Below are positions 1 through 64,000 of a DNA stretch of 64,000 bases, piece by piece. The position numbers and the translations under genes are program-made. Each line of letters opens with the position of its first letter. The first letter of the stretch is position 1. The notes beneath the pieces are model-generated. The model was not told the DNA's origin and did not search any database. It saw only the letters and a program-made list of their open reading frames with translations. The DNA is taken from NCBI RefSeq assembly GCF_009873495.1, contig NZ_CP046703.1:7250001-7314000 (forward strand). Reading direction: 5' to 3'. Origin of the DNA: Nostoc sp. ATCC 53789 (lineage in GTDB: Bacteria > Cyanobacteriota > Cyanobacteriia > Cyanobacteriales > Nostocaceae).

Positions 1-192
1 GCTGTGCGTCACTATAATGATTACCTGCTCGAACTTCAGGATGTTATATGGACACTAGATGAAACAGGAAAAGCGAAAAAAGTTGCAGATTTGCCACCTG
101 AAAAAGAGATTTACAATCTTTTTGATGGTATAATCACCTTCACCCAAAGCCATGTGAGAGATGACTGGATTTCAGAAAATTTCCAATTTTAA
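1..192 (+). pseudogene. 3' fragment of a C5 cytosine methyltransferase region (frame 1)
   Basis: The reading frame is open from the window edge and stops at 190-192. It contains VADLPPE and then SHVRDD, which resembles the V-x-DLP...HV stretch between motif VIII and motif IX of C5 methyltransferases. The continuation of such an enzyme (ANHIARR, then motifs IX and X) lies in the next frame, from about 185 onward. That frame has its own stop at 155-157, so the shift must lie between 158 and 192. I infer one frameshift joining this piece to the downstream ORF. The 5' part is outside the window, so it could also be an unrelated tail. Confidence 0.5.
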
Positions 193-1285
193 TAGTCCGT
201 GCAAATTGGTTGCAAATCACATTGCTAGACGGGTTGGTTCAGATGTACAAAAGCGGATCGATGCCTTAAAAATTGGGCAAAAAATGCAAGACTTGCCTGA
301 AGAACTTTGGCACGATAGCTTTAAATTTTATCTCAAGCAAGATCCAAATCGTCAAGGTGGCCCAAATTTAAGAATAATTCGTCTTGATCCAGATAAACCT
401 TCATTAACGGTGACGGGGTACATTTTCAATAAATTTGTTCATCCCTATGAAAACCGATTTATTACTGTACGAGAGGCAGCTCGTTTACAAGGCTTTCCTG
501 ACAATATGAAATTTGAGGGAACGCTAACAAGTACTCAGCTTCAGGTAGGTAATGCTGTACCTGTACCGCTTGCAGAAGCTGTGTTTAAATCTTTAGTTCA
601 ACAAGCAAAGTTGTTAGGATTTGAAAATCGTTCCCTCAAAGCTTTCAGCGTATTTAGTGGCGCAGGAGGTATGGATATTGGTGCTTATCTTACAGGCAGT
701 ATAGAAACTAAGGTAGCTCTCGATAGTTGGTCAGATGCTTGTGCAACACTGCGTGGTTTTTTTGGTGGTCATATTTGCGTTTTGGAAAAGGATATTTCTA
801 CTGTAGAAAACCCGTTAAGTTTATGGCAAAAGTTTTCCGGTGAAGTTGAGAAACCAGATATTGTCTTTGGAGGGCCACCTTGTCAAGCTTTCAGTCAGGC
901 AGGTAAACAGAAAGGCTTTCAGGATGATCGAGGTGGTATGATTTATGAATTTTTACGTTTTGTCGAACATTTGTACCCGCCATTTTTCGTTATGGAAAAT
1001 GTATCTAATCTCAAAGGGATTGCAGGTGGCACACTATACCAGCAAATTTGGGACAAAATGGCGAATTTGGGTTACAACATCTCAATCGGTGTACTTTTAG
1101 CTGCTGATTTCGGTACTCCCCAATTAAGGCGGCGATTATTTTTTCTTGGTTGCCGAAAGGACATTGGTAGTATTCGCTTACCTTTATCTACTCATAGTCC
1201 TGAACTTGAATTATTTGGGCTACTACCTTACGTAACTGTTGCTAAGGCTTTTGTTGACTTGCCAGAAGCAGAGTTCAGCCGTTAA
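161..1285 (+). CDS. C5 cytosine DNA methyltransferase, motifs IX-X before I-VIII
   Basis: The 374-residue product has C5-MTase motifs in unusual order. The first ~150 residues hold the end of a canonical enzyme: TVREAARLQGFPD (motif IX region) and QVGNAVPVPLAEA (motif X). Then follow FSVFSGAGGMDIG (motif I, AdoMet loop), GGPPCQAFSQAGKQ (motif IV, catalytic Cys), MENVSNL (motif VI) and TPQLRRRLFFLG (motif VIII). The protein ends at a V-x-DLP segment with no second IX/X. This is either a circular permutation, known for M.BssHII, or two tandem enzymes fused in frame with the second truncated. The ATG at 161 probably marks a frameshift, not the native start. The catalytic residues are intact. No restriction enzyme is visible nearby. 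Confidence 0.8.
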   Translation: MTGFQKISNFNSPCKLVANHIARRVGSDVQKRIDALKIGQKMQDLPEELWHDSFKFYLKQDPNRQGGPNLRIIRLDPDKPSLTVTGYIFNKFVHPYENRFITVREAARLQGFPDNMKFEGTLTSTQLQVGNAVPVPLAEAVFKSLVQQAKLLGFENRSLKAFSVFSGAGGMDIGAYLTGSIETKVALDSWSDACATLRGFFGGHICVLEKDISTVENPLSLWQKFSGEVEKPDIVFGGPPCQAFSQAGKQKGFQDDRGGMIYEFLRFVEHLYPPFFVMENVSNLKGIAGGTLYQQIWDKMANLGYNISIGVLLAADFGTPQLRRRLFFLGCRKDIGSIRLPLSTHSPELELFGLLPYVTVAKAFVDLPEAEFSR

Positions 1286-1628
1286 TTTTATAATCGGAAG
1301 CTTGGCTATAAATACTCTAAAGTGATTGAGCTACGGTCAACTAGCTATGTAATTAACTAACTTAATATTATTGACTCACGGAACTAACCGACTTTGTGCG
1401 GTGCAATTACGGCTATGCCAGCCTCACCAAACCTTTTCCATTACTATAAGTGGATGAAAGATTAGGGATTAACCTTTCGGTAGATTAAGACAGAATCATC
1501 AAAACTGTATATTTGGATGGGGTAACACATAATTTGCCACAAAACCTCATGCTAAATCAGTAATTTCAATATAAACAGATGAAATTTTGATTGAATTCTA
1601 GTTAATTTGTTCCTTATCCTCATAAGCC
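1286..1628. other. Intergenic, no gene seen
   Basis: About 340 bases between the methyltransferase and the adaptor gene. Reading through the methyltransferase stop gives only 23 more codons. I see no RNA gene, strong hairpin or credible ORF. Confidence 0.5.
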
Positions 1629-2939
1629 ATGACATCCCCTGAGCCTCAAACTGATTTTGGAGAAAAAGCTCCACAAACCTCATTTGAGCCACCTTCTGGA
1701 AAACGGCGGTGGCTTTGGTTATTTTTAGCAGCACTACTATTGTTAGGGGGCGGAACAGCTCTCGTTTGGCGTTTGCTCACTCCGCAAAATTCAGCGCCTT
1801 CAACTACTAACGCTCAACCTCAAGGGGTAAGAGTCAAAGTATCCACAGTACAAAGCGGCATAATTGAGGAAAGTTCAGATTTTATTGCTAGCCTAAAATC
1901 CCAGCGCTCAGTCATCCTCCAGCCGAGGATTCAGGGCCAAGTTAGCCAAATATTTGTGAAATCGGGAGATCCAGTAGCCGAGGGAGCGGCAATTATACAG
2001 GTAGATCGTACACCACAAGCAGCGATCGCTCCTAACAATGCTGCGCCTCAAGCATTTTTATTGCAACTGGAAACTGCCCGCACTGTACTGAAATCTCTAG
2101 AAGCCCAACGAGCATCATACGTTGAGAATGTGCAATTGTATCAGCAAACCTACGAAAAATATTCCACTCTAGCTGAACAAGGAGCCGTTTCTCGACAGAC
2201 TCGCAATCAGTTTGCTGATCGACTTGCCAATGCTAAAACTAGTCTTGATGCAATTGATTCCAGGATTCAAGCCCAAAGAGCCAATATATTGCAGGCTGAA
2301 AAAACCTTACAGCAAGCTAATGTAAATACTCAAACACAACAAATCCAGTCTGACAAAATTACCGCTCCTTTTAGTGGCACAGTTGGCAACATTGCTGTGA
2401 AAGTAGGTGATTTAGTTAATACTTCCACACAATTAGTTAATCTCACGCAAAATCGGCCTTTAGAAGTCAACATCTCTGTGCCACTACAGCAAGGGCCGCA
2501 ATTGCGTAAGGGAATGCCAGTTGAAGTAATGAATACACAAGGTCAAAAGCTGGGTAGAAGTAGAGTATTTTTCATTGCGCCTACTGCTAATAACGAAACA
2601 CAAGGGATACTTATCAAAGCACTTTTTGACAATCCTAACGGTCAGCTACGTGCAGATCAATTGGTAAGGGCTAGAGTGTTTTGGAATCAGCGCCCCGGAA
2701 TTTTAATCCCCACAACTGCAATGACTCGTGTAGGTGGCGACACTTTTGTGTATGTAGTTGAAACCGAAACATCTCCCCAAGGTATATCTCAACAAGTAGC
2801 TCGACAAAAGCGCGTGAAGCTAGGCGAAATCAAAGATAATAATTACCAAGTTCTTGAAGGATTACAACCAGAAGATAAAGTTATTATCTCAGGGTTGCTC
2901 AATCTTAGAGATGGTGCTGCGATCGTTCCAGAATCTTAA
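1629..2939 (+). CDS. HlyD/AcrA-type periplasmic adaptor (membrane fusion protein)
   Basis: The 436-residue protein has a proline-rich cytoplasmic start, one membrane anchor at about residues 27-50 (RWLWLFLAALLLLGGG), then a barrel-sandwich (lipoyl) half ending in GDPVAEGAAIIQVD, a helical hairpin at ~140-230 rich in Q and A, the second lipoyl half (ITAPFSGTVGNIAVKVGDLV) and beta-barrel segments. This is the layout of RND or ABC adaptor subunits that bridge inner-membrane pumps to TolC-like channels. No pump gene is adjacent: the next gene is an oxidoreductase. It is therefore an orphan adaptor whose partner must be encoded elsewhere. A palindromic repeat follows the stop by 13 bases. Confidence 0.85.
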   Translation: MTSPEPQTDFGEKAPQTSFEPPSGKRRWLWLFLAALLLLGGGTALVWRLLTPQNSAPSTTNAQPQGVRVKVSTVQSGIIEESSDFIASLKSQRSVILQPRIQGQVSQIFVKSGDPVAEGAAIIQVDRTPQAAIAPNNAAPQAFLLQLETARTVLKSLEAQRASYVENVQLYQQTYEKYSTLAEQGAVSRQTRNQFADRLANAKTSLDAIDSRIQAQRANILQAEKTLQQANVNTQTQQIQSDKITAPFSGTVGNIAVKVGDLVNTSTQLVNLTQNRPLEVNISVPLQQGPQLRKGMPVEVMNTQGQKLGRSRVFFIAPTANNETQGILIKALFDNPNGQLRADQLVRARVFWNQRPGILIPTTAMTRVGGDTFVYVVETETSPQGISQQVARQKRVKLGEIKDNNYQVLEGLQPEDKVIISGLLNLRDGAAIVPES

Positions 2940-2952
2940 TTAAAGGGAGTGG

Positions 2953-2980
2953 GTAGAGACGCGATTAATCTCGTCTCTAC
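2953..2980. repeat. Palindromic repeat GTAGAGACG/CGTCTCTAC
   Basis: A 9-bp stem around GCGATTAATCT-type sequence, just after the adaptor gene. The same GAGACG core recurs near 3.9, 21.6, 56.7, 58.2, 58.3 and 63.6 kb, so this is a dispersed repeat that may double as a terminator. A short ATGACAA tandem follows at about 3004-3020. Confidence 0.7.
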
Positions 2981-3091
2981 TGAGGATTGGGCAAGTGGAG
3001 GACAAATGACAAATGACAAAATTTAACCTTAGTACAGTACTTTAACAGCAGATAATCACTTTGTTGCTCCAAAATAAAACTAGATTAATCT

Positions 3092-3832
3092 ATGTCATCT
3101 TTATCGGGGAAAGTTGCAATTATCACTGGTGCATCGCGGGGAATTGGACGAGCGATCGCACTAAAATTAGCTGGTAACGGCGCATCTATTGTTGTCAACT
3201 ATGCGGGTAATGCAGCCAAAGCACAAGAAGTTGTTGCAGAAATTGAAAAGTTGGGAGTAGAAGCGATCGCTATTCAAGCCGATATTAGCAAAGTACCCGA
3301 CATCCAACGCCTGTTTGAGCAAACACTTGAACGTTTTGGTAAAGTTGATATTTTAGTCAACAATGCCGGAATCGCCTTCTATAAAACAATTACTCAGGTG
3401 AGTGAAGAAGATTTCGATGCGATTTTTGCTATTAATGTCAAAGGTACTTTTTTTGCTTGCCAACAAGCCGCGCAACACCTATCAGAAGGCGGACGGATTA
3501 TCAACTTTTCGTCATCAACTACGGTGATGATGCTGCCAACTTATAGCGCTTATGTAGGAACCAAAGGTGCTGTTGAACAAATCACGCGGGTATTAGCTAA
3601 AGAATTGGGTGCAAAAGCGATCGCAGTTAATGTTATTTCTCCTGGCCCTACCGATACAGAACTATTCCGAGAAGGCAAAACCCAAGAACAGATAGATCGT
3701 TTGGCTCAAATGGCTGCTTTTGGCAAGCTGGGAGATGTGCAAGAAATCGCCGATGTAGTAGCCTTTCTCGCTAGCGATGAAGCCAGATGGATCACTGGGC
3801 AAAATATCCGTGTAAACGGTGGAATCGCATGA
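3092..3832 (+). CDS. SDR-family NAD(P)-dependent oxidoreductase
   Basis: The 246-residue protein is a classical short-chain dehydrogenase. It has TGASRGIG at ~13-20 (nucleotide binding), NNAG at ~89, a catalytic Ser in the NFSSST stretch, YVGTK as the YxxxK active-site pair, and a C-terminal TGQNIRVNGG typical of FabG-like and glucose dehydrogenase-like members. Length and motifs are complete. The substrate cannot be read from sequence, and 3-oxoacyl reductase is only one option. The gene stands alone, with a dispersed repeat about 25 bases after the stop. Confidence 0.9.
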   Translation: MSSLSGKVAIITGASRGIGRAIALKLAGNGASIVVNYAGNAAKAQEVVAEIEKLGVEAIAIQADISKVPDIQRLFEQTLERFGKVDILVNNAGIAFYKTITQVSEEDFDAIFAINVKGTFFACQQAAQHLSEGGRIINFSSSTTVMMLPTYSAYVGTKGAVEQITRVLAKELGAKAIAVNVISPGPTDTELFREGKTQEQIDRLAQMAAFGKLGDVQEIADVVAFLASDEARWITGQNIRVNGGIA

Positions 3833-3856
3833 GATAATTAAAGCTCTCCTCATCAA

Positions 3857-3945
3857 CCAATACAGTTCAGATAAACTCAAAACACTTGTAGAGACGGCGA
3901 TTTATCGGTTCTCAAAAACCCAAAATTTTTGCCAGTAGCCCTTAA
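3857..3945. repeat. 89-bp dispersed repeat (copy 1)
   Basis: Nearly identical to the reverse complement of 56630-56718. Both begin CCAATACAGTTCAGAT, share ACACTTGTAGAGACGGCGAT, and end TTTTTGCCAGTAGCCCTTAA. Only a few differences are seen by eye. The inner part can form a GAGACG...CGTCTC-type hairpin in copy 2, while copy 1 has lost one arm (GGTTCTC). The remaining bases 3946-4235 show no gene. Confidence 0.8.
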
Positions 3946-4235
3946 CCCAAGCGTATTGCCTCATAAACGCGATATTCTCCGTTTCAAAACCTCAGCTAGT
4001 AACCTGGGCATTGCTAGTCCTGTTAGGGTAGGCGAAAATTAGACTGCTACTCCGATTCATTCGAGCTTTTTACTCGAATATAATTGTCCAAGAGCAGCTA
4101 ACAAAACGGATTGCTAAATTATGGGCTGAAAAAGTTTGTATAAACCGTTTCTAGCTTATACAAAGAACGCCTAGTTTATCCGGTTGTAGAGTCTGTGTTT
4201 TCGTACTAAATATCACTTCCCTGTCATCCAAAATT

Positions 4236-4949
4236 ATGGATTTGTCCAACTTTACTACACTTCAAAACTTAGAAGCTGCCTTCGGTGGTGAATCGATGGC
4301 AAATCGCAAGTATCTGTTTTTTGCTGACGTAGCGCGTCAACTTGGGTTTCCAGACTTGGCAAAACTTTTTAAAGAAACAGCAGATCAAGAAACTGAACAC
4401 GCTTTTGCACATTTTAAGTTGCTGCATCCAGAACTTGTGGTAGAAAATGCGGCCGCTTTAACTGATGAACAAAAACGAGAAATTATATCTCGCTGTTTAT
4501 CTTTGGCAATTGAAGGCGAGACTTATGAATATACTACAATGTATCCAGAGTTTGCCGCCGATGCCCAACGCGATCGCGACAATCCTGCGGCTGAAGAATT
4601 TCTCAAACAAGTTAAAGAATCTACCGATCATGCCAACACATTTCGAGAAGCTGCACACCGTTTTGGCTTGCTAAAATTCATCGAAAATTACCATGCCGAT
4701 CGCTATGCTGAAGCCTTAGAAGTATTAAACGGAGGACAAACAGCAACTAGAGTTGCAGGTGAAGATCCTAAAACTCGGAAATGGATTTGTAGACAATGCA
4801 GTATGATTTACGATCCTGTTGCTGGCGATCCCGATTCTGGGATTGCACCTGGTACACCTTTTGAAGAAATTCCTGATGATTGGGAATGTCCGATTTGCGG
4901 CGCTAGCAAAAAAACTTTTAAGCCATTTGAGGAAAAAGTTGCAGCTTAG
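4236..4949 (+). CDS. rbr: Rubrerythrin
   Basis: The 237-residue protein has an N-terminal ferritin-like four-helix domain carrying the diiron carboxylates (for example [13 protein letters not shown], with further Glu residues in [13 protein letters not shown]). A C-terminal rubredoxin domain has CRQC at ~184 and CPIC at ~220 as the Fe(Cys)4 ligands. Members reduce hydrogen peroxide using electrons passed through the rubredoxin centre. The diiron-then-rubredoxin order is that of classical rubrerythrin. An insertion sequence begins about 7 bases after the stop codon, leaving the gene intact but replacing its native 3' flank. The ATG follows an AT-rich leader with no strong RBS. Confidence 0.92.
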
Positions 4950-4956
4950 GACGGCA

Positions 4957-6488
4957 ATTAATTACTGGAGTTTGGACTAAAAAGCTAGAGAAAAGCAGTC
5001 AGCAGTAACACTGACTGCCGTAAAGTCAATGAAAGTAATCGATAAATCATTGACGTGATGATCCTGACACAACTAGAAAAATTCCGCCAAGGTATCTACG
5101 ATTGTTTGGGAAAGGCCAAAGATGCAGTATTTGAATTGATGGATGCAGTATTAACAAGTCCGAGTATCCCATCGTTTGTAAGCTTGTCACAAAGCCCAGT
5201 ATTTCGACGGCAATGGTCGAGCATTTATGCAGCACTACATGATAGTCGTCCACCAAAAAGAAAACTGATGAAGCTACTGGTACAGGAGGTAGTGACGGAT
5301 GAACAGCCATTTCTAGCAGGAGATCATAGCTTTTGGGCAAGACCAGAAGCGAAGACACTAAAAGAAAGAACTTTTCATGGGGACTCCAGGGGAAGCATAG
5401 GCATCGGACAAAGTTACAGTACGTTAGCGTGGATACCAGAAGCGGATGGGAGTTGGGCATTGCCGTTAAAGCACGAACGGATCACCAGCTTTGAAACGCC
5501 AACAAGTAAAGCCGCATTCCAACTTAAACAAATAACCCGTGAGTTAGGCAAAAGACCGCTTGCTGCTTATGACCGAGGCTACGGCAACGCCAAATTTGTC
5601 CAAGCCACGGAGAAGATTGACGCAGACCTGTTGCTGCGTTTAGCTTCTAACCGATGCGTATGGGGTACACCCGGTACTTACAAAGGACGAGGCGCACCGT
5701 GTAAACATGGTCATAAGTTTAAGTTCAATGACTCGGAAACTTGGGCAGAGGTAACTGAAACTCTAGAAGTTGAAGACCCGCAAGTTGGTCGAGTAAAAGT
5801 CATGCGCTGGAGTGGGTTTCATTTTCTTCAATCTCCAAACCGGGCAATGGAAATCATTCGCGTCGAGGTGATCCAACCAGTTGGACGCAATCGTAAGTTC
5901 CAACCCTTATGGCTAGCTTGGTTGGGTCAGACAATGCCTCCATTAGAGGATCTCTGGCAAAAATACCTCCGCCGCTTTGCTCTAGAACATTGGTATCGAT
6001 TTGCCAAGCAGAGGTTATATTGGACACAGCCTCAGCTTGGCTCTACTCAGGCAGCAGAGCGATGGAGTGACCTGATGCCATTGTTAACTTGGCAATTATG
6101 GCTAGCTAGACTTGCCTGTATTGATTCCCCCTTGCCTTGGCAATCGACTCAGGATAAACTGTCTCCAGGACGCGTAGCACAAGCCTTTCCTCTAATTTTA
6201 GCCACTATTGGCACTCCTGCTCAACCCCCGAAAACTCGCGGTAAATCACCTGGGCGTGCCCAAGGGCATCAGCCACCTTCGCGTAAGCGTTATCCCACTG
6301 TCAAAAAACACGCATCTAAAAAACCTAAAACCGAAGAATCACTTAAGAACGCTGATCTAACTGCTGCTTAGTTTCTGCTTCTTTTTCAACGATTCAACTT
6401 AACTCAGCCTCTAAAAGAAGTTGGGTAACTTTTTCTTGCTTTCTATTCATTGCTGCTAAATGCCAATTAGTCCAAACTCAAGTAATTA
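4957..6488 (+). mobile_element. Complete insertion sequence with 22-bp terminal inverted repeats
   Basis: The left end holds TAATTACTGGAGTTTGGACT (4959-4978). The right end (6467-6488) is its reverse complement with one mismatch in 22. GGCA occurs immediately outside both ends (4953-4956 and 6489-6492), a candidate 4-bp target duplication. The single gene inside is a DDE transposase. A CAGTCA...TGACTG hairpin precedes the gene. I infer an intact and possibly active element. Confidence 0.8.
5055..6371 (+). CDS. DDE transposase (IS4/IS701-like superfamily)
   Basis: The 438-residue protein shows AGDHSFWARP (first Asp region), AAYDRGYGNAKFV (second Asp) and LEHWYRFAKQRLYW (Glu with the following Tyr/Arg/Lys pattern) in the order expected for an RNase H-fold transposase. 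The C-terminus is basic and rich in Pro/Lys. It fills the IS between the terminal repeats and is full-length. Family placement is by motif only. The start could be the second ATG three bases downstream. Confidence 0.85.
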   Translation: MMILTQLEKFRQGIYDCLGKAKDAVFELMDAVLTSPSIPSFVSLSQSPVFRRQWSSIYAALHDSRPPKRKLMKLLVQEVVTDEQPFLAGDHSFWARPEAKTLKERTFHGDSRGSIGIGQSYSTLAWIPEADGSWALPLKHERITSFETPTSKAAFQLKQITRELGKRPLAAYDRGYGNAKFVQATEKIDADLLLRLASNRCVWGTPGTYKGRGAPCKHGHKFKFNDSETWAEVTETLEVEDPQVGRVKVMRWSGFHFLQSPNRAMEIIRVEVIQPVGRNRKFQPLWLAWLGQTMPPLEDLWQKYLRRFALEHWYRFAKQRLYWTQPQLGSTQAAERWSDLMPLLTWQLWLARLACIDSPLPWQSTQDKLSPGRVAQAFPLILATIGTPAQPPKTRGKSPGRAQGHQPPSRKRYPTVKKHASKKPKTEESLKNADLTAA

Positions 6489-6559
6489 GGCACTCTTTTT
6501 AGCATATAAACGCGAAGCGTCTTAAGGATACTTCGCGTTTTCGATTATTTATCGCAACA

Positions 6560-6706
6560 GAATTCAGGAGTCAGGATTCAGATGGGCTAAATGCCCCGCT
6601 ACCGCTAACAGAATGGATTGTGACCGAAAAAGCTTATAGTGCAACGCTTACGAATATCTTAATTCTGACTCCTGAATTCTGACTTCTGAATTCTGACTTC
6701 TGAATT
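6560..6706. repeat. MITE-like inverted repeat with 14-bp tandem units
   Basis: The left arm CAGAATTCAGGAGTCAGGATT is inverted at the right (about 6660-6682). The right arm then runs on as three 14-bp units of TTCTGACTYCTGAA (6663-6704). The interior GATGGGCTAAATGCCCCGCT...GCTAACAGAA resembles a stretch near 11567-11605, so the element is dispersed. Confidence 0.7.
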
Positions 6707-6733
6707 CTTCTTCAATGTTCTCAAATTAGCAAG

Positions 6734-8791
6734 CTAATTCCCCGGTGGACACAATTGCTGCACTTTTTGAGGAAGTTGCCGACACATTTGCTGGAATCCT
6801 TGAGGATTAATTTGCCACCAAGCAAATAATCCTAAACTTGTACCTCCTACAAGCAACGCCAATATTCCCCCCAGCATTACCAAGCGTTTACCCCGATTAG
6901 GTTTTGTAATTAAGGTTGGTGGAATTTCTGGGCTTGTAACTGATTCCTCTGAAGTATCTAAATGTAGATCCAAATCTAGATCCAAACCTAGATCCAAATC
7001 TAGCAAAGTTTGCGGACTTTCTGTGAAGGAAATTAATTCCTCTTGTTCCTGTTGTTCCTCTAATTCCTGTTGTTCCTCTAATTCCTGTTGTTCCTCTAAT
7101 TCCTCTTGTTCTTCTTGTTCTTCTTGTATCTCTGCTTCTATGATTTCTTCTGGTAACGCCGGAGTCACAGGTACTAAGTATTCGGGAGAAACACGGCAAT
7201 GAGTGAGAACAACTGACGTATTATCACGCCCATTTTTTTCGTTTGCCAAGTTAATCCAGTTGCGGACAGCATCTTCAACTGTCATCTGGTCTTTTAACAC
7301 GGGTATTGCATAATCTTGCCAATATTGTTCCACCCTGTTATTATCACTTAACCCATCAGAACACAGTAGTAATATGCCATCTTCTTCCACAATAAATCGC
7401 TGAATCTTAAGACGTAAAGATTCTGCATTTCTTGTTCCCAACGCTTGAGTTAAGGCAGTAGCATCTGTTCTTATTAATGCTTTTCGATACAAACTTTTGG
7501 CAAAGCGGACTTCTCGCGTCGCCACATCATCATCTACTGTGAGTAGCTGACAATAGTTGCGAGTAATCCAATAGGCACGGCTATCGCCAACATTAGCCAA
7601 GTAAAGTTCATGGGTATTATTTGATTGCCACCCAGTACTTGTCTGTACTCGCTGTGGAACTTGCAACGCCATGACAATGGTTGTAGCCATACGTTCTTTA
7701 CCTTGACGTTTTTGTTCGTTATTGCGGGCACAAATCACATTATTTACCACCCGTAAGCTTGCTTCTAATTGTTCCTGCAATAACTCTGGTGATACAAGTG
7801 CAGCTTGTTCTGTAACCTCCGCTAGTAAGGCGCGAATTTGCAACTTTACAGACTGCACTGCCAATCTACTGGCAACCTCGCCGCCTTCGTGCCCACCAAT
7901 GCCATCACAAACAATTGACAAGTGGGAGAATAAAGGCTCATCTAAGTCATTCAAAGTATTCGGGTAGCAAGCGTCTTCATTTTGCGCCATAATTGGGCCA
8001 ATATCTGTAAAACCTGCCACCTTCAAAACTAGTGGAAATTCTGCCGCAGATGCTAGTAATAAACCATTGAGTTGAGTAGCAACATCATCCAACTCAATTT
8101 CCGTTTCACACATATCCTGGACTATGTTCTGCAACCCTTTAGCTACTGATGTCTTTGCAGAAGCTACCCAAAACTGCCAACACTCCCCCAGATTTTTTAA
8201 ACTCAGCTTCTCATCTTCTGGTGTTTGGTAGAGTTCTAACAGTCGCACACACCAACCTTGGACTCTCAAGTTGTCTACCACCAGTAAACTGCGGCTAAGT
8301 CCTAATTCTGATAAAGGTGTCCAAAGTTGAAGAATTTGCCACAGCCAATAAACTTGTCGTACCGCCGTTGCTTGCTCCCAAGCCTCAACAATAGTTGGAT
8401 AGATATTTCCTGTGTCATCTATCGGCACATTTTCTAATAACAAGATATCAGTTGTATCTTCCTCACCATCACTAGCAAACCCATAAGCTTGGGGCAGATG
8501 TAACCGTTCTTGATATAACCGTAGATAAGGAATTACTTCCTTCGGTAATTCTTCAGGGACATCTGGTGGTAGTCCTGGTTGAGTATCCAGCCAAATCTGG
8601 CGAGTAATTACTCCATATCTATCTGCTACTTTTGTGCCTGGTGTAATTTGAGCAGACAATGAGCCAGTAGCCCAAAGATAGCGGTGAACCAAGGGAGTTT
8701 GGCAACTTGCACAAACACGATCTCCAATAGGGTTAATGGGGCTATTACAGCCTGGATTTATACAATAAATTGTCAGTTGAGTAGAAATCAT
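6734..8791 (-). CDS. 4-Cys zinc-ribbon PP2C-type protein phosphatase, membrane-anchored
   Basis: The 685-residue protein starts with a zinc-ribbon-like CINPGC...CASC motif (residues ~10-32). A ~220-residue region without a recognised motif follows, then a PP2C catalytic domain (~260-520) with QNEDACYP, VCDGIGGHEGGE, CSDGLSDN and GRDNTSVV, which carry the metal-binding Asp residues. After it come a low-complexity E/Q tract (EEQQELEEQQ repeats, ~545-580), DLDLGLDLDL, and one C-terminal membrane helix (LVMLGGILALLVGGTSLGLF). It dephosphorylates Ser/Thr in the cytoplasm. Such proteins are thought to oppose Hanks-type kinases, but no kinase is in the window. The E/Q tract makes spurious repeats in other frames. 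Confidence 0.9.
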   Translation of the reverse strand: MISTQLTIYCINPGCNSPINPIGDRVCASCQTPLVHRYLWATGSLSAQITPGTKVADRYGVITRQIWLDTQPGLPPDVPEELPKEVIPYLRLYQERLHLPQAYGFASDGEEDTTDILLLENVPIDDTGNIYPTIVEAWEQATAVRQVYWLWQILQLWTPLSELGLSRSLLVVDNLRVQGWCVRLLELYQTPEDEKLSLKNLGECWQFWVASAKTSVAKGLQNIVQDMCETEIELDDVATQLNGLLLASAAEFPLVLKVAGFTDIGPIMAQNEDACYPNTLNDLDEPLFSHLSIVCDGIGGHEGGEVASRLAVQSVKLQIRALLAEVTEQAALVSPELLQEQLEASLRVVNNVICARNNEQKRQGKERMATTIVMALQVPQRVQTSTGWQSNNTHELYLANVGDSRAYWITRNYCQLLTVDDDVATREVRFAKSLYRKALIRTDATALTQALGTRNAESLRLKIQRFIVEEDGILLLCSDGLSDNNRVEQYWQDYAIPVLKDQMTVEDAVRNWINLANEKNGRDNTSVVLTHCRVSPEYLVPVTPALPEEIIEAEIQEEQEEQEELEEQQELEEQQELEEQQEQEELISFTESPQTLLDLDLGLDLDLDLHLDTSEESVTSPEIPPTLITKPNRGKRLVMLGGILALLVGGTSLGLFAWWQINPQGFQQMCRQLPQKVQQLCPPGN

Positions 8792-9023
8792 AAAAGTATA
8801 AATTTAAAAACCAATCAACTCATGAATTTCGATTACATTTAGCTGGCAATGGCTTGAAGGCTAGAATAGACTGGATTTGTGTACCGCTAGCTACACCTGG
8901 TTACTGAAAGTAATCAAAATTATTGGTAAAAAGACCAAGTTTTGCTTTCTGTAAATAACTTACGTCTGGCTGTATCTAATCGTAGAAATGGATTTACGTC
9001 AATGTAGAGTCTAGGATGGCACT

Positions 9024-9458
9024 ATGCCAAGTTTGACCTTAATCTGGCTTCTGGCGGGAGCAGTTTTGTGTCTCATGGAACTGTTCTTACCATCGGCGTT
9101 TGTCGCCTTCATGATGGGAATTAGCGCTTTTGTGGTGGCGCTGCTGTCTGGAGTGGGTTTGGGAAATGTATGGTTGCAAGTTGTAGTTTGGCTATTACTT
9201 TCCACATTCCTAATCGTGCTTTCTCGTCGGTTTTTGCAACCACGACGACGCAAATCAAAAATTCAGGATGCAGTCATAGCCGAAACTTTAACAGAAATTC
9301 CGCCTGGTAAAACAGGGCGGGTATTGTATGAGGGAAATTCCTGGCAAGCACGATGTGACTATGACAAATTTACTGTAGCACCCCATCAAAGAGTTTATGT
9401 GGTTAGGAGAGAGGGTACTACTTTGATTGTGATACCAGAAAATTTGTTGAATTCTTAG
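9024..9458 (+). CDS. NfeD-family membrane protein
   Basis: The 144-residue protein has three hydrophobic helices in its first ~75 residues (LTLIWLLAGAVLCLMEL, then MMGISAFVVALLSGVGLG, then VWLLLSTFLIVLSRR). They are followed by a soluble OB-fold-like domain with GKTGRVLYEGNSWQARC, typical of short NfeD proteins. It lies 99 bases upstream of an SPFH gene on the same strand. The NfeD-stomatin pairing is well established and suggests a shared role in organising membrane microdomains. Confidence 0.88.
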   Translation: MPSLTLIWLLAGAVLCLMELFLPSAFVAFMMGISAFVVALLSGVGLGNVWLQVVVWLLLSTFLIVLSRRFLQPRRRKSKIQDAVIAETLTEIPPGKTGRVLYEGNSWQARCDYDKFTVAPHQRVYVVRREGTTLIVIPENLLNS

Positions 9459-9557
9459 TTATTGGGAATGGGGAATTGGTTATTTTCTTTATTTCCCCAT
9501 CTCGTCCATTTCCTACTCTCTTTAACATTTAATACTTAAAAAATCAGGAGATTCACA

Positions 9558-10565
9558 ATGGAACAGTTTTTTTTGCTCGTACTTTTAGCCCTTGGTGGTT
9601 CTGCCGTCGCGGGATCTGTGAAAGTCGTCAATCAGGGCAATGAAGCTTTGGTGGAAAGATTGGGTAGTTATAACAAAAAACTGGAACCAGGACTAAACGT
9701 GATCTTTCCTTTCATAGATAAAATTGTCTACAAAGAAACTATCCGCGAAAAAGTCTTAGATATTCCTCCACAACAGTGTATCACCCGCGACAATGTTGGC
9801 ATTGAGGTAGATGCAGTGTTTTACTGGCGCATCGTGGATATGGAAAAAGCCTGGTACAAGGTAGAAAATCTCCAGGCTGCAATGATAAATATGGTGCTAA
9901 CTCAAATTCGCGCTGAAATGGGGCAACTGGAGTTGGATCAAACTTTTACTGCTCGTTCTCACATTAGTGAACTTTTGCTACGGGATTTGGACGTTGCTAC
10001 CGATCCTTGGGGTGTGAAAGTGACACGGGTAGAACTGCGAGATATTATTCCATCTCAGGCAGTGCGAGAATCGATGGAATTGCAAATGTCGGCAGAACGA
10101 CGCAAACGGGCAGCAATTTTAACTTCTGAGGGTGAACGCGAAGCTGCTGTCAATAGCGCCAGAGGTAAAGCTGACGCGCAACTTCTGGATGCGGAAGCTC
10201 GTCAAAAATCGACAATTCTGCAAGCGGAAGCTGAACAAAAGGCGATCATTTTGAAGGCTCAAGCGGAACGTCAGCAGCAAGTTTTGAAAGCGCAGGCGAT
10301 CGCAGAATCAGCAGACATTATTGCCCAAAAACTCCAGACTAATCCCAATGCCAATAAAGCAGTGGAAGTTCTGTTTGCTTTGGGCTATCTGGATATGGGC
10401 GCGACAATTGGTAAAAGTGATAGCAGCAAGGTCTTGTTTATAGATCCACGTACTATCCCTGCTGCTTTTGAAGGTATGCGTTCCGTTATCTCAAATGGTC
10501 AGGTTGACTCTAACGAGTTATTTTCTAAGCAAATACCAGGATTAGAAAATAACCGCCCTAGTTAA
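9558..10565 (+). CDS. SPFH/Band 7 (stomatin/paraslipin-like) protein
   Basis: The 335-residue protein has an N-terminal hydrophobic anchor ([16 protein letters not shown]), a Band 7 domain (~22-190) with the paraslipin-type signature [19 protein letters not shown] and [11 protein letters not shown], and a long Ala/Glu/Gln coiled-coil region (~185-255). The C-terminal tail has [16 protein letters not shown]. It forms membrane-bound oligomers. It is preceded by the SD-like AGGAG and follows the NfeD gene, so the two are likely co-transcribed. Confidence 0.92.
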
Positions 10566-10622
10566 GAATGAAGAGTGGGGAGTGGCATTGGTATTAACTT
10601 AAGTTTAAAACCCTTTTCAAAC

Positions 10623-10651
10623 CTCGTTTCCAGTCTCAGACTGGGAACGAG
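10623..10651. repeat. Perfect-type palindrome CTCGTTTCCAGTCT/AGACTGGGAACGAG
   Basis: A 14-bp stem with one G-T type mismatch and a one-base centre, 58 bases after the SPFH stop. It could serve as a terminator hairpin but has no U run. It has the look of a dispersed cyanobacterial palindrome. Confidence 0.7.
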
Positions 10652-10702
10652 ACAATCACAATTATCTACTGACAACCTTTTTCAGCTATTCTTCCTGATA
10701 AT

Positions 10703-10936
10703 TCACCCATAGAGGTTAACTTCGCTAAAATCGGCATTATCGAGGTCGTTCCTCAAAATAGCACCACTAAGGTCAATAATGAGGATGGAAGCCTCCAGAT
10801 TGATGTTACTGAGGTCAAGACCTCTGAGCAATCCTTCACGGGAGTCCTCAATGATAACTTTCGAGAAATCTCGCTCTCCAGCAGCATATCTACTCAACAA
10901 TTCTTCAACAGTAATTCTTTGTCTTTTGACCTTCAT
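10703..10936 (-). CDS. Small pentapeptide-repeat protein
   Basis: The 77-residue protein has an N-terminal helix-like part (ITVEELLSRYAAGERDFSK) followed by about seven pentapeptide-type units (LLRGLDLSNINLE, LSGAILRN, NADFSEVNL). The A(D/N)LXX pattern predicts a short right-handed beta-helix. Cyanobacteria carry many of these, mostly of unknown role. It is divergent from the Uma2 gene, with only 24 bases between starts, and could share a promoter region with it. Confidence 0.7.
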   Translation of the reverse strand: MKVKRQRITVEELLSRYAAGERDFSKVIIEDSREGLLRGLDLSNINLEASILIIDLSGAILRNDLDNADFSEVNLYG

Positions 10937-10960
10937 TTTTCAAAATCATTACTGTAAATT

Positions 10961-11530
10961 ATGACGTTATCTATTCAGCCAACCACAACACTAAGTGTAG
11001 AAAAGTTCTTAGAACTACCAGAAACAAAACCAGCAAGCGAGTATTTTAACGGGCAAATATATCAAAAACCTATGCCACAAGGAGAACATAGTACCTTACA
11101 AAGCAGTTTAGTCACAGCTATTAATAAGATTGCTAAACCGCAGAAAATTGCTTATGCCTTTCCTGAATTACGCTGTACATTTGGAGGTCGTTCAATAGTA
11201 CCAGATATTGCCGTTTTTGAATGGCAAAGAATTCCATTGCTTCCTAATGGAAGAATTACAAATAAATTTGAAATTCCTCCAGATTGGATAATTGAAATTC
11301 TATCACCGGAACAATCACCCAACCGAGTTATCAGCAAAATTACATTTTCTATTCAAAATGGAGCAAAGCTAGGTTGGTTACTAGATTCTGCTGATGAGTC
11401 AATCATGGTTTTCGAACCCAATAAATTACCAGAATTAAAAGAAAAGCAAGATATTTTACCCGTTTTGAGGGTCTTGGAAAATTGGCAATTAACAGTTGTA
11501 GATGTATTTAATTGGTTGAGTTTTGTTTGA
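10961..11530 (+). CDS. Uma2-family PD-(D/E)XK nuclease-fold protein
   Basis: The 189-residue protein shows the Uma2 arrangement: SEYFNGQIYQKPMPQGEH near the N-terminus, then SIVPDIAVFEW (catalytic Asp) and PPDWIIEILSPEQSP (Glu) with a following Lys (ISKITF). The family expands strongly in cyanobacteria. Its nuclease fold is known but its role is not. A second, longer member lies at 56.7-57.5 kb. Confidence 0.85.
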   Translation: MTLSIQPTTTLSVEKFLELPETKPASEYFNGQIYQKPMPQGEHSTLQSSLVTAINKIAKPQKIAYAFPELRCTFGGRSIVPDIAVFEWQRIPLLPNGRITNKFEIPPDWIIEILSPEQSPNRVISKITFSIQNGAKLGWLLDSADESIMVFEPNKLPELKEKQDILPVLRVLENWQLTVVDVFNWLSFV

Positions 11531-11844
11531 ATAAAGCATTTATTCCAGCAGAATTTGGGAGTTGGAATTCTGAATGGGCTACACCCCGTTGCGCTAACAG
11601 AAGTAAAGTACGTTTTATTCCTGTCATAGAATTGGTATGATTATCCCTGTTTTGTCACTCTAGGCAGAGGAAAAGTAGAAATCAGGGTGAGTTAGGGAAA
11701 TAAAAATTGAACTAGTTAGGTTATAAATAATAGATTGAAGTTTAGAAAAGCCCAAAGACAATTGGGGAATATGAAAAACTGTTAACCAGGGAAATATTAA
11801 GTTAAATAAAGTAAAAGGTTGAATTGTCAAACGGAGATTATTAA

Positions 11845-13009
11845 CCCACATTCCGCAGGTTAGTTAAGAAAGAAGATAATATTTTCGACAAGGAGCGCCA
11901 AAAAACTGAAGAATCCATTGCCTTTCATGGGTTAAGTTGGCAATTTGCTTGATTTGGGAGACGGTAACCAAATGAATTGACATAAAACATTGGAACACCC
12001 AACGTAAGGTGGGAGTAGAAGTTGGTTTACCCAACTGATTATCAATAGTTTTTTTTGCCCGTTCTAAGGCTTGACGTAAAGCTCTTTGACCCAGACTATA
12101 AACAAGCAAGCACAAACCCATAATCATTGCTAATGCGGCAACTCGCTCAGTCGAATTGAGAAAGACACTGGAAGTAAAAAATAAAGGGTCTTTGAGAAAT
12201 CGGAAACCACGCTCAGTAGACTGCTGTGCCTTATATTCACGTAAAACATCTTCATCGCTGAGTTCTTCGGCATCGAGGACATTGGTCGCTAAAATAAATC
12301 TTCCAGCGCGTTTGGTTTCGATGGCGATGGCTATTTCCTTGGGTTCTAGCGTGGCATCGACTTGGTAGTAAAAGGTAGGGGCAGCATCCTTACTGGGTCT
12401 ACCACGTCCAGTATGTTTTTTTACTTCCTTAACCTGGATATTAGCCAGTTGGTGTAAGGGCAACTTAGAACTGAGCCGTTGTGCCGCAATCAGAGCATCT
12501 TTTGAGCAAGCAAATTCTTGGTTTGACAACTGCCGAAGTTCGGATTGGGCAACTGGTAACTTTTTAATTAAACGTTTTTCCAACTGCTTGAGGTCAGCTT
12601 CTTTTCTGGCTTGACTTTCGTTAGTCCCGCCTCATATAATTTGTCCAATACTCGACCCAAACGGTCATCGTTTAAGTGTTCTGGACGTATTCCTTCTCCT
12701 AAAAGATGCTCGGTAGCTTTGCCTACGAAAAACTTTTCAAACAAATATAACGGCGCACTCACGAATCCTAATCCGTTTAAAATCATTGCTTTTACAACTT
12801 GACCTGCACTGATGATTTCTTGAGAGTGAGTTCCCAGCAGTCGGTTAATTTGTTCTACTAAATTCATCTCATCACAGATGCCTGCGACTATGCCGCAGTG
12901 GTCAATATCCTGTACCCTGATATTTAATGATGCTGTCATGCTTCTAAAATGCAGCATTTAGGTCATTTTCAAAAATACAGCATTTACGAGCGCACCTGCG
13001 GAATCTGGG
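11845..13009 (-). mobile_element. IS1634-like element, internally deleted, nested in the IS701-like element
   Basis: Ends CCCACATTCCGCAGGTT (11845) and, inverted, CCCAGATTCCGCAGGTG (ending 13009) form the terminal repeats. TATTAA is duplicated directly outside (11839-11844 and 13010-13015). At 1165 bp it is much shorter than a full IS1634-family element, because the middle of its transposase gene is missing. It is probably non-autonomous but mobilisable if a full copy exists elsewhere. Confidence 0.88.
11864..12957 (-). pseudogene. IS1634-family transposase remnant (central deletion and frame change)
   Basis: The N-terminal frame (12957-12568) starts with LNIRVQDIDHCGIVAGICDE and keeps GRVLDKLYEAGLTK. 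The C-terminal frame begins within ADLKQLEKRL and runs to 11864 with the late-domain segments RAGRFILATNVLD and STERGFRFLKDPLFF. Full-length relatives have roughly 180 more residues between these points, including catalytic Asp residues. The joint at about 12610 changes frame, so two overlapping ORFs remain. This is a deletion derivative, not a programmed frameshift, because the catalytic centre is absent. Confidence 0.85.
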
Positions 13010-14204
13010 TATTAAGAATATTCTTCCAACCTTTACCATCATCCCACCAGGGGTGTGAAGCTAATTTTGATGGAGATTTGGGTAGAGAAGACTGCATTTC
13101 TTCAGAGTGTAGACTCACCATTAAGTAGCTACTACAAACAATCTCCCACCAGCGTTCAATATCCGCATAATGAGTCAGCCGATAATCTGCCCAACCTAAT
13201 TCATTTTTACTTTGCTTCAAGCCATATTCAACCCAAGTTCTTAAACCATAAAAGTTTCCTACATCTCGCTTGTTAAGGTCTGGGTATTTACTCATCACAT
13301 ACCAAGTAGTATTACCAGGTAATTTCTCAATGTCAGTAGTAATCTGCCAATATCTTTTTTCTTGTCGCTTGCCGTGAATTATTTCTCTGATATAACGATT
13401 TTCACTACTCAGGTCAGAAAATACACGCTTGAATCTCTGCCACTCTAAATATTGAGTATGCTGTCTCGGAAGTAAATCTACAGAATGGTTTGAGCGAATC
13501 GCTACTATATAGTTTAGATTCATTTCATCTAACAAAGATATGAAATTCGTCCCACTTTCCCCATATAAACTATCTGCCAGTACCAAATTGAATTTAAAGC
13601 CCATTAATTTTAGCTTCCGCATCAGGATTGCTGCTATTTGTGGCTTAGTTAAATACTTATCTTCTGGCTTTAATCTTTCACGAGGCTTATATACTTCAAA
13701 CAGTAGTGGAAAAGTCATCCCGCAGAACACGCCATACGCTGTCACTGCTACAATTCCATTCTCTACTTTTCCCAAGTTTCCTATATACTGCCGTTTCACA
13801 TAATCTGTCTTATTCCCTTTCTTTTTATCTCCTGTTTCATCAATAATCAGAATGATTGGTCTACCTTTTAGTACTTGTAAAATTAGCTCTAATCGCAAAG
13901 CTCTTAACTTCTCTATATCCCACGGTGATGTAGTTAAAAAATGATGCAAACCTTGTTGGTTATCCAATCCTACAATTTTTGCTATTTCTGGTAAGGTTTT
14001 CCTTTTTAGTTCAGAAATAAACCCTACATGAAGGTACTTAAAAGCCTCGAAGCTCCTAACATCTGGAAACAGGCTTTTATACCACTGGCAATATTCGTCC
14101 ACAAATTTTACTGTTGGTGCGGCTGGACGGGGCTGTACCATACTCTGTGTCTTGGTTCTAGCATTTGTACCTTATTATACTACTGCCAGAGTGACAAAAC
14201 AGGG

Positions 14205-14609
14205 TTATTGACCAGTCCCAGTAGCTTGATTTACTTGGCATTGGCTGCATAATCCAAAAAACTCTAGGGTGTGGTAAAAAACTTTAAACTTATGGCTAGA
14301 TTCTAACTGCTCTTCTAAATCATGCACGGGGCATTGATGAATCGGAATTGAGACACCGCATTGCAAGCAGGTAAGGTGATGTTTGTCTTGCTGGGCTAGG
14401 CTATAGAGGGCTTCACCATTAGCCAAATTCCGTACTTGTACTATGCCTTCGAGTTTTAAGGCTTCTAAAGAACGGTAAACTGTTGCTAAACCCATACTCT
14501 GATTTGTATTACGTAATTCTACGTAAATATCCTGGGCAGAAATGCCTTTTTTGATGGTTTTCAGCAGGTTGAAAATACGCTCTTGACTGCGGGTGCGTAT
14601 AGCTCTCAT
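14205..14609 (-). CDS. zur: FUR-family metalloregulator, probable Zur (FurB)
   Basis: The 134-residue protein has an N-terminal winged helix (ISAQDIYVELR, GLATVYRSLEALKLEG) and a C-terminal metal-binding part: HHLTCLQCG and CSQC, the structural zinc site, plus His-rich positions (HQCPVHD, HKFKVFYHT). Sequence style matches the cyanobacterial FurB/Zur type, which represses zinc-uptake genes. I chose the ATG at 14609 over the TTG two codons upstream. Its TAA stop lies in the 4-bp target duplication of the IS701-like element, so the coding sequence is intact but its native 3' region has been displaced. It is divergent from purS. A TAATTGATCAATTA palindrome lies in the shared upstream region. Confidence 0.82.
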   Translation of the reverse strand: MRAIRTRSQERIFNLLKTIKKGISAQDIYVELRNTNQSMGLATVYRSLEALKLEGIVQVRNLANGEALYSLAQQDKHHLTCLQCGVSIPIHQCPVHDLEEQLESSHKFKVFYHTLEFFGLCSQCQVNQATGTGQ

Positions 14610-14753
14610 AGACAATTATTTAAATATGCCACTTGTAGTTGAAGCTGTTAGATGGGCTAATTGATCAATTAACTTTAACGGCTTCGTAATCTTATTTTCA
14701 CTCAGTTGGAACAGAAAGTTATAGTATAGCGATCGCAGCATTCAGCAAAAGCC

Positions 14754-15032
14754 GTGCAAACCAAGTATCTAGCCAAAATTTTTGTGACGCTTCGTCCTTC
14801 AGTCTTAGACCCTGCTGGTGTGGCTGTACAATCCGGTCTTCAGCAACTGGGATACGATAACGTTGACCAGGTGCGGATTGGCAAGTACATTGAACTCACC
14901 ATCACCTCGACTGAGGAAAAGAAAGCTCGTCAAGACCTCGATCGCATTTGTGACCAAATGCTAGCAAATCCCGTAATTGAAAATTACCGCTTTGAGTTAA
15001 TTGAGGTCGAAACCCAAACGGGGGTCTTTTAG
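14754..15032 (+). CDS. purS: Phosphoribosylformylglycinamidine synthase subunit PurS
   Basis: The 92-residue protein, with a GTG start, has the PurS pattern: KIFVTLRPSVLDPAGVAVQ, then LQQLGYDNVDQVRIGKYIEL and a C-terminal NPVIENYRFELIE. PurS bridges PurQ and PurL in the ATP- and glutamine-dependent fourth step of purine synthesis. Length is typical. It is followed by purQ 126 bases on, separated by a C-rich tandem stretch. The HIP1 octamer lies just upstream. Confidence 0.93.
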   Translation: MQTKYLAKIFVTLRPSVLDPAGVAVQSGLQQLGYDNVDQVRIGKYIELTITSTEEKKARQDLDRICDQMLANPVIENYRFELIEVETQTGVF

Positions 15033-15158
15033 GGCATTGGGCAAGAGGACAAGGGGAAAAACTTGTTTCAAGTTCTCACCTCTTGTCCCCTTGTCCCCTT
15101 GTCTCCCCTGCCCCCTGCCTCCCCTCACTCCCCATTCCCCATTCCCCATTCCCCAATC

Positions 15159-15833
15159 ATGAAATTTGGTGTTGTTGTTTTTCCAGGTTCTAATTGCGAT
15201 CGCGATGTTGCTTATGTAACCAGAGATTTGCTTTTACAACCAACTCGCATGGTTTGGCATCAAGAAACAGACATTGCTGATTTGGATGTCGTCATCATCC
15301 CTGGTGGCTTTAGTTACGGAGATTATCTGCGCTGCGGTGCGATCGCACGTTTTTCACCCGTGATGCAACAGGTTGTTGAACACTCTCAAAAGGGTAAATT
15401 TGTCATTGGTATTTGTAATGGTTTTCAGGTATTAACTGAAGCTCGACTTTTGCCAGGGATGTTAACCAGAAATCGAGATTTGCATTTTATTTGCGATCGC
15501 GTCCCCTTGAAAGTTGAGCGTACCAATCTCTTATGGACGCAAGCCTATACCAATAGTGAAGTTATCACTTTGCCTATTGCCCACGGAGAGGGACGATTCT
15601 ACGCGGATGAAGCGACTCTGGCAGAAATTGAAGATAACGGGCAAGTCGTGTTTCGTTATGAAGGCGAGAATCCCAACGGTTCACTGAACAACATTGCCGG
15701 GATTTGCAATCGTCAGGGCAATGTGTTGGGGATGATGCCGCACCCAGAAAGGGCATCTGACGCAATGCTGGGCAATAGTGATGGCTTAAGGCTCTTTCAG
15801 GGCTTGTTAGAGAAGGTAGCCGCATTAGCGTAG
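15159..15833 (+). CDS. purQ: Phosphoribosylformylglycinamidine synthase subunit PurQ (glutaminase)
   Basis: The 224-residue class I glutamine amidotransferase begins MKFGVVVFPGSNCDRD. The longer in-frame ORF upstream is a low-complexity Pro/Ser stretch translated from CCCCATT repeats, so I start at 15159. It contains GGFSYGDYLRCGAIA, the nucleophilic Cys in GICNGFQVLTE, and the His/Glu pair in MMPHPERAS. It supplies ammonia to PurL in purine synthesis. It forms an operon-like pair with purS; purL is not in the window. Confidence 0.95.
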   Translation: MKFGVVVFPGSNCDRDVAYVTRDLLLQPTRMVWHQETDIADLDVVIIPGGFSYGDYLRCGAIARFSPVMQQVVEHSQKGKFVIGICNGFQVLTEARLLPGMLTRNRDLHFICDRVPLKVERTNLLWTQAYTNSEVITLPIAHGEGRFYADEATLAEIEDNGQVVFRYEGENPNGSLNNIAGICNRQGNVLGMMPHPERASDAMLGNSDGLRLFQGLLEKVAALA

Positions 15834-15991
15834 AGCAAATATGGGGCGACTAGATTAGATATTTGGCGATCGCTATCTGTAGAATAATCTTCAGAAGGCG
15901 ATCGCTACATCACATCATGTCCGCGTAGAGAGCGTCATTACGAATTACGTTAGCGTAGCGGGGCGAAGCCCATTACGAATTACGAATTATT
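15834..15991. repeat. HIP1-rich and ATTACGAATTACG repeat stretch
   Basis: The spacer holds two or more GCGATCGC octamers, three partial copies of ATTACGAATTACG, and a GTAGCGGGGCGAAGCCC hairpin-like unit. No ORF is credible. Confidence 0.6.
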
Positions 15992-17575
15992 TCAACGTAC
16001 CTCTTTAAGACTATCAATTTGCTTGGTAAACAACTCAGTGAATAAACTAAGCACAGTCCGTTCTTCGCGTACTTTTATGTTGGCACTGATTGACATACCT
16101 GATTGCAATGTGACGTTTTTACCCTTAATTACTAAAGATTGTTTATCCAATGAAATTTTTGCCGGAAATCTATAAAACTGATGTGTTTGGTCTGGCGGTA
16201 ATGCGTCTGATCCTATCCCCAGCACTTCCCCTTTGATATCGCCAAATTCGCTGTAAGGAAAAGAATCAATCCTAACATCTACCTTCATACCTTTTCGCAC
16301 AAAACCGATATCTTTGTTAGTGATGAAAACTTCAGCTATATAGTTTTCCTTTGGGACAATTTGCAGCATTTTTGTCGTCGGGTTCGCTACAAATCCAGGG
16401 TTTTTTGCTTGTAAATCGAAAACTGTTCCACTTACAGGCGCACGAAGTTCTTGATATTTAACGTTTAACTGTGTTTGAGAGATTTTACTATTGACATCTG
16501 CTAAACGCTGTTCATTATCTAGGATAACTTTCATAAATTGGCTATCGATTGCTGCAATACGCTGTTTGTTATCAGCTATCTTATCCAAAACGTTTTTATC
16601 AGAAACAGCCACCGTATTGCTTAATTCTTGTTGTCCCTTTTCTATATCAAACTGGAGGCGCTTTTCTTCCTCACCTAGTTGTGCTACTTCCGCCGTGCGG
16701 TTTTGTACTTCTTGTTGCTGATTGAGATACTGAAGTTGAGAAATACCACCTTCTTCTGATAATATTTTCAGTTTATCTAAAATACCCTGTTGAATGGCTA
16801 AACTCGCTTTACTATCTTCCAGCTTAAACTTATTCTGAGCTAGTTGTTTTTTGATTTTCTCTACTTCCAACTGTGCCGCAGCAGAACGAGAATCTAATTC
16901 TTTTTTGGCAACTCGTAGACGTTGTTGCTCATCAATTCCTAAAGTAGAATCTCGGCCAGAATTTCTTAATTGAGTTCGTAATAAGTCATTTTCTTCTACT
17001 AAAGCTACCCGACTTTTCAGCAGAAAAGCAGTTTCTTGTGGCAAATTACCGCGCAAATACAAAATTTCAGATCCCGCCGCAGTACTTGCCCCCATTAATC
17101 GCCGATAAATTTGATTTTCTTTAATTAATGCAATACGGATTTTATTCAAAGAATTTAATTCGGCAACAGTGGCTATGGAATCAAAAGTCAGCAACAAATC
17201 CCCTGACTTTACCTCTTGTCCATCTTTCACATTAACTGTTTTCACAACTCCACTAACAGGAGCCTGAACTTCTTTGATTGTTCCTTGCGGCTTTAATTGC
17301 CCTGTTGCTGGCACTACTTGCTCAATTTTCGCAAAATAAGCCCAAGCAATTCCAAAGCAGGCTAACCCCATGAGAGTAACCATAATTGCCCGCGACCAAA
17401 CTGGAGATTGACGCAAGACAATTGCTTGCTCAAATTCCTCACTACTGGAGTTAATTAAAGACTCTTGAGCAGCTTTCTGTTGTTTTGTAAGTACCGGTGA
17501 ATCTTGCTTGACTCCATTTTTCTGATTCCCGTTTTTCTGATTGCCGTTGTGGTGATTCCCATTAAGTTGAGTCAT
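15992..17575 (-). CDS. HlyD-family type I secretion adaptor
   Basis: The 527-residue protein has an Asn/Gly-rich start (GNHHNGNQKNGNQKNG), one membrane helix at ~63-85 (AIMVTLMGLACFGIAWAYF), and a split lipoyl domain (GTIKEVQAPVSGVVKTVNVK near 105 and ELRAPVSGTVFDLQAKNPG near 375). Between the two halves is a ~250-residue coiled coil. A C-terminal barrel (GKNVTLQSGMSISANIKV) closes the protein. This is the bacteriocin/RTX exporter adaptor layout. It lies 92 bases downstream of the ABC transporter gene on the same strand, so together they are the inner-membrane part of a type I secretion system. No TolC gene is nearby. Confidence 0.9.
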   Translation of the reverse strand: MTQLNGNHHNGNQKNGNQKNGVKQDSPVLTKQQKAAQESLINSSSEEFEQAIVLRQSPVWSRAIMVTLMGLACFGIAWAYFAKIEQVVPATGQLKPQGTIKEVQAPVSGVVKTVNVKDGQEVKSGDLLLTFDSIATVAELNSLNKIRIALIKENQIYRRLMGASTAAGSEILYLRGNLPQETAFLLKSRVALVEENDLLRTQLRNSGRDSTLGIDEQQRLRVAKKELDSRSAAAQLEVEKIKKQLAQNKFKLEDSKASLAIQQGILDKLKILSEEGGISQLQYLNQQQEVQNRTAEVAQLGEEEKRLQFDIEKGQQELSNTVAVSDKNVLDKIADNKQRIAAIDSQFMKVILDNEQRLADVNSKISQTQLNVKYQELRAPVSGTVFDLQAKNPGFVANPTTKMLQIVPKENYIAEVFITNKDIGFVRKGMKVDVRIDSFPYSEFGDIKGEVLGIGSDALPPDQTHQFYRFPAKISLDKQSLVIKGKNVTLQSGMSISANIKVREERTVLSLFTELFTKQIDSLKEVR

Positions 17576-17667
17576 AACGATTTTGGGTTTTAGATTTTAG
17601 ATTTTGGATTTGTTTTTGGGTGGACACTGTTCAAATTATGTAATGCTATGCCGCCAAGAATAAGTAA

Positions 17668-20600
17668 CTACAAGTTCACATCTTGTTGCTGATACAGATA
17701 ATAATAATGACCTTTAGTAGCCATTAATTCTTGATGGCTACCTTGTTCTATAACCCTACTATTATCCATCACAACAATCATGTCTGCATTACTGACCGTA
17801 TTTAATCGATGGGTAATAAAAAATACTGTATCACCCTTAAATGCTTTAGCTAAATTGAGACATATTTGCCGTTCTGTGGGATAGTCTAGGGCGCTAGTTG
17901 CTTCATCTAAAACTAATAATTTTGGTCGTTGTAAAACAGAACGAGCGATCGCAATTCTTTGTCGTTGTCCACCTGAAAGTGCAGAACCCCGTTCTCCCAC
18001 CCGTGTGTTGTAACCGTTGGGCAAGTTCATAATAAACTCGTGAGCGCACGCAACCTGAGCCGCTTCGATGATTTCTTCGGTTGTCGCATCGGGATTCGTC
18101 AGAGCAATATTTTCTTGAACGCTACCGTCAAACAACAATGTTTCTTGGGGAACTACGCCAATTTGTCGTCGCAGTGAATAAAGTTCGACTTTGGCAATAT
18201 CATAACCATCAATCAAAATTCTGCCGGACTCAGTTTCGTAAAGTCTCAGCAGCAATTTCATCATCGTACTTTTACCCGATCCACTTTGTCCGACGATGCC
18301 GATAAATTTTCCTGGCGCAAATTCGAGGTTGACGTTGGAAAGTTGCAGAGGACCACTCGTCCCAAATCGAAAGGAAACATTTTCATATTTTACTGCTCCC
18401 TTAATCGTCGGTAAGGGGATGTTGTAGCGGTCTGTTTCTCCTTCTTGTGGCGTATCGACAATATCGCTTAAACGTTCTAGAGATAAGGCTGTTTCTTGGA
18501 AGCTTTGCCAGAGTTGAGCTAAACGCAATATTGGGCTGGTGACGTAACCCGATATAATTCTAAAGGCAATTAGTTCGCCTAAAGTTAATTCTTGTTGCAG
18601 TACTAAATAAGCTCCTACCCACAAAACCAGTAAACTGCTGAGTTTGTTGAGAAAGTTACTGGTGGAGTTAGCGAGGGTAGAAGTTACAACCGTTTTAAAA
18701 CCAGCAGCGACAAACCGAGCGTAACGCTCTTGCCAAGAAAAGCGCGATCGCAATTCGATATTTTGCGCTTTTACGGTTTGAATTCCTGACATCACCTCCA
18801 CTAAATAAGATTGAGTTTCGGCGTTGCGTTCGGCTTTAGCACGTAACTGTCTACTAATGGTGGGAGAAGCAATTAAGGTGATCACGATAAACACGGGAAT
18901 TGTGCTTAAGCCTACCAAGGTGAGTTGCCAACTGTAAATCAGCATTACACCGATATACACCACCGAGAACAGAGCATCTAATCCCACTGTTAAGGCAGTA
19001 CCAGTTAAAAATTGGCGAATATTTTCTAATTCGTTGATGCGAGTGGAAAGTTCACCCACCGGTCGGCGTTCAAAATAACGCAGTGGTAAACGTAATAAGT
19101 GGTCAATAATTTGCGACCCTAAACCCATATCGATCCGGTTAGTGGTATCGACAAACAAGTAAGTTCGTAAGGTAGTCAGTACTGCTTCAAATAATCCGAC
19201 TACTAATAGTAAAATCCCCAAAATATGTAATGTACCAATACTATTTTGAGTGATAACTTTGTCGATAATTAACTGAACTACCAGAGGATTTGCCAAAGCT
19301 GCCAACTGCACGAAAAAGGAGGCGATAAAAACCTCGATCAACACTCGACGGTGCTTTGACAAATATGGCAGAAACCACCTTAAACTAAAACGTTCTTGGG
19401 GTGTTTGGTTGGTAGCACTGAGCAGTAATACTTTAGCTTGGGGCGGAAAGTTGGTTGGATCAACATCTAATTGTTCAACCAATTGAGCAGGTTTACAGCG
19501 CACAATTCCTTTGGATGGGACACCCACAACCACGGTATTTGCATCTGCCGCATATAAAACTGCAAAATTATCACCATAGCGAATCAATGCTGGTGTAGGG
19601 ATACGCGTTACGGAGGAGACTGGTATTTCTATTAACTGCGCCTTAAGTCCGATTAATTCTGCCAGGTAAGCAGTAACTTGAAACGATATAAGACCCTGAC
19701 GTTTGACTTGCTCAGTTAAGATGCGGCGAACCACTTCTCGACGAAACGGTATTTCTAGGTGCTTCGCAATCATTTGGAAGCAGGCGAAGGCTGTATTTAA
19801 TTCTCCCTTACCACTAAAAAACGGGTATTTTTGTTTTGACGAACTCTTTGAGGTATCGGGGACTGGCTGGGGAACGATTTCGTCTGATGCGTAAGGGATA
19901 TCTAATTCATCATCATCTTGGCTATCTACTTGGGTGTTATTTACCGCCAGTACTATCTGATGACTGTCTTCTAAGATCAAATCTGAGGGATGGATACCAA
20001 CCAACCTGGAAGGGTTTTGACCTATGACCTGAATCTTGTCTCGATCGTCGTCTGCTTCTAGGCGATCGCCAGGTGATAAATTCGTGATTGTACCACCGCC
20101 GCTTACAAACCAGACCTTTGCGCTATCCAGTTGGTTAAATGCAGTTTTTCCTGGAGGTAAGTAATGGATTTTTGCCTGTGGTAAGGCTTTTTCTGTAAGT
20201 TCTCTGAGATTTAAAGTTGCGATCGCTTGCTTTTGCCAATAGGAGCCGAGAATATCAAAAACTTCTATCAAATAACTGCGATTCTTGCGAGCTTCGGCAA
20301 AAGCTGGGTATGAAGCGAGAAAACTAAAATATGCCGATGCACTCAAGGTTAAACATACTACTTCGGTAGAGGCGATCGCAGTCTCGCAGGCAACATCACG
20401 CAACAAACTAATTTCGCCGATAATTTCTCCAGGTTGCAGCAATTTTAGGGTAATTGGCATTTGCGTCTGGGGATCGTATCCCAAGAGGCGCACTTGTCCC
20501 TCATAAATAATGGTGATGCGTTCCGGGAGACTTTCTTTACCAATGATTTTTTGACCTATGCGATAGCGCCAGGCTTGCAGTTGTTCTGATAGATTAGCGA

Positions 20601-20676
20601 TCGCTCCATCGGGTAACTGTTCAAACCCTTCTATGGTAGTAAGAAATTCGGGAAAAGTGTTCTTAATATAAGTCAT
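17668..20676 (-). CDS. Type I secretion ABC exporter with CRP-like and degenerate C39 domains
   Basis: The ~1002-residue protein has four parts. Residues ~10-150 are a cyclic-nucleotide-binding-like domain (LLQPGEIIGEISLLRDVACETAI). A peptidase C39-like region at ~290-410 reads GELNTAFACFQMI where active enzymes have a DCGAAC-type motif, so the catalytic Cys is replaced, and the expected His site reads GDNFAVLY. Transmembrane helices follow at ~430-710. The ATPase has GQSGSGKST (Walker A), LSGGQRQRIAIARS (signature) and LLVLDEATSALD (Walker B). The C39 part is therefore probably a substrate-binding domain, as in HlyB. ATG 20676 is preferred to an upstream TTG. The substrate is unknown: the RTX-type phosphatases at 39-53 kb or the NRPS product are both possible. 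Confidence 0.9.
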   Translation of the reverse strand: MTYIKNTFPEFLTTIEGFEQLPDGAIANLSEQLQAWRYRIGQKIIGKESLPERITIIYEGQVRLLGYDPQTQMPITLKLLQPGEIIGEISLLRDVACETAIASTEVVCLTLSASAYFSFLASYPAFAEARKNRSYLIEVFDILGSYWQKQAIATLNLRELTEKALPQAKIHYLPPGKTAFNQLDSAKVWFVSGGGTITNLSPGDRLEADDDRDKIQVIGQNPSRLVGIHPSDLILEDSHQIVLAVNNTQVDSQDDDELDIPYASDEIVPQPVPDTSKSSSKQKYPFFSGKGELNTAFACFQMIAKHLEIPFRREVVRRILTEQVKRQGLISFQVTAYLAELIGLKAQLIEIPVSSVTRIPTPALIRYGDNFAVLYAADANTVVVGVPSKGIVRCKPAQLVEQLDVDPTNFPPQAKVLLLSATNQTPQERFSLRWFLPYLSKHRRVLIEVFIASFFVQLAALANPLVVQLIIDKVITQNSIGTLHILGILLLVVGLFEAVLTTLRTYLFVDTTNRIDMGLGSQIIDHLLRLPLRYFERRPVGELSTRINELENIRQFLTGTALTVGLDALFSVVYIGVMLIYSWQLTLVGLSTIPVFIVITLIASPTISRQLRAKAERNAETQSYLVEVMSGIQTVKAQNIELRSRFSWQERYARFVAAGFKTVVTSTLANSTSNFLNKLSSLLVLWVGAYLVLQQELTLGELIAFRIISGYVTSPILRLAQLWQSFQETALSLERLSDIVDTPQEGETDRYNIPLPTIKGAVKYENVSFRFGTSGPLQLSNVNLEFAPGKFIGIVGQSGSGKSTMMKLLLRLYETESGRILIDGYDIAKVELYSLRRQIGVVPQETLLFDGSVQENIALTNPDATTEEIIEAAQVACAHEFIMNLPNGYNTRVGERGSALSGGQRQRIAIARSVLQRPKLLVLDEATSALDYPTERQICLNLAKAFKGDTVFFITHRLNTVSNADMIVVMDNSRVIEQGSHQELMATKGHYYYLYQQQDVNL

Positions 20677-21407
20677 ATAAAACAACTAAAAGTGAGGAAT
20701 TAAGTCGAAAATATTAGGGAGTATCTCTTTTACTAACAGTGGTAGTGTTTGGTTTTATGCTAGTAGTGGCAAGACTTCTGTACAATTCAGGTGCCTAAAT
20801 ATGTAATAGTACAGAGGATAGTTTCGTCTAATTTCAGACCTATATTTATGTCACACGGTTACGATTGTTATGCGTTTCTCAAACCAAAGCATAATGTAAA
20901 TAGATCGAGGACAAGTTATCACTTGGTTAACAACACATAATTTATACAAACTTAAAATCAATACTTAATCACCGCAAATATGCAAGATGGATACTCTACT
21001 CATCAAACCAAGACACATAAAGGTGGTTGTTAAATTTAGTGTCGCATATTTTAATTTATGATAATCAACATGAAAATATCACAGATGCCTTTCTAAGTAA
21101 ATACCCTAGTTAAAAATCATGTAATAAAAAAACTTTAAATTTATGAATTATTTTTTACATATTTAAATCACTAATGGCGAAGGATAGGAACCTTCCTTGT
21201 TAAACAGTGCCATACCCGAATTTATGAAAGAATTATCTCTTACTTTTTTGGTAGCTTAATTTAATAAAAATTAACTACAAAATCAAAGGTGAAGATTTAT
21301 TATGACCCTAGAGGAATCAACTATTAAATTTATGAAGGAAAGACAATAATTGCCTTCAGTAAATTCACTAGTTTAATCCATATTGAGTCTCGTTAATAGC
21401 TGTGCAT
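20677..21407. other. AT-rich gap, no confident gene
   Basis: About 730 AT-rich bases upstream of the exporter gene, presumably holding its promoter. A 15-codon ORF (21303-21350, plus strand) preceded by AAAGGTGAAG is the only small ORF with a plausible RBS, and it resembles nothing I know. Confidence 0.4.
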
Positions 21408-21444
21408 AAAAAAACCTCATCCCAGTTGCGAGATGAGGTTTTTT
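21408..21444. terminator. Strong bidirectional Rho-independent terminator
   Basis: AAAAAAACCTCATC, an 11-base loop region, then GATGAGGTTTTTT. This is a GC-containing stem flanked by A and T runs on both strands. It lies just downstream of the DUF4114 remnant on the minus strand. Confidence 0.85.
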
Positions 21445-21475
21445 GATTTATCTAAGTAATTACTCGTGCTTAATA

Positions 21476-21700
21476 TTAGACAGTACTGTCACTCAAATTT
21501 AACTGTACAATGATGCCGTTGTAATCTTTATCACCACCATTAGACATCTCCCTAAATTAAATATGTGTTACCCAGGAACCTTGTAGAGACGTAGCATTGC
21601 TACGTCTCTACTTTTTCGGAGATATCTATTTAGTAGATCCTCAAAACCAAAGGTGTTATTCCCCAACAGGCGAACGCCAGTGTAAGTTATTACCCGCAAA
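21476..21700 (-). pseudogene. C-terminal remnant of a DUF4114-type protein, split by a MITE
   Basis: On the minus strand GVRLLGNNTFGFEDLL is encoded just above 21629, and NGGDKDYNGIIVQLNLSDS followed by TV and a stop lies at 21476-21540. The DUF4114 core normally reads VRLLGDNTFGFEDL...GGD-DFND, so the two pieces belong together. Between them is an 88-bp TA-flanked element. Removing it with one TA restores FEDLLNNGGDKDYNG in frame. Only about 40 residues of the original gene are visible. A hairpin lies at its upstream edge, so the gene was already truncated or joined to other sequence. Confidence 0.75.
21541..21628. mobile_element. 88-bp MITE with TA target site (copy 1)
   Basis: Ends TAGACATCTCC and, inverted, TAGATATCTCC. 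A second copy at 58210-58298 has the same ends, length and internal hairpin (GAGACGT...GCATTGC...ACGTCT). The TA duplication and short terminal repeats are the marks of IS630/Tc1-type non-autonomous elements. It sits inside the DUF4114 remnant. Confidence 0.85.
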
Positions 21701-21705
21701 TAAAA

Positions 21706-21735
21706 CAACCCCATCCCGCAAGTAAGATGAGGTTG
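21706..21735 (-). terminator. Probable terminator of the NRPS operon
   Basis: On the minus strand CAACCTCATC...GATGGGGTTG is followed by TTTTATTT, about 95 bases after the last NRPS stop codon. The stem resembles the terminator at 21408-21444, so one may be a repeat-derived copy of the other. Confidence 0.7.
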
Positions 21736-21829
21736 AAAAGCTATCACTACACAATTCAGAAAGAACTTTGAGCGGGTCAAAATAGCTTTTATATCTGGCT
21801 TAGAGACTTAAGTTTTGTACCTCGCTGAG

Positions 21830-24800
21830 TTACTTCTTTCCTATGGTTTCTGCAATAATTTGATCTATGCAAGACTTCATTTTTTCAGACACAGATCGTA
21901 CATGGGGTTCTTTAAAAATGGAATTATGAATCCCAGAAATATCATAGATATCCACTCCCCCTAATGCCAATTTACCCCAACCCATTTTGGAATCAGCCTC
22001 TCGTTGTTCAACTACAAGACCATCTTCTGTTCGGAATACGGTTGCTTTACCTGAGTAAACTTGTAGAACATATTTTCTGAGCGCTTGTATGGTAGCATTT
22101 TCCACCATGTATTTCCGGTTGGAGTAAGGTAAGGGGCGACCGAGAATCAAGTGAAAGTGAAAAACAAAGCGCCAGAGTATCTCTTTGATTTGATACTTAA
22201 ACCGTTCTGTATTTCCTTTTACCTGCTCAATAAGATAGTTAGATGTAATTGCTAAAAGACTCTTCCAATCACGAGAGGCTGGCTTTTGCAATGATAGGGA
22301 TTCAGTATTTTTTGAACCGTAAGTATCAAATAGAACTAGCAAAGCTACTTCCTTACCTTGTATGGTCAATTGCCGAGCCATCTCGTAAGCAATTAAACCC
22401 CCGGAAGAGTATCCACCGATTAAATAAGGCTCACATGGCTGAATAGTCTGGATTTGTTGAATGTAGTGCGCTGCCATGTCTTCAATTCGGGTATAAGGAA
22501 GCTGTTTTCCATCTAACCCTTGTGGTTGTAGTCCATAAAATGGTTGATCTGATCCTAAATGCACAGCCAATTCACGGAAACGTAGAACTTCTCCACCCAA
22601 ACCATGTACACAGAAGAAAGGAGGCTTAGAACCGTTGGGCTGAATAGCTACTAAAGATGACCAAGGAATTGATGTTTCAGACTTGACATCAGCTGTTGGT
22701 ACCGCCGCAACCCCAGGTTTTGAGTATATTTCTCGCTCAACAATATTAGCTAACTGCTCAATGGTTGGGGCTTGCAAAAGTATAGATAGAGCTAGATTTT
22801 TCCCCACTATCTTTTCAATCTGAGAAAACAGACGTACTGCCAGCAATGAGTGTCCACCCAAATCAAAAAAGTTATCTGTTATTCCAATGGGATGAATTCC
22901 TAAAACATCTTCCCAGATTTCTGTTAATTGAAGTTGTAATGGATTTTCTGCCGTAGCAAATATTTTTTCTCTTTCAGTATTAGTTGGATTGAGAGCAAGT
23001 AAGGCTTGACGATCAACTTGACCATTAGCATTCAACGGCAGAGAATCAACTATGACAAAGGTAGGCAACAAATGCTCAGGTAGCTTTTGCTGGAGAAAAC
23101 TCAGTAGTTGCTCATTTCCCAAAGCCTCTCCTTGTTTGGGAACAAGATAAGCAACTAAATGTTTGTCCCCAGAAACATCTTCTCTGGCAATCACCGCAGC
23201 GTTCTGCACGCCTGGATATTGAGCTAAAATTGTCTCAATTTCTGTCAATTCAATCCGAAAACCGCGAATTTTAGCCTGATTATCTCGGCGGCCAATAAAC
23301 TCAATATTGCCGTCACTTAAGTAGCGCCCAAAGTCGCCACTTCTGTAAAGGTATGACCCGGATTCGCTGCTAAAGGGATTGGGGATAAATTTCTCAGATG
23401 TTAATTCGAGACGGTTAAAGTAGCCTTGTGCAATACCAATACCACTGATGTATATTTCGCCAGTAACGCCAATTGGCAGGGGTTGCGATCGCCGATCGAG
23501 AATGTAGATTTGGGTATTGGCGATCGCTTTTCCTATAGGAATTTCTGGCCGAGTGTTACTGGCTTCACTGGCAGTTGCCGGATCGTAAACCGTGGCGGTT
23601 AGGGTTGTTTCTAGCGATCCATAGCCATTAAGCCAACGTACTTGCTTGCCAAATTTTTCTACCCAAGTTAAATAAGCATTACGTGAGACTTTTTCACCAC
23701 CAACCATGACTAAGCGCAAGCTGGCTGGCAAGGTTTGTGGAGATAGAGACGGCTCTTTAACTAACTGATGCCAAAAATACGTAGGTAGATTAACAACGGT
23801 AATCTGTTGTTGAGCAATGAATGGGAAAAACTGCGCTGTAGATTGTAACTCTTGATACTGGATAATTGCAGTAGCACCAGCAATCCAAGTGGGGAACAAT
23901 GATTCTATAAAAGAATTGCAAGTGATACTAGGTAAGAGTAGGAGGCGATCGCTCTGGATCAACTCCCAAGTGTCACTGATTGCTAGGCTGTGGGTGACAA
24001 GATTACGGTGGGTAATGGCTATACCATTAGGTTTTCCATTGCCGCCGGACACATACATTACACAGGCGAGAGTCTGATCTGTGGTATAATAGTCTTGATT
24101 TTCTGTTGTATGTAGTGCGATACCTTCCCAATCATTATCTAAACAGATAACTTGTAGCTGATGCTCAGAGAGTTTCTCAACCAATGAGCTTTGGGTTAAC
24201 ACTACGGATATTTGGGCATCTTCTAAAATGAGAGCCAGACCATCTTGCCCAGATGTCGGAACTATGGATACGTAAGTTCCCCCAGCTTTCAAAATACCCA
24301 ACAGCCCCACAATCATCTCTAGCGAAGGCTCTACATAAAGACCGACGAGTACCCCCGATTTTACCCCTAGAGTTTGCAAATACTGGGCTAATTGATTTGC
24401 ACGCTGGTTGAGTTCCTGATAGGTTAGTTGCTGATTTTCAAAACTTACTGCAATATTATCTGGAGTTCGTTTAGCTTGAGCCTCAAACCACTGATGGATA
24501 CAAGTATTCTGCGGATAATCAGCCTGTTTGGCATTCCAGTCAACCAATAATTGATGCTCAGGTGCTGTCAACAGAGGTAATTCAGATATCGGCTGATCGG
24601 GATTAGCAACAATACCTTCAAGTAAAGTTTTGAAGTGTCCCAACATTCGCTCTATGGTACTGGCATCAAACATCTCGGCATTGTAATCAAATACCATGCC
24701 CAGACCATTATCCTGTTCCCGCAAGACTAATGTTAGATCGTATTTGGTTTTGCCATGATAGATGTAACCAAATAGAGAAGTAATAGTCAAATCAGGTAGT

Positions 24801-26128
24801 TGCAATCCTCCCATCCCACGACCATTTGACCAAGGAGGATTGAGGGAAAACTTTACTTGAAATAAAGGCGAACTGTTCCGACTTTGTTGTTCTGGTCTAA
24901 GTTCTTCAATTAGTCTCTCAAATGGTAAGTCTTGATGGGTATAAGCCTCTAAGCAATCCTTACGCACGCGGTCTAATAATTGTCGAAAAGTTGGATTTCC
25001 TGCTAAGTTACCCCGCATTACAAGAGTATTAGAGAAAAATCCAATCAGCCGCTCGGTTTCTACTTGTCCCCGACTTGCACTAGCAAAGCTAATCAGTAGG
25101 TCTTCTTGTCCAGAATAACGGTAGAGCAATAGCTCAAACACTGTCAGTAGAGTCATGAAGAGGGTAACACCCCATTTTTGGCTCAGGTCTGTCAGGGCAT
25201 GGTTCAGCGTCTTTGATAGCAGCAGGGCAGCGCGATCGCCCCGATATGTCTGCACACCATGAGGACGCGGATGATCGTAAGGTAACTCAATGATCGGTAA
25301 ATTGCCTTCTAGCTTTTGCTTCCAGTAGTTTACCTGTGACTCTAAAACCTCTCCTTGGAGCCACTGATATTGCCAATTGGTAAAATCGGCATACTGCACT
25401 GGTAAGGGAGTTAAGGGAGAAGCCAGCCCTGCCGACAATGCTTTATAGATGGTAGTGAAGTCTTGATAAAATATATCAGAAGAAGCTCCATCACAAACTA
25501 TGCAGTGCATATTCCAGATTAGCAGATGCTCGCGATCGCTCAACCGCAGTAGCAGCAACCGCAAAATCGGCCCATTGGCTAGATCAAAAGGTTGATGAGC
25601 TTCTTTAGTTGCCAGTAGGAGAGCTTCTGCCTCCCTTTGTTCATCTGGTATTTGCCGCAAGTCAATTATTGGCAGCGTCAAGGAAACATCGGTGGCAATG
25701 ACTTGAGTGGGCTTGCCATTTACGGCTGGAAAAGTTGTCCGCAGAACTTCATGGCGGCGGACGACTTCTCTCAAACTTTCCTCTAAGAAAGCAACATTCA
25801 GATTCCCCGTAAAACGCACCACAACGGGCATATTATTTGAGGAACTATTAGGTTCAAATTGATGCAGAAACCATATCCGTTGCTGACCAAAGGAAAGCGG
25901 CAAGTTGCCATTCCGTTCACAAGCGACAATTGGGGGAATCTGTGAACTCGCGGCTGTAGTAATTTGTTTTAGAAAGTTGACGATTTCGGCTTTTTGAGTT
26001 TTTAACTTGATGAGCAATTCCGGTGTGAGACTATCTTTTGCAGCCCGATAGCGTAAGCGTTCGCCCTCTAACCAAAGTTTGACATCGCGCTGACGTAGTT
26101 CAGAGAGTAGTTCATCTAATGTTTTCAT
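21830..26128 (-). CDS. NRPS termination protein: TubC dock, degenerate C and A, PCP, thioesterase
   Basis: 1432 residues. Residues ~1-55 (LLSELRQRDVKLWLEGERL) match a TubC-type docking domain. The C domain (~70-500) reads MHCIVCDG where HHxxxDG is expected, so the catalytic second His is Cys. The A domain (~530-1030) is worn: YVSGGNGKPNG replaces the YTSGSTGxPKG loop (Lys to Asn), ITCNSF replaces SFDAS so the amino-group Asp is missing, and NGYGSLETT replaces NxYGPTE. GNIEFIGRRDNQAKIRGFRI near its end is normal. The PCP has LGGHSLLAV. The type I TE (~1170-1430) has GGYSSGG, a downstream LFDTYG and GIHNSIF for the triad. The start overlaps the previous gene by ATGA. It may load an unusual acid, or be a non-elongating release module. 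Confidence 0.9.
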   Translation of the reverse strand: MKTLDELLSELRQRDVKLWLEGERLRYRAAKDSLTPELLIKLKTQKAEIVNFLKQITTAASSQIPPIVACERNGNLPLSFGQQRIWFLHQFEPNSSSNNMPVVVRFTGNLNVAFLEESLREVVRRHEVLRTTFPAVNGKPTQVIATDVSLTLPIIDLRQIPDEQREAEALLLATKEAHQPFDLANGPILRLLLLRLSDREHLLIWNMHCIVCDGASSDIFYQDFTTIYKALSAGLASPLTPLPVQYADFTNWQYQWLQGEVLESQVNYWKQKLEGNLPIIELPYDHPRPHGVQTYRGDRAALLLSKTLNHALTDLSQKWGVTLFMTLLTVFELLLYRYSGQEDLLISFASASRGQVETERLIGFFSNTLVMRGNLAGNPTFRQLLDRVRKDCLEAYTHQDLPFERLIEELRPEQQSRNSSPLFQVKFSLNPPWSNGRGMGGLQLPDLTITSLFGYIYHGKTKYDLTLVLREQDNGLGMVFDYNAEMFDASTIERMLGHFKTLLEGIVANPDQPISELPLLTAPEHQLLVDWNAKQADYPQNTCIHQWFEAQAKRTPDNIAVSFENQQLTYQELNQRANQLAQYLQTLGVKSGVLVGLYVEPSLEMIVGLLGILKAGGTYVSIVPTSGQDGLALILEDAQISVVLTQSSLVEKLSEHQLQVICLDNDWEGIALHTTENQDYYTTDQTLACVMYVSGGNGKPNGIAITHRNLVTHSLAISDTWELIQSDRLLLLPSITCNSFIESLFPTWIAGATAIIQYQELQSTAQFFPFIAQQQITVVNLPTYFWHQLVKEPSLSPQTLPASLRLVMVGGEKVSRNAYLTWVEKFGKQVRWLNGYGSLETTLTATVYDPATASEASNTRPEIPIGKAIANTQIYILDRRSQPLPIGVTGEIYISGIGIAQGYFNRLELTSEKFIPNPFSSESGSYLYRSGDFGRYLSDGNIEFIGRRDNQAKIRGFRIELTEIETILAQYPGVQNAAVIAREDVSGDKHLVAYLVPKQGEALGNEQLLSFLQQKLPEHLLPTFVIVDSLPLNANGQVDRQALLALNPTNTEREKIFATAENPLQLQLTEIWEDVLGIHPIGITDNFFDLGGHSLLAVRLFSQIEKIVGKNLALSILLQAPTIEQLANIVEREIYSKPGVAAVPTADVKSETSIPWSSLVAIQPNGSKPPFFCVHGLGGEVLRFRELAVHLGSDQPFYGLQPQGLDGKQLPYTRIEDMAAHYIQQIQTIQPCEPYLIGGYSSGGLIAYEMARQLTIQGKEVALLVLFDTYGSKNTESLSLQKPASRDWKSLLAITSNYLIEQVKGNTERFKYQIKEILWRFVFHFHLILGRPLPYSNRKYMVENATIQALRKYVLQVYSGKATVFRTEDGLVVEQREADSKMGWGKLALGGVDIYDISGIHNSIFKEPHVRSVSEKMKSCIDQIIAETIGKK

Positions 26129-29100
26129 AGCTCACCTTCCTCATAATCATCGGCGGTTTCACTATCAGCAGCCTGAACACCTTGGGTTGCCCAACGCAGA
26201 GTTTCCACTCGTTCAGCCAAATCTGCTACCGTTGGTAATTCAAATAAATTGGACATGAGGATTTCTACCTGCAAAGCTTGGCGCAGTCGAGAAACCACTT
26301 GAATTCCTAGTAGAGAATATCCACCCAATTCAAAAAAGTTGTCGTAAATCCCAACCTGCCTGACATTTAAAACCTGTGTCCAGATATCTGCAATCTGCTG
26401 CTCAATGGGAGTGCGAGGTGCTACATAATTTGCTTCCAGTTCTGGGCGGAAAGAATCAGGCTTTGGTAGTGCCCGACGATCAACTTTGCCGTTAGCATTT
26501 AGCGGCAAGGCTTCCAGTGCCATAAAAATCTTGGGCACCATATACTCAGGAAGCTGCTGTTTTAAGAATCGACGTAATTCGGAGATTATTTGCGGGCTAT
26601 CTTGACCAGCTTCTGCGACAAAATAACCAACCAGCACTTTCTCACCAGGAGCATCTTCTCGAACAATTACTACCGCTTCTTTTACTGCCGGATATTGCAA
26701 AAGTGCAATTTCAATTTCACCCAATTCTATACGGAAACCGCTCACTTTTACCTGATTGTCAATCCGACCCAGGTATTCAATCTTTCCATCTGGCAAATAG
26801 CGAGCTAAGTCTCCACTTTTATATAAGCGTGATTGAGTATCTGAGCTAAAGGGATTGGCAATAAATCTTTCAGCCGTCAGATCCGGGCGATTGAAATATT
26901 CTCGTGCTAAACCATCGCCACCAATATACAACTCACCTGTGATTCCAATTGGGACGGGTTGTAAATGGGAGTCTAATATATAAACTTGGGTATTAGCAAT
27001 GGGGCGACCAATAGGAATAGAAGCCCCTGGCTTTAGTGGTGCTGTAATCTCATAACAGCAGGTAAAAGTTGTACTTTCTGTCGGCCCGTAACCATTAATT
27101 AGTTTACAGTTTTCTACTGTGTTGATAAATTTATGGACATGGGTAACGGATAAAACATCACCACCTGCTAACAGTTGATGTAAGGGTTTTAAAGCATCAA
27201 TTTTTTCATCGACTATTAGATGGAATAAACCCGCCGTTAGCCATAAGGTTGTCACCTGATATTGCTGAATAAATTGCCCTAATTCGTCTAAAGATGGCGT
27301 ATGGGGAGGGAATATTATTAGTTTTCCACCATTCAGCAAACAACCCCAAATTTCAAAAGTTGAAGCATCAAAAGAGATAGGACTAATTTGTAGAAATACT
27401 TCTTTGTTAGTGAGGCTTACATAGTTAGTTTCTTTGACTAATCTAACTACACCTTGATGGATAACACTAACACCTTTGGGCTGACCTGTAGAACCAGATG
27501 TGTACATTACATAAGCCAAGTTCTCAGCCTTGACATTACTAATTAAATTCTCTGGCGTTGGTTGGTTGATAGTATCCCAGTCAGTATCTAAACAAATTAC
27601 ACTTGCTGCGTGAGCAGGTAGTTTGTCAATTAGCTGTTTTTGGGTCAACAGTAATTTGATCTGGGTGTCTGAAAGCATGAAAGCCAAACGTTCTTGCGGA
27701 TACCCAGGATCTAGGGGGATGTAAGCTCCACCTGCTTTCAGAATCCCTAAAAGACCTACTACCATTTCTAAGGAGCGATCGACGCAGATTCCCACAAGAA
27801 CATCTGCACCTACTCCTAATGTTTGCAGGTATTGGGCTAATTGGTTGGCGCGAATATTTAACTCTCGATAAGTAAGTTGCTGTTCTTGAAATACCAACGC
27901 CACAGCATCAGGGGTGCGTTCTACCTGCTCCTCAAATAACTGATGAATACATTTATGGTGGGGATAGTCTGTTTGTGTCTGGTTCCATGTTGTTAATAAC
28001 TGTTGCTCAACTGCTGGTAAAATTGGCAATTTAGCAATACTTTGATTAGGGTTAGCAACTATTCCCAATAACAAAGTTTCAAACTCTGCCATCCGGTGGC
28101 GAATAGTGTCAGCGTCAAATAAATTAGTGTTGTACTGACATTCCAGGGTCATCTGACCACGTAATTCCGTAGCATTGATGAACAGTTCAAAATTCTCGAA
28201 GGAACGGGGGTTAGAGAAAAATTCTACTTCCAGCCCAGTGAAGGGAAGTTTATCACTATCTAAACCCTGATCGATATTAAATGTAATGGGAACTAAGGGA
28301 ATACGGCTAGAATCCCGTGCCAAAACTAATTTTTTGACCAGACTACCAAAGGTAAATTGTTGATGATCGTAAGCATCTAATACAGCCGATCGCCGCGATC
28401 GCAAATAGTCGCTGAAAGATTTTTCGCCATCAATCTGGCTACGCAATGGTAATAAGTTTACACAGTGGCCTACGAGATTATATTGCCCCAAAGCAGCTTG
28501 TCCGGCGGCTGGAATACCAACAACCAAGTCGTTTTGTCCTGTCAGACGGTGTAGCCAAACCTCAAATCCTCCCAGGAGAGTAGTCATAAAGCTACAACCG
28601 AGTTTTGTCCCTAGTTGTTTGAGGTTGGCAACTAGTTCGGGGCTTAAATGCCAATCTTCACGGGCAGCATTAAAGGTTCTGAGTGGTGGACGGGGGCGAT
28701 CGCTGGGGAAATCTACAACAGGTACAGTGTCAGCAAATTGTTGTAACCAATATTTTTCTGTAGCGATCGCTTCTGGACTATCCGCCTCTTCTTCCTGCAA
28801 AATCGCATATTCACTTAAATTGTCTGGTTCTTCTAATTCAGGAACAATACCCTGTTGCAAGCCAGAATAAAGTTTACCCAAATCTGGCATCAGCACTGCC
28901 CAAGACCAACCATCACAAATAATATGATGTGCTGTCAAAGTAGCTAGATGCTCCTGCGCCTGCAATTTGACAATTTTTGCCCGAAATAGCGGCCCATGTT
29001 CCAAATCAAAAGGTTGCTCTACCTCTTGTCGCAAGATACTAGCTAATTTTTCCTGTTGTTCTTGTGGTTCCAGGTTAGAAACATCAATAATAGGGATTTC

Positions 29101-29406
29101 AATTTGCCGAGAAGCAACAATGCAGAGTGTATTGCCATCGGTGCTAAAAGTTGTCCGTAGTGCTTCATGACGTTGTACTAACTTTTCCACCGCAGACTGG
29201 AAAACTTTGACATCAAGTTCGCCTTTTAGTCGCAGAGATTGGGACTCGTTATAAGCACAATTGGCAGCATCCCCCATTTGTACAGAAGCCCAGATTTCTT
29301 TTTGTGATTCTGTGGCAGGGGCGGTTAGAAGTAATTCTCCATCTGCAAATGGATCAAAATCAACCGCAGTTAAACTGGATTGGTAATCTACAGGTAATAA
29401 GCTCAT
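26125..29406 (-). CDS. NRPS elongation module C-A-PCP (Val-like code)
   Basis: 1093 residues. The C domain (~25-450) has intact HHIICDGWS. The A domain (~480-975) has YTSGSTGQPKG, SFDASTFEIWG, NGYGPTESTTF, YKSGDLARYLPDG and the late Lys region NGKVDRRAL. Reading the pocket positions by eye gives D-A-F-W-L-G-G-T-F, close to the published valine code DAFWIGGTFK. The PCP has LGGYSLLGIQ (~1030). An acidic tail (ADDYEEGEL) could be a docking element for the TubC domain of the next protein. It follows the acyltransferase gene by 73 bases and overlaps the terminal NRPS gene by 4. Confidence 0.92.
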   Translation of the reverse strand: MSLLPVDYQSSLTAVDFDPFADGELLLTAPATESQKEIWASVQMGDAANCAYNESQSLRLKGELDVKVFQSAVEKLVQRHEALRTTFSTDGNTLCIVASRQIEIPIIDVSNLEPQEQQEKLASILRQEVEQPFDLEHGPLFRAKIVKLQAQEHLATLTAHHIICDGWSWAVLMPDLGKLYSGLQQGIVPELEEPDNLSEYAILQEEEADSPEAIATEKYWLQQFADTVPVVDFPSDRPRPPLRTFNAAREDWHLSPELVANLKQLGTKLGCSFMTTLLGGFEVWLHRLTGQNDLVVGIPAAGQAALGQYNLVGHCVNLLPLRSQIDGEKSFSDYLRSRRSAVLDAYDHQQFTFGSLVKKLVLARDSSRIPLVPITFNIDQGLDSDKLPFTGLEVEFFSNPRSFENFELFINATELRGQMTLECQYNTNLFDADTIRHRMAEFETLLLGIVANPNQSIAKLPILPAVEQQLLTTWNQTQTDYPHHKCIHQLFEEQVERTPDAVALVFQEQQLTYRELNIRANQLAQYLQTLGVGADVLVGICVDRSLEMVVGLLGILKAGGAYIPLDPGYPQERLAFMLSDTQIKLLLTQKQLIDKLPAHAASVICLDTDWDTINQPTPENLISNVKAENLAYVMYTSGSTGQPKGVSVIHQGVVRLVKETNYVSLTNKEVFLQISPISFDASTFEIWGCLLNGGKLIIFPPHTPSLDELGQFIQQYQVTTLWLTAGLFHLIVDEKIDALKPLHQLLAGGDVLSVTHVHKFINTVENCKLINGYGPTESTTFTCCYEITAPLKPGASIPIGRPIANTQVYILDSHLQPVPIGITGELYIGGDGLAREYFNRPDLTAERFIANPFSSDTQSRLYKSGDLARYLPDGKIEYLGRIDNQVKVSGFRIELGEIEIALLQYPAVKEAVVIVREDAPGEKVLVGYFVAEAGQDSPQIISELRRFLKQQLPEYMVPKIFMALEALPLNANGKVDRRALPKPDSFRPELEANYVAPRTPIEQQIADIWTQVLNVRQVGIYDNFFELGGYSLLGIQVVSRLRQALQVEILMSNLFELPTVADLAERVETLRWATQGVQAADSETADDYEEGEL

Positions 29407-29479
29407 AAAATTCTATTATTTTCTCAGTTTATTCAAAGTAAAATTTAATTTTTTCTTGTCAAAGTATTGGCATTTAAAT

Positions 29480-30631
29480 TCATTGTTTAGCCAAGATTGT
29501 AGACTTTAAATAATTACGCATTGGAACCTCTACAAATCTATATGTCAATGATGCAGCCAATATGATAATCATAAGAAATACTCCTAAAGATGTCAAGGCT
29601 TCATATTCTGTGAATCCTTTGCCAAAAGCATGGTGGAATTTATAAATCCATAATGTTTTTAACAATTCTTGAACAAACCAATGAACCATGTAAATCGAGT
29701 AAGATATAGTCCCGAAATACAGCATCAACCTTGAATTTAAAAATTTTGATATTACACTATTATTGTTGATAGATACAGCTAAAATTAGGAGAGAAAAAGC
29801 TGGTAAAACTAGCCAATCATGAAGACTACGCCAATAAGTCCAGTAGTAATTCATAATCAGAATTATCCAAGTTATAGCTATAATTGCTAGTAAGTTAAGA
29901 TTCAAATAATTTCTATAATTACCTCTGTGATAAATTTTATAAGTTATAATGCCGAGTATGCACTCTAGCCCGCACCTAGCTATGGAAGGTATGCCAATAA
30001 TACTATCTAAATTTCCACGGGTAAAAGCAATTAGTAGTAATATACTGAAGAGAGCAGAGACATAAATTCTTAAATCATTTTTCTCATTATTTCGTAATAA
30101 TAAAAATAAGAGAAATGGAAATATACAATAAATAACAAACTCTACACTAATTGACCAAGCTGGCTCATTCCAATAAGTATCGCACCAAAATAAAGGTGGG
30201 CAATTTAAGTCGAATGCTTGAAGAAGGAAAATATTAGCAAAAAGGGCAGTTAAATTAAATTTGCCAGTAAAAGCAGAATTATTTAGTAAAAATAGTTTTA
30301 AAATTTCTAATCCGATAAATAGAGATAAAATAAATATATGTAGAGGATAAATTCTGGCAAAACGCGACGATAAATATGAACGATATTTAGATGAATTAAC
30401 TTTTAATGAAAAATCTTCAATATAAACGTGGGTCATGATAAAACCACTCAGAATGAAGAAAAAATCAACCCACAAATATCCATTACGAAAAAAATTGCTA
30501 TATGCTGATAAAGTTGAACCAGTTTTAGATAAAGTGTAATATGAGAAATGATGTACAACAACAACCAAAGCTGCAATACCGCGCAGAGCGGTGAGCGAAT
30601 TGATTTGGTTATACATTGATATTTTTGGCAT
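29480..30631 (-). CDS. Acyltransferase-3 family membrane protein (OafA-like)
   Basis: The 383-residue integral membrane protein has about ten hydrophobic segments. The family signature is at the N-terminus (SLTALRGIAALVVVVHHF, with the conserved Arg and His) and in VDFFFILSGFIMTHVY. The C-terminus is RFVEVPMRNYLKSTIL. Members move acyl groups from cytoplasmic donors onto sugars or lipids at the membrane. It lies inside the NRPS operon between the PKS and C-A-PCP genes, on the same strand, so tailoring of the peptide (acylation) is a reasonable inference. It is AT-rich compared with its neighbours. Confidence 0.88.
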   Translation of the reverse strand: MPKISMYNQINSLTALRGIAALVVVVHHFSYYTLSKTGSTLSAYSNFFRNGYLWVDFFFILSGFIMTHVYIEDFSLKVNSSKYRSYLSSRFARIYPLHIFILSLFIGLEILKLFLLNNSAFTGKFNLTALFANIFLLQAFDLNCPPLFWCDTYWNEPAWSISVEFVIYCIFPFLLFLLLRNNEKNDLRIYVSALFSILLLIAFTRGNLDSIIGIPSIARCGLECILGIITYKIYHRGNYRNYLNLNLLAIIAITWIILIMNYYWTYWRSLHDWLVLPAFSLLILAVSINNNSVISKFLNSRLMLYFGTISYSIYMVHWFVQELLKTLWIYKFHHAFGKGFTEYEALTSLGVFLMIIILAASLTYRFVEVPMRNYLKSTILAKQ

Positions 30632-30998
30632 TGAATTATCTCAAGAATATAAACAGTTAGATATTTTTAGGATAATCTTGATGGTTTTATGAGATTTTTG
30701 AAATACAAGTTGTTCACCCAATTATGGTTTTGGTGAGCATTGCCCACACTATTTATAAAAATCATTTTGCTATATCAAATCTGTCAAAAGTTTAGCTTCT
30801 AATTTCTACTATGATCTTATTAAGACTTACTTGAACTAGGTTTAAGTACATTATCAGTTAATATAAAAAGCCCTAATCGATGAGTATTTAATATTTGCAA
30901 ACACAGTGAATTTTTGGTGTTGCTGAATTGGAGTAAGAATTGACATTTTTTGATATGACTTCATACTTGCAATCAGCAACGCCAATTTTTTAAAGCAC
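30632..30998. other. AT-rich spacer inside the biosynthetic operon
   Basis: 367 AT-rich bases between the PKS stop and the acyltransferase start. No ORF, clear hairpin or repeat seen. A separate promoter for the downstream three genes could lie here. Confidence 0.4.
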
Positions 30999-33900
30999 TT
31001 AGGAAACACTTGCAACTTGTAAATACTTCCCAGGCCGCTCGCTATCGGGGATATACCAAGCGGGGTTGCCTTGGGGATCTCGTCCTAATTTGGCATTAGG
31101 TTGCGGAGGACGATTACGTAGGCTGTTATTGGTAACTTCGCTGTTTGTTACTTCTATGGGCGGTGCAGACAAAAAGCCAGCAGACTGCATTTCGGCAATA
31201 CTTTCTTTAAAGGCTGCCATTACAAAAGCTAGATCGGCTTCGGAATGAGCTGTTGTCAAGAAGCAAGGACGATGATCCCAAGTATGCACTCCCTTATCCC
31301 GCAGTAAATAAAATAGTAAGTCTCCGTAAGGAAACTCTGGTGCAGATTTCACCATAAACAGGGAGCCGAAGTTATAAGCTGTATACGGAGCCTGAACTTT
31401 CTGGAAATAGCCCATAAGTTCCGCTACAAATTTATCGGTTCTGGCATTGAGATTTTGCTGCAAGCTGGGGCCACTCTGTTTTAAATGTTGAAGTACTGCT
31501 TTGGCGGCTGCTAGTGCTAAAGGATGGCGGACAAAAGTTCCGGCAAAGTAAGTCACGCCAACTTCTGGAACTGAGTCATCCCCAAACTGCCAAAATCCAC
31601 CATCTAAAGCATCCATATATTGCGATTTGCCAGCAATGACTCCAATCGGTAGTCCACCGCCCACAATCTTGCCGTAGGTTGCTATATCAGCTTTGATACC
31701 AAAATGTGCCTGAGCGCCACCTGGATGAATTCTAAATCCGGTAACGATTTCGTCAAAAATTAGAGCAATACCAGCTTCTTCAGTGAAATCACGTAATTGC
31801 TGAAGGAATTCCTTGGGCTGGTATTCAGGGCGACGGCTTTGCACAGATTCAACCATCACTGCTGCTAACTCATCAGCCCGGCTTCTAAGGATTTCTAGAG
31901 ACTCAGGTGAGTCGTAGTCCACCACCAAAATGTTCTCTACCATTTCGGGTGGGATACCAGGAGCAGCAGGAATTGACCGGAGTTTTTTTGTCCCCCGAAC
32001 AATTACTTCATCCAAAATACCGTGATAAGCTCCAGAAAAGATGGCGATTAAGTTACGCCCTGTGATGGTGCGTGCCATCCGCATCGCTCCCAAAACCGCT
32101 TCCGAACCTGTGTTGCAGAAGGCTGCTCGGTCAAAGTTGGTCAACTCACACATCAGCTTTGCCACTTCTCCAACTAAGGGAGTCTGCGGCCCAATTTCCA
32201 TGCCTAGTTTCAGTTGTACTTCAATTGCTTCGGTAATGAAAGGTGGCGACCAACCAAACAAATTCAAACCAAAACCATTGCTTAAATCGACATATTCATT
32301 GCCATCAAGATCCCAAAGTTTAGAACCCGATGAACGAGACGCTACGATGGGATAAACCATCTCTTTCATCGTCGGGTTAAAGCCAGAAACAGTTCTTGGA
32401 TCTGCCAAATAAGGGCGATGGGATTGAGTATATTCTTTGGATTTTTTAGTCCGTTGTGTGTATCTTTGAATAATTTTGTCTAGATAAGTTCGTTGTTGCG
32501 TTGTCAGAGTTTTAGTCTGGGTTTTTTCAATTCGAGCAGCCGCACCAAATGCCTTTTTAGGGCCATTTGATTCCGTGTCTACCGATGCAGGTGATTCTTT
32601 GCTCGTTTGAGTCGCTGGGATAGATACGGCGTTTTGTGGTTTGACACCATTATTTTGAGGTGTCGCTGCAGGTACAACTGGGATTGTTACAGGTTGACTG
32701 TTGTTACCCAATAGTGCCAATTGCTGACTCATGATTTGTAGCTGCTGATTAATCACATTTTCGAAGAAACTGGATGCAGCAGGTTGGGCAGAAATCTGAG
32801 GTGCAGATCCATTTGTATGAACTTCATGCACTAGCAAAGTGGGTGATGTGGTTGCAGGTGCTGGTAATGGTACTTCTGGAATGGGTTCTGCAACAGTTTC
32901 TGTTAATCCTAATGCAGATAAAGTTTCGGGAGACAAGGCTGGATTGATAAAGTCAGCCAGTGTTCCTAAATTGGGGTAAATTTCTAGTAACTGCCTAAGT
33001 GTTACCTTTACTTGAAATTTTTTCTTTAACGCTAGCCCTACTTGAGTCAGTGATAAAGAATCTAATCCCATTTCTAAAAATGTTGTCGAATCGTCAACAC
33101 TAGCGATTTCCAATCCTGATGTTTCTTCAATAATTTCTTTTAGCAGAGGAATAAGCTTTTGCTGAGGAGATTTTATCATATCTTGGGTATTTTCTAACTG
33201 GGGATTTGAAGGTTTGGGAGTTGCTGCGCGATTGGGATGAGGTAAAGGATCAATCCAGAAGCGTTGGCGTTCAAAGGGATAGGTAGGCAGAGAAATTCGT
33301 TGTCGCGTTTCCCTTTGATAGAAGTTGCTCCAGTCAATAGATACTCCTGCTAGCCACAGTTGTCCTACTGCCTTGAGTAATGCTGTCCATTCGGCTTCGT
33401 TCTCAGCGTTATCGCCCAGAGAAGCGTAGGCTTTGCCCGCCGTAGGCATCGCTATCTGTTGTTTAATATCTTTTGCTTGTTGGCGGGCTAAGGTCGTAGT
33501 TGTGATTCGCGGCCCAACTTCTAACAGTACGCGTTCTGGTTGCTGCCATAAGGTTTGTATACCCTCCGCAAATCGCACAGTCTGACGTAGATGTGTAGCC
33601 CAATACATCGGATCAGTTGCTTGCTGGGCTGTAATCCAGTCGGCGGTAACTGTGGAAACAAAGGGAATTTGAGGAGGTGATAATTTAACTTTCCTAACTA
33701 CCTCAGCAAAGGGGGCTATGATGTCATCCATCATTGGGGAATGGAAAGCGTGGGAAGTGTGTAAACGGCGACAGACGACTTCTTCGCTTTCTAGTTGTTT
33801 TTGTAGAGCCGCGATCGCTTCTGTTGGCCCAGAAACTACACACAGGGAAGGGCCGTTAATTGCGGCGATCGCTAATTCTGGACTCAATCGCGGCTCTACC

Positions 33901-35936
33901 TCTTTAGCTGGTAAGCGCACTGAGAGCATGGCCCCTTGTGGTAAGTCCCACATGAAGCGACCGCGATTTGCAACCAACATCAGCGCATCTTCTAAGGTGA
34001 ATACACCCGCAATACAGGCGGCGACAAATTCGCCAATGCTGTGACCAATCATCGCTTGGGGCTTGACTCCCCAACTTTGCCACAGTTGCGCTAAAGCGTA
34101 TTCAATGACGAATAATGCTGGTTGAGTAAAGCAGGTTTGCTTTAGGGCGATAGCCGCAGTTTCGCGATCGCTTGGCGCGGGATATATAATTTTTCGTAAA
34201 TCACCGCCCAGTAATGGTTTAAGGATTTCTGCACATTCATCTACTACCTCCTGAAACACAGGTTCACGGTTGTAGAGATTCAGTCCCATATCCACATATT
34301 GCGACCCTTGTCCGGGGAACATGAAGGCAACGGCTGGATTACGGATTTCTGTATGGCGGGTATTTACTTGATTGGGATCTAAAGATTGTAACGCTGCGAT
34401 CGCATCTGTGATGTCGTGACAAACTACACTACGTCGATAATTTAAGGCTTTGCGCCCTCGCTGTAGGGTATAAGCTACATCGGCTAAGTTAATTTCAGCA
34501 TTGTACTGGAGATATTGCTGCAAATTTACTGTTGCAGCTTCTAAGGCTGTGCTAGTTTTTGCTGAGAGCAACAATAGCTGCTGTGGACGAGAAGATCCAG
34601 AATTTTGAATGTGTGGCGCTTCTTCCAGCACAATATGAGCATTAGTCCCGCCAACACCAAAAGAACTTACACCGGCTCGTCGCGGAGTTTCACCTTCTGG
34701 CCATTCAGCTAGTTTGGTATTTACATAGAAGGGGCTATTGGCAAAGTCAATCTTGGGATTGGGAGCCTCAAAATTTAAGCTAGGTGGAATCTTTTTATAA
34801 TGCAGGGCAAGAACGGTTTTAATTAATCCTGCTACCCCAGCAGCTGCAACTAAATGTCCGACATTGCTTTTCAGAGAGCCGATCGCACAAAATTGTTTAG
34901 CATCTGTATGCACACGAAATGCTTGCGTCAGCGCTTCAATTTCAATGGGGTCGCCTAAAGGTGTAGCTGTACCGTGAGCTTCAATATAAGAGATGGTTTC
35001 TGGGTGGAAGTTGGCATAAGCTTGGGCCATTGCAACGGCTTCTGCTTGTCCGTCTACGCTAGGAGCCGTAAAGCTTACTTTATCAGCACCATCATTATTA
35101 ATACCTGAACCACGAATTACGGCATAGATGCGATCGCCTTCATTGAGTGCATCTTCTAAACGCTTGAGGACAACTATTCCTGCGCCATTGTTGAACATTG
35201 TGCCCTGAGCGCTGGCATCAAAGGGACGACAATGACCATCTCCAGAGAGCATACTGCCTTCTTGAGCCATATAACCGCTATTTTGAGGTGTAGTCATAGA
35301 TACACCACCAGCTAAAGCCATATCGCACTGATAGCTGCTTAAGGCTTGACAAGCTTGAATAATTGCTACTAAAGAAGTAGAGCAAGCTGTATTAACACTG
35401 ACAGCCGGGCCTTTAAGGTTGAGTTTGTAAGCAGCACGGGTGGTTAAAAAGTCTTTTTCATTTGCTAACATGGTCTGGAACTCGCCGATGCGATCGACAA
35501 TTTCCATACGTCCAGAAATATGGTTGGCAAAATAAGTATTTTGACCACAACCAGCGTATAAACCAATCAAGCCATCGAAAGATTCTGATTCATAACCAGC
35601 ATTTTCTAGAGCTTCATAAACCAACTCTAGAAAAACTCTAGCTTGTGGGTCCATAACCACAGCTTCCAGTGGATTAATGCCAAAGAAGGCTGCATCAAAA
35701 GTTTCTCCCCCAGGAATGATTCCTCTAGCTTTTACATAACTGGGATCTTTGCAAAGGTTCGGGTCAATGCTGGGATCTAATTCCTCATCTTGAAAAAAAG
35801 TCGTTGACTCTAATCCCTCACACAGATTGCGCCAAAACTCATCGACATTGCCAGCGCCAGGAAATCTTCCTACCATGCCGATAATGGCAACACCATCAAT
35901 AGGATCTTGATTATCTGAGGTTTGCATATTTACCAT
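30999..35936 (-). CDS. Type I PKS module KS-AT-ACP with fused aminotransferase
   Basis: 1645 residues. The KS (~13-440) has the catalytic Cys in VNTACSTSL and both His sites (EAHGTATPLGD, KSNVGHL). The AT (~535-850) has GHSIGE and HAFH, the malonyl-CoA-type signature. The ACP (~930-1010) has GLDSLSLTQ. After a Pro/Thr/Gln-rich linker, a class III PLP aminotransferase (~1190-1600) has ATYGKIVGGGLPIGV with the PLP Lys, similar in type to the GSA-like AMT domains of McyE and iturin PKSs. No KR, DH or ER is present, so the beta-keto group would be transaminated directly to a beta-amine. The start is 3 bases after the A-PCP gene stop. Confidence 0.93.
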   Translation of the reverse strand: MVNMQTSDNQDPIDGVAIIGMVGRFPGAGNVDEFWRNLCEGLESTTFFQDEELDPSIDPNLCKDPSYVKARGIIPGGETFDAAFFGINPLEAVVMDPQARVFLELVYEALENAGYESESFDGLIGLYAGCGQNTYFANHISGRMEIVDRIGEFQTMLANEKDFLTTRAAYKLNLKGPAVSVNTACSTSLVAIIQACQALSSYQCDMALAGGVSMTTPQNSGYMAQEGSMLSGDGHCRPFDASAQGTMFNNGAGIVVLKRLEDALNEGDRIYAVIRGSGINNDGADKVSFTAPSVDGQAEAVAMAQAYANFHPETISYIEAHGTATPLGDPIEIEALTQAFRVHTDAKQFCAIGSLKSNVGHLVAAAGVAGLIKTVLALHYKKIPPSLNFEAPNPKIDFANSPFYVNTKLAEWPEGETPRRAGVSSFGVGGTNAHIVLEEAPHIQNSGSSRPQQLLLLSAKTSTALEAATVNLQQYLQYNAEINLADVAYTLQRGRKALNYRRSVVCHDITDAIAALQSLDPNQVNTRHTEIRNPAVAFMFPGQGSQYVDMGLNLYNREPVFQEVVDECAEILKPLLGGDLRKIIYPAPSDRETAAIALKQTCFTQPALFVIEYALAQLWQSWGVKPQAMIGHSIGEFVAACIAGVFTLEDALMLVANRGRFMWDLPQGAMLSVRLPAKEVEPRLSPELAIAAINGPSLCVVSGPTEAIAALQKQLESEEVVCRRLHTSHAFHSPMMDDIIAPFAEVVRKVKLSPPQIPFVSTVTADWITAQQATDPMYWATHLRQTVRFAEGIQTLWQQPERVLLEVGPRITTTTLARQQAKDIKQQIAMPTAGKAYASLGDNAENEAEWTALLKAVGQLWLAGVSIDWSNFYQRETRQRISLPTYPFERQRFWIDPLPHPNRAATPKPSNPQLENTQDMIKSPQQKLIPLLKEIIEETSGLEIASVDDSTTFLEMGLDSLSLTQVGLALKKKFQVKVTLRQLLEIYPNLGTLADFINPALSPETLSALGLTETVAEPIPEVPLPAPATTSPTLLVHEVHTNGSAPQISAQPAASSFFENVINQQLQIMSQQLALLGNNSQPVTIPVVPAATPQNNGVKPQNAVSIPATQTSKESPASVDTESNGPKKAFGAAARIEKTQTKTLTTQQRTYLDKIIQRYTQRTKKSKEYTQSHRPYLADPRTVSGFNPTMKEMVYPIVASRSSGSKLWDLDGNEYVDLSNGFGLNLFGWSPPFITEAIEVQLKLGMEIGPQTPLVGEVAKLMCELTNFDRAAFCNTGSEAVLGAMRMARTITGRNLIAIFSGAYHGILDEVIVRGTKKLRSIPAAPGIPPEMVENILVVDYDSPESLEILRSRADELAAVMVESVQSRRPEYQPKEFLQQLRDFTEEAGIALIFDEIVTGFRIHPGGAQAHFGIKADIATYGKIVGGGLPIGVIAGKSQYMDALDGGFWQFGDDSVPEVGVTYFAGTFVRHPLALAAAKAVLQHLKQSGPSLQQNLNARTDKFVAELMGYFQKVQAPYTAYNFGSLFMVKSAPEFPYGDLLFYLLRDKGVHTWDHRPCFLTTAHSEADLAFVMAAFKESIAEMQSAGFLSAPPIEVTNSEVTNNSLRNRPPQPNAKLGRDPQGNPAWYIPDSERPGKYLQVASVS

Positions 35937-35939
35937 TGC

Positions 35940-37970
35940 TTAAACACCTTGTTGATGATTACGGCGGCGAGCTTGAGCTGCTTGTTGGCGTTGAGCGCGA
36001 TTTTGCAGCTTGTCATGAGACGGTTGGCTGTTCTGGTTTGAATGCAAATATTTTGCTAAAGAGCCAATCGTTGAATACTGAAATAGCTTCACAGCAGGTA
36101 GTTCAATACCAAGTTCCTGTTTGACTCGCGCAGCAACTTGCAGAATTGAGATTGAAGTTCCTCCCAAATCAAAGAAATTATCATCAATCCCAACGCGATC
36201 GATTTTGAGCAGTTCAGACAAAATACCTGCAAGCAAACGTTCTAAATCGGTTTGGGGAGCAATGTATGCTTGTTCGAGTTGCGGACGTTCTCTACTTGGT
36301 GCTGGCAATTTATGTCTATCTACTTTGCCATTTGCGGTTAGAGGCAGTGATTCTAACATCACAAACGCTGATGGCACCATGTAATGAGGTAGTTGCTGCT
36401 GTAAAAAACTACGTAAATTATTGTGTGTATATTTGCTGTTATAGTGAGGAACAATATAAGCAGTCAACTGCTTTTCACCTGTTTCATCCTGACGAGCTAA
36501 AACAACAATTTCCCGAACATCAGGATGTTGTGCAATCTCCCGCTCGATTTCCCCTAGTTCAATTCGGAAACCGCGAATTTTTACCTGATTGTCAACCCGA
36601 CCTAAAAACTCGATATTGCCATCTGGGAGATAACGAGCTAAATCTCCAGTTGTGTAAAGGCGGGTTGCTAAATTGCTATCAAATGAGTGAGAAATAAATT
36701 TTTCAGCAGTCAATTCGGGGCGATTCAAATACCCTCTAGCTAATCCATCTCCAGCAATGTACAATTCGCCAACTTCTCCAATTGCTACTGCTTGGAAGTT
36801 GTTGTCTAATATATAAACTTGGGTATTAGCAATTGGGCGGCCAATAGGAATAGATACACCTGGTTGCAGTGGCGCTGTTATAAGATGGCAGCAGGTAAAA
36901 GTTGTATTCTCAGTTGGCCCATAACCATTAATTAGCCGACAGTTCTCTACTGTTTGGAGAAACTTCTGTACATGGGGAACAGATAAGACATCGCCACCCG
37001 CTAAAAGTTGACGCAAAGATTTTAACGCATCAATTTTTTCATCCACTATGAGATGGAATAAGCCGGCTGTCAACCAAAGAGTAGTGACTTGATATTGTTG
37101 AATAATTTGCCCTAATTCTTCTAATGATGGTGTATGAGGAGGGCAAATTACTAGTTGCCCACCGTTAAGTAAGCAACCCCAAATTTCAAAAGTTGAAGCG
37201 TCGAAGGAAATAGGAGCAAGTTGCAGAATTATTTCTTCAGCCGTGAGGTGAGCATAATTAGTTTCTTTGACTAGCCTAACTACACCACGATGGATAACGC
37301 TAACCCCTTTCGGTGTACCTGTAGAACCTGATGTATACATGACATAAGCCAAGTTTTCAGCAGTGACGTTAGTGCTTAGGTTCTCTTTTTTATTTTGGGC
37401 GATTGTATGCCAATCTGCATCTAGGCAAATTACAAATGCTGTATGAGTAGGTAATTTAGCAACTAGGTCTTTTTGAGTTAATAGTATAGATACCTGGGTA
37501 TCTAATAGCATAAAAGCTAAACGTTCTTGTGGATACCCTGGATCTAGCGGTACATAAGCTCCACCTGCTTTGAGAATAGCTAAAAGTGCTACAACCATTT
37601 CTAAGGAGCGCTCTATGCAGATACCTACAAGAGTTTCTGCTCCTATACCTAGTGTTTGTAGATATTGTGCCAGTTGATTAGCACGACTATTCAAATCTCT
37701 ATAGGTGAGATGCTGATTATTAAAGATTAATGCTACAGCATCAGGTGTTTTCTGAACCTGTGCTTCAAACAACTGATGAATACACGCTTGCTGAGGATAA
37801 TCCGTTTGAGTCTTATTCCACTCGATCAGTAGGTCTTTTTCGGATTCTTTCAAGATAGGTAATGTTAAATTATATCGTTCTAAGTTATTATCTGATGATA
37901 ATGATGTTTGACACTCAGTTACCAGAAATTGATTTTTATTTTTAGCTAATGAATCAGTTATTGCTTTCAT
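35940..37970 (-). CDS. NRPS loading module A-PCP (Val-like code)
   Basis: 676 residues with no C domain. After ~35 residues and a short LPILKESEKDLLIEWNKTQ linker that looks like the tail of a C domain, an A domain (~60-560) has YTSGSTGTPKG, SFDASTFEIWG, NGYGPTENTTF, YTTGDLARYLPDG and NGKVDRHKL. Pocket positions read D-A-F-W-L-G-G-T-F, identical to the A domain at 26-29 kb. The PCP has LGGTSISILQ (~610). A basic tail (RQQAAQARRRNHQQ) may dock to the PKS. As the first module it should start the chain with a valine-like amino acid handed to the KS. Confidence 0.92.
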   Translation of the reverse strand: MKAITDSLAKNKNQFLVTECQTSLSSDNNLERYNLTLPILKESEKDLLIEWNKTQTDYPQQACIHQLFEAQVQKTPDAVALIFNNQHLTYRDLNSRANQLAQYLQTLGIGAETLVGICIERSLEMVVALLAILKAGGAYVPLDPGYPQERLAFMLLDTQVSILLTQKDLVAKLPTHTAFVICLDADWHTIAQNKKENLSTNVTAENLAYVMYTSGSTGTPKGVSVIHRGVVRLVKETNYAHLTAEEIILQLAPISFDASTFEIWGCLLNGGQLVICPPHTPSLEELGQIIQQYQVTTLWLTAGLFHLIVDEKIDALKSLRQLLAGGDVLSVPHVQKFLQTVENCRLINGYGPTENTTFTCCHLITAPLQPGVSIPIGRPIANTQVYILDNNFQAVAIGEVGELYIAGDGLARGYLNRPELTAEKFISHSFDSNLATRLYTTGDLARYLPDGNIEFLGRVDNQVKIRGFRIELGEIEREIAQHPDVREIVVLARQDETGEKQLTAYIVPHYNSKYTHNNLRSFLQQQLPHYMVPSAFVMLESLPLTANGKVDRHKLPAPSRERPQLEQAYIAPQTDLERLLAGILSELLKIDRVGIDDNFFDLGGTSISILQVAARVKQELGIELPAVKLFQYSTIGSLAKYLHSNQNSQPSHDKLQNRAQRQQAAQARRRNHQQGV

Positions 37971-38290
37971 ATTTTATTTCCGCAAAAAATATATCTTTTT
38001 GCAAAACTTGTAGTTTTTAAGTAGTGCTGCATTTTTAACTCAACAAATCTCAAGTTCAACCATGCAGCTAATGTTACTACTAAACTATACAAAATCAGAA
38101 TTATTACTGAGTGAAAAATACTAAGGTTTGTTCTAAAATTCATATTGAAAGATACTTTTATATAGATATAGATTTTTGGATAAACCACTAAACTATGTAA
38201 GTGGAGTAGGATATTGTTTCGAGATAAATAAGTAACGATGAATTATGATGTTTGAAAACTAAATATAGCTCCAACACCACGCAAGGTTTG
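37967..38290 (-). pseudogene. Decayed acyltransferase-3 gene
   Basis: Fragments of a relative of the 29480-30631 protein survive on the minus strand: TLRGVGAI (near 38277-38290) matching ALRGIAAL, YLETISYSTYIV (near 38205) matching YFGTISYSIYMV, and in a third frame LRFVELKMQHYLKTTSFAK matching YRFVEVPMRNYLKSTILAK. They are separated by stops, frameshifts and large deletions. The last fragment ends overlapping the start codon of the A-PCP gene by 4 bases, so that start sits in the former coupling site of an acyltransferase gene. Confidence 0.75.
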
Positions 38291-39088
38291 TTTAAACACT
38301 AGTATTTTTAATTACATTTTTTAGTCATATTTTTAATTTTTAAATTATATTTCAAGACTAATTTCACAAGAAATCATGCCGCAATCCTATAATGTTTATA
38401 TGAAAGGGCACTGACTCTTAGATTTAGTTTTTTTATTTTGACCTATTTCCTCAAAATCTGAGTTATTTTCAATACATCTTCATTGAAAATTAAAACTTTA
38501 GAGGTGATTTGCAATGAGAGTATTAACTGTATGTTCGCTTATTTGAGAGGATAAGAAGAATCAATGCCTTGATGGGCAAGCAAGACAGCGATTTTAACAG
38601 CTGATAAGCAAGCAATGGAATCCGTTTGGAGGTAGGTTGAACTCCAGGCTATGACCATCAAAATTTTTTGTGCCCTAATTCTACTTATTAATACTTAATA
38701 ATTTCAGTATTTTATAGTATAAAACAGTTAGGACTTATACAATTGGCATAAATCTTTGCAACGCATCAGTAGGTTGTAGGGGCGTACAGATGTACATCCA
38801 TGTCTAAGTATTTGTATCATGTATATTGTAAAATTAAGCTGTTCTACATTTAACTTGGATGATTAGGGCGGGCATCAATACTTTTCGGTTAAGGGGGAAA
38901 GGGGAAAGGGAAAGGGTTTGAATTTACTTTTCCCCCAAGCCCAGTAACCTTTCCCCAGATCAAAAGAGAGATTGTTGGGTTTATCCGAAAAGTATTGGGG
39001 GGCATAACTAGAACAGCTTTAAGAATCACAGGATAAAACAGGATATTAAAGGCGAGGGAGTATTACTCCCCCGCAATAGCCAACTTAC
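38291..39088. other. Long spacer with one short ORF
   Basis: Upstream flank of the biosynthetic operon, likely including its promoter. A 39-codon minus-strand ORF (38539-38658), ending SAVKIAVLLAHQGIDSSYPL then K, is open but has no recognised relative. It may be a gene fragment. A MITE occupies 38876-38997. Confidence 0.4.
38876..38997. mobile_element. 122-bp MITE with 17-bp terminal inverted repeats
   Basis: Ends CAATACTTTTCGGTTAA and, inverted, CAATACTTTTCGGATAA. The interior is purine-rich (AAGGGGGAAAGGGGAAAGG) and its partner (CTTTTCCCCC). No ORF inside. GGGCAT-like sequence lies near both outer ends, so a target duplication is possible but not exact. Confidence 0.7.
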
Positions 39089-39118
39089 TACAGCTTAATT
39101 GTTGAATTTAAAGCTGTA
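39089..39118 (-). terminator. TACAGCTT hairpin after the first phosphatase gene
   Basis: TACAGCTTAATT...AATTTAAAGCTGTA lies 19 bases after the stop of the 39138-41806 gene. Related hairpins follow the other two giant genes (42159-42197 and 47554-47591). No clean U run follows, so it may be an mRNA-stabilising or repeat-derived hairpin. Confidence 0.55.
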
Positions 39119-39137
39119 ATCGTAATCATCATTTAGG

Positions 39138-41806
39138 TTAAATTACACTAGCTGAGAAAACGAAGTCATTTGCTGTTAGGCTTGTCGATGTAACTCCAAC
39201 CAATGAAGCCAACTCTGTATTTCCGGCTTTCACCAGAGTATCGCCACCCTGTTGCAATAGAGTTAAGGCACTAAATTGAGTAACACCAATACCGCCCAGC
39301 CCGATTTTATCAATGCCGATCGCAAAATCAGTCACGATGTTCTTGCTAATTGGCAGACTAGCGTTAGCAATCCAGAATTGGTCAGCACCAGCACCACCAG
39401 TTAAGCGATTGCCACCTCCTTGATCGGCAAATAGCACATCATCGCCATCACCACCAAACAGCGAATCATTCACACTGGAGAAGAGTTTGTCATCTCCAGA
39501 ACCACCATATAGACGGTTATTGCTACCGTTACTCTTGAGGGTATCGTTACCTGAGCCACCGAAGGACAGTTGACGCAAACCTTCAACTACTGTGAGAGTA
39601 TCAGCACCTGCTGCCCCAAACAAATTATTACTACCATTGGCTTCCACTACGGTAATATCGTCATCACCAGCAGCACCATCAGCACTAGTGTTGTTAGCAG
39701 GGCCATTTACACCAATCAAGACTTGATCGTTACCATCTCCTGTGGACACTGAAGAGCCACTGCCGACTAGCACCGTATCTTCACCGTTACCAGTCACGAT
39801 TGTGTTCCCTTTAGTACCTTCTACAAAGTCTGCGCCGTCACCTGCAAATAAGGTTTGATTTGGCTTGAGGGTGACATCATCACTATTAGTAGAAGCAAAT
39901 TGAAGGTCTAGTGTTGTTAGTCCAACAGTGCGACCATCAAACCCTGCGGCTGTAAAGTACTGAGTATTGCCTACACTCTGAAAATCCAGAATTATTGCTT
40001 GGCCATTAGCAGTTTCTTCCGAAGTCAAGACTTCTTTAGTGGAGAGAACTGTATCCGGGCCTCCCACCAACGCTTCTGTAATGGCACGACCTTTCAAATC
40101 GCCATTACTGGGAATATCTAACCCTAAAATACGAGCAAGTGTAGGCGTTACATCAGCATTACTAACAGGTGCATAGTCCACATAGCCTTGTTTAAAATCA
40201 GGGCCAATAGCCTCCATGTTATTGAAGGTATCACCTCGACCAAAGCTGCCATGCATTCCCTGTCCTTGCTGCAAAGTTGTATCAGCAATTTCGACCTGAG
40301 TTTGAGGGTTGTTTGGGTTGCTTGGATCGGTGCTAAAGGTTTTGAAGTTGATAACTATAGATGGAACTGGTGTTTTAGCATCACCTTTTAGCCCGATCGC
40401 ACTTAGTGGTAAAGCACCTGGGATGTCTCCATAGGCATCGTCTACAAAAATCCCACTGATGTAGTCTTTTTGTGAAAGCAAATCCACTACCTGTTTGGCT
40501 AAGTCAGCATTGCCATTGGGCAGATAAATCAAGTCAGATCCACCATTGGCAGCTACAACTATCTTTGTACCTGGATCAAGTTGACCATTAATTACCTTAC
40601 CTGTACCACCAATTACACCATTCCCAGAAATAGGACGTTGACCCTTTGTGGCATCAACAGTTGCATACTGGATCTGGTTGAGGTTTGGGGGAAGGGTTGT
40701 AGGGTTAGGATCGTATAAGGGTAAATCTAGATCGTGAGCCAAATCAATTGCAACAAAACCTGCTGGTAGAAATCCCGGATTTACACCCTCATAAGTTTGA
40801 GTGGCAGCATAACTTGTAGTTTTTGTGCCTTGGCTATCAATAGCTTGTTTGCTGATGGTAGAAAAACCGTGGTCGGAAGTAATAAAGACATCAGTAGTCT
40901 TGTCTAAGCCAGTGCTTTTAAGATAGTCAAGAAGTTGCTTTAAATTATCATCAGCATTTTTGACCCCAGCTTTTGAAGTAGGGCCATTAATACCTGGTGT
41001 CAAGGTGTTTAAGCTATCACCCTGATTATGTTGAGTACCATCAGGATCTCTTGACCAGTAAACCAATGCAAATGGTTTACCATCTTCCTGAAACTTGGGT
41101 AAAATTACTTTGGTAGTGGCATCTGCAAAATATTGTTGTTGAGCCACATTGGCATTCAGAGTGCCAGGAGTTGTATTATTACCAGCTGGCTGGACTCGCG
41201 GTGTCGGTTTTATATCCAGACCAGCCGCTTGTAAACGAGCGACAATATCTGGATCGAGTGGAACACCAGAAGGTGAACCGGCGGCTGTAGGCGGCGGGGT
41301 TGCACCATTTGTAGTGTCATCAATAATAATTGTATCGGGAGTAGGAATAGTACCTGTAGTACCACCTTCTCGGTTAACTTGGGTGACATCTTGGATGGCA
41401 ACTGGGCCTAGTTTACCAACTGCTGCTGTGTTGAAACCCTGCGATCGCGCGTAAGCTAAGAGTGACTCTTCATCTAAAAAGTTGTTACCGGGAAACTTTT
41501 CATCGATATCCCCCAGAACTGCATCATTTTCAATGAATGGTGTGACAGTACCATTAGCATTAGGACTAGGAAAACCAGTGTAAATAGTGTTGCTAAAGTC
41601 ACCTGTATCGCCAAGATAATGCCCAGTTGCGATCGCAGAAGCATTCGGGGTGGTAAATGTGGGAAATAATGAATGGCTGCGAAACTAACTCCCTGCTGAC
41701 GGACACTATATAAAGTTGGGGTATCAATAGGGTTTACAGAACCGTTACGCAATCCATCCGCAACAAAAATAATGACATTTCTACCGTTGCCATTTGTATC
41801 AGCCAT
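39138..41806 (-). pseudogene. Alkaline phosphatase-superfamily phosphodiesterase with RTX-like tail, one frameshift
   Basis: Reading 41806 to ~41681 gives NVIIFVADGLRNGS and QQGVSFA. The next frame then continues [20 protein letters not shown] and stays open to 39138. Insertion of one A near 41680/41681 would give VSFASHSLFP, so one base appears to be missing. The joined protein is about 890 residues. It has metal-site motifs [23 protein letters not shown] and [10 protein letters not shown], typical of type I phosphodiesterase/nucleotide pyrophosphatases. The last ~220 residues are a glycine-Asp repeat region ([26 protein letters not shown]) shared with the next two genes. It is presumably secreted by a type I system. 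The rest is undecayed, so a recent mutation or a sequencing error are both possible. Confidence 0.88.
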
Positions 41807-42016
41807 GCTTACTATTCCTTAAGTATTGTGAGCTACGATTAATCGCAGCAATTGTGTATCTGTATGAGCAATTAATTACGCTCAACCCAAGCAAAAAATT
41901 CTTGGCTACAGAAACCTAAATAGTATTTGGCGACAAAATGCTTAGTGTCCACACAAAATGGTGCAGACAATTAAATGAACTTAACTTTGGTTACTGTCTC
42001 AAAAGATAGTTGTTCA

Positions 42017-42046
42017 ATGTTTAAGGAAAGTTATAAACAAGTTAAG
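42017..42046 (-). promoter_or_regulatory. Pho box-like triple repeat
   Basis: On the minus strand CTTAACTT-gtt-TATAACTT-tcc-TTAAACAT: three 8-bp units separated by exactly 3 bases. It matches the published cyanobacterial Pho box form (YTTAAYYW-like units, 11-bp period) bound by PhoB/SphR. It lies about 210 bases upstream of the 41806 start. Confidence 0.7.
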
Positions 42047-42055
42047 ATTTTGGAC

Positions 42056-42090
42056 AAAAAAATCCCCAACTCTTCAAGAAGTCGGGGATC
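42056..42090 (-). terminator. Rho-independent terminator after the alkaline phosphatase gene
   Basis: Minus strand GATCCCCGACTTCTTGAAGA then GTTGGGGAT and seven T residues: a strong stem with a U run. It insulates the 42339-47117 gene from the Pho box of the following gene, about 10 bases on. Confidence 0.88.
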
Positions 42091-42158
42091 TAATCCTTTA
42101 GATAGAGAGCAAATCAAAATATGATTGCAATATCACTCTTTAGAGTTAGCAAAGGCGC

Positions 42159-42197
42159 TACAGCTTAATTCATTTTGAACATTGAACCTAAGCTGTA
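42159..42197. repeat. TACAGCTT hairpin after the second phosphatase gene
   Basis: TACAGCTTAATTCATTTTGA...CCTAAGCTGTA. It is the weaker relative of the hairpins at 39089 and 47554, here 142 bases after the stop. Confidence 0.55.
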
Positions 42198-42338
42198 AGT
42201 AAATCGGCGAAATTAAAGCTAACTGGCTAAGGCTGTCATTTGTCCTTTGTCATTGGTCATAAGTAAGGGTTTTAAAGCAGTTTGCGTTTCGTAACATACT
42301 TAGTTTTTTTCACCTCAACTTACTTAATCATTTTTGAG

Positions 42339-45300
42339 CTAAATGACACTAGCAGAAAAAACGAAATCATTTGCTGTGAGGCTAGTTGATGTAATTCCAA
42401 CTAATGAAGCCAACTCTGTATTTCCGGCTTTCACCAAAGTATCGCTACCCTGTTGTAATAGAGTTAAGGCACTAAATTGAGTAACACCAATACCGCCCAG
42501 CCCGATTTTATCAATGCCAACTGTAAAATCAGTCACGATGTTCTTGCTAATTGGCAGACTAGCGTTAGCAATCCAGAATTGGTCAGCACCAGTACCACCA
42601 GTTAAGCGATTACCGCCCTGTTGACCAGCAAATAGCACATCATCACCATCGCCACCAGATAGGGAATCATTGATACTGGAGAAGAGTTTGTCATCTCCAG
42701 AACCACCGTAGAGACGGTTATTGCTACCGTTGCTAGTGAGGGTATCGTTACCTGAACCACCGAAGGATGATTGACGCGAACCTTCAACTACTGTGAGAGT
42801 ATCAGCACCTGCTGCCCCAAACAAATTATTACTACCATTGGCTTCCACTACGGTAATTTCATCATCACCAGCACCACCATCAGCATTAGTATTGTTAGCA
42901 GGGCCATTTACGCCAATCAAGACTTGATCGTTACCGTCTCCTGTGGACACCGAGGAGTCGCTGCCGGCTAGTACCGTGTCTTCACCGTTTCCAGTCTGGA
43001 TTGTGTTCCCTTTAGTACCTTCTACAAAGTCTGCGCCGTCACCTGTGAATAAGGTTTGGTTTGGCTGAACGATAATATCATCACTGGTAGTAGAGCCAAA
43101 ATTAATTTCTTCTGCTTGAGGTTGACCTAAGCCAGGAGCAAGATTAAGGGGCTTCTCCAACTTCAGCAGTAAAATTTCATTGTTGTCTATGACTGGATTT
43201 TCAGGATCATTTCCAGGACGACCTGTAGAGAAGGGATAATTGTTGTCATTAGCAACCAAAATGGTATTTTTGTCAACAACTAAAACATTTTCAATTGTGA
43301 CAAATGGGAAGTCAAAGGTGGTTTTGCCATCTCCATTCAGGTCGTTGGGGTCTTGGATGTTTAACAAGTCTGCAACTTCTTCTTTGGCTACATAACCATT
43401 GGAATCTGCTTTAGACAAGTCTATTTTGTAGATCCGCTTGAATTTAGCTGAGGCTCCTTGACCACCATCCCGCTCAATGACAAGATATTCATTGTCATTA
43501 ATGACTGCTAAATCCCCGATCGCATTTGCAGCATTATCCAATCTGTAGTACAGCTTTTTGTCAGTGTACTTGTGGCTGGCGAGGTCAAATTCGTTAATCC
43601 GCAACGCACCAGGAGTATCGCCTTGAACTGTACCCTCTAGCAGCATATAGAGCTTGGTTTTGCTGGCGTTAATTGCTCCACCTTCAAAACCTTTGGAGCC
43701 ACCCAAGTTAGCAAAGGCATCTCCTGAAAGCACATCGGGGTTTTGTGGCGATCGCACTAAGTTATTCTGAGGATCGCTCAAGAAATCTCGGACTTTATCC
43801 CCTGTCTCTGGGAAGTCTGTAAATAGTGCATCTACGCCTAATTGAAAGAACTGCTGAAATTCTAGTTCTGGATTGCCTTTGTAATCTGCTGCTAAATACA
43901 GGTCTTCATCGCGGAAGGTATAGGGATGAACCTGTAAACCTGCATTATGAGCATCTTGAACTAAGGTAGTGGGAGATACCAGCGTTCTGTCAGCATCATT
44001 GACTGTGCCGTCGTTGTTGACATCATCTGCCAAACCATCGTTATTAGCATCAGTACCTTTGACACTAACAATCATTCGCTTCCAAGGGCCAATGCCATCA
44101 GCATAGGTAGCGATTTCAGCCAAACCTTCTGGAGTTCGTAAATCGCCATAAGTGCGAAGGTCGTCACTGACTCTCAAATCATAAGGACGACTTTCGATGA
44201 GCGTACCATCTAACTCAATGCCTGCTGCATCTAGAAGTTGAACCAGGGGAATATCTACACCTGCATTAGGCATAATGCGATCGTGGAGATCCTTGAGATT
44301 ACCGACTTCAAAGGATTGGATGAAAATCCGACTGGGATCGGTGAAGTTCTCAGCCTTGAGTGTATCGATGAGGATTTCACTGATGTTTCGGTTAATTTTC
44401 TCCGTAGTGCCTACATAAGTAGCTTCTTCGGCAAAATAGGTGGGATGCTTAGTTTCAGGATAGATGCCAATTTTTTTACCTGTCTCAGCTTCTACTTCCT
44501 TAACCAAATCGATGATTTCGGCGAGGGTGGGAATTTCAAATTGACCATTGAAGGATTGGTCGCGGAAAGGTAAACGTTGTATCGCACCTAAAGTCTTGAT
44601 TTCTTCTAAAGTAAAGTCTTCAGCAAACCAACCTGTGATTTCTGTTCCATCTAGACTGACTGTTTTCTTGCGATCGGCGAACTGTGGATACTTGGTAATA
44701 TCGTAAACGTCTGTGGTTGTATTGCTCAGATTGACAGTACCATCAGCGTTCAAAATTGCCAAAGCAGGTTCATGGCGAGCAATTAACACGCCATCTTTTG
44801 TAACTACTAAGTCTGGCTCGATAAAGTCAGCACCATCTTCAATTGCCCTTCTGTATGCCTCTAAGGTATGTTCTGGAAGATCGCCACTAGCGCCTCTGTG
44901 TCCAATAACTTTAGGTGCTTCTCCATCTAGAGTTTTGAATTGGTCGGGTGTAGCAATGGGAGCTTCCAACAACTTACCACTGGCATCAAAATGTAGCAGG
45001 TAAGGGCCAAACTCATCTCCAACCCAAATTGTGCCGTCTTTATCAAAGACGAACGATTCTACATCAAAGTCTGCACCAGTCAGTAATCTTCCAGTAGTTC
45101 CTTCATTCACAATTTGGAAAGGAACCTTGTTATTAGGGTCAGACAGTTGAATGTAATCTAAAACTTTAACAGTGCCATCGCCATTTTCTGTTCCCTTAAA
45201 ATTCGGGTCTACACGATTGATTCGTAACAGGAAGTCTTCACTATTATCTTTGCTACCGTAGCCATTATCTGACAGGAAGTACAAAGAGTTGCTGTTAGCA

Positions 45301-47117
45301 AATTGAACACCGCTAAAACCCTGAATTGGCTGTCCAGGGAAAGGCCCGGTTCTGCCATTGGCTGAAATTTCTGCACCAGAAGCCGGCCCATCACTATAGG
45401 TATCAGCAGGTAAAGAAGCAAAACCTACTAACTCAACTTTTGGCTTTATTGAAGCAAACATCGTTTGGTAGATGTGGGTTTGATCATTTAAACCCGCAAT
45501 TCCCGGAATATCAGAACCGTAGGCGTTATAACCTTTACCCACCAAGCTATTTAGAACTTCAGAACCAGCACCTTGGTAGTAAACAGGTACGGGACGGTTG
45601 GTGTGAGTTCCCCAACCATATTTGACAGTAGGATCTGACCCCCAGTAATGTCCAACTTCTGCTGGGGTATCTAAATTAGTTAATGCTTCAGCACCTTGAT
45701 TTTTTACTAAAGTCGGAAAATTACCGTCGAGAGTCAGGTAGTGATCGTGGTCAGCAGTAACGATTAGTAGGTTTTCATCCCAACCACCATTGTTGTTAAT
45801 CCAGTCAATTGTTGATCCAACTGCCTTATCGAAGTCCAAAGTGGTGCCGATCAAGTTGTCTATGTTGTTATCATGGGCAGACCAATCGATATCGCCACCT
45901 TCAACCATTAACCAGAAACCATCGGGGTCTTTACCTAATACGTCCAATGCAGCATTTGTCAAGTCATTGAGGGTTGGATTTTCGTTAACCTCTTTGGCAA
46001 TGAAAGATGCATCCGTCTCTCCAGGTAGCAGTGGACGTGTAGTGTCCACTTTGGTGTTATCTCCTTGGTTAGCGAAAACGCTGAACATATCTAAACCAGT
46101 GGTGCTGTAGTCGCCGTTGGCAGAACTGACAGGCAAGTTACCATTTTGACCACGCGCACCATATAGACCGAAGAGGCGATCGCCTTTTTCTGGATCGATT
46201 GTCGCCGCAGTTTCAGCTAGTTTCTGGGCGGCATTCTCACCCCGCTCCAAAAAAGTGTAATCGTAGAGGTTGTTTGTGGGTTTAGTACTAAGTTCTGTGT
46301 AGGTAGATTGGCTAATGTATTCATTGCTTGTATTCGGCTCAACCTCCGATGGTAGTAAGTCTCCAGGAGCAGAAAGCGGGTGTCCGCCACCAAGTAATAC
46401 CGTCGGTTGATAGACACGGAGTTCTTGTTGCAGAATGTTGTCTAATGCCGGATAGTCACCATCATACTTATTGCGACGGTTAACGTTGGCAGCAGCAGCA
46501 CCAGGTGTTGCATGGTCAATAGGAACTGAAGTCACCAAACCAGTAGATTTACCAACTTGGTTCGCCGTTTTGAGAATTGTTTCTAGAGGATTCTCAAAAA
46601 TATCAACGCCAATAGCGCTGTTGTAGCTCTTGACCCCAGTGTACAGAGTTGTAGCGGTGTTTGCCGAGTCAGGATAGCTGTACTTAATATATTCAGGGTC
46701 ATTACCCGGAGTCCAAGGGTTAGCGCCACCTCTGATAGGGTCATAACCTACTAGGTTCCCAACAGCACCATCACTGACTTTTGCACCACCGGCTGGGGTA
46801 TTACCTGGGTTAAAAGTTGGATCAAAGGTGAAACCAGGACGAAGCTGGCTCTCTCCGGTAATGGGATTGGTATCGTCAAGAGCTGAATTACTAGTGCTAA
46901 AAACTCCATTACTACCAGCGATCGTTGTCCCGTAGGTAGTTGCTAAACCGTAGCCTTGGAGTGTTTGAAAGTTGAGTCCTTGACCCTTGCCTTGGGTATA
47001 AAAATCACTTAGATTAGCACCTGTCTTACCATTTTGAATCTCTTTGTAGATGGACGCAGCACGAGCCATTTCCCAGCCCATACCATCCCCAATCATTATG
47101 ATGACGTTCTTAGCCAT
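42339..47117 (-). CDS. Giant secreted phosphatase: PhoA-type alkaline phosphatase + phytase-like domain enclosing a GDPD domain + RTX-like tail
   Basis: 1592 residues from ATG 47117 ([14 protein letters not shown], with GGGAGA 9 bases upstream); an in-frame upstream start adds 19 residues. The alkaline phosphatase (~1-545) has IGDGMG, nucleophile Ser in [35 protein letters not shown] and [10 protein letters not shown] phytase-like domain begins at ~560 ([20 protein letters not shown]). It is interrupted at ~735-1130 by a glycerophosphodiesterase ([33 protein letters not shown]) and resumes at [19 protein letters not shown]. Gly-Asp RTX-like repeats end the protein. It would hydrolyse phosphate monoesters and glycerophosphodiesters outside the cell. 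There is no N-terminal signal peptide, as expected for type I export. Confidence 0.93.
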
Positions 47118-47350
47118 GAAAGAGAATCTCCCTGTGTTTAATTGTTGAGATGGTCTTCGCTCCAGTGGAATCAAAAAAGTAATATGGTGAGGAAAAACTA
47201 ATAGTTTTAGGCTGTAAATATGTAATTGACTTGTCAGCTTGTTGAGTCTGAACTATTAAATATCAACCACCACTACAATTGACATATCACCAGAGCATTT
47301 AAGTATCAAAATTAACAATGCAATTGCATATTAATTAACATACATAGTAA

Positions 47351-47380
47351 AAGTTGTGAAAAAATTGTGGGCTGGTTAAG
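47351..47380 (-). promoter_or_regulatory. Pho box-like triple repeat
   Basis: Minus strand CTTAACCA-gcc-CACAATTT-ttt-CACAACTT, three 8-bp units at 11-bp period, about 235 bases upstream of ATG 47117. Confidence 0.68.
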
Positions 47381-47553
47381 AAATCTTATATTGCAATCTT
47401 GTACCTAATATGCAACTAACAACTTCCTGCATATTTTTAATGATGTGAAAAATTATTTTTTATACACTGACATGATTCATCGTTTGTCACTTTCGTCAGA
47501 TAATAATTTCTTTATAACCCTTATCTTTAGATGCTTTTGCAATAATAATTGAG

Positions 47554-47591
47554 TACAGCTTCATTCACTTTAGTTGTGTAATGAAGCTGTA
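47554..47591 (-). terminator. TACAGCTTCATT hairpin after the third phosphatase gene
   Basis: TACAGCTTCATT...AATGAAGCTGTA is a perfect 12-bp stem 23 bases after the stop of the 47614-53040 gene. It is followed on the minus strand by ACTCAATTATTATT, not a strict U run. Related to the hairpins at 39089 and 42159. Confidence 0.65.
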
Positions 47592-47613
47592 ACAATCACG
47601 CTAGGTGAACAAT

Positions 47614-50600
47614 TTAAGCCACAATACTGGCAGAGAAAACGAAGTCATTTGCTGTGAGAATATTTGATATAATTCCCAACAATGAAGCCAACTCTGTATT
47701 TCCGGTTTTCACTAAGGTGTCACTACCCTGTTGTAATAGTGTCAGGGCACTAAACTGAGTAACACCAATACCGCCAAGCCCAATTTTATCAATGCCAACT
47801 GTAAAATCAGTCACAATGTTCTTGCTAGTTGGCAAACTGGCGTTAGCAATCCAAAATTGGTCAGCACCAGTACCACCACTGAGGCGATTACCACCACCTT
47901 GACCAGCAAATAGTACATCATCGCGATCGCCACCAAATAGCGAATCATTGACATTAGAGAAGAGTTTGTCATCTCCAGAACCACCGTAGAGACGGTTATT
48001 GCTACCGTTACTCGTGAGGGTGTCGTTACCTGAGCCACCAAATAATAATTGGCGAGAACCTTCAATTACTGTGAGAGCATCATCACCTGCTGCCCCTAAC
48101 AAATTATTACTACCACTGGCTTCTATTACGGTAATAACATCATCACCATTGCCACCATCAGCACTGGTATTTTGAACTGGGCCGTTTTGACCAATAAATA
48201 TCTGATCATCACCGTCATTCCCGGAAACTGAAGAGTCACTGCCTGCAAACACAGTGTCATCACCATTTCCAGCTTCGATTGTGTTATCTTGAGTACCTTC
48301 TACAAAGTCTGCTCCATCACCTGCACTAAAGAATTGTCCTGGCTCAAGATTGACAGTATCGCTGTTGCTAGAACCAAAACCATTGGGGAAAGTAGGTTCT
48401 ATAACTGTCAGATTATTGGGTAATTCGAGAATGCCGAGTTTTTCAGCAGGCGTATTACCTGTAATATTGAAGTCGTTGTCGTTAATCAAGGCTAGGGTGT
48501 TAGGTGATACTAATGCTAGACCTTCTAATTTTTCCACCCCGGTGTAACCCAACTGAGCAGCATTAGCGATTAGGCTCTTGGTGACAGGGGTAATATTGGC
48601 AGTAGCTAACTCCGTAGAGGTAAGTTGCTCAATAGTTTTACCAACTGGCAAAGTAAAGTTAGCAGGGTTATTAATGTTGGTCGCCCCAGCCAAATCAATT
48701 TGGTAAATTAGTTTATTACCAGCAGACGTACCATTATCATCTCGCTCAACTACTGCAAATTTGCCGTTACCCAAGGAAACTGCATCGCCAAGCTTATCGG
48801 TTGCTGGTAGACCTTCTAGGCGATATAAATATTCTCCTGTTACCTGCTTGGTGACAATATCAAACTCTAGAATTCGCAGATTGAGAGAAGCTTTGGAGGT
48901 CGCATCATTGGCAACATCAGGATTATCAATTGGACTCTGAATAAAGGCATATAATTTATTACCTTCCAACGCTACAGCTTCAAATCCTCGGTTATTGCGG
49001 CGTTGGGCATAAACTGCTGGCAATACCTCAGTCCCAAAAGTTCCAGATGGTTGATCTGGGTTGGGTGCAGTGGCAGTTCCTTGAGGGATAAAGCGGTCAA
49101 TCAGTTTACCATTAACATCAAAGTGGTAAATCGCGGGACGGTACTCATCCACCAACCAGTAGTCACCATTTTCCGCAATTACAATTCCCTCTAAGTCAGC
49201 ACCCAAAGGATCGTTAGCTAGAACATTGTTGTCTAAGTCAACGGCAATTTCATCTGTGTAGGCTAAACCGTTTCCTACAGCTTGCAAGTTAGGCAATCCC
49301 GTTAATGGGGTCGTCCCATCTTGGCGAAATAGCTTTGTTCTGTTGGTAATGCTGATTTCACCTGTGGTGCGGTTAAGTTCAAAGCTAACTATTTCTGGTT
49401 GGAAGTCGGGTAATAAAAATGGTCTGTTAACACCATCAGGTTCTCCATTGGGGCCACGGTCTGTGTTGGTGACAAATTTTAGGTTGCCATTTGCTGCAAA
49501 CCCTTGGAAATATAACCCAGAGAAACCACCCAAGAAAATATCTTGATTTTCAGAGGTTGTGCCTAACTTGGGTAGGTTTTCAAATTCATAGATAGTCAGC
49601 TTGGGTTGAGCAACAGGATTCCGAGGATCGTAACTAGTGGTGTCAATATTTAGAGAATTGGGGAAGGCATTGGCTATATTTTCCCAAGGTACCAGCTTGA
49701 AGTTAGAACTGATATTTTCCTCTTCACCTTCATCACTAACTATTGTTGCAGGTTCATTAGAACCATCTTGAGTGACAAATAAACCAAATGGAAAGTTAGG
49801 CCCCAGTGGCAGGTTAATGACATCTGCGCCATCTGACTCTTGTACGCTGTCAATTGGCCCATTGTTACCAACGGCAAAATTACCTACGTATTCGTTGTTA
49901 CCTTCACGAGTGTAGGCAACAAAGGTGTTGTCGCCTTGGCTGGATGCTAGCAAGTAGCCTGTACCATTTTTGCCGTAATAAATAGTCAGTCCTTCTACGT
50001 CATCGGTAAGGTAATCACCACCCAAATCTCTGACTTGATCAATTAGCTTGCCAGTTGTGCCACCGTTTGGTTCTGCTTGAAACTTCCAGATACCGACATT
50101 TTCTTGACCGATATAGAGGAAGCCGGTTTCTTGGTCTACCACCATACCCTCTGTTTGAGGATCGCGTCCCTGAATTGTCGGTACAGTGAATTCCCGCACC
50201 CGTTCAGCCCCAATTTGGCCATTACCTTTGTCAATCAATTTGAACTGAGCTATATCTCCAGTTTCTCGGCGACTGGTAAAGACGTAGTAATCATTGGTGA
50301 TGGGGCTACGGTATAAAGTCAGTCCGTAAGAACTGCGAGTTGATGCGGAATAAGGAGGTTCAAAAGGTGCTGCTTGGAAGATAGTACCAATATTGCTATC
50401 GGTGATATTTTCCAGGTATTGTCCGGGAGTGGAAGGATTGGGGTTAATTTTGAAGATTGCTAGTTTGTCGTTGTTGCGATCGCTAGCTACAGCAATATCA
50501 ACCGATTGATTGCCTAATTTAAAACCGTATTGCAGATCAATGTTGTTGTAGCGAATGCCACCGGGATTAACTGTCTCTAACAAATTACCAGACAAATCAT

Positions 50601-53040
50601 AAACCCGCAGTCCACCATTTTTGACTGAGGTTAGTACTAGGCTATCGGCAGAGTTTGTGGCATTAACATAAATGGCAGGATCATCAGCATCAGCACGTTG
50701 GTCTACTGGAAGTGTTTCATCGTCCAACAAATCGGGACGGGTTTCTAATCTGGGTGCAGCAGTTGGAACTAAGTCTGCATTCAAAGTGAGGATTTGGGTA
50801 AATTGGCTCTGGTTGAAGTTGTTATCACTTACCAGTACAATCGACTGGCTACCATCTGCTAGTTTGGGGCCGAAGGTGATGCCTTCGATGTTATCTGTAC
50901 CGTTAGGCAAATCCAGATCATTTAAATTTAATAGCAGGCGTTTTTGAGCAGGTTGGATAGTAGCTATTTGTTCAGTACTCAAATTATTGAGAGAATCGTA
51001 GAAGCTAATATCTGTTGATCCTTGCAAAGAAACTTCGTAAATTTTGATGGTGTTGCCTACACCTTGTGCAAAGGAACGCTCTAAGGCCAGCAAGGTTCCT
51101 CGGTTGTCGATCGCAAGTAAATCCACTAAACCATTGTCAGCAAAGCCTGTGCTAGGGTTAGGCACATCCGCGATCGCATCCGTAATATAAAGATATTCTT
51201 TTTCTGGTTGTCCACTAACCAGATTGTATTGCAGAATTCGGGATGGACTGCCACTGGTAAGCGAAGCCCTTAATCCATCTTGGAATAGTGCATTTTCGGT
51301 GGCGCTGAATAAGGTTTTCTGGTCAGGTGTAATCGTAAGGCTTTCAAAGGCTAAGTTATTGTAAACACCTGATGTCTGCGTGTCACCTGCATCTACAATA
51401 CCATTGCTGTTGGTATCTTGAACTACTGGTAGGAATTTAGTGGGGACAAGTAGCGATCGCACTTCTTGCCCAGTAGTTAAGGAAAATTCTTTAATAAAGG
51501 GATTAGTAACACGACCAACAGTAGGATTTACTTCGCCTTCCGAAGAGATGAAAACAGTCCCATTGTTAGTTAAAGCAATACCTTCTGGGTCGAGGCTGTT
51601 GATTGCAAAGAAATTACTATTGCTATCTTTCAGTGGTGTGACGTTAGTAAAAGTCACCCCGGAATCGGCAGTAGTGAAGGTATAAAAACGGGCAGAGGCA
51701 ACTTGAGAGCGATCGTCTGAGATGGCATAGTAGCGGTTGTTAATAGTATCGTAGGTGACACCAGATAATCCGCCTACTGGAATTGGTATGCCGTTGACAG
51801 TTCCCGCCACACTATCAGGAATAAAGCCAGTAACGAAGGTAGTTTGCCTTTCAAATCCCACACTGGGAATAGTTTTACCTGCTTGAGTCGCCCCAGTTTG
51901 CACATCTGCGAACACCAAGCGATGGTCAGAACTAGGGAATGGAAAAGTACCAACTGGGGAGAATGTTGGGTCAGTATTTAGAGGCCAAAATACTCTTGAA
52001 TTGGTAATTGTCAGATCAGAGGAGGGTAGCACGTAATCAGTACGCAGGTTTCCGGGAGCCGTATCAGCAAAGTCTGCGGTGTCAAAGCTAGGATTACCTT
52101 TTTGGTTAGCGTTTGCACCACCTTGCAAGTCTGCTTGTTGGGAACCACCAAGACTGGTAGGAATGACATTAGTATTAATCCCAGGATTTTGTAACAGTTG
52201 GCGAATAGCATTGTCATAACTATCACCATCTAACGGATCTGCATTTTGATCACCCACAATCACAAAGCTTGAACCAGAAGCAATCCCGCCCGTTTTTCCA
52301 TCATCATCGTAGATATAATTACTTTTTCCAGGAGTAATATAGTCTGTCCAAAAGCGGATCTCGTCGTGGTTGCGCTTACCGTTGCGGTCTTCCACGCCAT
52401 CAAAGGTTGGGGGTGTGGGATGGCTAGCGAGGACATGAATTGTCTCTCCGTTTACTTCGATGGGTACATCCCAGTGACTTTTAGAAGAAAGGCGTAGAAC
52501 TGCTAGTTCCTCCTGAGAATACCAATCATTTGCCTGTGGTGTTGTGGGATCGTCGGGAAGCAAAGCATTGGGCATATCCTTCCAGAGGAAGTTTTGGAAG
52601 GTGCGGATATTGGCGGTGTCGATGGGATATTTGGACAGCAGCAACATCCCGTATTGGCCAGGGAAATCACCAAATCCGAAGGCATCATCGCCGTATCCTG
52701 CTGTACCTGGGGTTGTAACTACTGCACCATTGTTGTTCAAGTCAAAGCCAGAGGCAATACCTGTGTTGGAGGAAGCAATATAGAAGTAGGGATAGTCAAC
52801 GGGAGTCGAACCGTTTTGACTTATGGCTAAATAATTTTGCTGGAATAGTTTAACTGCCTCTTGGGAGTAGTCAAACTCATTAATTAGCAGCACATCTGGG
52901 TTGTTACGCTGGATAATTTCTGCAACAGCTTTTGCCTGAGCATTATTGGGGGTTGACAAATCGGTCGCTAATTGACCTTGAGTGCTACGGTTTAGAGAAG
53001 CATTGAATTGGGAAAAGCGGATTGTATTATTGAGTACCAT
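47614..53040 (-). CDS. Giant secreted multidomain EEP nuclease/phosphatase-phytase protein with RTX-like tail
   Basis: 1808 residues. The endonuclease/exonuclease/phosphatase domain (~1-385) has [10 protein letters not shown] (metal Glu), [25 protein letters not shown] and [11 protein letters not shown] phytase-like propeller (~400-760) contains [21 protein letters not shown] beta-propeller 3-phytase region (~775-1110) has [29 protein letters not shown] and [11 protein letters not shown] second phytase-like domain (~1150-1560) contains [11 protein letters not shown] and TNTDRGPNG. The last ~220 residues are the Gly-Asp repeats also found in the two neighbours. It lacks a signal peptide. It likely releases phosphate from nucleic acids, phytate and other esters outside the cell. 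Catalysis by the phytase-like domains is unproven. Confidence 0.92.
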
Positions 53041-53342
53041 AATTTAGTGCTGGGTAGATTCAAGTTTTGCGAAGATTAGTGTTGATCTGCGGTAACCACA
53101 GAACCAAGTTGCTCAATCGCATCGCTGCAAAAATATGGAAATTCTTGAGTGTAGATGTCATTTATATTGCCAGTAAAATACCGTTAACTGCGAAGTGCGT
53201 CTTTGCAGTTTAGAGAGTTCGCAATTTCAATATGGACAATATAAGATGTGCCTTCCAAATCACTGTATTAGAGATTGTTAGAAGACAAATACATAATTTT
53301 TTGCATGAGTTTTCAATTGGGCGATCTCAAAGTATACTGTTC

Positions 53343-53372
53343 AGATTAAGAAACAGATAGCAAAAGGTTAAG
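53343..53372 (-). promoter_or_regulatory. Pho box-like triple repeat
   Basis: Minus strand CTTAACCT-ttt-GCTATCTG-ttt-CTTAATCT, three 8-bp units at 11-bp period. The first unit equals the published cyanobacterial consensus. It is about 300 bases upstream of the 53040 start. A further CTTAACTTAACCTTATT stretch lies near 53441-53455. Confidence 0.72.
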
Positions 53373-53458
53373 ATAAAATAATTGTAGGGTTAGAGATGTT
53401 TTTTCCACAGCAATTATTCTCAGTCATATATCCCAATAAGGTTAAGTTAAGAAAAATA

Positions 53459-53533
53459 GTAGGTTGGATTGAGCGACAGCAAAATCCAAAAAAGGATTGA
53501 TAATGTTGGGTTTCGTTCCTCAAACCAACCTAC
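53459..53533. repeat. 75-bp inverted repeat, MITE-like
   Basis: GTAGGTTGGATTGAG and, inverted, GTAGGTTGGTTTGAG enclose a core with GTTGGGTTTCGTTCCTC. It is a MITE or large hairpin in the spacer upstream of the giant phosphatase gene. The rest of the spacer 53041-53848 shows no gene. Confidence 0.65.
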
Positions 53534-53731
53534 ATCTGATCCTATATATGTCTTTCTTTAATTAAGTTTCAAGTTGTTTGAAAATTGTTTCACTGTGACT
53601 TGAGGTACTTTTAAATTGACCTTAACCACCTTTAAATTCATCGGATAACTTAGAGGATTTAAAAATTTTTATACCAATAATAAGACTTTTCAAACATCCT
53701 CTTAATGATAGATATTTCACCCGATATAAAA

Positions 53732-53756
53732 TAAGGTGGGCTGTTTACCCACCTTA
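53732..53756 (-). terminator. Terminator after the COP23-family gene
   Basis: TAAGGTGGG-ctgttta-CCCACCTTA hairpin followed on the minus strand by TTTTATAT, 93 bases after the stop. Confidence 0.75.
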
Positions 53757-53848
53757 ATCTAAATCTGTATTTTAAGATTACCGCGACAGAAAAAACGATA
53801 TCTTTTAGTTTTGGCGAAATTGTTCTGATATGTTGAGTAATTCAAACA

Positions 53849-54631
53849 TTAGCGGAAATTACCAGGTTTTAAGCGAACAGAGTTAGGCTGAGACTGACGA
53901 CGAACTGCTACTCCATTCCGCAAATTGTTTCCAGTACCGCCATCTTTGCGATCGAGGAAAGGTTTTAGATTAATGCCACTTCTAGATGAACTAATCCGAT
54001 TATTGCCACTCCCTAGAAGTGTACGTCCTAAATTATATAATTCATTCCCTCCACTACTGCGATCGCCATAAGTGTTAACGGCTATAGTCTGCTGTCCGTT
54101 GTCAGCAGTAGTCAAGTTCTGAAAAATGCTATTGCGGATTACAACAGGATCTTTGCCACGCGGTACTGTCAGCACAATTCTACAGGTTGGGTTAGCTTCT
54201 GTTGTAACGCAGACAATATTTTCGTTATTTTCTACAGATGTCTGAAGTTCTTGTAAGCCATCTGGACGATACAGTTCTAAGCGACTGGCAATTGTTGCAC
54301 AACGTCTTTGTGCATCCCAACCACCGCCCAAAGCCGCAGGTGCTGCCCAAGGAAAGAATTGTCCTGGTTGGCTTTGTGGCTGATACATAACGGTGGACTG
54401 ACCGTTGTAAGTCTGGCAGGTAAACCGAGTTGTACCGTCAGATGAGGGTGAAGGGGGTATACCTGTTGATGTGTCTATTGGGACTGGTGCTGATGTCCCA
54501 CCTGATGGGACTGTTGGTACTACTACACCGTCGCCAGTAGAGTCATATTGTGCCATTGCTGCCGAATTGCCCAGACACAAAGATAAGCCAATACTACCCA
54601 AAGATATCAATCGCAGTAGTTGTGATGACAT
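53849..54631 (-). CDS. COP23-domain secreted protein
   Basis: The 260-residue protein has a signal peptide (LISLGSIGLSLCLGNSAAMA, cleavage after AMA), a Pro/Ser/Gly-rich spacer, then the COP23-type domain: FTCQTYNGQSTVMYQPQ, PWAAPAALGGGWDAQRRC and ASRLELYRPDGL, with paired Cys residues (IVCVTT, PTCRIV). The family is named for a circadian oscillating protein in cyanobacteria, and its molecular role is unknown. The C-terminus is long and basic (VRRQSQPNSVRLKPG). It is followed by the M48 gene upstream on the same strand, 80 bases away, so co-transcription is possible. Confidence 0.85.
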   Translation of the reverse strand: MSSQLLRLISLGSIGLSLCLGNSAAMAQYDSTGDGVVVPTVPSGGTSAPVPIDTSTGIPPSPSSDGTTRFTCQTYNGQSTVMYQPQSQPGQFFPWAAPAALGGGWDAQRRCATIASRLELYRPDGLQELQTSVENNENIVCVTTEANPTCRIVLTVPRGKDPVVIRNSIFQNLTTADNGQQTIAVNTYGDRSSGGNELYNLGRTLLGSGNNRISSSRSGINLKPFLDRKDGGTGNNLRNGVAVRRQSQPNSVRLKPGNFR

Positions 54632-54711
54632 AAATCATCCTCCAGTAGAAATAAGTAGGGAATTGATAGTTTAAGTGACGAATAATTCTCTATTTTGATT
54701 CATTAAAAACG

Positions 54712-56346
54712 CTATTTTTTTTCTTCTCTTGCTTTTTTCTCTGCGAGTAGCTTTTTCACCCGTGCTTTAATTTCTAGATGACGCTCCACTCCTTCATAGG
54801 CGTAACGGTTGTAGCTATTACGGGTAATGAGGTTTTCTAAATAACTAACTCGCTCATTGCCGCCTGGGTGCGAAGATAACCAACTAGGAGGAGCATTTTT
54901 TTGCTGTTTTTCTAGCGTCACCATTAAGTTACGCAAGCCATCAGCAGCGTAGCCAGTGGCAACAATTAGGCGTGTGCCGAGATTATCTGCCTGACGTTCC
55001 ATGTCGCGGCTGTAACTGAGTGCAAACAGTTGACCGATAGTGCCGCCTAGAGGTAGATATTGGGTAACGTTAGAGATCAGGTTGCCTTCGCTGACTAATT
55101 GAAAAGTGTGGGATAAAAGTACATGGGATAATTCATGACCCATTAACCCAGCTAATTCTGCTTCGGAATTAGCTTTAGCGATCGCACCTGCATTAATAAA
55201 AATTTTACCCCCAGGTAATGCAAAGGCGTTAAGGCTTTCCTCTGGAATCACAAAGAATTCGTATTTAAACTCGTCCCGTCCTCCTACCTTCGCCAATTTC
55301 TGTCCAATTTCATTGACGTATGCCAAAATATCTTCGTCTATAATTACACCCAGCTGTTTTTTTGCCTGCTTTGCCACCGACTCACCTATGGCTCGTTCAC
55401 CTTGTAGCAGCATGATGGTAGAGTCAAGGGCAGAAAACGGCCCAAGCAGACTGCCAGTGACGGCATAACCTAAAGCACCTGTAATAATATTACCGAGGAC
55501 ATTGCCTCTAATTTCTCCTTGTGTATAAGATTTGTAACGGTTCAGATTTTCTTCTGCTAGTTTTGTAAACTCAGGCGCTTGGGGATTTTTCGGGTTGAGA
55601 ATAGCAAATTGACGCGCCGCCAAGGACGCTTCCATCCATTTTTTATCACCAGCTAGGGCTGTAACTCTAGCTTTAATTAATTCTGCTTGATCTGGATACA
55701 GCGAAGAAGCCCGTTCTAATATATCTAATGCTTCTTTAGTGCGATCGTATTGTTTCAACGCTTCAGCATATCGAATATGGCCAGGGATAAATTCAGGATA
55801 TTGCTCAACTAACAGTTGCAGAGGTACTAAAGTTTTTGTTTGCAACTTTTGTGCTATCCCCGCCTCTGATTCTCGCCAGTAGACTTTACCTCCTGGGGAT
55901 AGTTGCGTGGGGTCGAGTATGGCAGCTTTACGCTGTTGATTATCTGATGTTTTACCAAAAGGCTGCTTAACTTCGCGGTAAATTTTTTCCGCCTCTGGGA
56001 TTTGTCCCGCCAGATAAAGTTTATCCGCTTCTATAAATTTTAGCTGACGGGTGAGTTCTTCCGGGCTGAGTGGGGGTTCCTGTGGCGACTCTGGCTTTTT
56101 CGGTTCAGAAACTTCAGGCGTAGGTTTTGGTGCTTCTGGCGTTGATGAACGTTGCAGCGCTTCCCGTAACTTTTGGACTTTAGTTGTTTCTGAATTGGGC
56201 TTTGTCGTTTCAATAGTGGTAGAAGCAGCAGGTTCTTGTGCCAGAAGGGGTGAAGTTGCCTGCGTTAGGATTATCAAAATTGATGTAGCAGCTGAAAGTA
56301 ATACCCACTTCCAAGCTGGCAGTAAAGACTTCCAGATTCGTTTCAT
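54712..56346 (-). CDS. M48-family metalloprotease with TPR-like region
   Basis: 544 residues from ATG 56346 (MKRIWKSLLPAWKW), which puts the hydrophobic signal/anchor right at the N-terminus; a longer in-frame start exists. After the anchor comes a Pro/Glu-rich segment, then TPR-like helices (~100-270, AEKIYREVKQPFG, ALDILERASSLYPDQAEL). The zinc protease domain has GHELSHVLLSH (HExxH) and, downstream, SRDMERQADNLG with the third ligand Glu. It is BepA/YcaL-like in layout and probably acts in periplasmic protein quality control. A Lys/Glu-rich tail (LLAEKKAREEKK) ends the protein. Confidence 0.9.
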   Translation of the reverse strand: MKRIWKSLLPAWKWVLLSAATSILIILTQATSPLLAQEPAASTTIETTKPNSETTKVQKLREALQRSSTPEAPKPTPEVSEPKKPESPQEPPLSPEELTRQLKFIEADKLYLAGQIPEAEKIYREVKQPFGKTSDNQQRKAAILDPTQLSPGGKVYWRESEAGIAQKLQTKTLVPLQLLVEQYPEFIPGHIRYAEALKQYDRTKEALDILERASSLYPDQAELIKARVTALAGDKKWMEASLAARQFAILNPKNPQAPEFTKLAEENLNRYKSYTQGEIRGNVLGNIITGALGYAVTGSLLGPFSALDSTIMLLQGERAIGESVAKQAKKQLGVIIDEDILAYVNEIGQKLAKVGGRDEFKYEFFVIPEESLNAFALPGGKIFINAGAIAKANSEAELAGLMGHELSHVLLSHTFQLVSEGNLISNVTQYLPLGGTIGQLFALSYSRDMERQADNLGTRLIVATGYAADGLRNLMVTLEKQQKNAPPSWLSSHPGGNERVSYLENLITRNSYNRYAYEGVERHLEIKARVKKLLAEKKAREEKK

Positions 56347-56629
56347 GCTTGGGCCCACGTATACAAAAGGCTCTTTTTTAAATTTTATGAGCAATTAGAA
56401 AAATACGCATATAATGATGTATTTTTTGTGAGGCAGTATGCGGAACTGCGAACTGTTCGGTGATGCGGCGCAGCACTTATTTGCTTAAACTGAGTCACTC
56501 AAATACTTGAAAATTTTGCTTATAAGCTAATGAGCATTTAAGTTGCATAACACCAGGGCTGAAGCCCTTACTACAAGCGAATCAGTCTGGAAAAATGAAT
56601 GACGATTAGCTTATATCAATACGGTTCAT

Positions 56630-56718
56630 TTAAGGGCTACTGGCAAAAATTTTGGGGTTTTGAGACGCGATAAATCGCCGTCTCTACAAGTGTTTTGCTC
56701 ATATCTGAACTGTATTGG
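56630..56718. repeat. 89-bp dispersed repeat (copy 2)
   Basis: Inverted near-identical copy of 3857-3945. It has a complete GAGACGCGAT...ATCGCCGTCTC hairpin. It ends 10 bases before the stop of the Uma2 gene and could act as its 3' hairpin. The spacer 56395-56629 shows no gene. Confidence 0.8.
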
Positions 56719-56728
56719 CTTATATATG

Positions 56729-57481
56729 CTATTGCAGATTATTTGGGTCAATACCTTGAGATTGTAAATAGGCAATTAGCCGTTCTTTTTGCTGGCGTTC
56801 CTGTTCGGCACGCTGGCGTTCCTGTTCAATTTGTTCCACCGCCCAAAGCAACAAATTACCTGCCTCATCCCACCAGCGCAACCAGTAACCAGTTCTAGCT
56901 TCCTTTGTTCCTTGCCAAGTTCCCAGAAATAAACCCATTGAATCAATCCAATGACGACCATTTTCATTAGGTTGCTTTAACTCGTAGCGGCTGTTTTCGA
57001 GTTGGTAAAATTCTAACAAACCGCCATTTGGGTCAAAAATTACATAAATTGGAACTTGAAGAATCTGCTCATAAAAAAACCATTTTCCTGGTGGATAGGT
57101 TCGCTTAAAAGAGTATTCTCCGCCCTCAGTGTCAGAAAGAAATTCCATCACAATTGCCGGAATATCTCCATCTAAATTGGGTGTATAGCTTTTGCGTTCT
57201 CCTAAAACTTGATTTACCGATGGCACATAAACCCAGTCGGGTGCTTTAGCAACAAATTGCCCGTTTATCGTTGCACAAAGTCCAAAATTCGAGGCTATTA
57301 ACATCTGCGGTTGGATGAAACCGTTTATCTCAAGGCTTTCGCGCAAAGCACCAGCTAATAGTGGCTGACCTGTATTTTCCACTGGTTCATCCTCTAGGTG
57401 AAAATCTGCGGGCAACGCTTCCCAAGATATTACCAGTTCTGTTGAAGATTTAGCTTCACCAAGTTGGGTTGTCATAAACAC
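56729..57481 (-). CDS. Uma2-family PD-(D/E)XK nuclease-fold protein with coiled-coil tail
   Basis: The 250-residue protein has the longer Uma2 layout: VYVPSVNQVLGERKSY, PAIVMEFLSDTEGGEYS (catalytic Glu) and FFYEQILQVPIYVIFDPNGG, then YQLENSRYEL. The C-terminus is a heptad-like Gln/Glu/Arg coil (EQIEQERQRAEQERQQKERL) ending SQGIDPNNL, a feature of many cyanobacterial members. The in vivo function is not known. Confidence 0.88.
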   Translation of the reverse strand: MFMTTQLGEAKSSTELVISWEALPADFHLEDEPVENTGQPLLAGALRESLEINGFIQPQMLIASNFGLCATINGQFVAKAPDWVYVPSVNQVLGERKSYTPNLDGDIPAIVMEFLSDTEGGEYSFKRTYPPGKWFFYEQILQVPIYVIFDPNGGLLEFYQLENSRYELKQPNENGRHWIDSMGLFLGTWQGTKEARTGYWLRWWDEAGNLLLWAVEQIEQERQRAEQERQQKERLIAYLQSQGIDPNNLQ

Positions 57482-57571
57482 CCCTTTTATTGATTTGTCT
57501 TTATTTTATGAGCGATCGCATTTATTCTACAACGTCGTAGTTTGAGATGCGATTGCACAGCAGTAAAACAC

Positions 57572-57599
57572 AAAAAACCCCGGCGAAACTAACCGGGGT
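57572..57599 (-). terminator. Rho-independent terminator of the psb34-like gene
   Basis: Minus strand ACCCCGGttagtttcgCCGGGGT followed by TTTTTG: a compact GC stem and U run, about 55 bases after the stop. Confidence 0.9.
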
Positions 57600-57653
57600 A
57601 AGAGAGAGAGGTACGAATGACGATGAGATACAGCGATACCGAAATTGAAAATC

Positions 57654-57824
57654 TTAGCTAACGCTAAAACCAATTAAAACTAAAGTTGTAACAATTAAAG
57701 TAGCAAAAAGACTTTGTAAAACGTATTTACGTTGTTCCCAAATTGCTGGGTACTCGGCGTAGTAAACCTTGGGTTCAGCTGCGTAGTTATTGAGAATGCC
57801 GTCTTCATTTACAGTGGTGTACAT
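57654..57824 (-). CDS. psb34: Psb34/ssl1498-family photosystem II assembly-type protein
   Basis: The 56-residue protein starts MYTTVNEDGILNNYAAEPKV and has one C-terminal membrane helix (LQSLFATLIVTTLVLIGFSV). The N-terminal LNN(Y/F)AxEP signature and single helix match the ssl1498 family. Its members bind photosystem II assembly intermediates near the site used by high-light-inducible proteins. The gene is monocistronic with its own terminator. It supports a cyanobacterial origin. Confidence 0.8.
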   Translation of the reverse strand: MYTTVNEDGILNNYAAEPKVYYAEYPAIWEQRKYVLQSLFATLIVTTLVLIGFSVS

Positions 57825-58039
57825 ATTTTTTTCTCTTCTTTTGTTTACTTATGTAACTAAATTTAACAGAATTGTTACGAAACGTCAAGAGGACTTGACA
57901 AAAAAGGGCTGATTATTTTAGTAAAAATAACTTATCAGGCATAGGGAACTGAGGTGAAGCTACCCCAGCCGCCGAAAATGCCATATATTACGCAATTTTT
58001 TAAATTGCAAAATCTAAAATCCAAAATTGTATAAAAATA

Positions 58040-58132
58040 GAACTTACGCAAAACTACACGCGGTAGGGGCAATTCATGAATTACCCCTACCGGAAAATAA
58101 CGGTTTGGGCTATCTATTTTTGGCGTAAGTCC
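58040..58132. mobile_element. 93-bp MITE with ACTTACGC ends
   Basis: Ends GAACTTACGCAAAA and, inverted, GGACTTACGCCAAAA enclose a perfect-type inner palindrome (GGTAGGGGCAATTCATGAAT and its complement). No ORF. Non-autonomous element by structure. The spacer 57825-58039 holds the psb34 promoter region and no other gene. Confidence 0.75.
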
Positions 58133-58209
58133 TGAAAGAGTAGAGACAATACGGTTCGGTTAAGGCAAGAGACGCGATAAATCGCTGTCTCTACAAAGGA
58201 CTTACTTAT

Positions 58210-58298
58210 TAGACATCTCCAGAAGTTAATTATGCGTTACCTGAAACCCTTTTAGAGACGTTGCATTGCAACGTCTGTTCATTTTCACCAGATATCTA
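58210..58298. mobile_element. 89-bp MITE with TA target site (copy 2)
   Basis: Same ends and hairpin as 21541-21628. It is inserted between two halves of GAGACG-type repeats (58168-58192 and 58302-58325), so it is a repeat within a repeat, just downstream of the DUF1611 gene. Confidence 0.82.
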
Positions 58299-58335
58299 TT
58301 GTAAAGACGGCGATTTATCGCGTCTCTCTAACCAT

Positions 58336-59382
58336 CTAATTCTTCATCACTGCATCCAAAAGCACATTGGCATCAAAGCGGACTACATCGGTGCAAGGTA
58401 GCCCGGTTTCTGCTGTTATTTGAGCGATACTTTCCTCAGCCGCAGCTTCATCTAAATGTGCTGTGTTAAGTGCTATACCCACTACAGGCACACTTGCAAA
58501 AGCGCCACCTGCACTAGCAACGGTTTCATAAAGACGAATTACCTCTAGTAAAGGTGGAATTATTACATGGGGATGATTGCGGACATGAACTTGTCCCGCC
58601 CGATGGACTAACACCAGTTGAGTTGGTTGGGAACCACGAATCAGGGGTAGAGTTGCCGTTGAACCAGGGTGTAGCAGTGAACCTTGTCCTTCAATGTGCA
58701 AGATGTCATAGTTTTTGCCGTAGCGCATCACTACTTGTTCCACAGCACCAGCAGCAAAATCTACCCGCACGGCATCTAAAGGCACACCATCTCCTTCTAA
58801 CATCACCCCAGTTTGACCTGTAGCGAGAAATTTAGAACGCCAGCCCCGCAGTTTTGATGCCCAATGTAACTGTAGGCTAGTTGACATTTTACCGATCGCC
58901 ATATCGGTTCCCACTGTCAACACCCGCCGACACGGAAGCGTGCGGGCTATTCCACTAGCCACACCTATATTAGGCGGCTCTTTGCGGACATCCCAAATTA
59001 GTTGCCCTGGTTTGAGCAGTGCATTTAAGTCGGGTATATTTGCCATTGGTGTATGCAAACCGTTCACCAAGGACATCCCAGCTTCTAAAGCATCTTTGAT
59101 TTCTAACCAATAATCATCTGGGATAGCACCACCACTTGGGGCAATGCCTATTACCAAAACTTCTGGCTTGTACTCTAGGGCTGCGGCTACCGATGCCACA
59201 ATTGGAACATTACGCTTGATACCTGTTAATTCTGTCAGAGATTTGCCAGCACATTCGCGATCGATGACGGCTACAATTGGTGCTTCGCTGTAACGTAAAA
59301 TTGCGAGTCCTGTTTTGCCGTGAGCCCCAGTAGTTCCTTCATGTAATAAGATAGCTACTCGTTGATTAAGTGGTAGACGCAC
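58336..59382 (-). CDS. DUF1611 protein (DgcN-like), P-loop type
   Basis: The 348-residue protein has a GTG start that overlaps the upstream epimerase gene by 17 bases. The N-terminal Rossmann-like part contains GTTGAHGKTGLAILRY. The C-terminal half has a nucleotide-binding-like loop in TVGTDMAIGKMS, then IEGQGSLLHPGSTATLPLIR. DUF1611 proteins are commonly encoded next to dipeptide epimerases, and one group (DgcN) has been linked to D-amino-acid metabolism as an N-acyltransferase. The tight overlap here supports a joint function in peptidoglycan peptide or D-amino acid recycling. Confidence 0.85.
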   Translation of the reverse strand: MRLPLNQRVAILLHEGTTGAHGKTGLAILRYSEAPIVAVIDRECAGKSLTELTGIKRNVPIVASVAAALEYKPEVLVIGIAPSGGAIPDDYWLEIKDALEAGMSLVNGLHTPMANIPDLNALLKPGQLIWDVRKEPPNIGVASGIARTLPCRRVLTVGTDMAIGKMSTSLQLHWASKLRGWRSKFLATGQTGVMLEGDGVPLDAVRVDFAAGAVEQVVMRYGKNYDILHIEGQGSLLHPGSTATLPLIRGSQPTQLVLVHRAGQVHVRNHPHVIIPPLLEVIRLYETVASAGGAFASVPVVGIALNTAHLDEAAAEESIAQITAETGLPCTDVVRFDANVLLDAVMKN

Positions 59383-60418
59383 TGTGTTTTACCCCCAAAC
59401 CTGGTAAATCGTTTAGCAAAACTCTACCTTCTTTTAGCAATGCACCTGTAAAAGGATCATCGATTAAGTTGAGGTGACTGTCTAAATCTAAATAATCAGC
59501 TAGTGGCGCTAGCTGTAATGCTGCTGTATTAGCTAGGGAAGTATCAGAATAGCAACCGAACATTACTTGCAACCGATATGCTCGCGCTGTATGTACCATT
59601 CGCATCGCTTCTGTTAGTCCCCCTGATTTCATCAGTTTGATATTAATACCATCCACGTAATTTGCCAAATCGGGAATATCAGAGCTTGTGAAGCAACTTT
59701 CATCGACAAAGATGGGCAAGGGAGAGTGTTCTTTGAGTTTTGCTAAACTTTTTTCCTGACCCCGTGGCAATGGCTGTTCTACATACTTTATACCCAATTC
59801 AGCTAGCCAATTGCACATTGCGATCGCATCTTCTAAACTCCAACCCCCGTTAGCATCAACAAAAAGCTCTGGTTCCGGTGCTTCTTCTCGCACCGCTAAG
59901 AGCATTTTTTTATCTGCATCTATGCCATCTGGACTGCCTAACTTCACCTTAAAAAGGCGGACATCGGTAAATTGTAACCAGTCTCGCGCTCTTGCGATCG
60001 CACCTTCAGGCGAATTAATCCCTATTGTGACTGAAGTTGGTACTATTTGATTGCGATCGAGTCCCCAAATTTGCCACAAAGGTAAACCTACACGCTTACC
60101 TAACCAGTCGTGCATTGCCATATCCAAGGCTGCTCTAGCAGCAGAAGGAAGATGGTTTTGTATTAAAATTTGCTCAATTTGCTGACGTTGTAAGGGGCTG
60201 AATGTTTGCAACAGTGGCACAACTTGCTCTAGAGCATTTTTGATTACATCAGTTGATTGCCGATGATTACCTACACCAAAGGGCGATGCTTCCCCCCAGC
60301 CTTCGATACCATCATCTGAAATTCTCACCCATACATTCGTTGTCTGTGCCGTTGTACCTCTACTAATGGTCAACGGAAATCTTTTATTTACTGTAAATAA
60401 ATTTACATTTATTTGCAT
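59366..60418 (-). CDS. Dipeptide epimerase (L-Ala-D/L-Glu epimerase type, enolase superfamily)
   Basis: The 350-residue protein carries muconate-lactonising-type residues in order: KVKLG (KxK acid/base pair, ~162), FVDANGGW (first metal Asp), EQPLP (Glu), FVDESCF (Asp) and INIKLMKSGG (second catalytic Lys). A C-terminal D-x-D-type loop (LDLDSHLNLIDDP) is typical of dipeptide epimerases. It converts L-Ala-D-Glu-type dipeptides from peptidoglycan turnover into the L,L form. It is translationally coupled to the DUF1611 gene. Substrate specificity cannot be proven from sequence. Confidence 0.9.
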   Translation of the reverse strand: MQINVNLFTVNKRFPLTISRGTTAQTTNVWVRISDDGIEGWGEASPFGVGNHRQSTDVIKNALEQVVPLLQTFSPLQRQQIEQILIQNHLPSAARAALDMAMHDWLGKRVGLPLWQIWGLDRNQIVPTSVTIGINSPEGAIARARDWLQFTDVRLFKVKLGSPDGIDADKKMLLAVREEAPEPELFVDANGGWSLEDAIAMCNWLAELGIKYVEQPLPRGQEKSLAKLKEHSPLPIFVDESCFTSSDIPDLANYVDGINIKLMKSGGLTEAMRMVHTARAYRLQVMFGCYSDTSLANTAALQLAPLADYLDLDSHLNLIDDPFTGALLKEGRVLLNDLPGLGVKHSASTT

Positions 60419-60556
60419 ACTAATTCTGTATATTATGTTATTGCAAAAGCAAGTGTAAGTTCAAAGTTTAGATTATCGGATGTATCTGTTATACTTTTTT
60501 ACATTCATTGCTTAGTACTAAAGTTTTTATACATAATTCTATTTTTTACTTGATTT

Positions 60557-61111
60557 ATGAGCAACTTAAAAAAATGGAAGACTTTAAAATCAAAAATGGT
60601 TTTAGATAACCCCTGGTGTCAGGTGAGGCAAGATGAAATAGAATTGCCCAATGGCAAAATTATAGATGATTATTTTGTCAGTATTAAGCCTGACGTGGCG
60701 ATGGTTTTACCTATCACTCCTAATAGAGAAATTATTTTTGTCCGTCAATACAGACACGCAGTAGGTGAATTTTTCATGGAACTGCCGGCAGGAAATTTTG
60801 ACCCTACAAAAGAGAGTGCAGAAGTAGCAGCAATTAGAGAATTTACAGAAGAGACTGGTTATATTGCCCAAGAATTTAGAAAAATTGGAACTCTATACGA
60901 TAAGCCGAGTAAAGATACCAATCAAATACATTTATTTTTAGCAGATAATGTGAGCAAAGTTGGAGAGCAACAACTAGATATTACAGAAGAAATTGAAGTA
61001 GTATTAATTCCTGTAGAATCAGTTTTAGATAAAATTGCCCAAGGTGAAATTTCTGTGGCAGGAACTGTTGCGGCTCTCTTCTTAGGTTTAAAGTTTATCA
61101 CTTCTCAATAA
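60557..61111 (+). CDS. Nudix hydrolase, ADP-ribose pyrophosphatase-like
   Basis: The 184-residue protein has the Nudix box spread over GNFDPTKESAEVAAIREF and TEETGY (pattern G-x5-E-x7-REUxEExGU). It is preceded by IIFVRQYRHAVGEFFMELPA, the hallmark of the NudF/ADP-ribose pyrophosphatase group, and followed by LYDKPSKDTNQIHLFLA. It likely hydrolyses ADP-ribose or a related nucleotide sugar in the cytoplasm. Single gene, ATG start at the beginning of the conserved region. Confidence 0.9.
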   Translation: MSNLKKWKTLKSKMVLDNPWCQVRQDEIELPNGKIIDDYFVSIKPDVAMVLPITPNREIIFVRQYRHAVGEFFMELPAGNFDPTKESAEVAAIREFTEETGYIAQEFRKIGTLYDKPSKDTNQIHLFLADNVSKVGEQQLDITEEIEVVLIPVESVLDKIAQGEISVAGTVAALFLGLKFITSQ

Positions 61112-61158
61112 TCAATATAGCTTTTTTGGCTTTAACAAGAATAATGCTTGAGATAGGT

Positions 61159-61575
61159 TTAAACTTTGCACCATTTGGCATTGATACGCGATTTCCCTGG
61201 CACGATTTTTATAAGTCCTTTGTTCCGCAACCTATAAAAAATATTTTTTATTACTGTACCTGATTCGATACCAGTCATTTGTCGAGCAATACGATTATCT
61301 ATTTCTTCATGATCTACAAGATAGTCCATGACTAGTTGCTCATACTGTGGATACATTTCATACATTGAGATTGTATTTTCTGAATCTGCGTCATTAATTC
61401 CAATTTTACGCCAAGCTGCATTACTTCTTGCTCTCCCAGGAACAGCCTCAATAAGTCCCCTATCTTTTAACCTAGAAAATGCTTGCTTGATAGTTCCTTC
61501 TGAACGAATTCCAGTTTCATTTCGAGCAATTTTATTAGTAATTTCTTTAAATTTGTAGCATACAATGCAATCCAT
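61159..61575 (-). CDS. Unknown protein made of two repeated winged-helix-like units
   Basis: The 138-residue protein consists of two ~46-residue copies. Copy one (~11-57) reads ITNKIARNETGI...IKQAFSRLKDRGLIEAVPG and RSNAAWRK. Copy two (~92-137) reads IDNRIARQMTGI...IKNIFYRLRNKGLIKIVPG and RINAKWCK. Each looks like a helix-turn-helix followed by a beta wing, as in replication or transcription regulators that recognise DNA. Linker: MYEMYPQYEQLVMDYLVDHE. The N-terminus (MDCIVCYKFKE) is short, so the gene may be a truncated version of a longer protein. I do not recognise a family. Confidence 0.7.
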   Translation of the reverse strand: MDCIVCYKFKEITNKIARNETGIRSEGTIKQAFSRLKDRGLIEAVPGRARSNAAWRKIGINDADSENTISMYEMYPQYEQLVMDYLVDHEEIDNRIARQMTGIESGTVIKNIFYRLRNKGLIKIVPGKSRINAKWCKV

Positions 61576-61620
61576 GAAGTATCGGTCAAATTCTAATCTT
61601 TAATCAAAAACACTACACTT

Positions 61621-61950
61621 GTGACAATAATTCCAGATGAAGCATTGGTAGTTCGGGGAGGGCGTAATAGTCCAGAGGATATTCGACGTGGAATAGGTAC
61701 TCATCCCAGTGGCATAACAGGAATTTCTGTGGAATGTGCAGTAGGATCGTCAGTAGCGGAGTTGGCATCGAGTATTCCTCATGGTCAGATTGGTGTAACA
61801 ACAGTTGGCAAGGTTCGCCAAGCAGGTGGTGATGTAATCCGAACATCCGGTAGAAGTGCTAATCATGCAACATTAAGGGGTTTAAACCCGCAGCAAGTTA
61901 GTCAACTCCTTACACCTACTGTTCCAAATCCAGCAAAGCAGCAGTTATAG
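61621..61950 (+). CDS. Unknown 109-residue protein
   Basis: GTG start; no signal peptide or membrane segment. The body is Gly-, Val- and Ser-rich with ordered motifs (ALVVRGGRNSPEDIRRGIGT, ISVECAVGSSVAEL, GQIGVTTVGKVRQAGGDVIR, SGRSANHATLRGL). A compact alpha/beta fold is likely. It is followed 15 bases later by a second small gene on the same strand, an arrangement like a two-gene toxin-antitoxin or toxin-immunity unit. No catalytic signature is visible, so that is only a suggestion. Confidence 0.65.
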   Translation: MTIIPDEALVVRGGRNSPEDIRRGIGTHPSGITGISVECAVGSSVAELASSIPHGQIGVTTVGKVRQAGGDVIRTSGRSANHATLRGLNPQQVSQLLTPTVPNPAKQQL

Positions 61951-61965
61951 TTTGGATCACATAGA

Positions 61966-62226
61966 ATGATTAACCCTAGAGTTTTTGCAGATTTTCATAA
62001 TGCTGATGCTGAAGGGCGTTTGCGTTTGAACTGTATTGGTACAATCGAAGACTTAGCGAATCAAAGTATTGAGCTACGAGATGGGCAGTTACTCACGATA
62101 TATAGCGAGGATTTGGAAGTTAATGGAGTGGTGCAGTTCTCCGAAGAGGAGAAGTTGTGGGTTGCTGCCATTGATTGGGATCGAATCACACAAGTTGAGA
62201 ATTTTGTTGTGCAGGCACAAGTTTGA
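61966..62226 (+). CDS. Unknown 86-residue acidic protein, partner of the preceding gene
   Basis: Small acidic protein with short beta-strand-like segments: ADAEGRLRLNCIGTIEDLAN, ELRDGQLLTIYSEDLEVNG, VVQFSEEEKLWVAAIDWD. The pattern suggests an SH3-like or immunity-type beta barrel. ATG start 15 bases after the previous stop. The pair probably forms one transcription unit. No family recognised. Confidence 0.65.
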   Translation: MINPRVFADFHNADAEGRLRLNCIGTIEDLANQSIELRDGQLLTIYSEDLEVNGVVQFSEEEKLWVAAIDWDRITQVENFVVQAQV

Positions 62227-62255
62227 GTATCCACGCCACTTAATTTTTTAGGTTT

Positions 62256-63179
62256 TTATCTTGCCCATTGTTGCAAAATATAATCATAAAAAGCCTCTTT
62301 ATCTACCTTATCCATCGCATAAATTTTCCGACCGCCAGGAACTACTTTAGTCCTTCCCTGACTGACTCCAGTGGTGATAATTTCTGTTTCCCATTCGCGC
62401 AATTGATAATATTCTGGGTGTCCTAGATAAGCTGTTGCCAGCACATCCCAAAAATAATAATCTTGGGGGATAACTAGCGCATAACATTGTCCTGCTAAAT
62501 CAGAGATGGGATAGTGGCGTTGTCGTCCCATTTTGTATACTAACTCCGATGTAACTGGGACATTATTAGTTAAATCCAAAGGACACATAATAATTTCAAT
62601 TTTGGTTTGCCATACCCGCGCTGCTGAAACCGCGTCCCAATAAACATTCCATTCGGCGGAACCATCTTGTCCAGGTTCTAGACTTTTTTCTACATTGCCA
62701 CCAACATTCAAAGCACCTCCCATCCACACAATTTTGTGAATCTTGGCTTCAATATCCGGTGCTTTGTCTAAAGCTACTGCAACGGTGGTCAACGGCCCAG
62801 TTAGCATCAACGTTACGGGGTCTGATGCCTCACGCAGCACCTTAATCATGAAATCTTGACCTGTTTCGGCAACTAGAGGCGTAGTAATGGTTTCGCTTTG
62901 ATTGAGAATGGGGAGATGGTCAACGATAAAGGAATCACGGCGATAGAGAGTAGGAAATGGATTGATGCCGCGCACAGTGCTTTCTGCTACCGAGATATGA
63001 GAAAATCCCATCAAATCGAGAATTTTACGTGTGGCGCTAACAGCAGGTTGAATGTAGCAATCTGCTGGAGTGACGACAACACCAAGGAGTTCAATATGAT
63101 CCATCGTCAAAAGCAGCATAGTTGCCAGATAGTCATCTACACCGCCATCGTGATCCATTAATACAAGTTGTTTTGACAT
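62256..63179 (-). CDS. Inosine-uridine-preferring type nucleoside hydrolase
   Basis: The 307-residue protein begins KQLVLMDHDGGVDDYLATML, the DxDxxxDD-type calcium site of nucleoside N-ribohydrolases (here with GG in the loop). Further features are VTLMLTGPLTTVAVALDK, VWMGGALNVGGNV, EWNVYWDAVSAARVW and FWDVLATAYL (Asp ligand). It splits nucleosides into ribose and base. It is divergent from a cytosine deaminase gene with only 16 bases between start codons, so the two are probably linked in nucleoside/base salvage. Confidence 0.9.
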   Translation of the reverse strand: MSKQLVLMDHDGGVDDYLATMLLLTMDHIELLGVVVTPADCYIQPAVSATRKILDLMGFSHISVAESTVRGINPFPTLYRRDSFIVDHLPILNQSETITTPLVAETGQDFMIKVLREASDPVTLMLTGPLTTVAVALDKAPDIEAKIHKIVWMGGALNVGGNVEKSLEPGQDGSAEWNVYWDAVSAARVWQTKIEIIMCPLDLTNNVPVTSELVYKMGRQRHYPISDLAGQCYALVIPQDYYFWDVLATAYLGHPEYYQLREWETEIITTGVSQGRTKVVPGGRKIYAMDKVDKEAFYDYILQQWAR

Positions 63180-63195
63180 AAAAGGAGATATTAAT

Positions 63196-63627
63196 ATGGA
63201 TGAGTTTATGGAAGCTGCGATTCAAGAAGCAAAACAAGGCAGACAAGAAGGTGGAATTCCTATTGGTTCAGTTCTCGTCAAGGATGGCAAAATTCTCGGC
63301 AGAGGACACAATAAACGTGTGCAAGACGGCGATCCTGTCACCCATGCGGAAATCGATTGTCTCCGCAATGCTGGGAGAGTTGGCAGCTACAGAGGTACTA
63401 CACTCTATTCAACTTTAATGCCGTGTTACTTGTGCGCTGGGGCTGTGGTGCAATTTGGTATTAAAAAAGTCATCGTCGGAGAATCCCAAACTTTTCCTGG
63501 TGCTAAAGAATTTATGGTATCTCACGGTGTAGAGGTAATCGATCTTAATCTTGACGATTGCGAACAAATGATGAGTGAGTTTATTGAAACGAATCCCGAA
63601 CTTTGGAATGAAGATATCGGTAATTAG
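63196..63627 (+). CDS. Cytosine deaminase (yeast FCY1-like, CDA fold)
   Basis: The 143-residue protein has the zinc deaminase motifs THAEIDCLRNAGR (HAE) and STLMPCYLCAGAVVQFG (PCxxC). The C-terminal tail FIETNPELWNEDIG closely recalls the end of yeast cytosine deaminase, which favours cytosine over the guanine or tRNA deaminase subfamilies. The RBS AAAGGAGA lies 8 bases before the ATG. Its start region is shared with the divergent nucleoside hydrolase gene. Together they could release cytosine from cytidine and convert it to uracil. Confidence 0.88.
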   Translation: MDEFMEAAIQEAKQGRQEGGIPIGSVLVKDGKILGRGHNKRVQDGDPVTHAEIDCLRNAGRVGSYRGTTLYSTLMPCYLCAGAVVQFGIKKVIVGESQTFPGAKEFMVSHGVEVIDLNLDDCEQMMSEFIETNPELWNEDIGN

Positions 63628-63779
63628 AGACGCGTTAATCGCGTCTGTACAAGAGTTTGGAGTAGCCCGCGTCTTGGTATACTTTTGATAGGAGAATTAT
63701 GGCAGGAGCGATCGCGTAACCGCCCCCCGGAGGCGATCGCAATCTAAAAAAATACAGCAGAATCAGCTACTCATCACCC

Positions 63780-64000
63780 CTAACGCAGCAAAAGTGTGCT
63801 GTTATTATCAATCAGTGTAAGAGTTCCACCAGTGGCCATGCCTGGGTTGGACTGTGCTGATGCACTATAAGTCTCAATATAGCGACGCACTTCTAATGGA
63901 AACTGGGGATAGTCTAATACTGCATCTCCATCGGCGATAGTTGCCCAGAAGTCTCGCAAACTAGGAGCTAATCTTTTCGCCTGTGATAGTGGTAAGTTTA
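63780..64000 (-). CDS. C-terminal end of an unknown gene (runs off the window)
   Basis: The minus-strand frame is open from the right edge to a TAG at 63780-63782, giving ~73 residues: LAPSLRDFWATIADGDAVLD, YPQFPLEVRRYIETYSASAQ, then GMATGGTLTLIDNNSTLLL. No signature recognised. The frame reads like a real protein. HIP1 octamers and a GACGCG...CGCGTC palindrome fill the spacer 63628-63779. Confidence 0.6.
   Translation of the reverse strand, partial: NLPLSQAKRLAPSLRDFWATIADGDAVLDYPQFPLEVRRYIETYSASAQSNPGMATGGTLTLIDNNSTLLLR

Follow-up and report, generated by a model that had tools for sequence, protein, structure and literature searches.

An aminotransferase (AMT) domain placed behind the ACP of a polyketide synthase (PKS) module is known from mycosubtilin/iturin MycA and from the cyanobacterial puwainaphycin synthetase, both of which belong to the AMT family of structure 6kfm and start from a FAAL-supplied fatty acyl group, as the described beta-amino lipopeptide AMT-PKS lines do (PMC4219810). 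The order A-CP-KS-AT-CP-PLP1 was tabulated in 2013, and proteins with this order and an Aminotran_3 domain are Pedobacter heparinus C6XWU5 and Thiorhodococcus drewsii G2E5C9, the latter carrying additional domains (PMC3870968). A near-identical operon from Pseudanabaena was described in 2024, with use of Val, malonate and an AMT predicted by its authors (PMC11356792). The original prediction for the Nostoc locus analysed here had called its pathway unrecognised, a description that is at most partly right in view of the 2013 table (PMC3870968) and the similar cyanobacterial operon of 2024 (PMC11356792).

The window that we analysed is a stretch of 64,000 nucleotides from Nostoc sp. ATCC 53789, in which five ORFs, all on the minus strand, form one operon. 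In transcription order these lie at 35940-37970, 30999-35936, 29480-30631, 26125-29406 and 21830-26128, and their coordinates give spacings of 3 bp, 367 bp and 73 bp followed by a 4-bp overlap. The Pfam domain string is A-PCP; KS-AT-ACP-Aminotran_3; Acyl_transf_3; C-A-PCP; and TubC_N-C-A-PCP-TE, and there are no Pfam matches to KR, DH or ER in the five operon proteins. This confirms the originally proposed order, in which A-PCP, KS-AT-ACP-AMT, acyltransferase, C-A-PCP and C-A-PCP-TE follow each other with no reducing domains, and adds the TubC docking domain. The gap between the AT and ACP matches is only ~100 aa. A KR acting in trans was rejected as a candidate, as the 28 window ORFs scanned include a single SDR (3092-3832), which lies ~18 kb from the operon on the other strand. 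The stretch coding for the AMT recurs at 95-100% identity in 22 of the 53 searched genomes of the genus, the genome under study included, indicating that the operon is no chance find. Two features had been overlooked, an apparently non-elongating last module and a deleted tailoring gene.

The first protein (676 aa; 35940..37970, minus strand) is a loading protein with A1 at ~36306-37790 and PCP1 at ~36027-36254 by Pfam, and it passes the amino-acid adenylation model NCBIfam TIGR01733 with 474.4 bits against a cut-off of 317.4. With code positions fixed via core motifs, not by 1AMU alignment, A1 and A2 of the fourth protein share the identical code DAFWLGGTF, which we take from the usual code table to be Val-type; Pro, Gly and Asp codes were read in the same way. 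Partial support for the Val reading comes from the published codes DALFIGGTFK for Val and DFWNIGMVHK for Thr (PMC3547906).

The second protein (1645 aa; 30999..35936, minus strand) carries, by Pfam and motifs, a KS (~34617-35900), an AT (33417-34346), an ACP (32931-33161) and the AMT (31197-32531). The KS keeps NTACSTS, EAHG and KSNVGH, the AT keeps GHSIGE and HAFHS, with HAFH being of malonyl type, and the ACP keeps GLDSL; the active-site Ser is also present in PCP1, PCP2 and PCP3. The closest PDB match to the AMT is the mycosubtilin AMT 6kfm (456.6 bits, E 1.2e-135), as against 182.3 bits for the best chain from outside the AMT-PKSs, and its TYGK aligns with the TYGK of MycA, indicating that the PLP Lys is kept. 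The AMT follows the ACP of a KS-AT module that has no KR and stands ahead of a C domain, which is carried by another protein, encoded two genes downstream. By homology, PLP Lys and domain order this is a MycA-type AMT-PKS module, for which transamination of a beta-ketoacyl-ACP is predicted. The KS and AMT are also the two most constrained among the tested domains, with median dN/dS values of 0.048 and 0.049 (here and below, medians by the Nei-Gojobori method over pairs with the window that have dS > 0.15, from up to 16 or 14 Nostoc-type loci).

The starter type was addressed in 45 loci gathered by similarity to the window AMT. Their domains were scanned with the window's own domains as queries, so that other domain types would escape, and Pfam was used for the proteins of L021, L027 and L029 only. 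Among the 39 KS-bearing relatives, 11 have an A domain in one frame with KS-AT-ACP-AMT, and 35 have an A-PCP or C-A-PCP unit immediately upstream of the AMT-PKS. This layout is not rare among such kin, although the 35/39 count says nothing on AMT-PKSs at large because the sample was picked by AMT similarity. In the KS tree (44 of 58 KS rows) a 100/100 branch has 19/19 A-PCP and 8/8 C-A-PCP rows on one side and 9/9 FAAL rows on the other, and in the AMT tree (51 of 65 AMT rows) a 100/100 clade of 30 rows takes in 19/19 A-PCP rows and is free of FAAL rows; both trees omit near copies (14 of 58 and 14 of 65 rows), and their starter labels follow domain order, with one FAAL (L050) profile-confirmed. 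The AMT clade of a locus does not always match its starter type, as L058, L060, L061 and L062 are aminoacyl-type loci whose AMTs group with FAAL-type AMTs.

A fatty-acyl or other non-amino-acid starter, leading to an ordinary beta-amino lipopeptide of the iturin/puwainaphycin kind, would match the way in which the described lines work (PMC4219810), but we rate it as very improbable and reject it on the gene fusion and the two trees. Where a beta-amino lipopeptide line has a FAAL or fatty-acyl starter, the window has an A-PCP starter that passes TIGR01733, and neither its KS nor its AMT groups with the FAAL-type ones. Another loader giving the KS a fatty acyl group had been named as a point to check; no FAAL or fatty-acyl loader was found in the 28 scanned window ORFs, where A1-A3 are the only AMP-binding domains. 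The A/KS fusion, the 100/100 groupings of both trees and the Val-type code common to A1 and A2 thus support the aminoacyl starter originally proposed.

We consider it probable that the operon encodes an aminoacyl-primed AMT-PKS/NRPS line that makes a diamino-acyl-Val product by way of a last module that adds nothing. A1 would activate valine, as its code suggests, onto PCP1, and the KS would join this residue with AT-supplied malonate to give 4-amino-3-oxo-5-methylhexanoyl-ACP. Transamination of its 3-keto group by the AMT would turn this intermediate into 3,4-diamino-5-methylhexanoyl-ACP, which is a vicinal diamine. Such a 3,4-diamino unit corresponds to a statine-type unit with an amine in place of the hydroxyl. 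C-A2-PCP2 would append a second Val, and the chain would pass to PCP3 or straight to the TE and leave as a short product, diamino-acyl-Val in linear or cyclised form, that the membrane acyltransferase perhaps acylates. The vicinal diamine is predicted from the aminoacyl starter, the malonyl-type extender, the AMT in place of reduction and the second Val-type residue. In this respect the original scheme of Val, malonate and AMT, a second Val-like residue and a vicinal diamine stands as a prediction from domains, codes and trees, with the 3,4-diamino-5-methylhexanoyl intermediate being the best prediction and not a demonstrated product; the product itself we infer.

Ring closure of a free 4-amino-3-oxo thioester could yield a tetramic acid prior to transamination, and that of the diamine a gamma-lactam, which counts against the proposed pathway. 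That the beta-keto intermediate cyclises (to a tetramic acid or pyrrolidinone) and exits early, while the AMT works slowly or on some other substrate, seems to us improbable given the strong constraint on the AMT and the intact HHIICDG C domain with its own A-PCP downstream, even though gamma-amino-beta-keto thioesters are reactive and the window lacks a starter C domain that could cap the amine, such as is present in L019, L021, L022 and L037.

In the proposed diamino-acyl-Val pathway the second Val falls to the fourth protein, C-A2-PCP2 (1093 aa; 26125..29406, minus strand), with its C domain at ~27982-29346 and A2 at ~26467-27951. The third gene codes for the membrane acyltransferase (Acyl_transf_3, 95 bits by Pfam; 383 aa; 29480..30631, minus strand), which has a median dN/dS of 0.183. 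The interval at 30632..30998 (minus strand) is a scar in which ~25 codons from the 5' end of a JmjC/Cupin_8-like gene survive; in some relatives this gene is full length at the same position, and the two halves of the scar match the L002 interval, one its 5' end (90% over 175 bp) and the other its 3' end (87% over 186 bp). Judged from this comparison, the window operon has lost a hydroxylase-like gene by deletion and keeps a remnant of it.

The last protein (1432 aa; 21830..26128, minus strand) consists by Pfam of a TubC docking domain, a condensation domain C* (24539..25918), an adenylation domain A* (23009..24508), and PCP3 and TE (21833..22948), all on the minus strand. The second His of the HHxxxDG motif is usually needed for condensation. 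Where an elongating terminal module has this motif and the A10 Lys, the window C* reads HCIVCDG, with Cys at codon 25502-25504, and the degenerate A* reads YVSGGNGKPNG (PKG to PNG) and NGQVD (A10 Lys to Gln), with the Asp of its code changed to Asn. The TE keeps GYSSG and its Asp and His motifs. The second His of C* is replaced by Cys or Ser in 20 of 22 cases, the A10 Lys is absent from 14 of 14 retained A* copies, and A* is cut or gone in L014, L015, L017, L018 and L024. The last module thus looks dead for elongation and would add no residue, with A* dead and C* lacking its catalytic His. C* is under strongly purifying selection (median dN/dS 0.081) while A* decays (0.244) and is repeatedly deleted. 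PCP3 has a dN/dS of 0.104, from a set that like those of A2 and TE contains recombined or swapped copies, and its median dN of 0.127 is the highest among carriers; since PCP3 diverged alongside swapped TEs (61-73% identity to the window in L005, L006, L010, L011, L012, L014, L015, L017 and L018), this value is a weaker sign of use than that of C*.

The constraint on C*, together with the PCP3 Ser that is kept in the window and in 20/20 listed units of relatives, would also fit a last module that still elongates, with PCP3 loaded in trans (e.g. by A1 or A2) and C* condensing without its His to give diamino-acyl-Val-Val or similar. Elongating third modules probably exist in relatives, as in L011 the motif is an intact HHIIADG and the Val-type A looks intact, and in L019 HH is retained, though with DA for DG, next to an A that also looks intact; the P. 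galeata authors also read their own third module as residue-adding (PMC11356792). Against this stand the losses of the His, of the A10 Lys and of A* itself, and we regard elongation by the window module as unlikely.

The architecture is seen in several bacterial phyla with differing starter codes. We put forward, tentatively and as somewhat doubtful, that these loci are a multi-phylum aminoacyl-primed AMT-PKS family making beta,gamma-diamino acids ('aminostatines') with Val, Thr or Pro, among other residues, as starters, and that the Nostoc/Leptolyngbya branch releases its product via a non-elongating C* (Cys/Ser for His, A dead or gone) that would pass the PCP2-bound peptide on to the free PCP3 thiol. 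Such a chain-transfer role can be likened to that of the non-elongating KS0 domains of PKSs.

Near the operon lies a possible exporter, a type I-like ABC protein with C39-like and cNMP-binding domains (17668..20685, minus strand; Pfam; TIGR01846, 730.9 bits, cut-off 725.55), and a HlyD-type membrane fusion protein (15992..17575, minus strand; Pfam) is from its position likely to be its partner. Among 11 loci of distant members, glycosyltransferase or Wzx-like matches beside the operon are clear in L019, L027, L028 and L036, weaker or single in L024, L025, L029 and L032, and absent beside L021, L035 and L044. For the window a polysaccharide role was set aside, as no such gene was found among its scanned ORFs, and the 11-locus tally is given as an observation only.

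When compared with the published description, by window Pfam matches and not by sequence, the operon has the order of P. galeata CCNP1313 OA858_07105/07095/07090, namely A(Val)-PCP-KS-PCP-AMT with AT motifs GHSI and HAFH, an intervening ORF, C-A-PCP, and then docking-C-A-PCP-TE with overlapping stop and start. Unlike the window, the P. galeata operon has a C domain at its start, and its A-PCP and PKS are joined in a single protein; in the sections consulted its authors describe, besides the residue-adding third module, a beta-amino fatty acid, with no vicinal diamine and no product (PMC11356792). C6XWU5 and G2E5C9 differ in coming from other phyla and are catalogued with predicted monomers only; the word 'vicinal' is absent from the main text (PMC3870968). 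The FAAL-type KSs and AMTs compared fall in other clades than those of the window. Among the matches listed from the open-access literature, titles and abstract starts name no product of this architecture, and for the operon type neither a product or metabolite nor an enzyme assay turned up there. If the prediction holds, a compact line turning an ordinary amino acid and malonate into a 3,4-diamino acid would offer nature's own toolkit for building units of the aminostatine type, and the conserved His-less terminal C domain would make a chain-transfer role of C domains testable. Chemists and drug designers prize vicinal diamines, for which, to our knowledge, few enzyme routes are known; the guadinomine route uses an aminomalonyl extender and transamination. 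Guadinomine is a natural vicinal diamine, with the diamine said to matter for activity, but comes from a different assembly line (PMC6963908). Finally, zeamine Zmn16-18 and statine-type units share the Val-primed PKS extension, but have a KR in place of the AMT and so carry a hydroxyl and not an amine (PMC3547906).

The operon's five minus-strand ORFs (35940-37970, 30999-35936, 29480-30631, 26125-29406 and 21830-26128) lie where the original prediction had placed them, and Pfam recovers the predicted order of A-PCP, KS-AT-ACP-Aminotran_3, Acyl_transf_3, C-A-PCP and TubC_N-C-A-PCP-TE, with no KR, DH or ER match in the five proteins. The KS, ACP, AMT, PCP and TE motifs were all found by motif check, as was that of the AT (HAFH, which we take to be malonyl type). 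The genome is cyanobacterial, as indicated by near relatives in Nostoc and Desmonostoc, by D. muscorum FACHB-395 (L026) matching at 98.1% over 20.9 kb, and by a PsrR1 RNA in the window. Of 53 searched genomes in this genus, 22 (this one included) carry the AMT at 95-100% identity, and the next matches reach at most 59%, save fragments in one genome; distant members occur in Bacteroidota, Planctomycetota and Pseudomonadota. One locus (L027:3542-15607) encodes a 4022-aa protein joining a family 2 glycosyltransferase to A-PCP-KS-AT-ACP-AMT-C-A-PCP-TE, adjoining a Wzx-like flippase and two glycosyltransferases; the L028 neighbourhood resembles it, and L019 and L036 adjoin glycosyltransferase-like genes. 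Upstream of the operon (39138-53040) the window encodes three large RTX-repeat proteins, whose domains are phosphatase, phytase-like and phosphodiesterase in kind. It also holds a type I-like exporter pair (15992-20685) and the PsrR1 small RNA (57573-57655, minus strand; Rfam 56.5 bits, gathering score 42).

We collected 45 loci by AMT similarity, 39 of which contain a KS. An A-PCP or C-A-PCP unit lies immediately upstream in 35/39, and A and KS share a single open frame in 11/39 (L024, L027-L031, L034-L036, L039, L044); of the remaining four, L032 shows a PCP but no A, L040 and L041 have an A-like frame out of order, and no such unit was seen in L043. For comparison with fatty-acyl lines we took 20 regions surrounding further AMT loci in the genus; nine were labelled FAAL on weak upstream A-like matches, and a profile search confirmed one of these (L050) to be a fatty-acid--AMP ligase. 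In the KS tree (44/58 rows taken in), a long 100/100 branch has 9/9 FAAL and four unlabelled rows on one side, and 19/19 A-PCP, 8/8 C-A-PCP and four further rows on the opposite side. The AMT tree (51/65 rows) contains a 30-row clade (100/100) of 19/19 A-PCP, four C-A-PCP, seven unlabelled and no FAAL rows, and five C-A-PCP rows (L058, L060, L061, L062) group with FAAL rows. Because of this locus order, the A-KS frames and both trees, the originally predicted aminoacyl starter is well supported for this KS-AT-ACP-AMT line; starter type and AMT clade are, as judged from the AMT tree, not strictly coupled. The genome also has another NRPS-PKS cluster (L061 and L065, C1 3349700-3389200), which runs C-A-PCP (code DLTKIGHVG), KS-AT and ACP-AMT-C-A-PCP in that order and includes a separate, free-standing AMT frame; it is possibly an independent aminoacyl plus AMT route.

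The loading A domain (A1) and that of the C-A-PCP protein (A2) both read DAFWLGGTF, which we take to be a valine-type code. Compared with relatives, each is ~77-79% identical at the DNA level to the A domain of the opposite module. Most Nostoc loci have an A1 of this type; DFWNIGMVH is read in L008, L019, L027 and L028 and further codes in other loci, and A2 reads DISQITLIW in L005, L006, L009, L012, L014 and L045. An excerpt of PMC3547906 gives DALFIGGTFK for Val and DFWNIGMVH for Thr.

The last module has a C domain (C*) with HCIVCDG versus HHIICDG in the upstream C. Among 22 docking-C units, window counted, Cys takes the place of the second His in 14 and Ser in six, and His itself is present in two (L011, L019), a pattern requiring three changes on the tree. 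In its A domain (A*), PNG replaces PKG and the A10 Lys is absent in 14/14 copies, window counted. C* lies 531-540 aa from the last PCP (PCP3) in loci with A*, and this distance is shortened to 262 aa in L018, 112 in L014, 93 in L024 and 23 in L015 and L017; the L025 module is in two frames without an A match. Median dN/dS against the window is 0.048 for KS, 0.049 for AMT, 0.074 for ACP, 0.081 for C*, 0.104 for PCP3, 0.111 for C, 0.113 for PCP2, 0.121 for AT, 0.123 for PCP1, 0.130 for A2, 0.133 for TubC, 0.138 for A1, 0.183 for the acyltransferase, 0.244 for A* and 0.298 for TE. The PCP3 value is less telling because PCP3 diverged along with a TE for which some relatives have a different one (L005, L010, L014 and L015, at 49-54% identity). 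Motif losses, spacing and dN/dS together indicate that C* is retained while A* is decaying. The module thus appears to have given up residue addition while keeping some function: we favour C* passing the chain to PCP3-TE without elongation over the rival reading that PCP3 is loaded in trans. In L011 (12627-21463) the terminal module is a C-A(Val-type)-PCP-TE replacement, apparently active. L029 (11545-16767) has a Pfam methyltransferase insert in its second module, and L011 an A-PCP gap of similar length to the insert-bearing one.

Between AMT and acyltransferase, a JmjC/Cupin_8-like gene is present in L002, L006, L009, L011, L016 and L025, passing the Pfam Cupin_8 cut-off in three of six (L006, L009, L011) and falling just below in the others; truncated matches occur in L005, L012 and L014, and L021, L037 and L042 have a different, clearer Cupin_8 gene. 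An unrelated gene is common to L013, L024 and L025, for which putative methyltransferase is a guess, since the only match, in L013, is weak and below cut-off. The window's 367-bp gap (30632-30998) matches both ends of the L002 interval (11644-12687) and is the scar of a deleted JmjC/Cupin_8-like gene, with a short 5' remnant kept, so that the window's product should be made without that step; several Nostoc relatives have the gene at full length.

Were the AMT to act on an aminoacyl-malonyl chain, a 3,4-diamino acid would result, 3,4-diamino-5-methylhexanoyl with Val as starter; we predict, with moderate confidence, that the product carries a vicinal diamine. A literature search found no described product of this operon architecture among the matches listed. 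Among solved structures the AMT scores highest with chains of the mycosubtilin AMT (456.6 bits for 6kfm, against 182.3 bits for the next kind of chain), and the likeness lies in AMT homology and in the PLP Lys, which sits in the same motif. Excerpts of PMC3870968 that treat A-CP-KS-AT-CP-PLP1 proteins do not name a vicinal diamine and give predicted monomers only; the likeness to this operon is the domain order itself, tabulated there for Pedobacter heparinus and, with further domains, for Thiorhodococcus drewsii.
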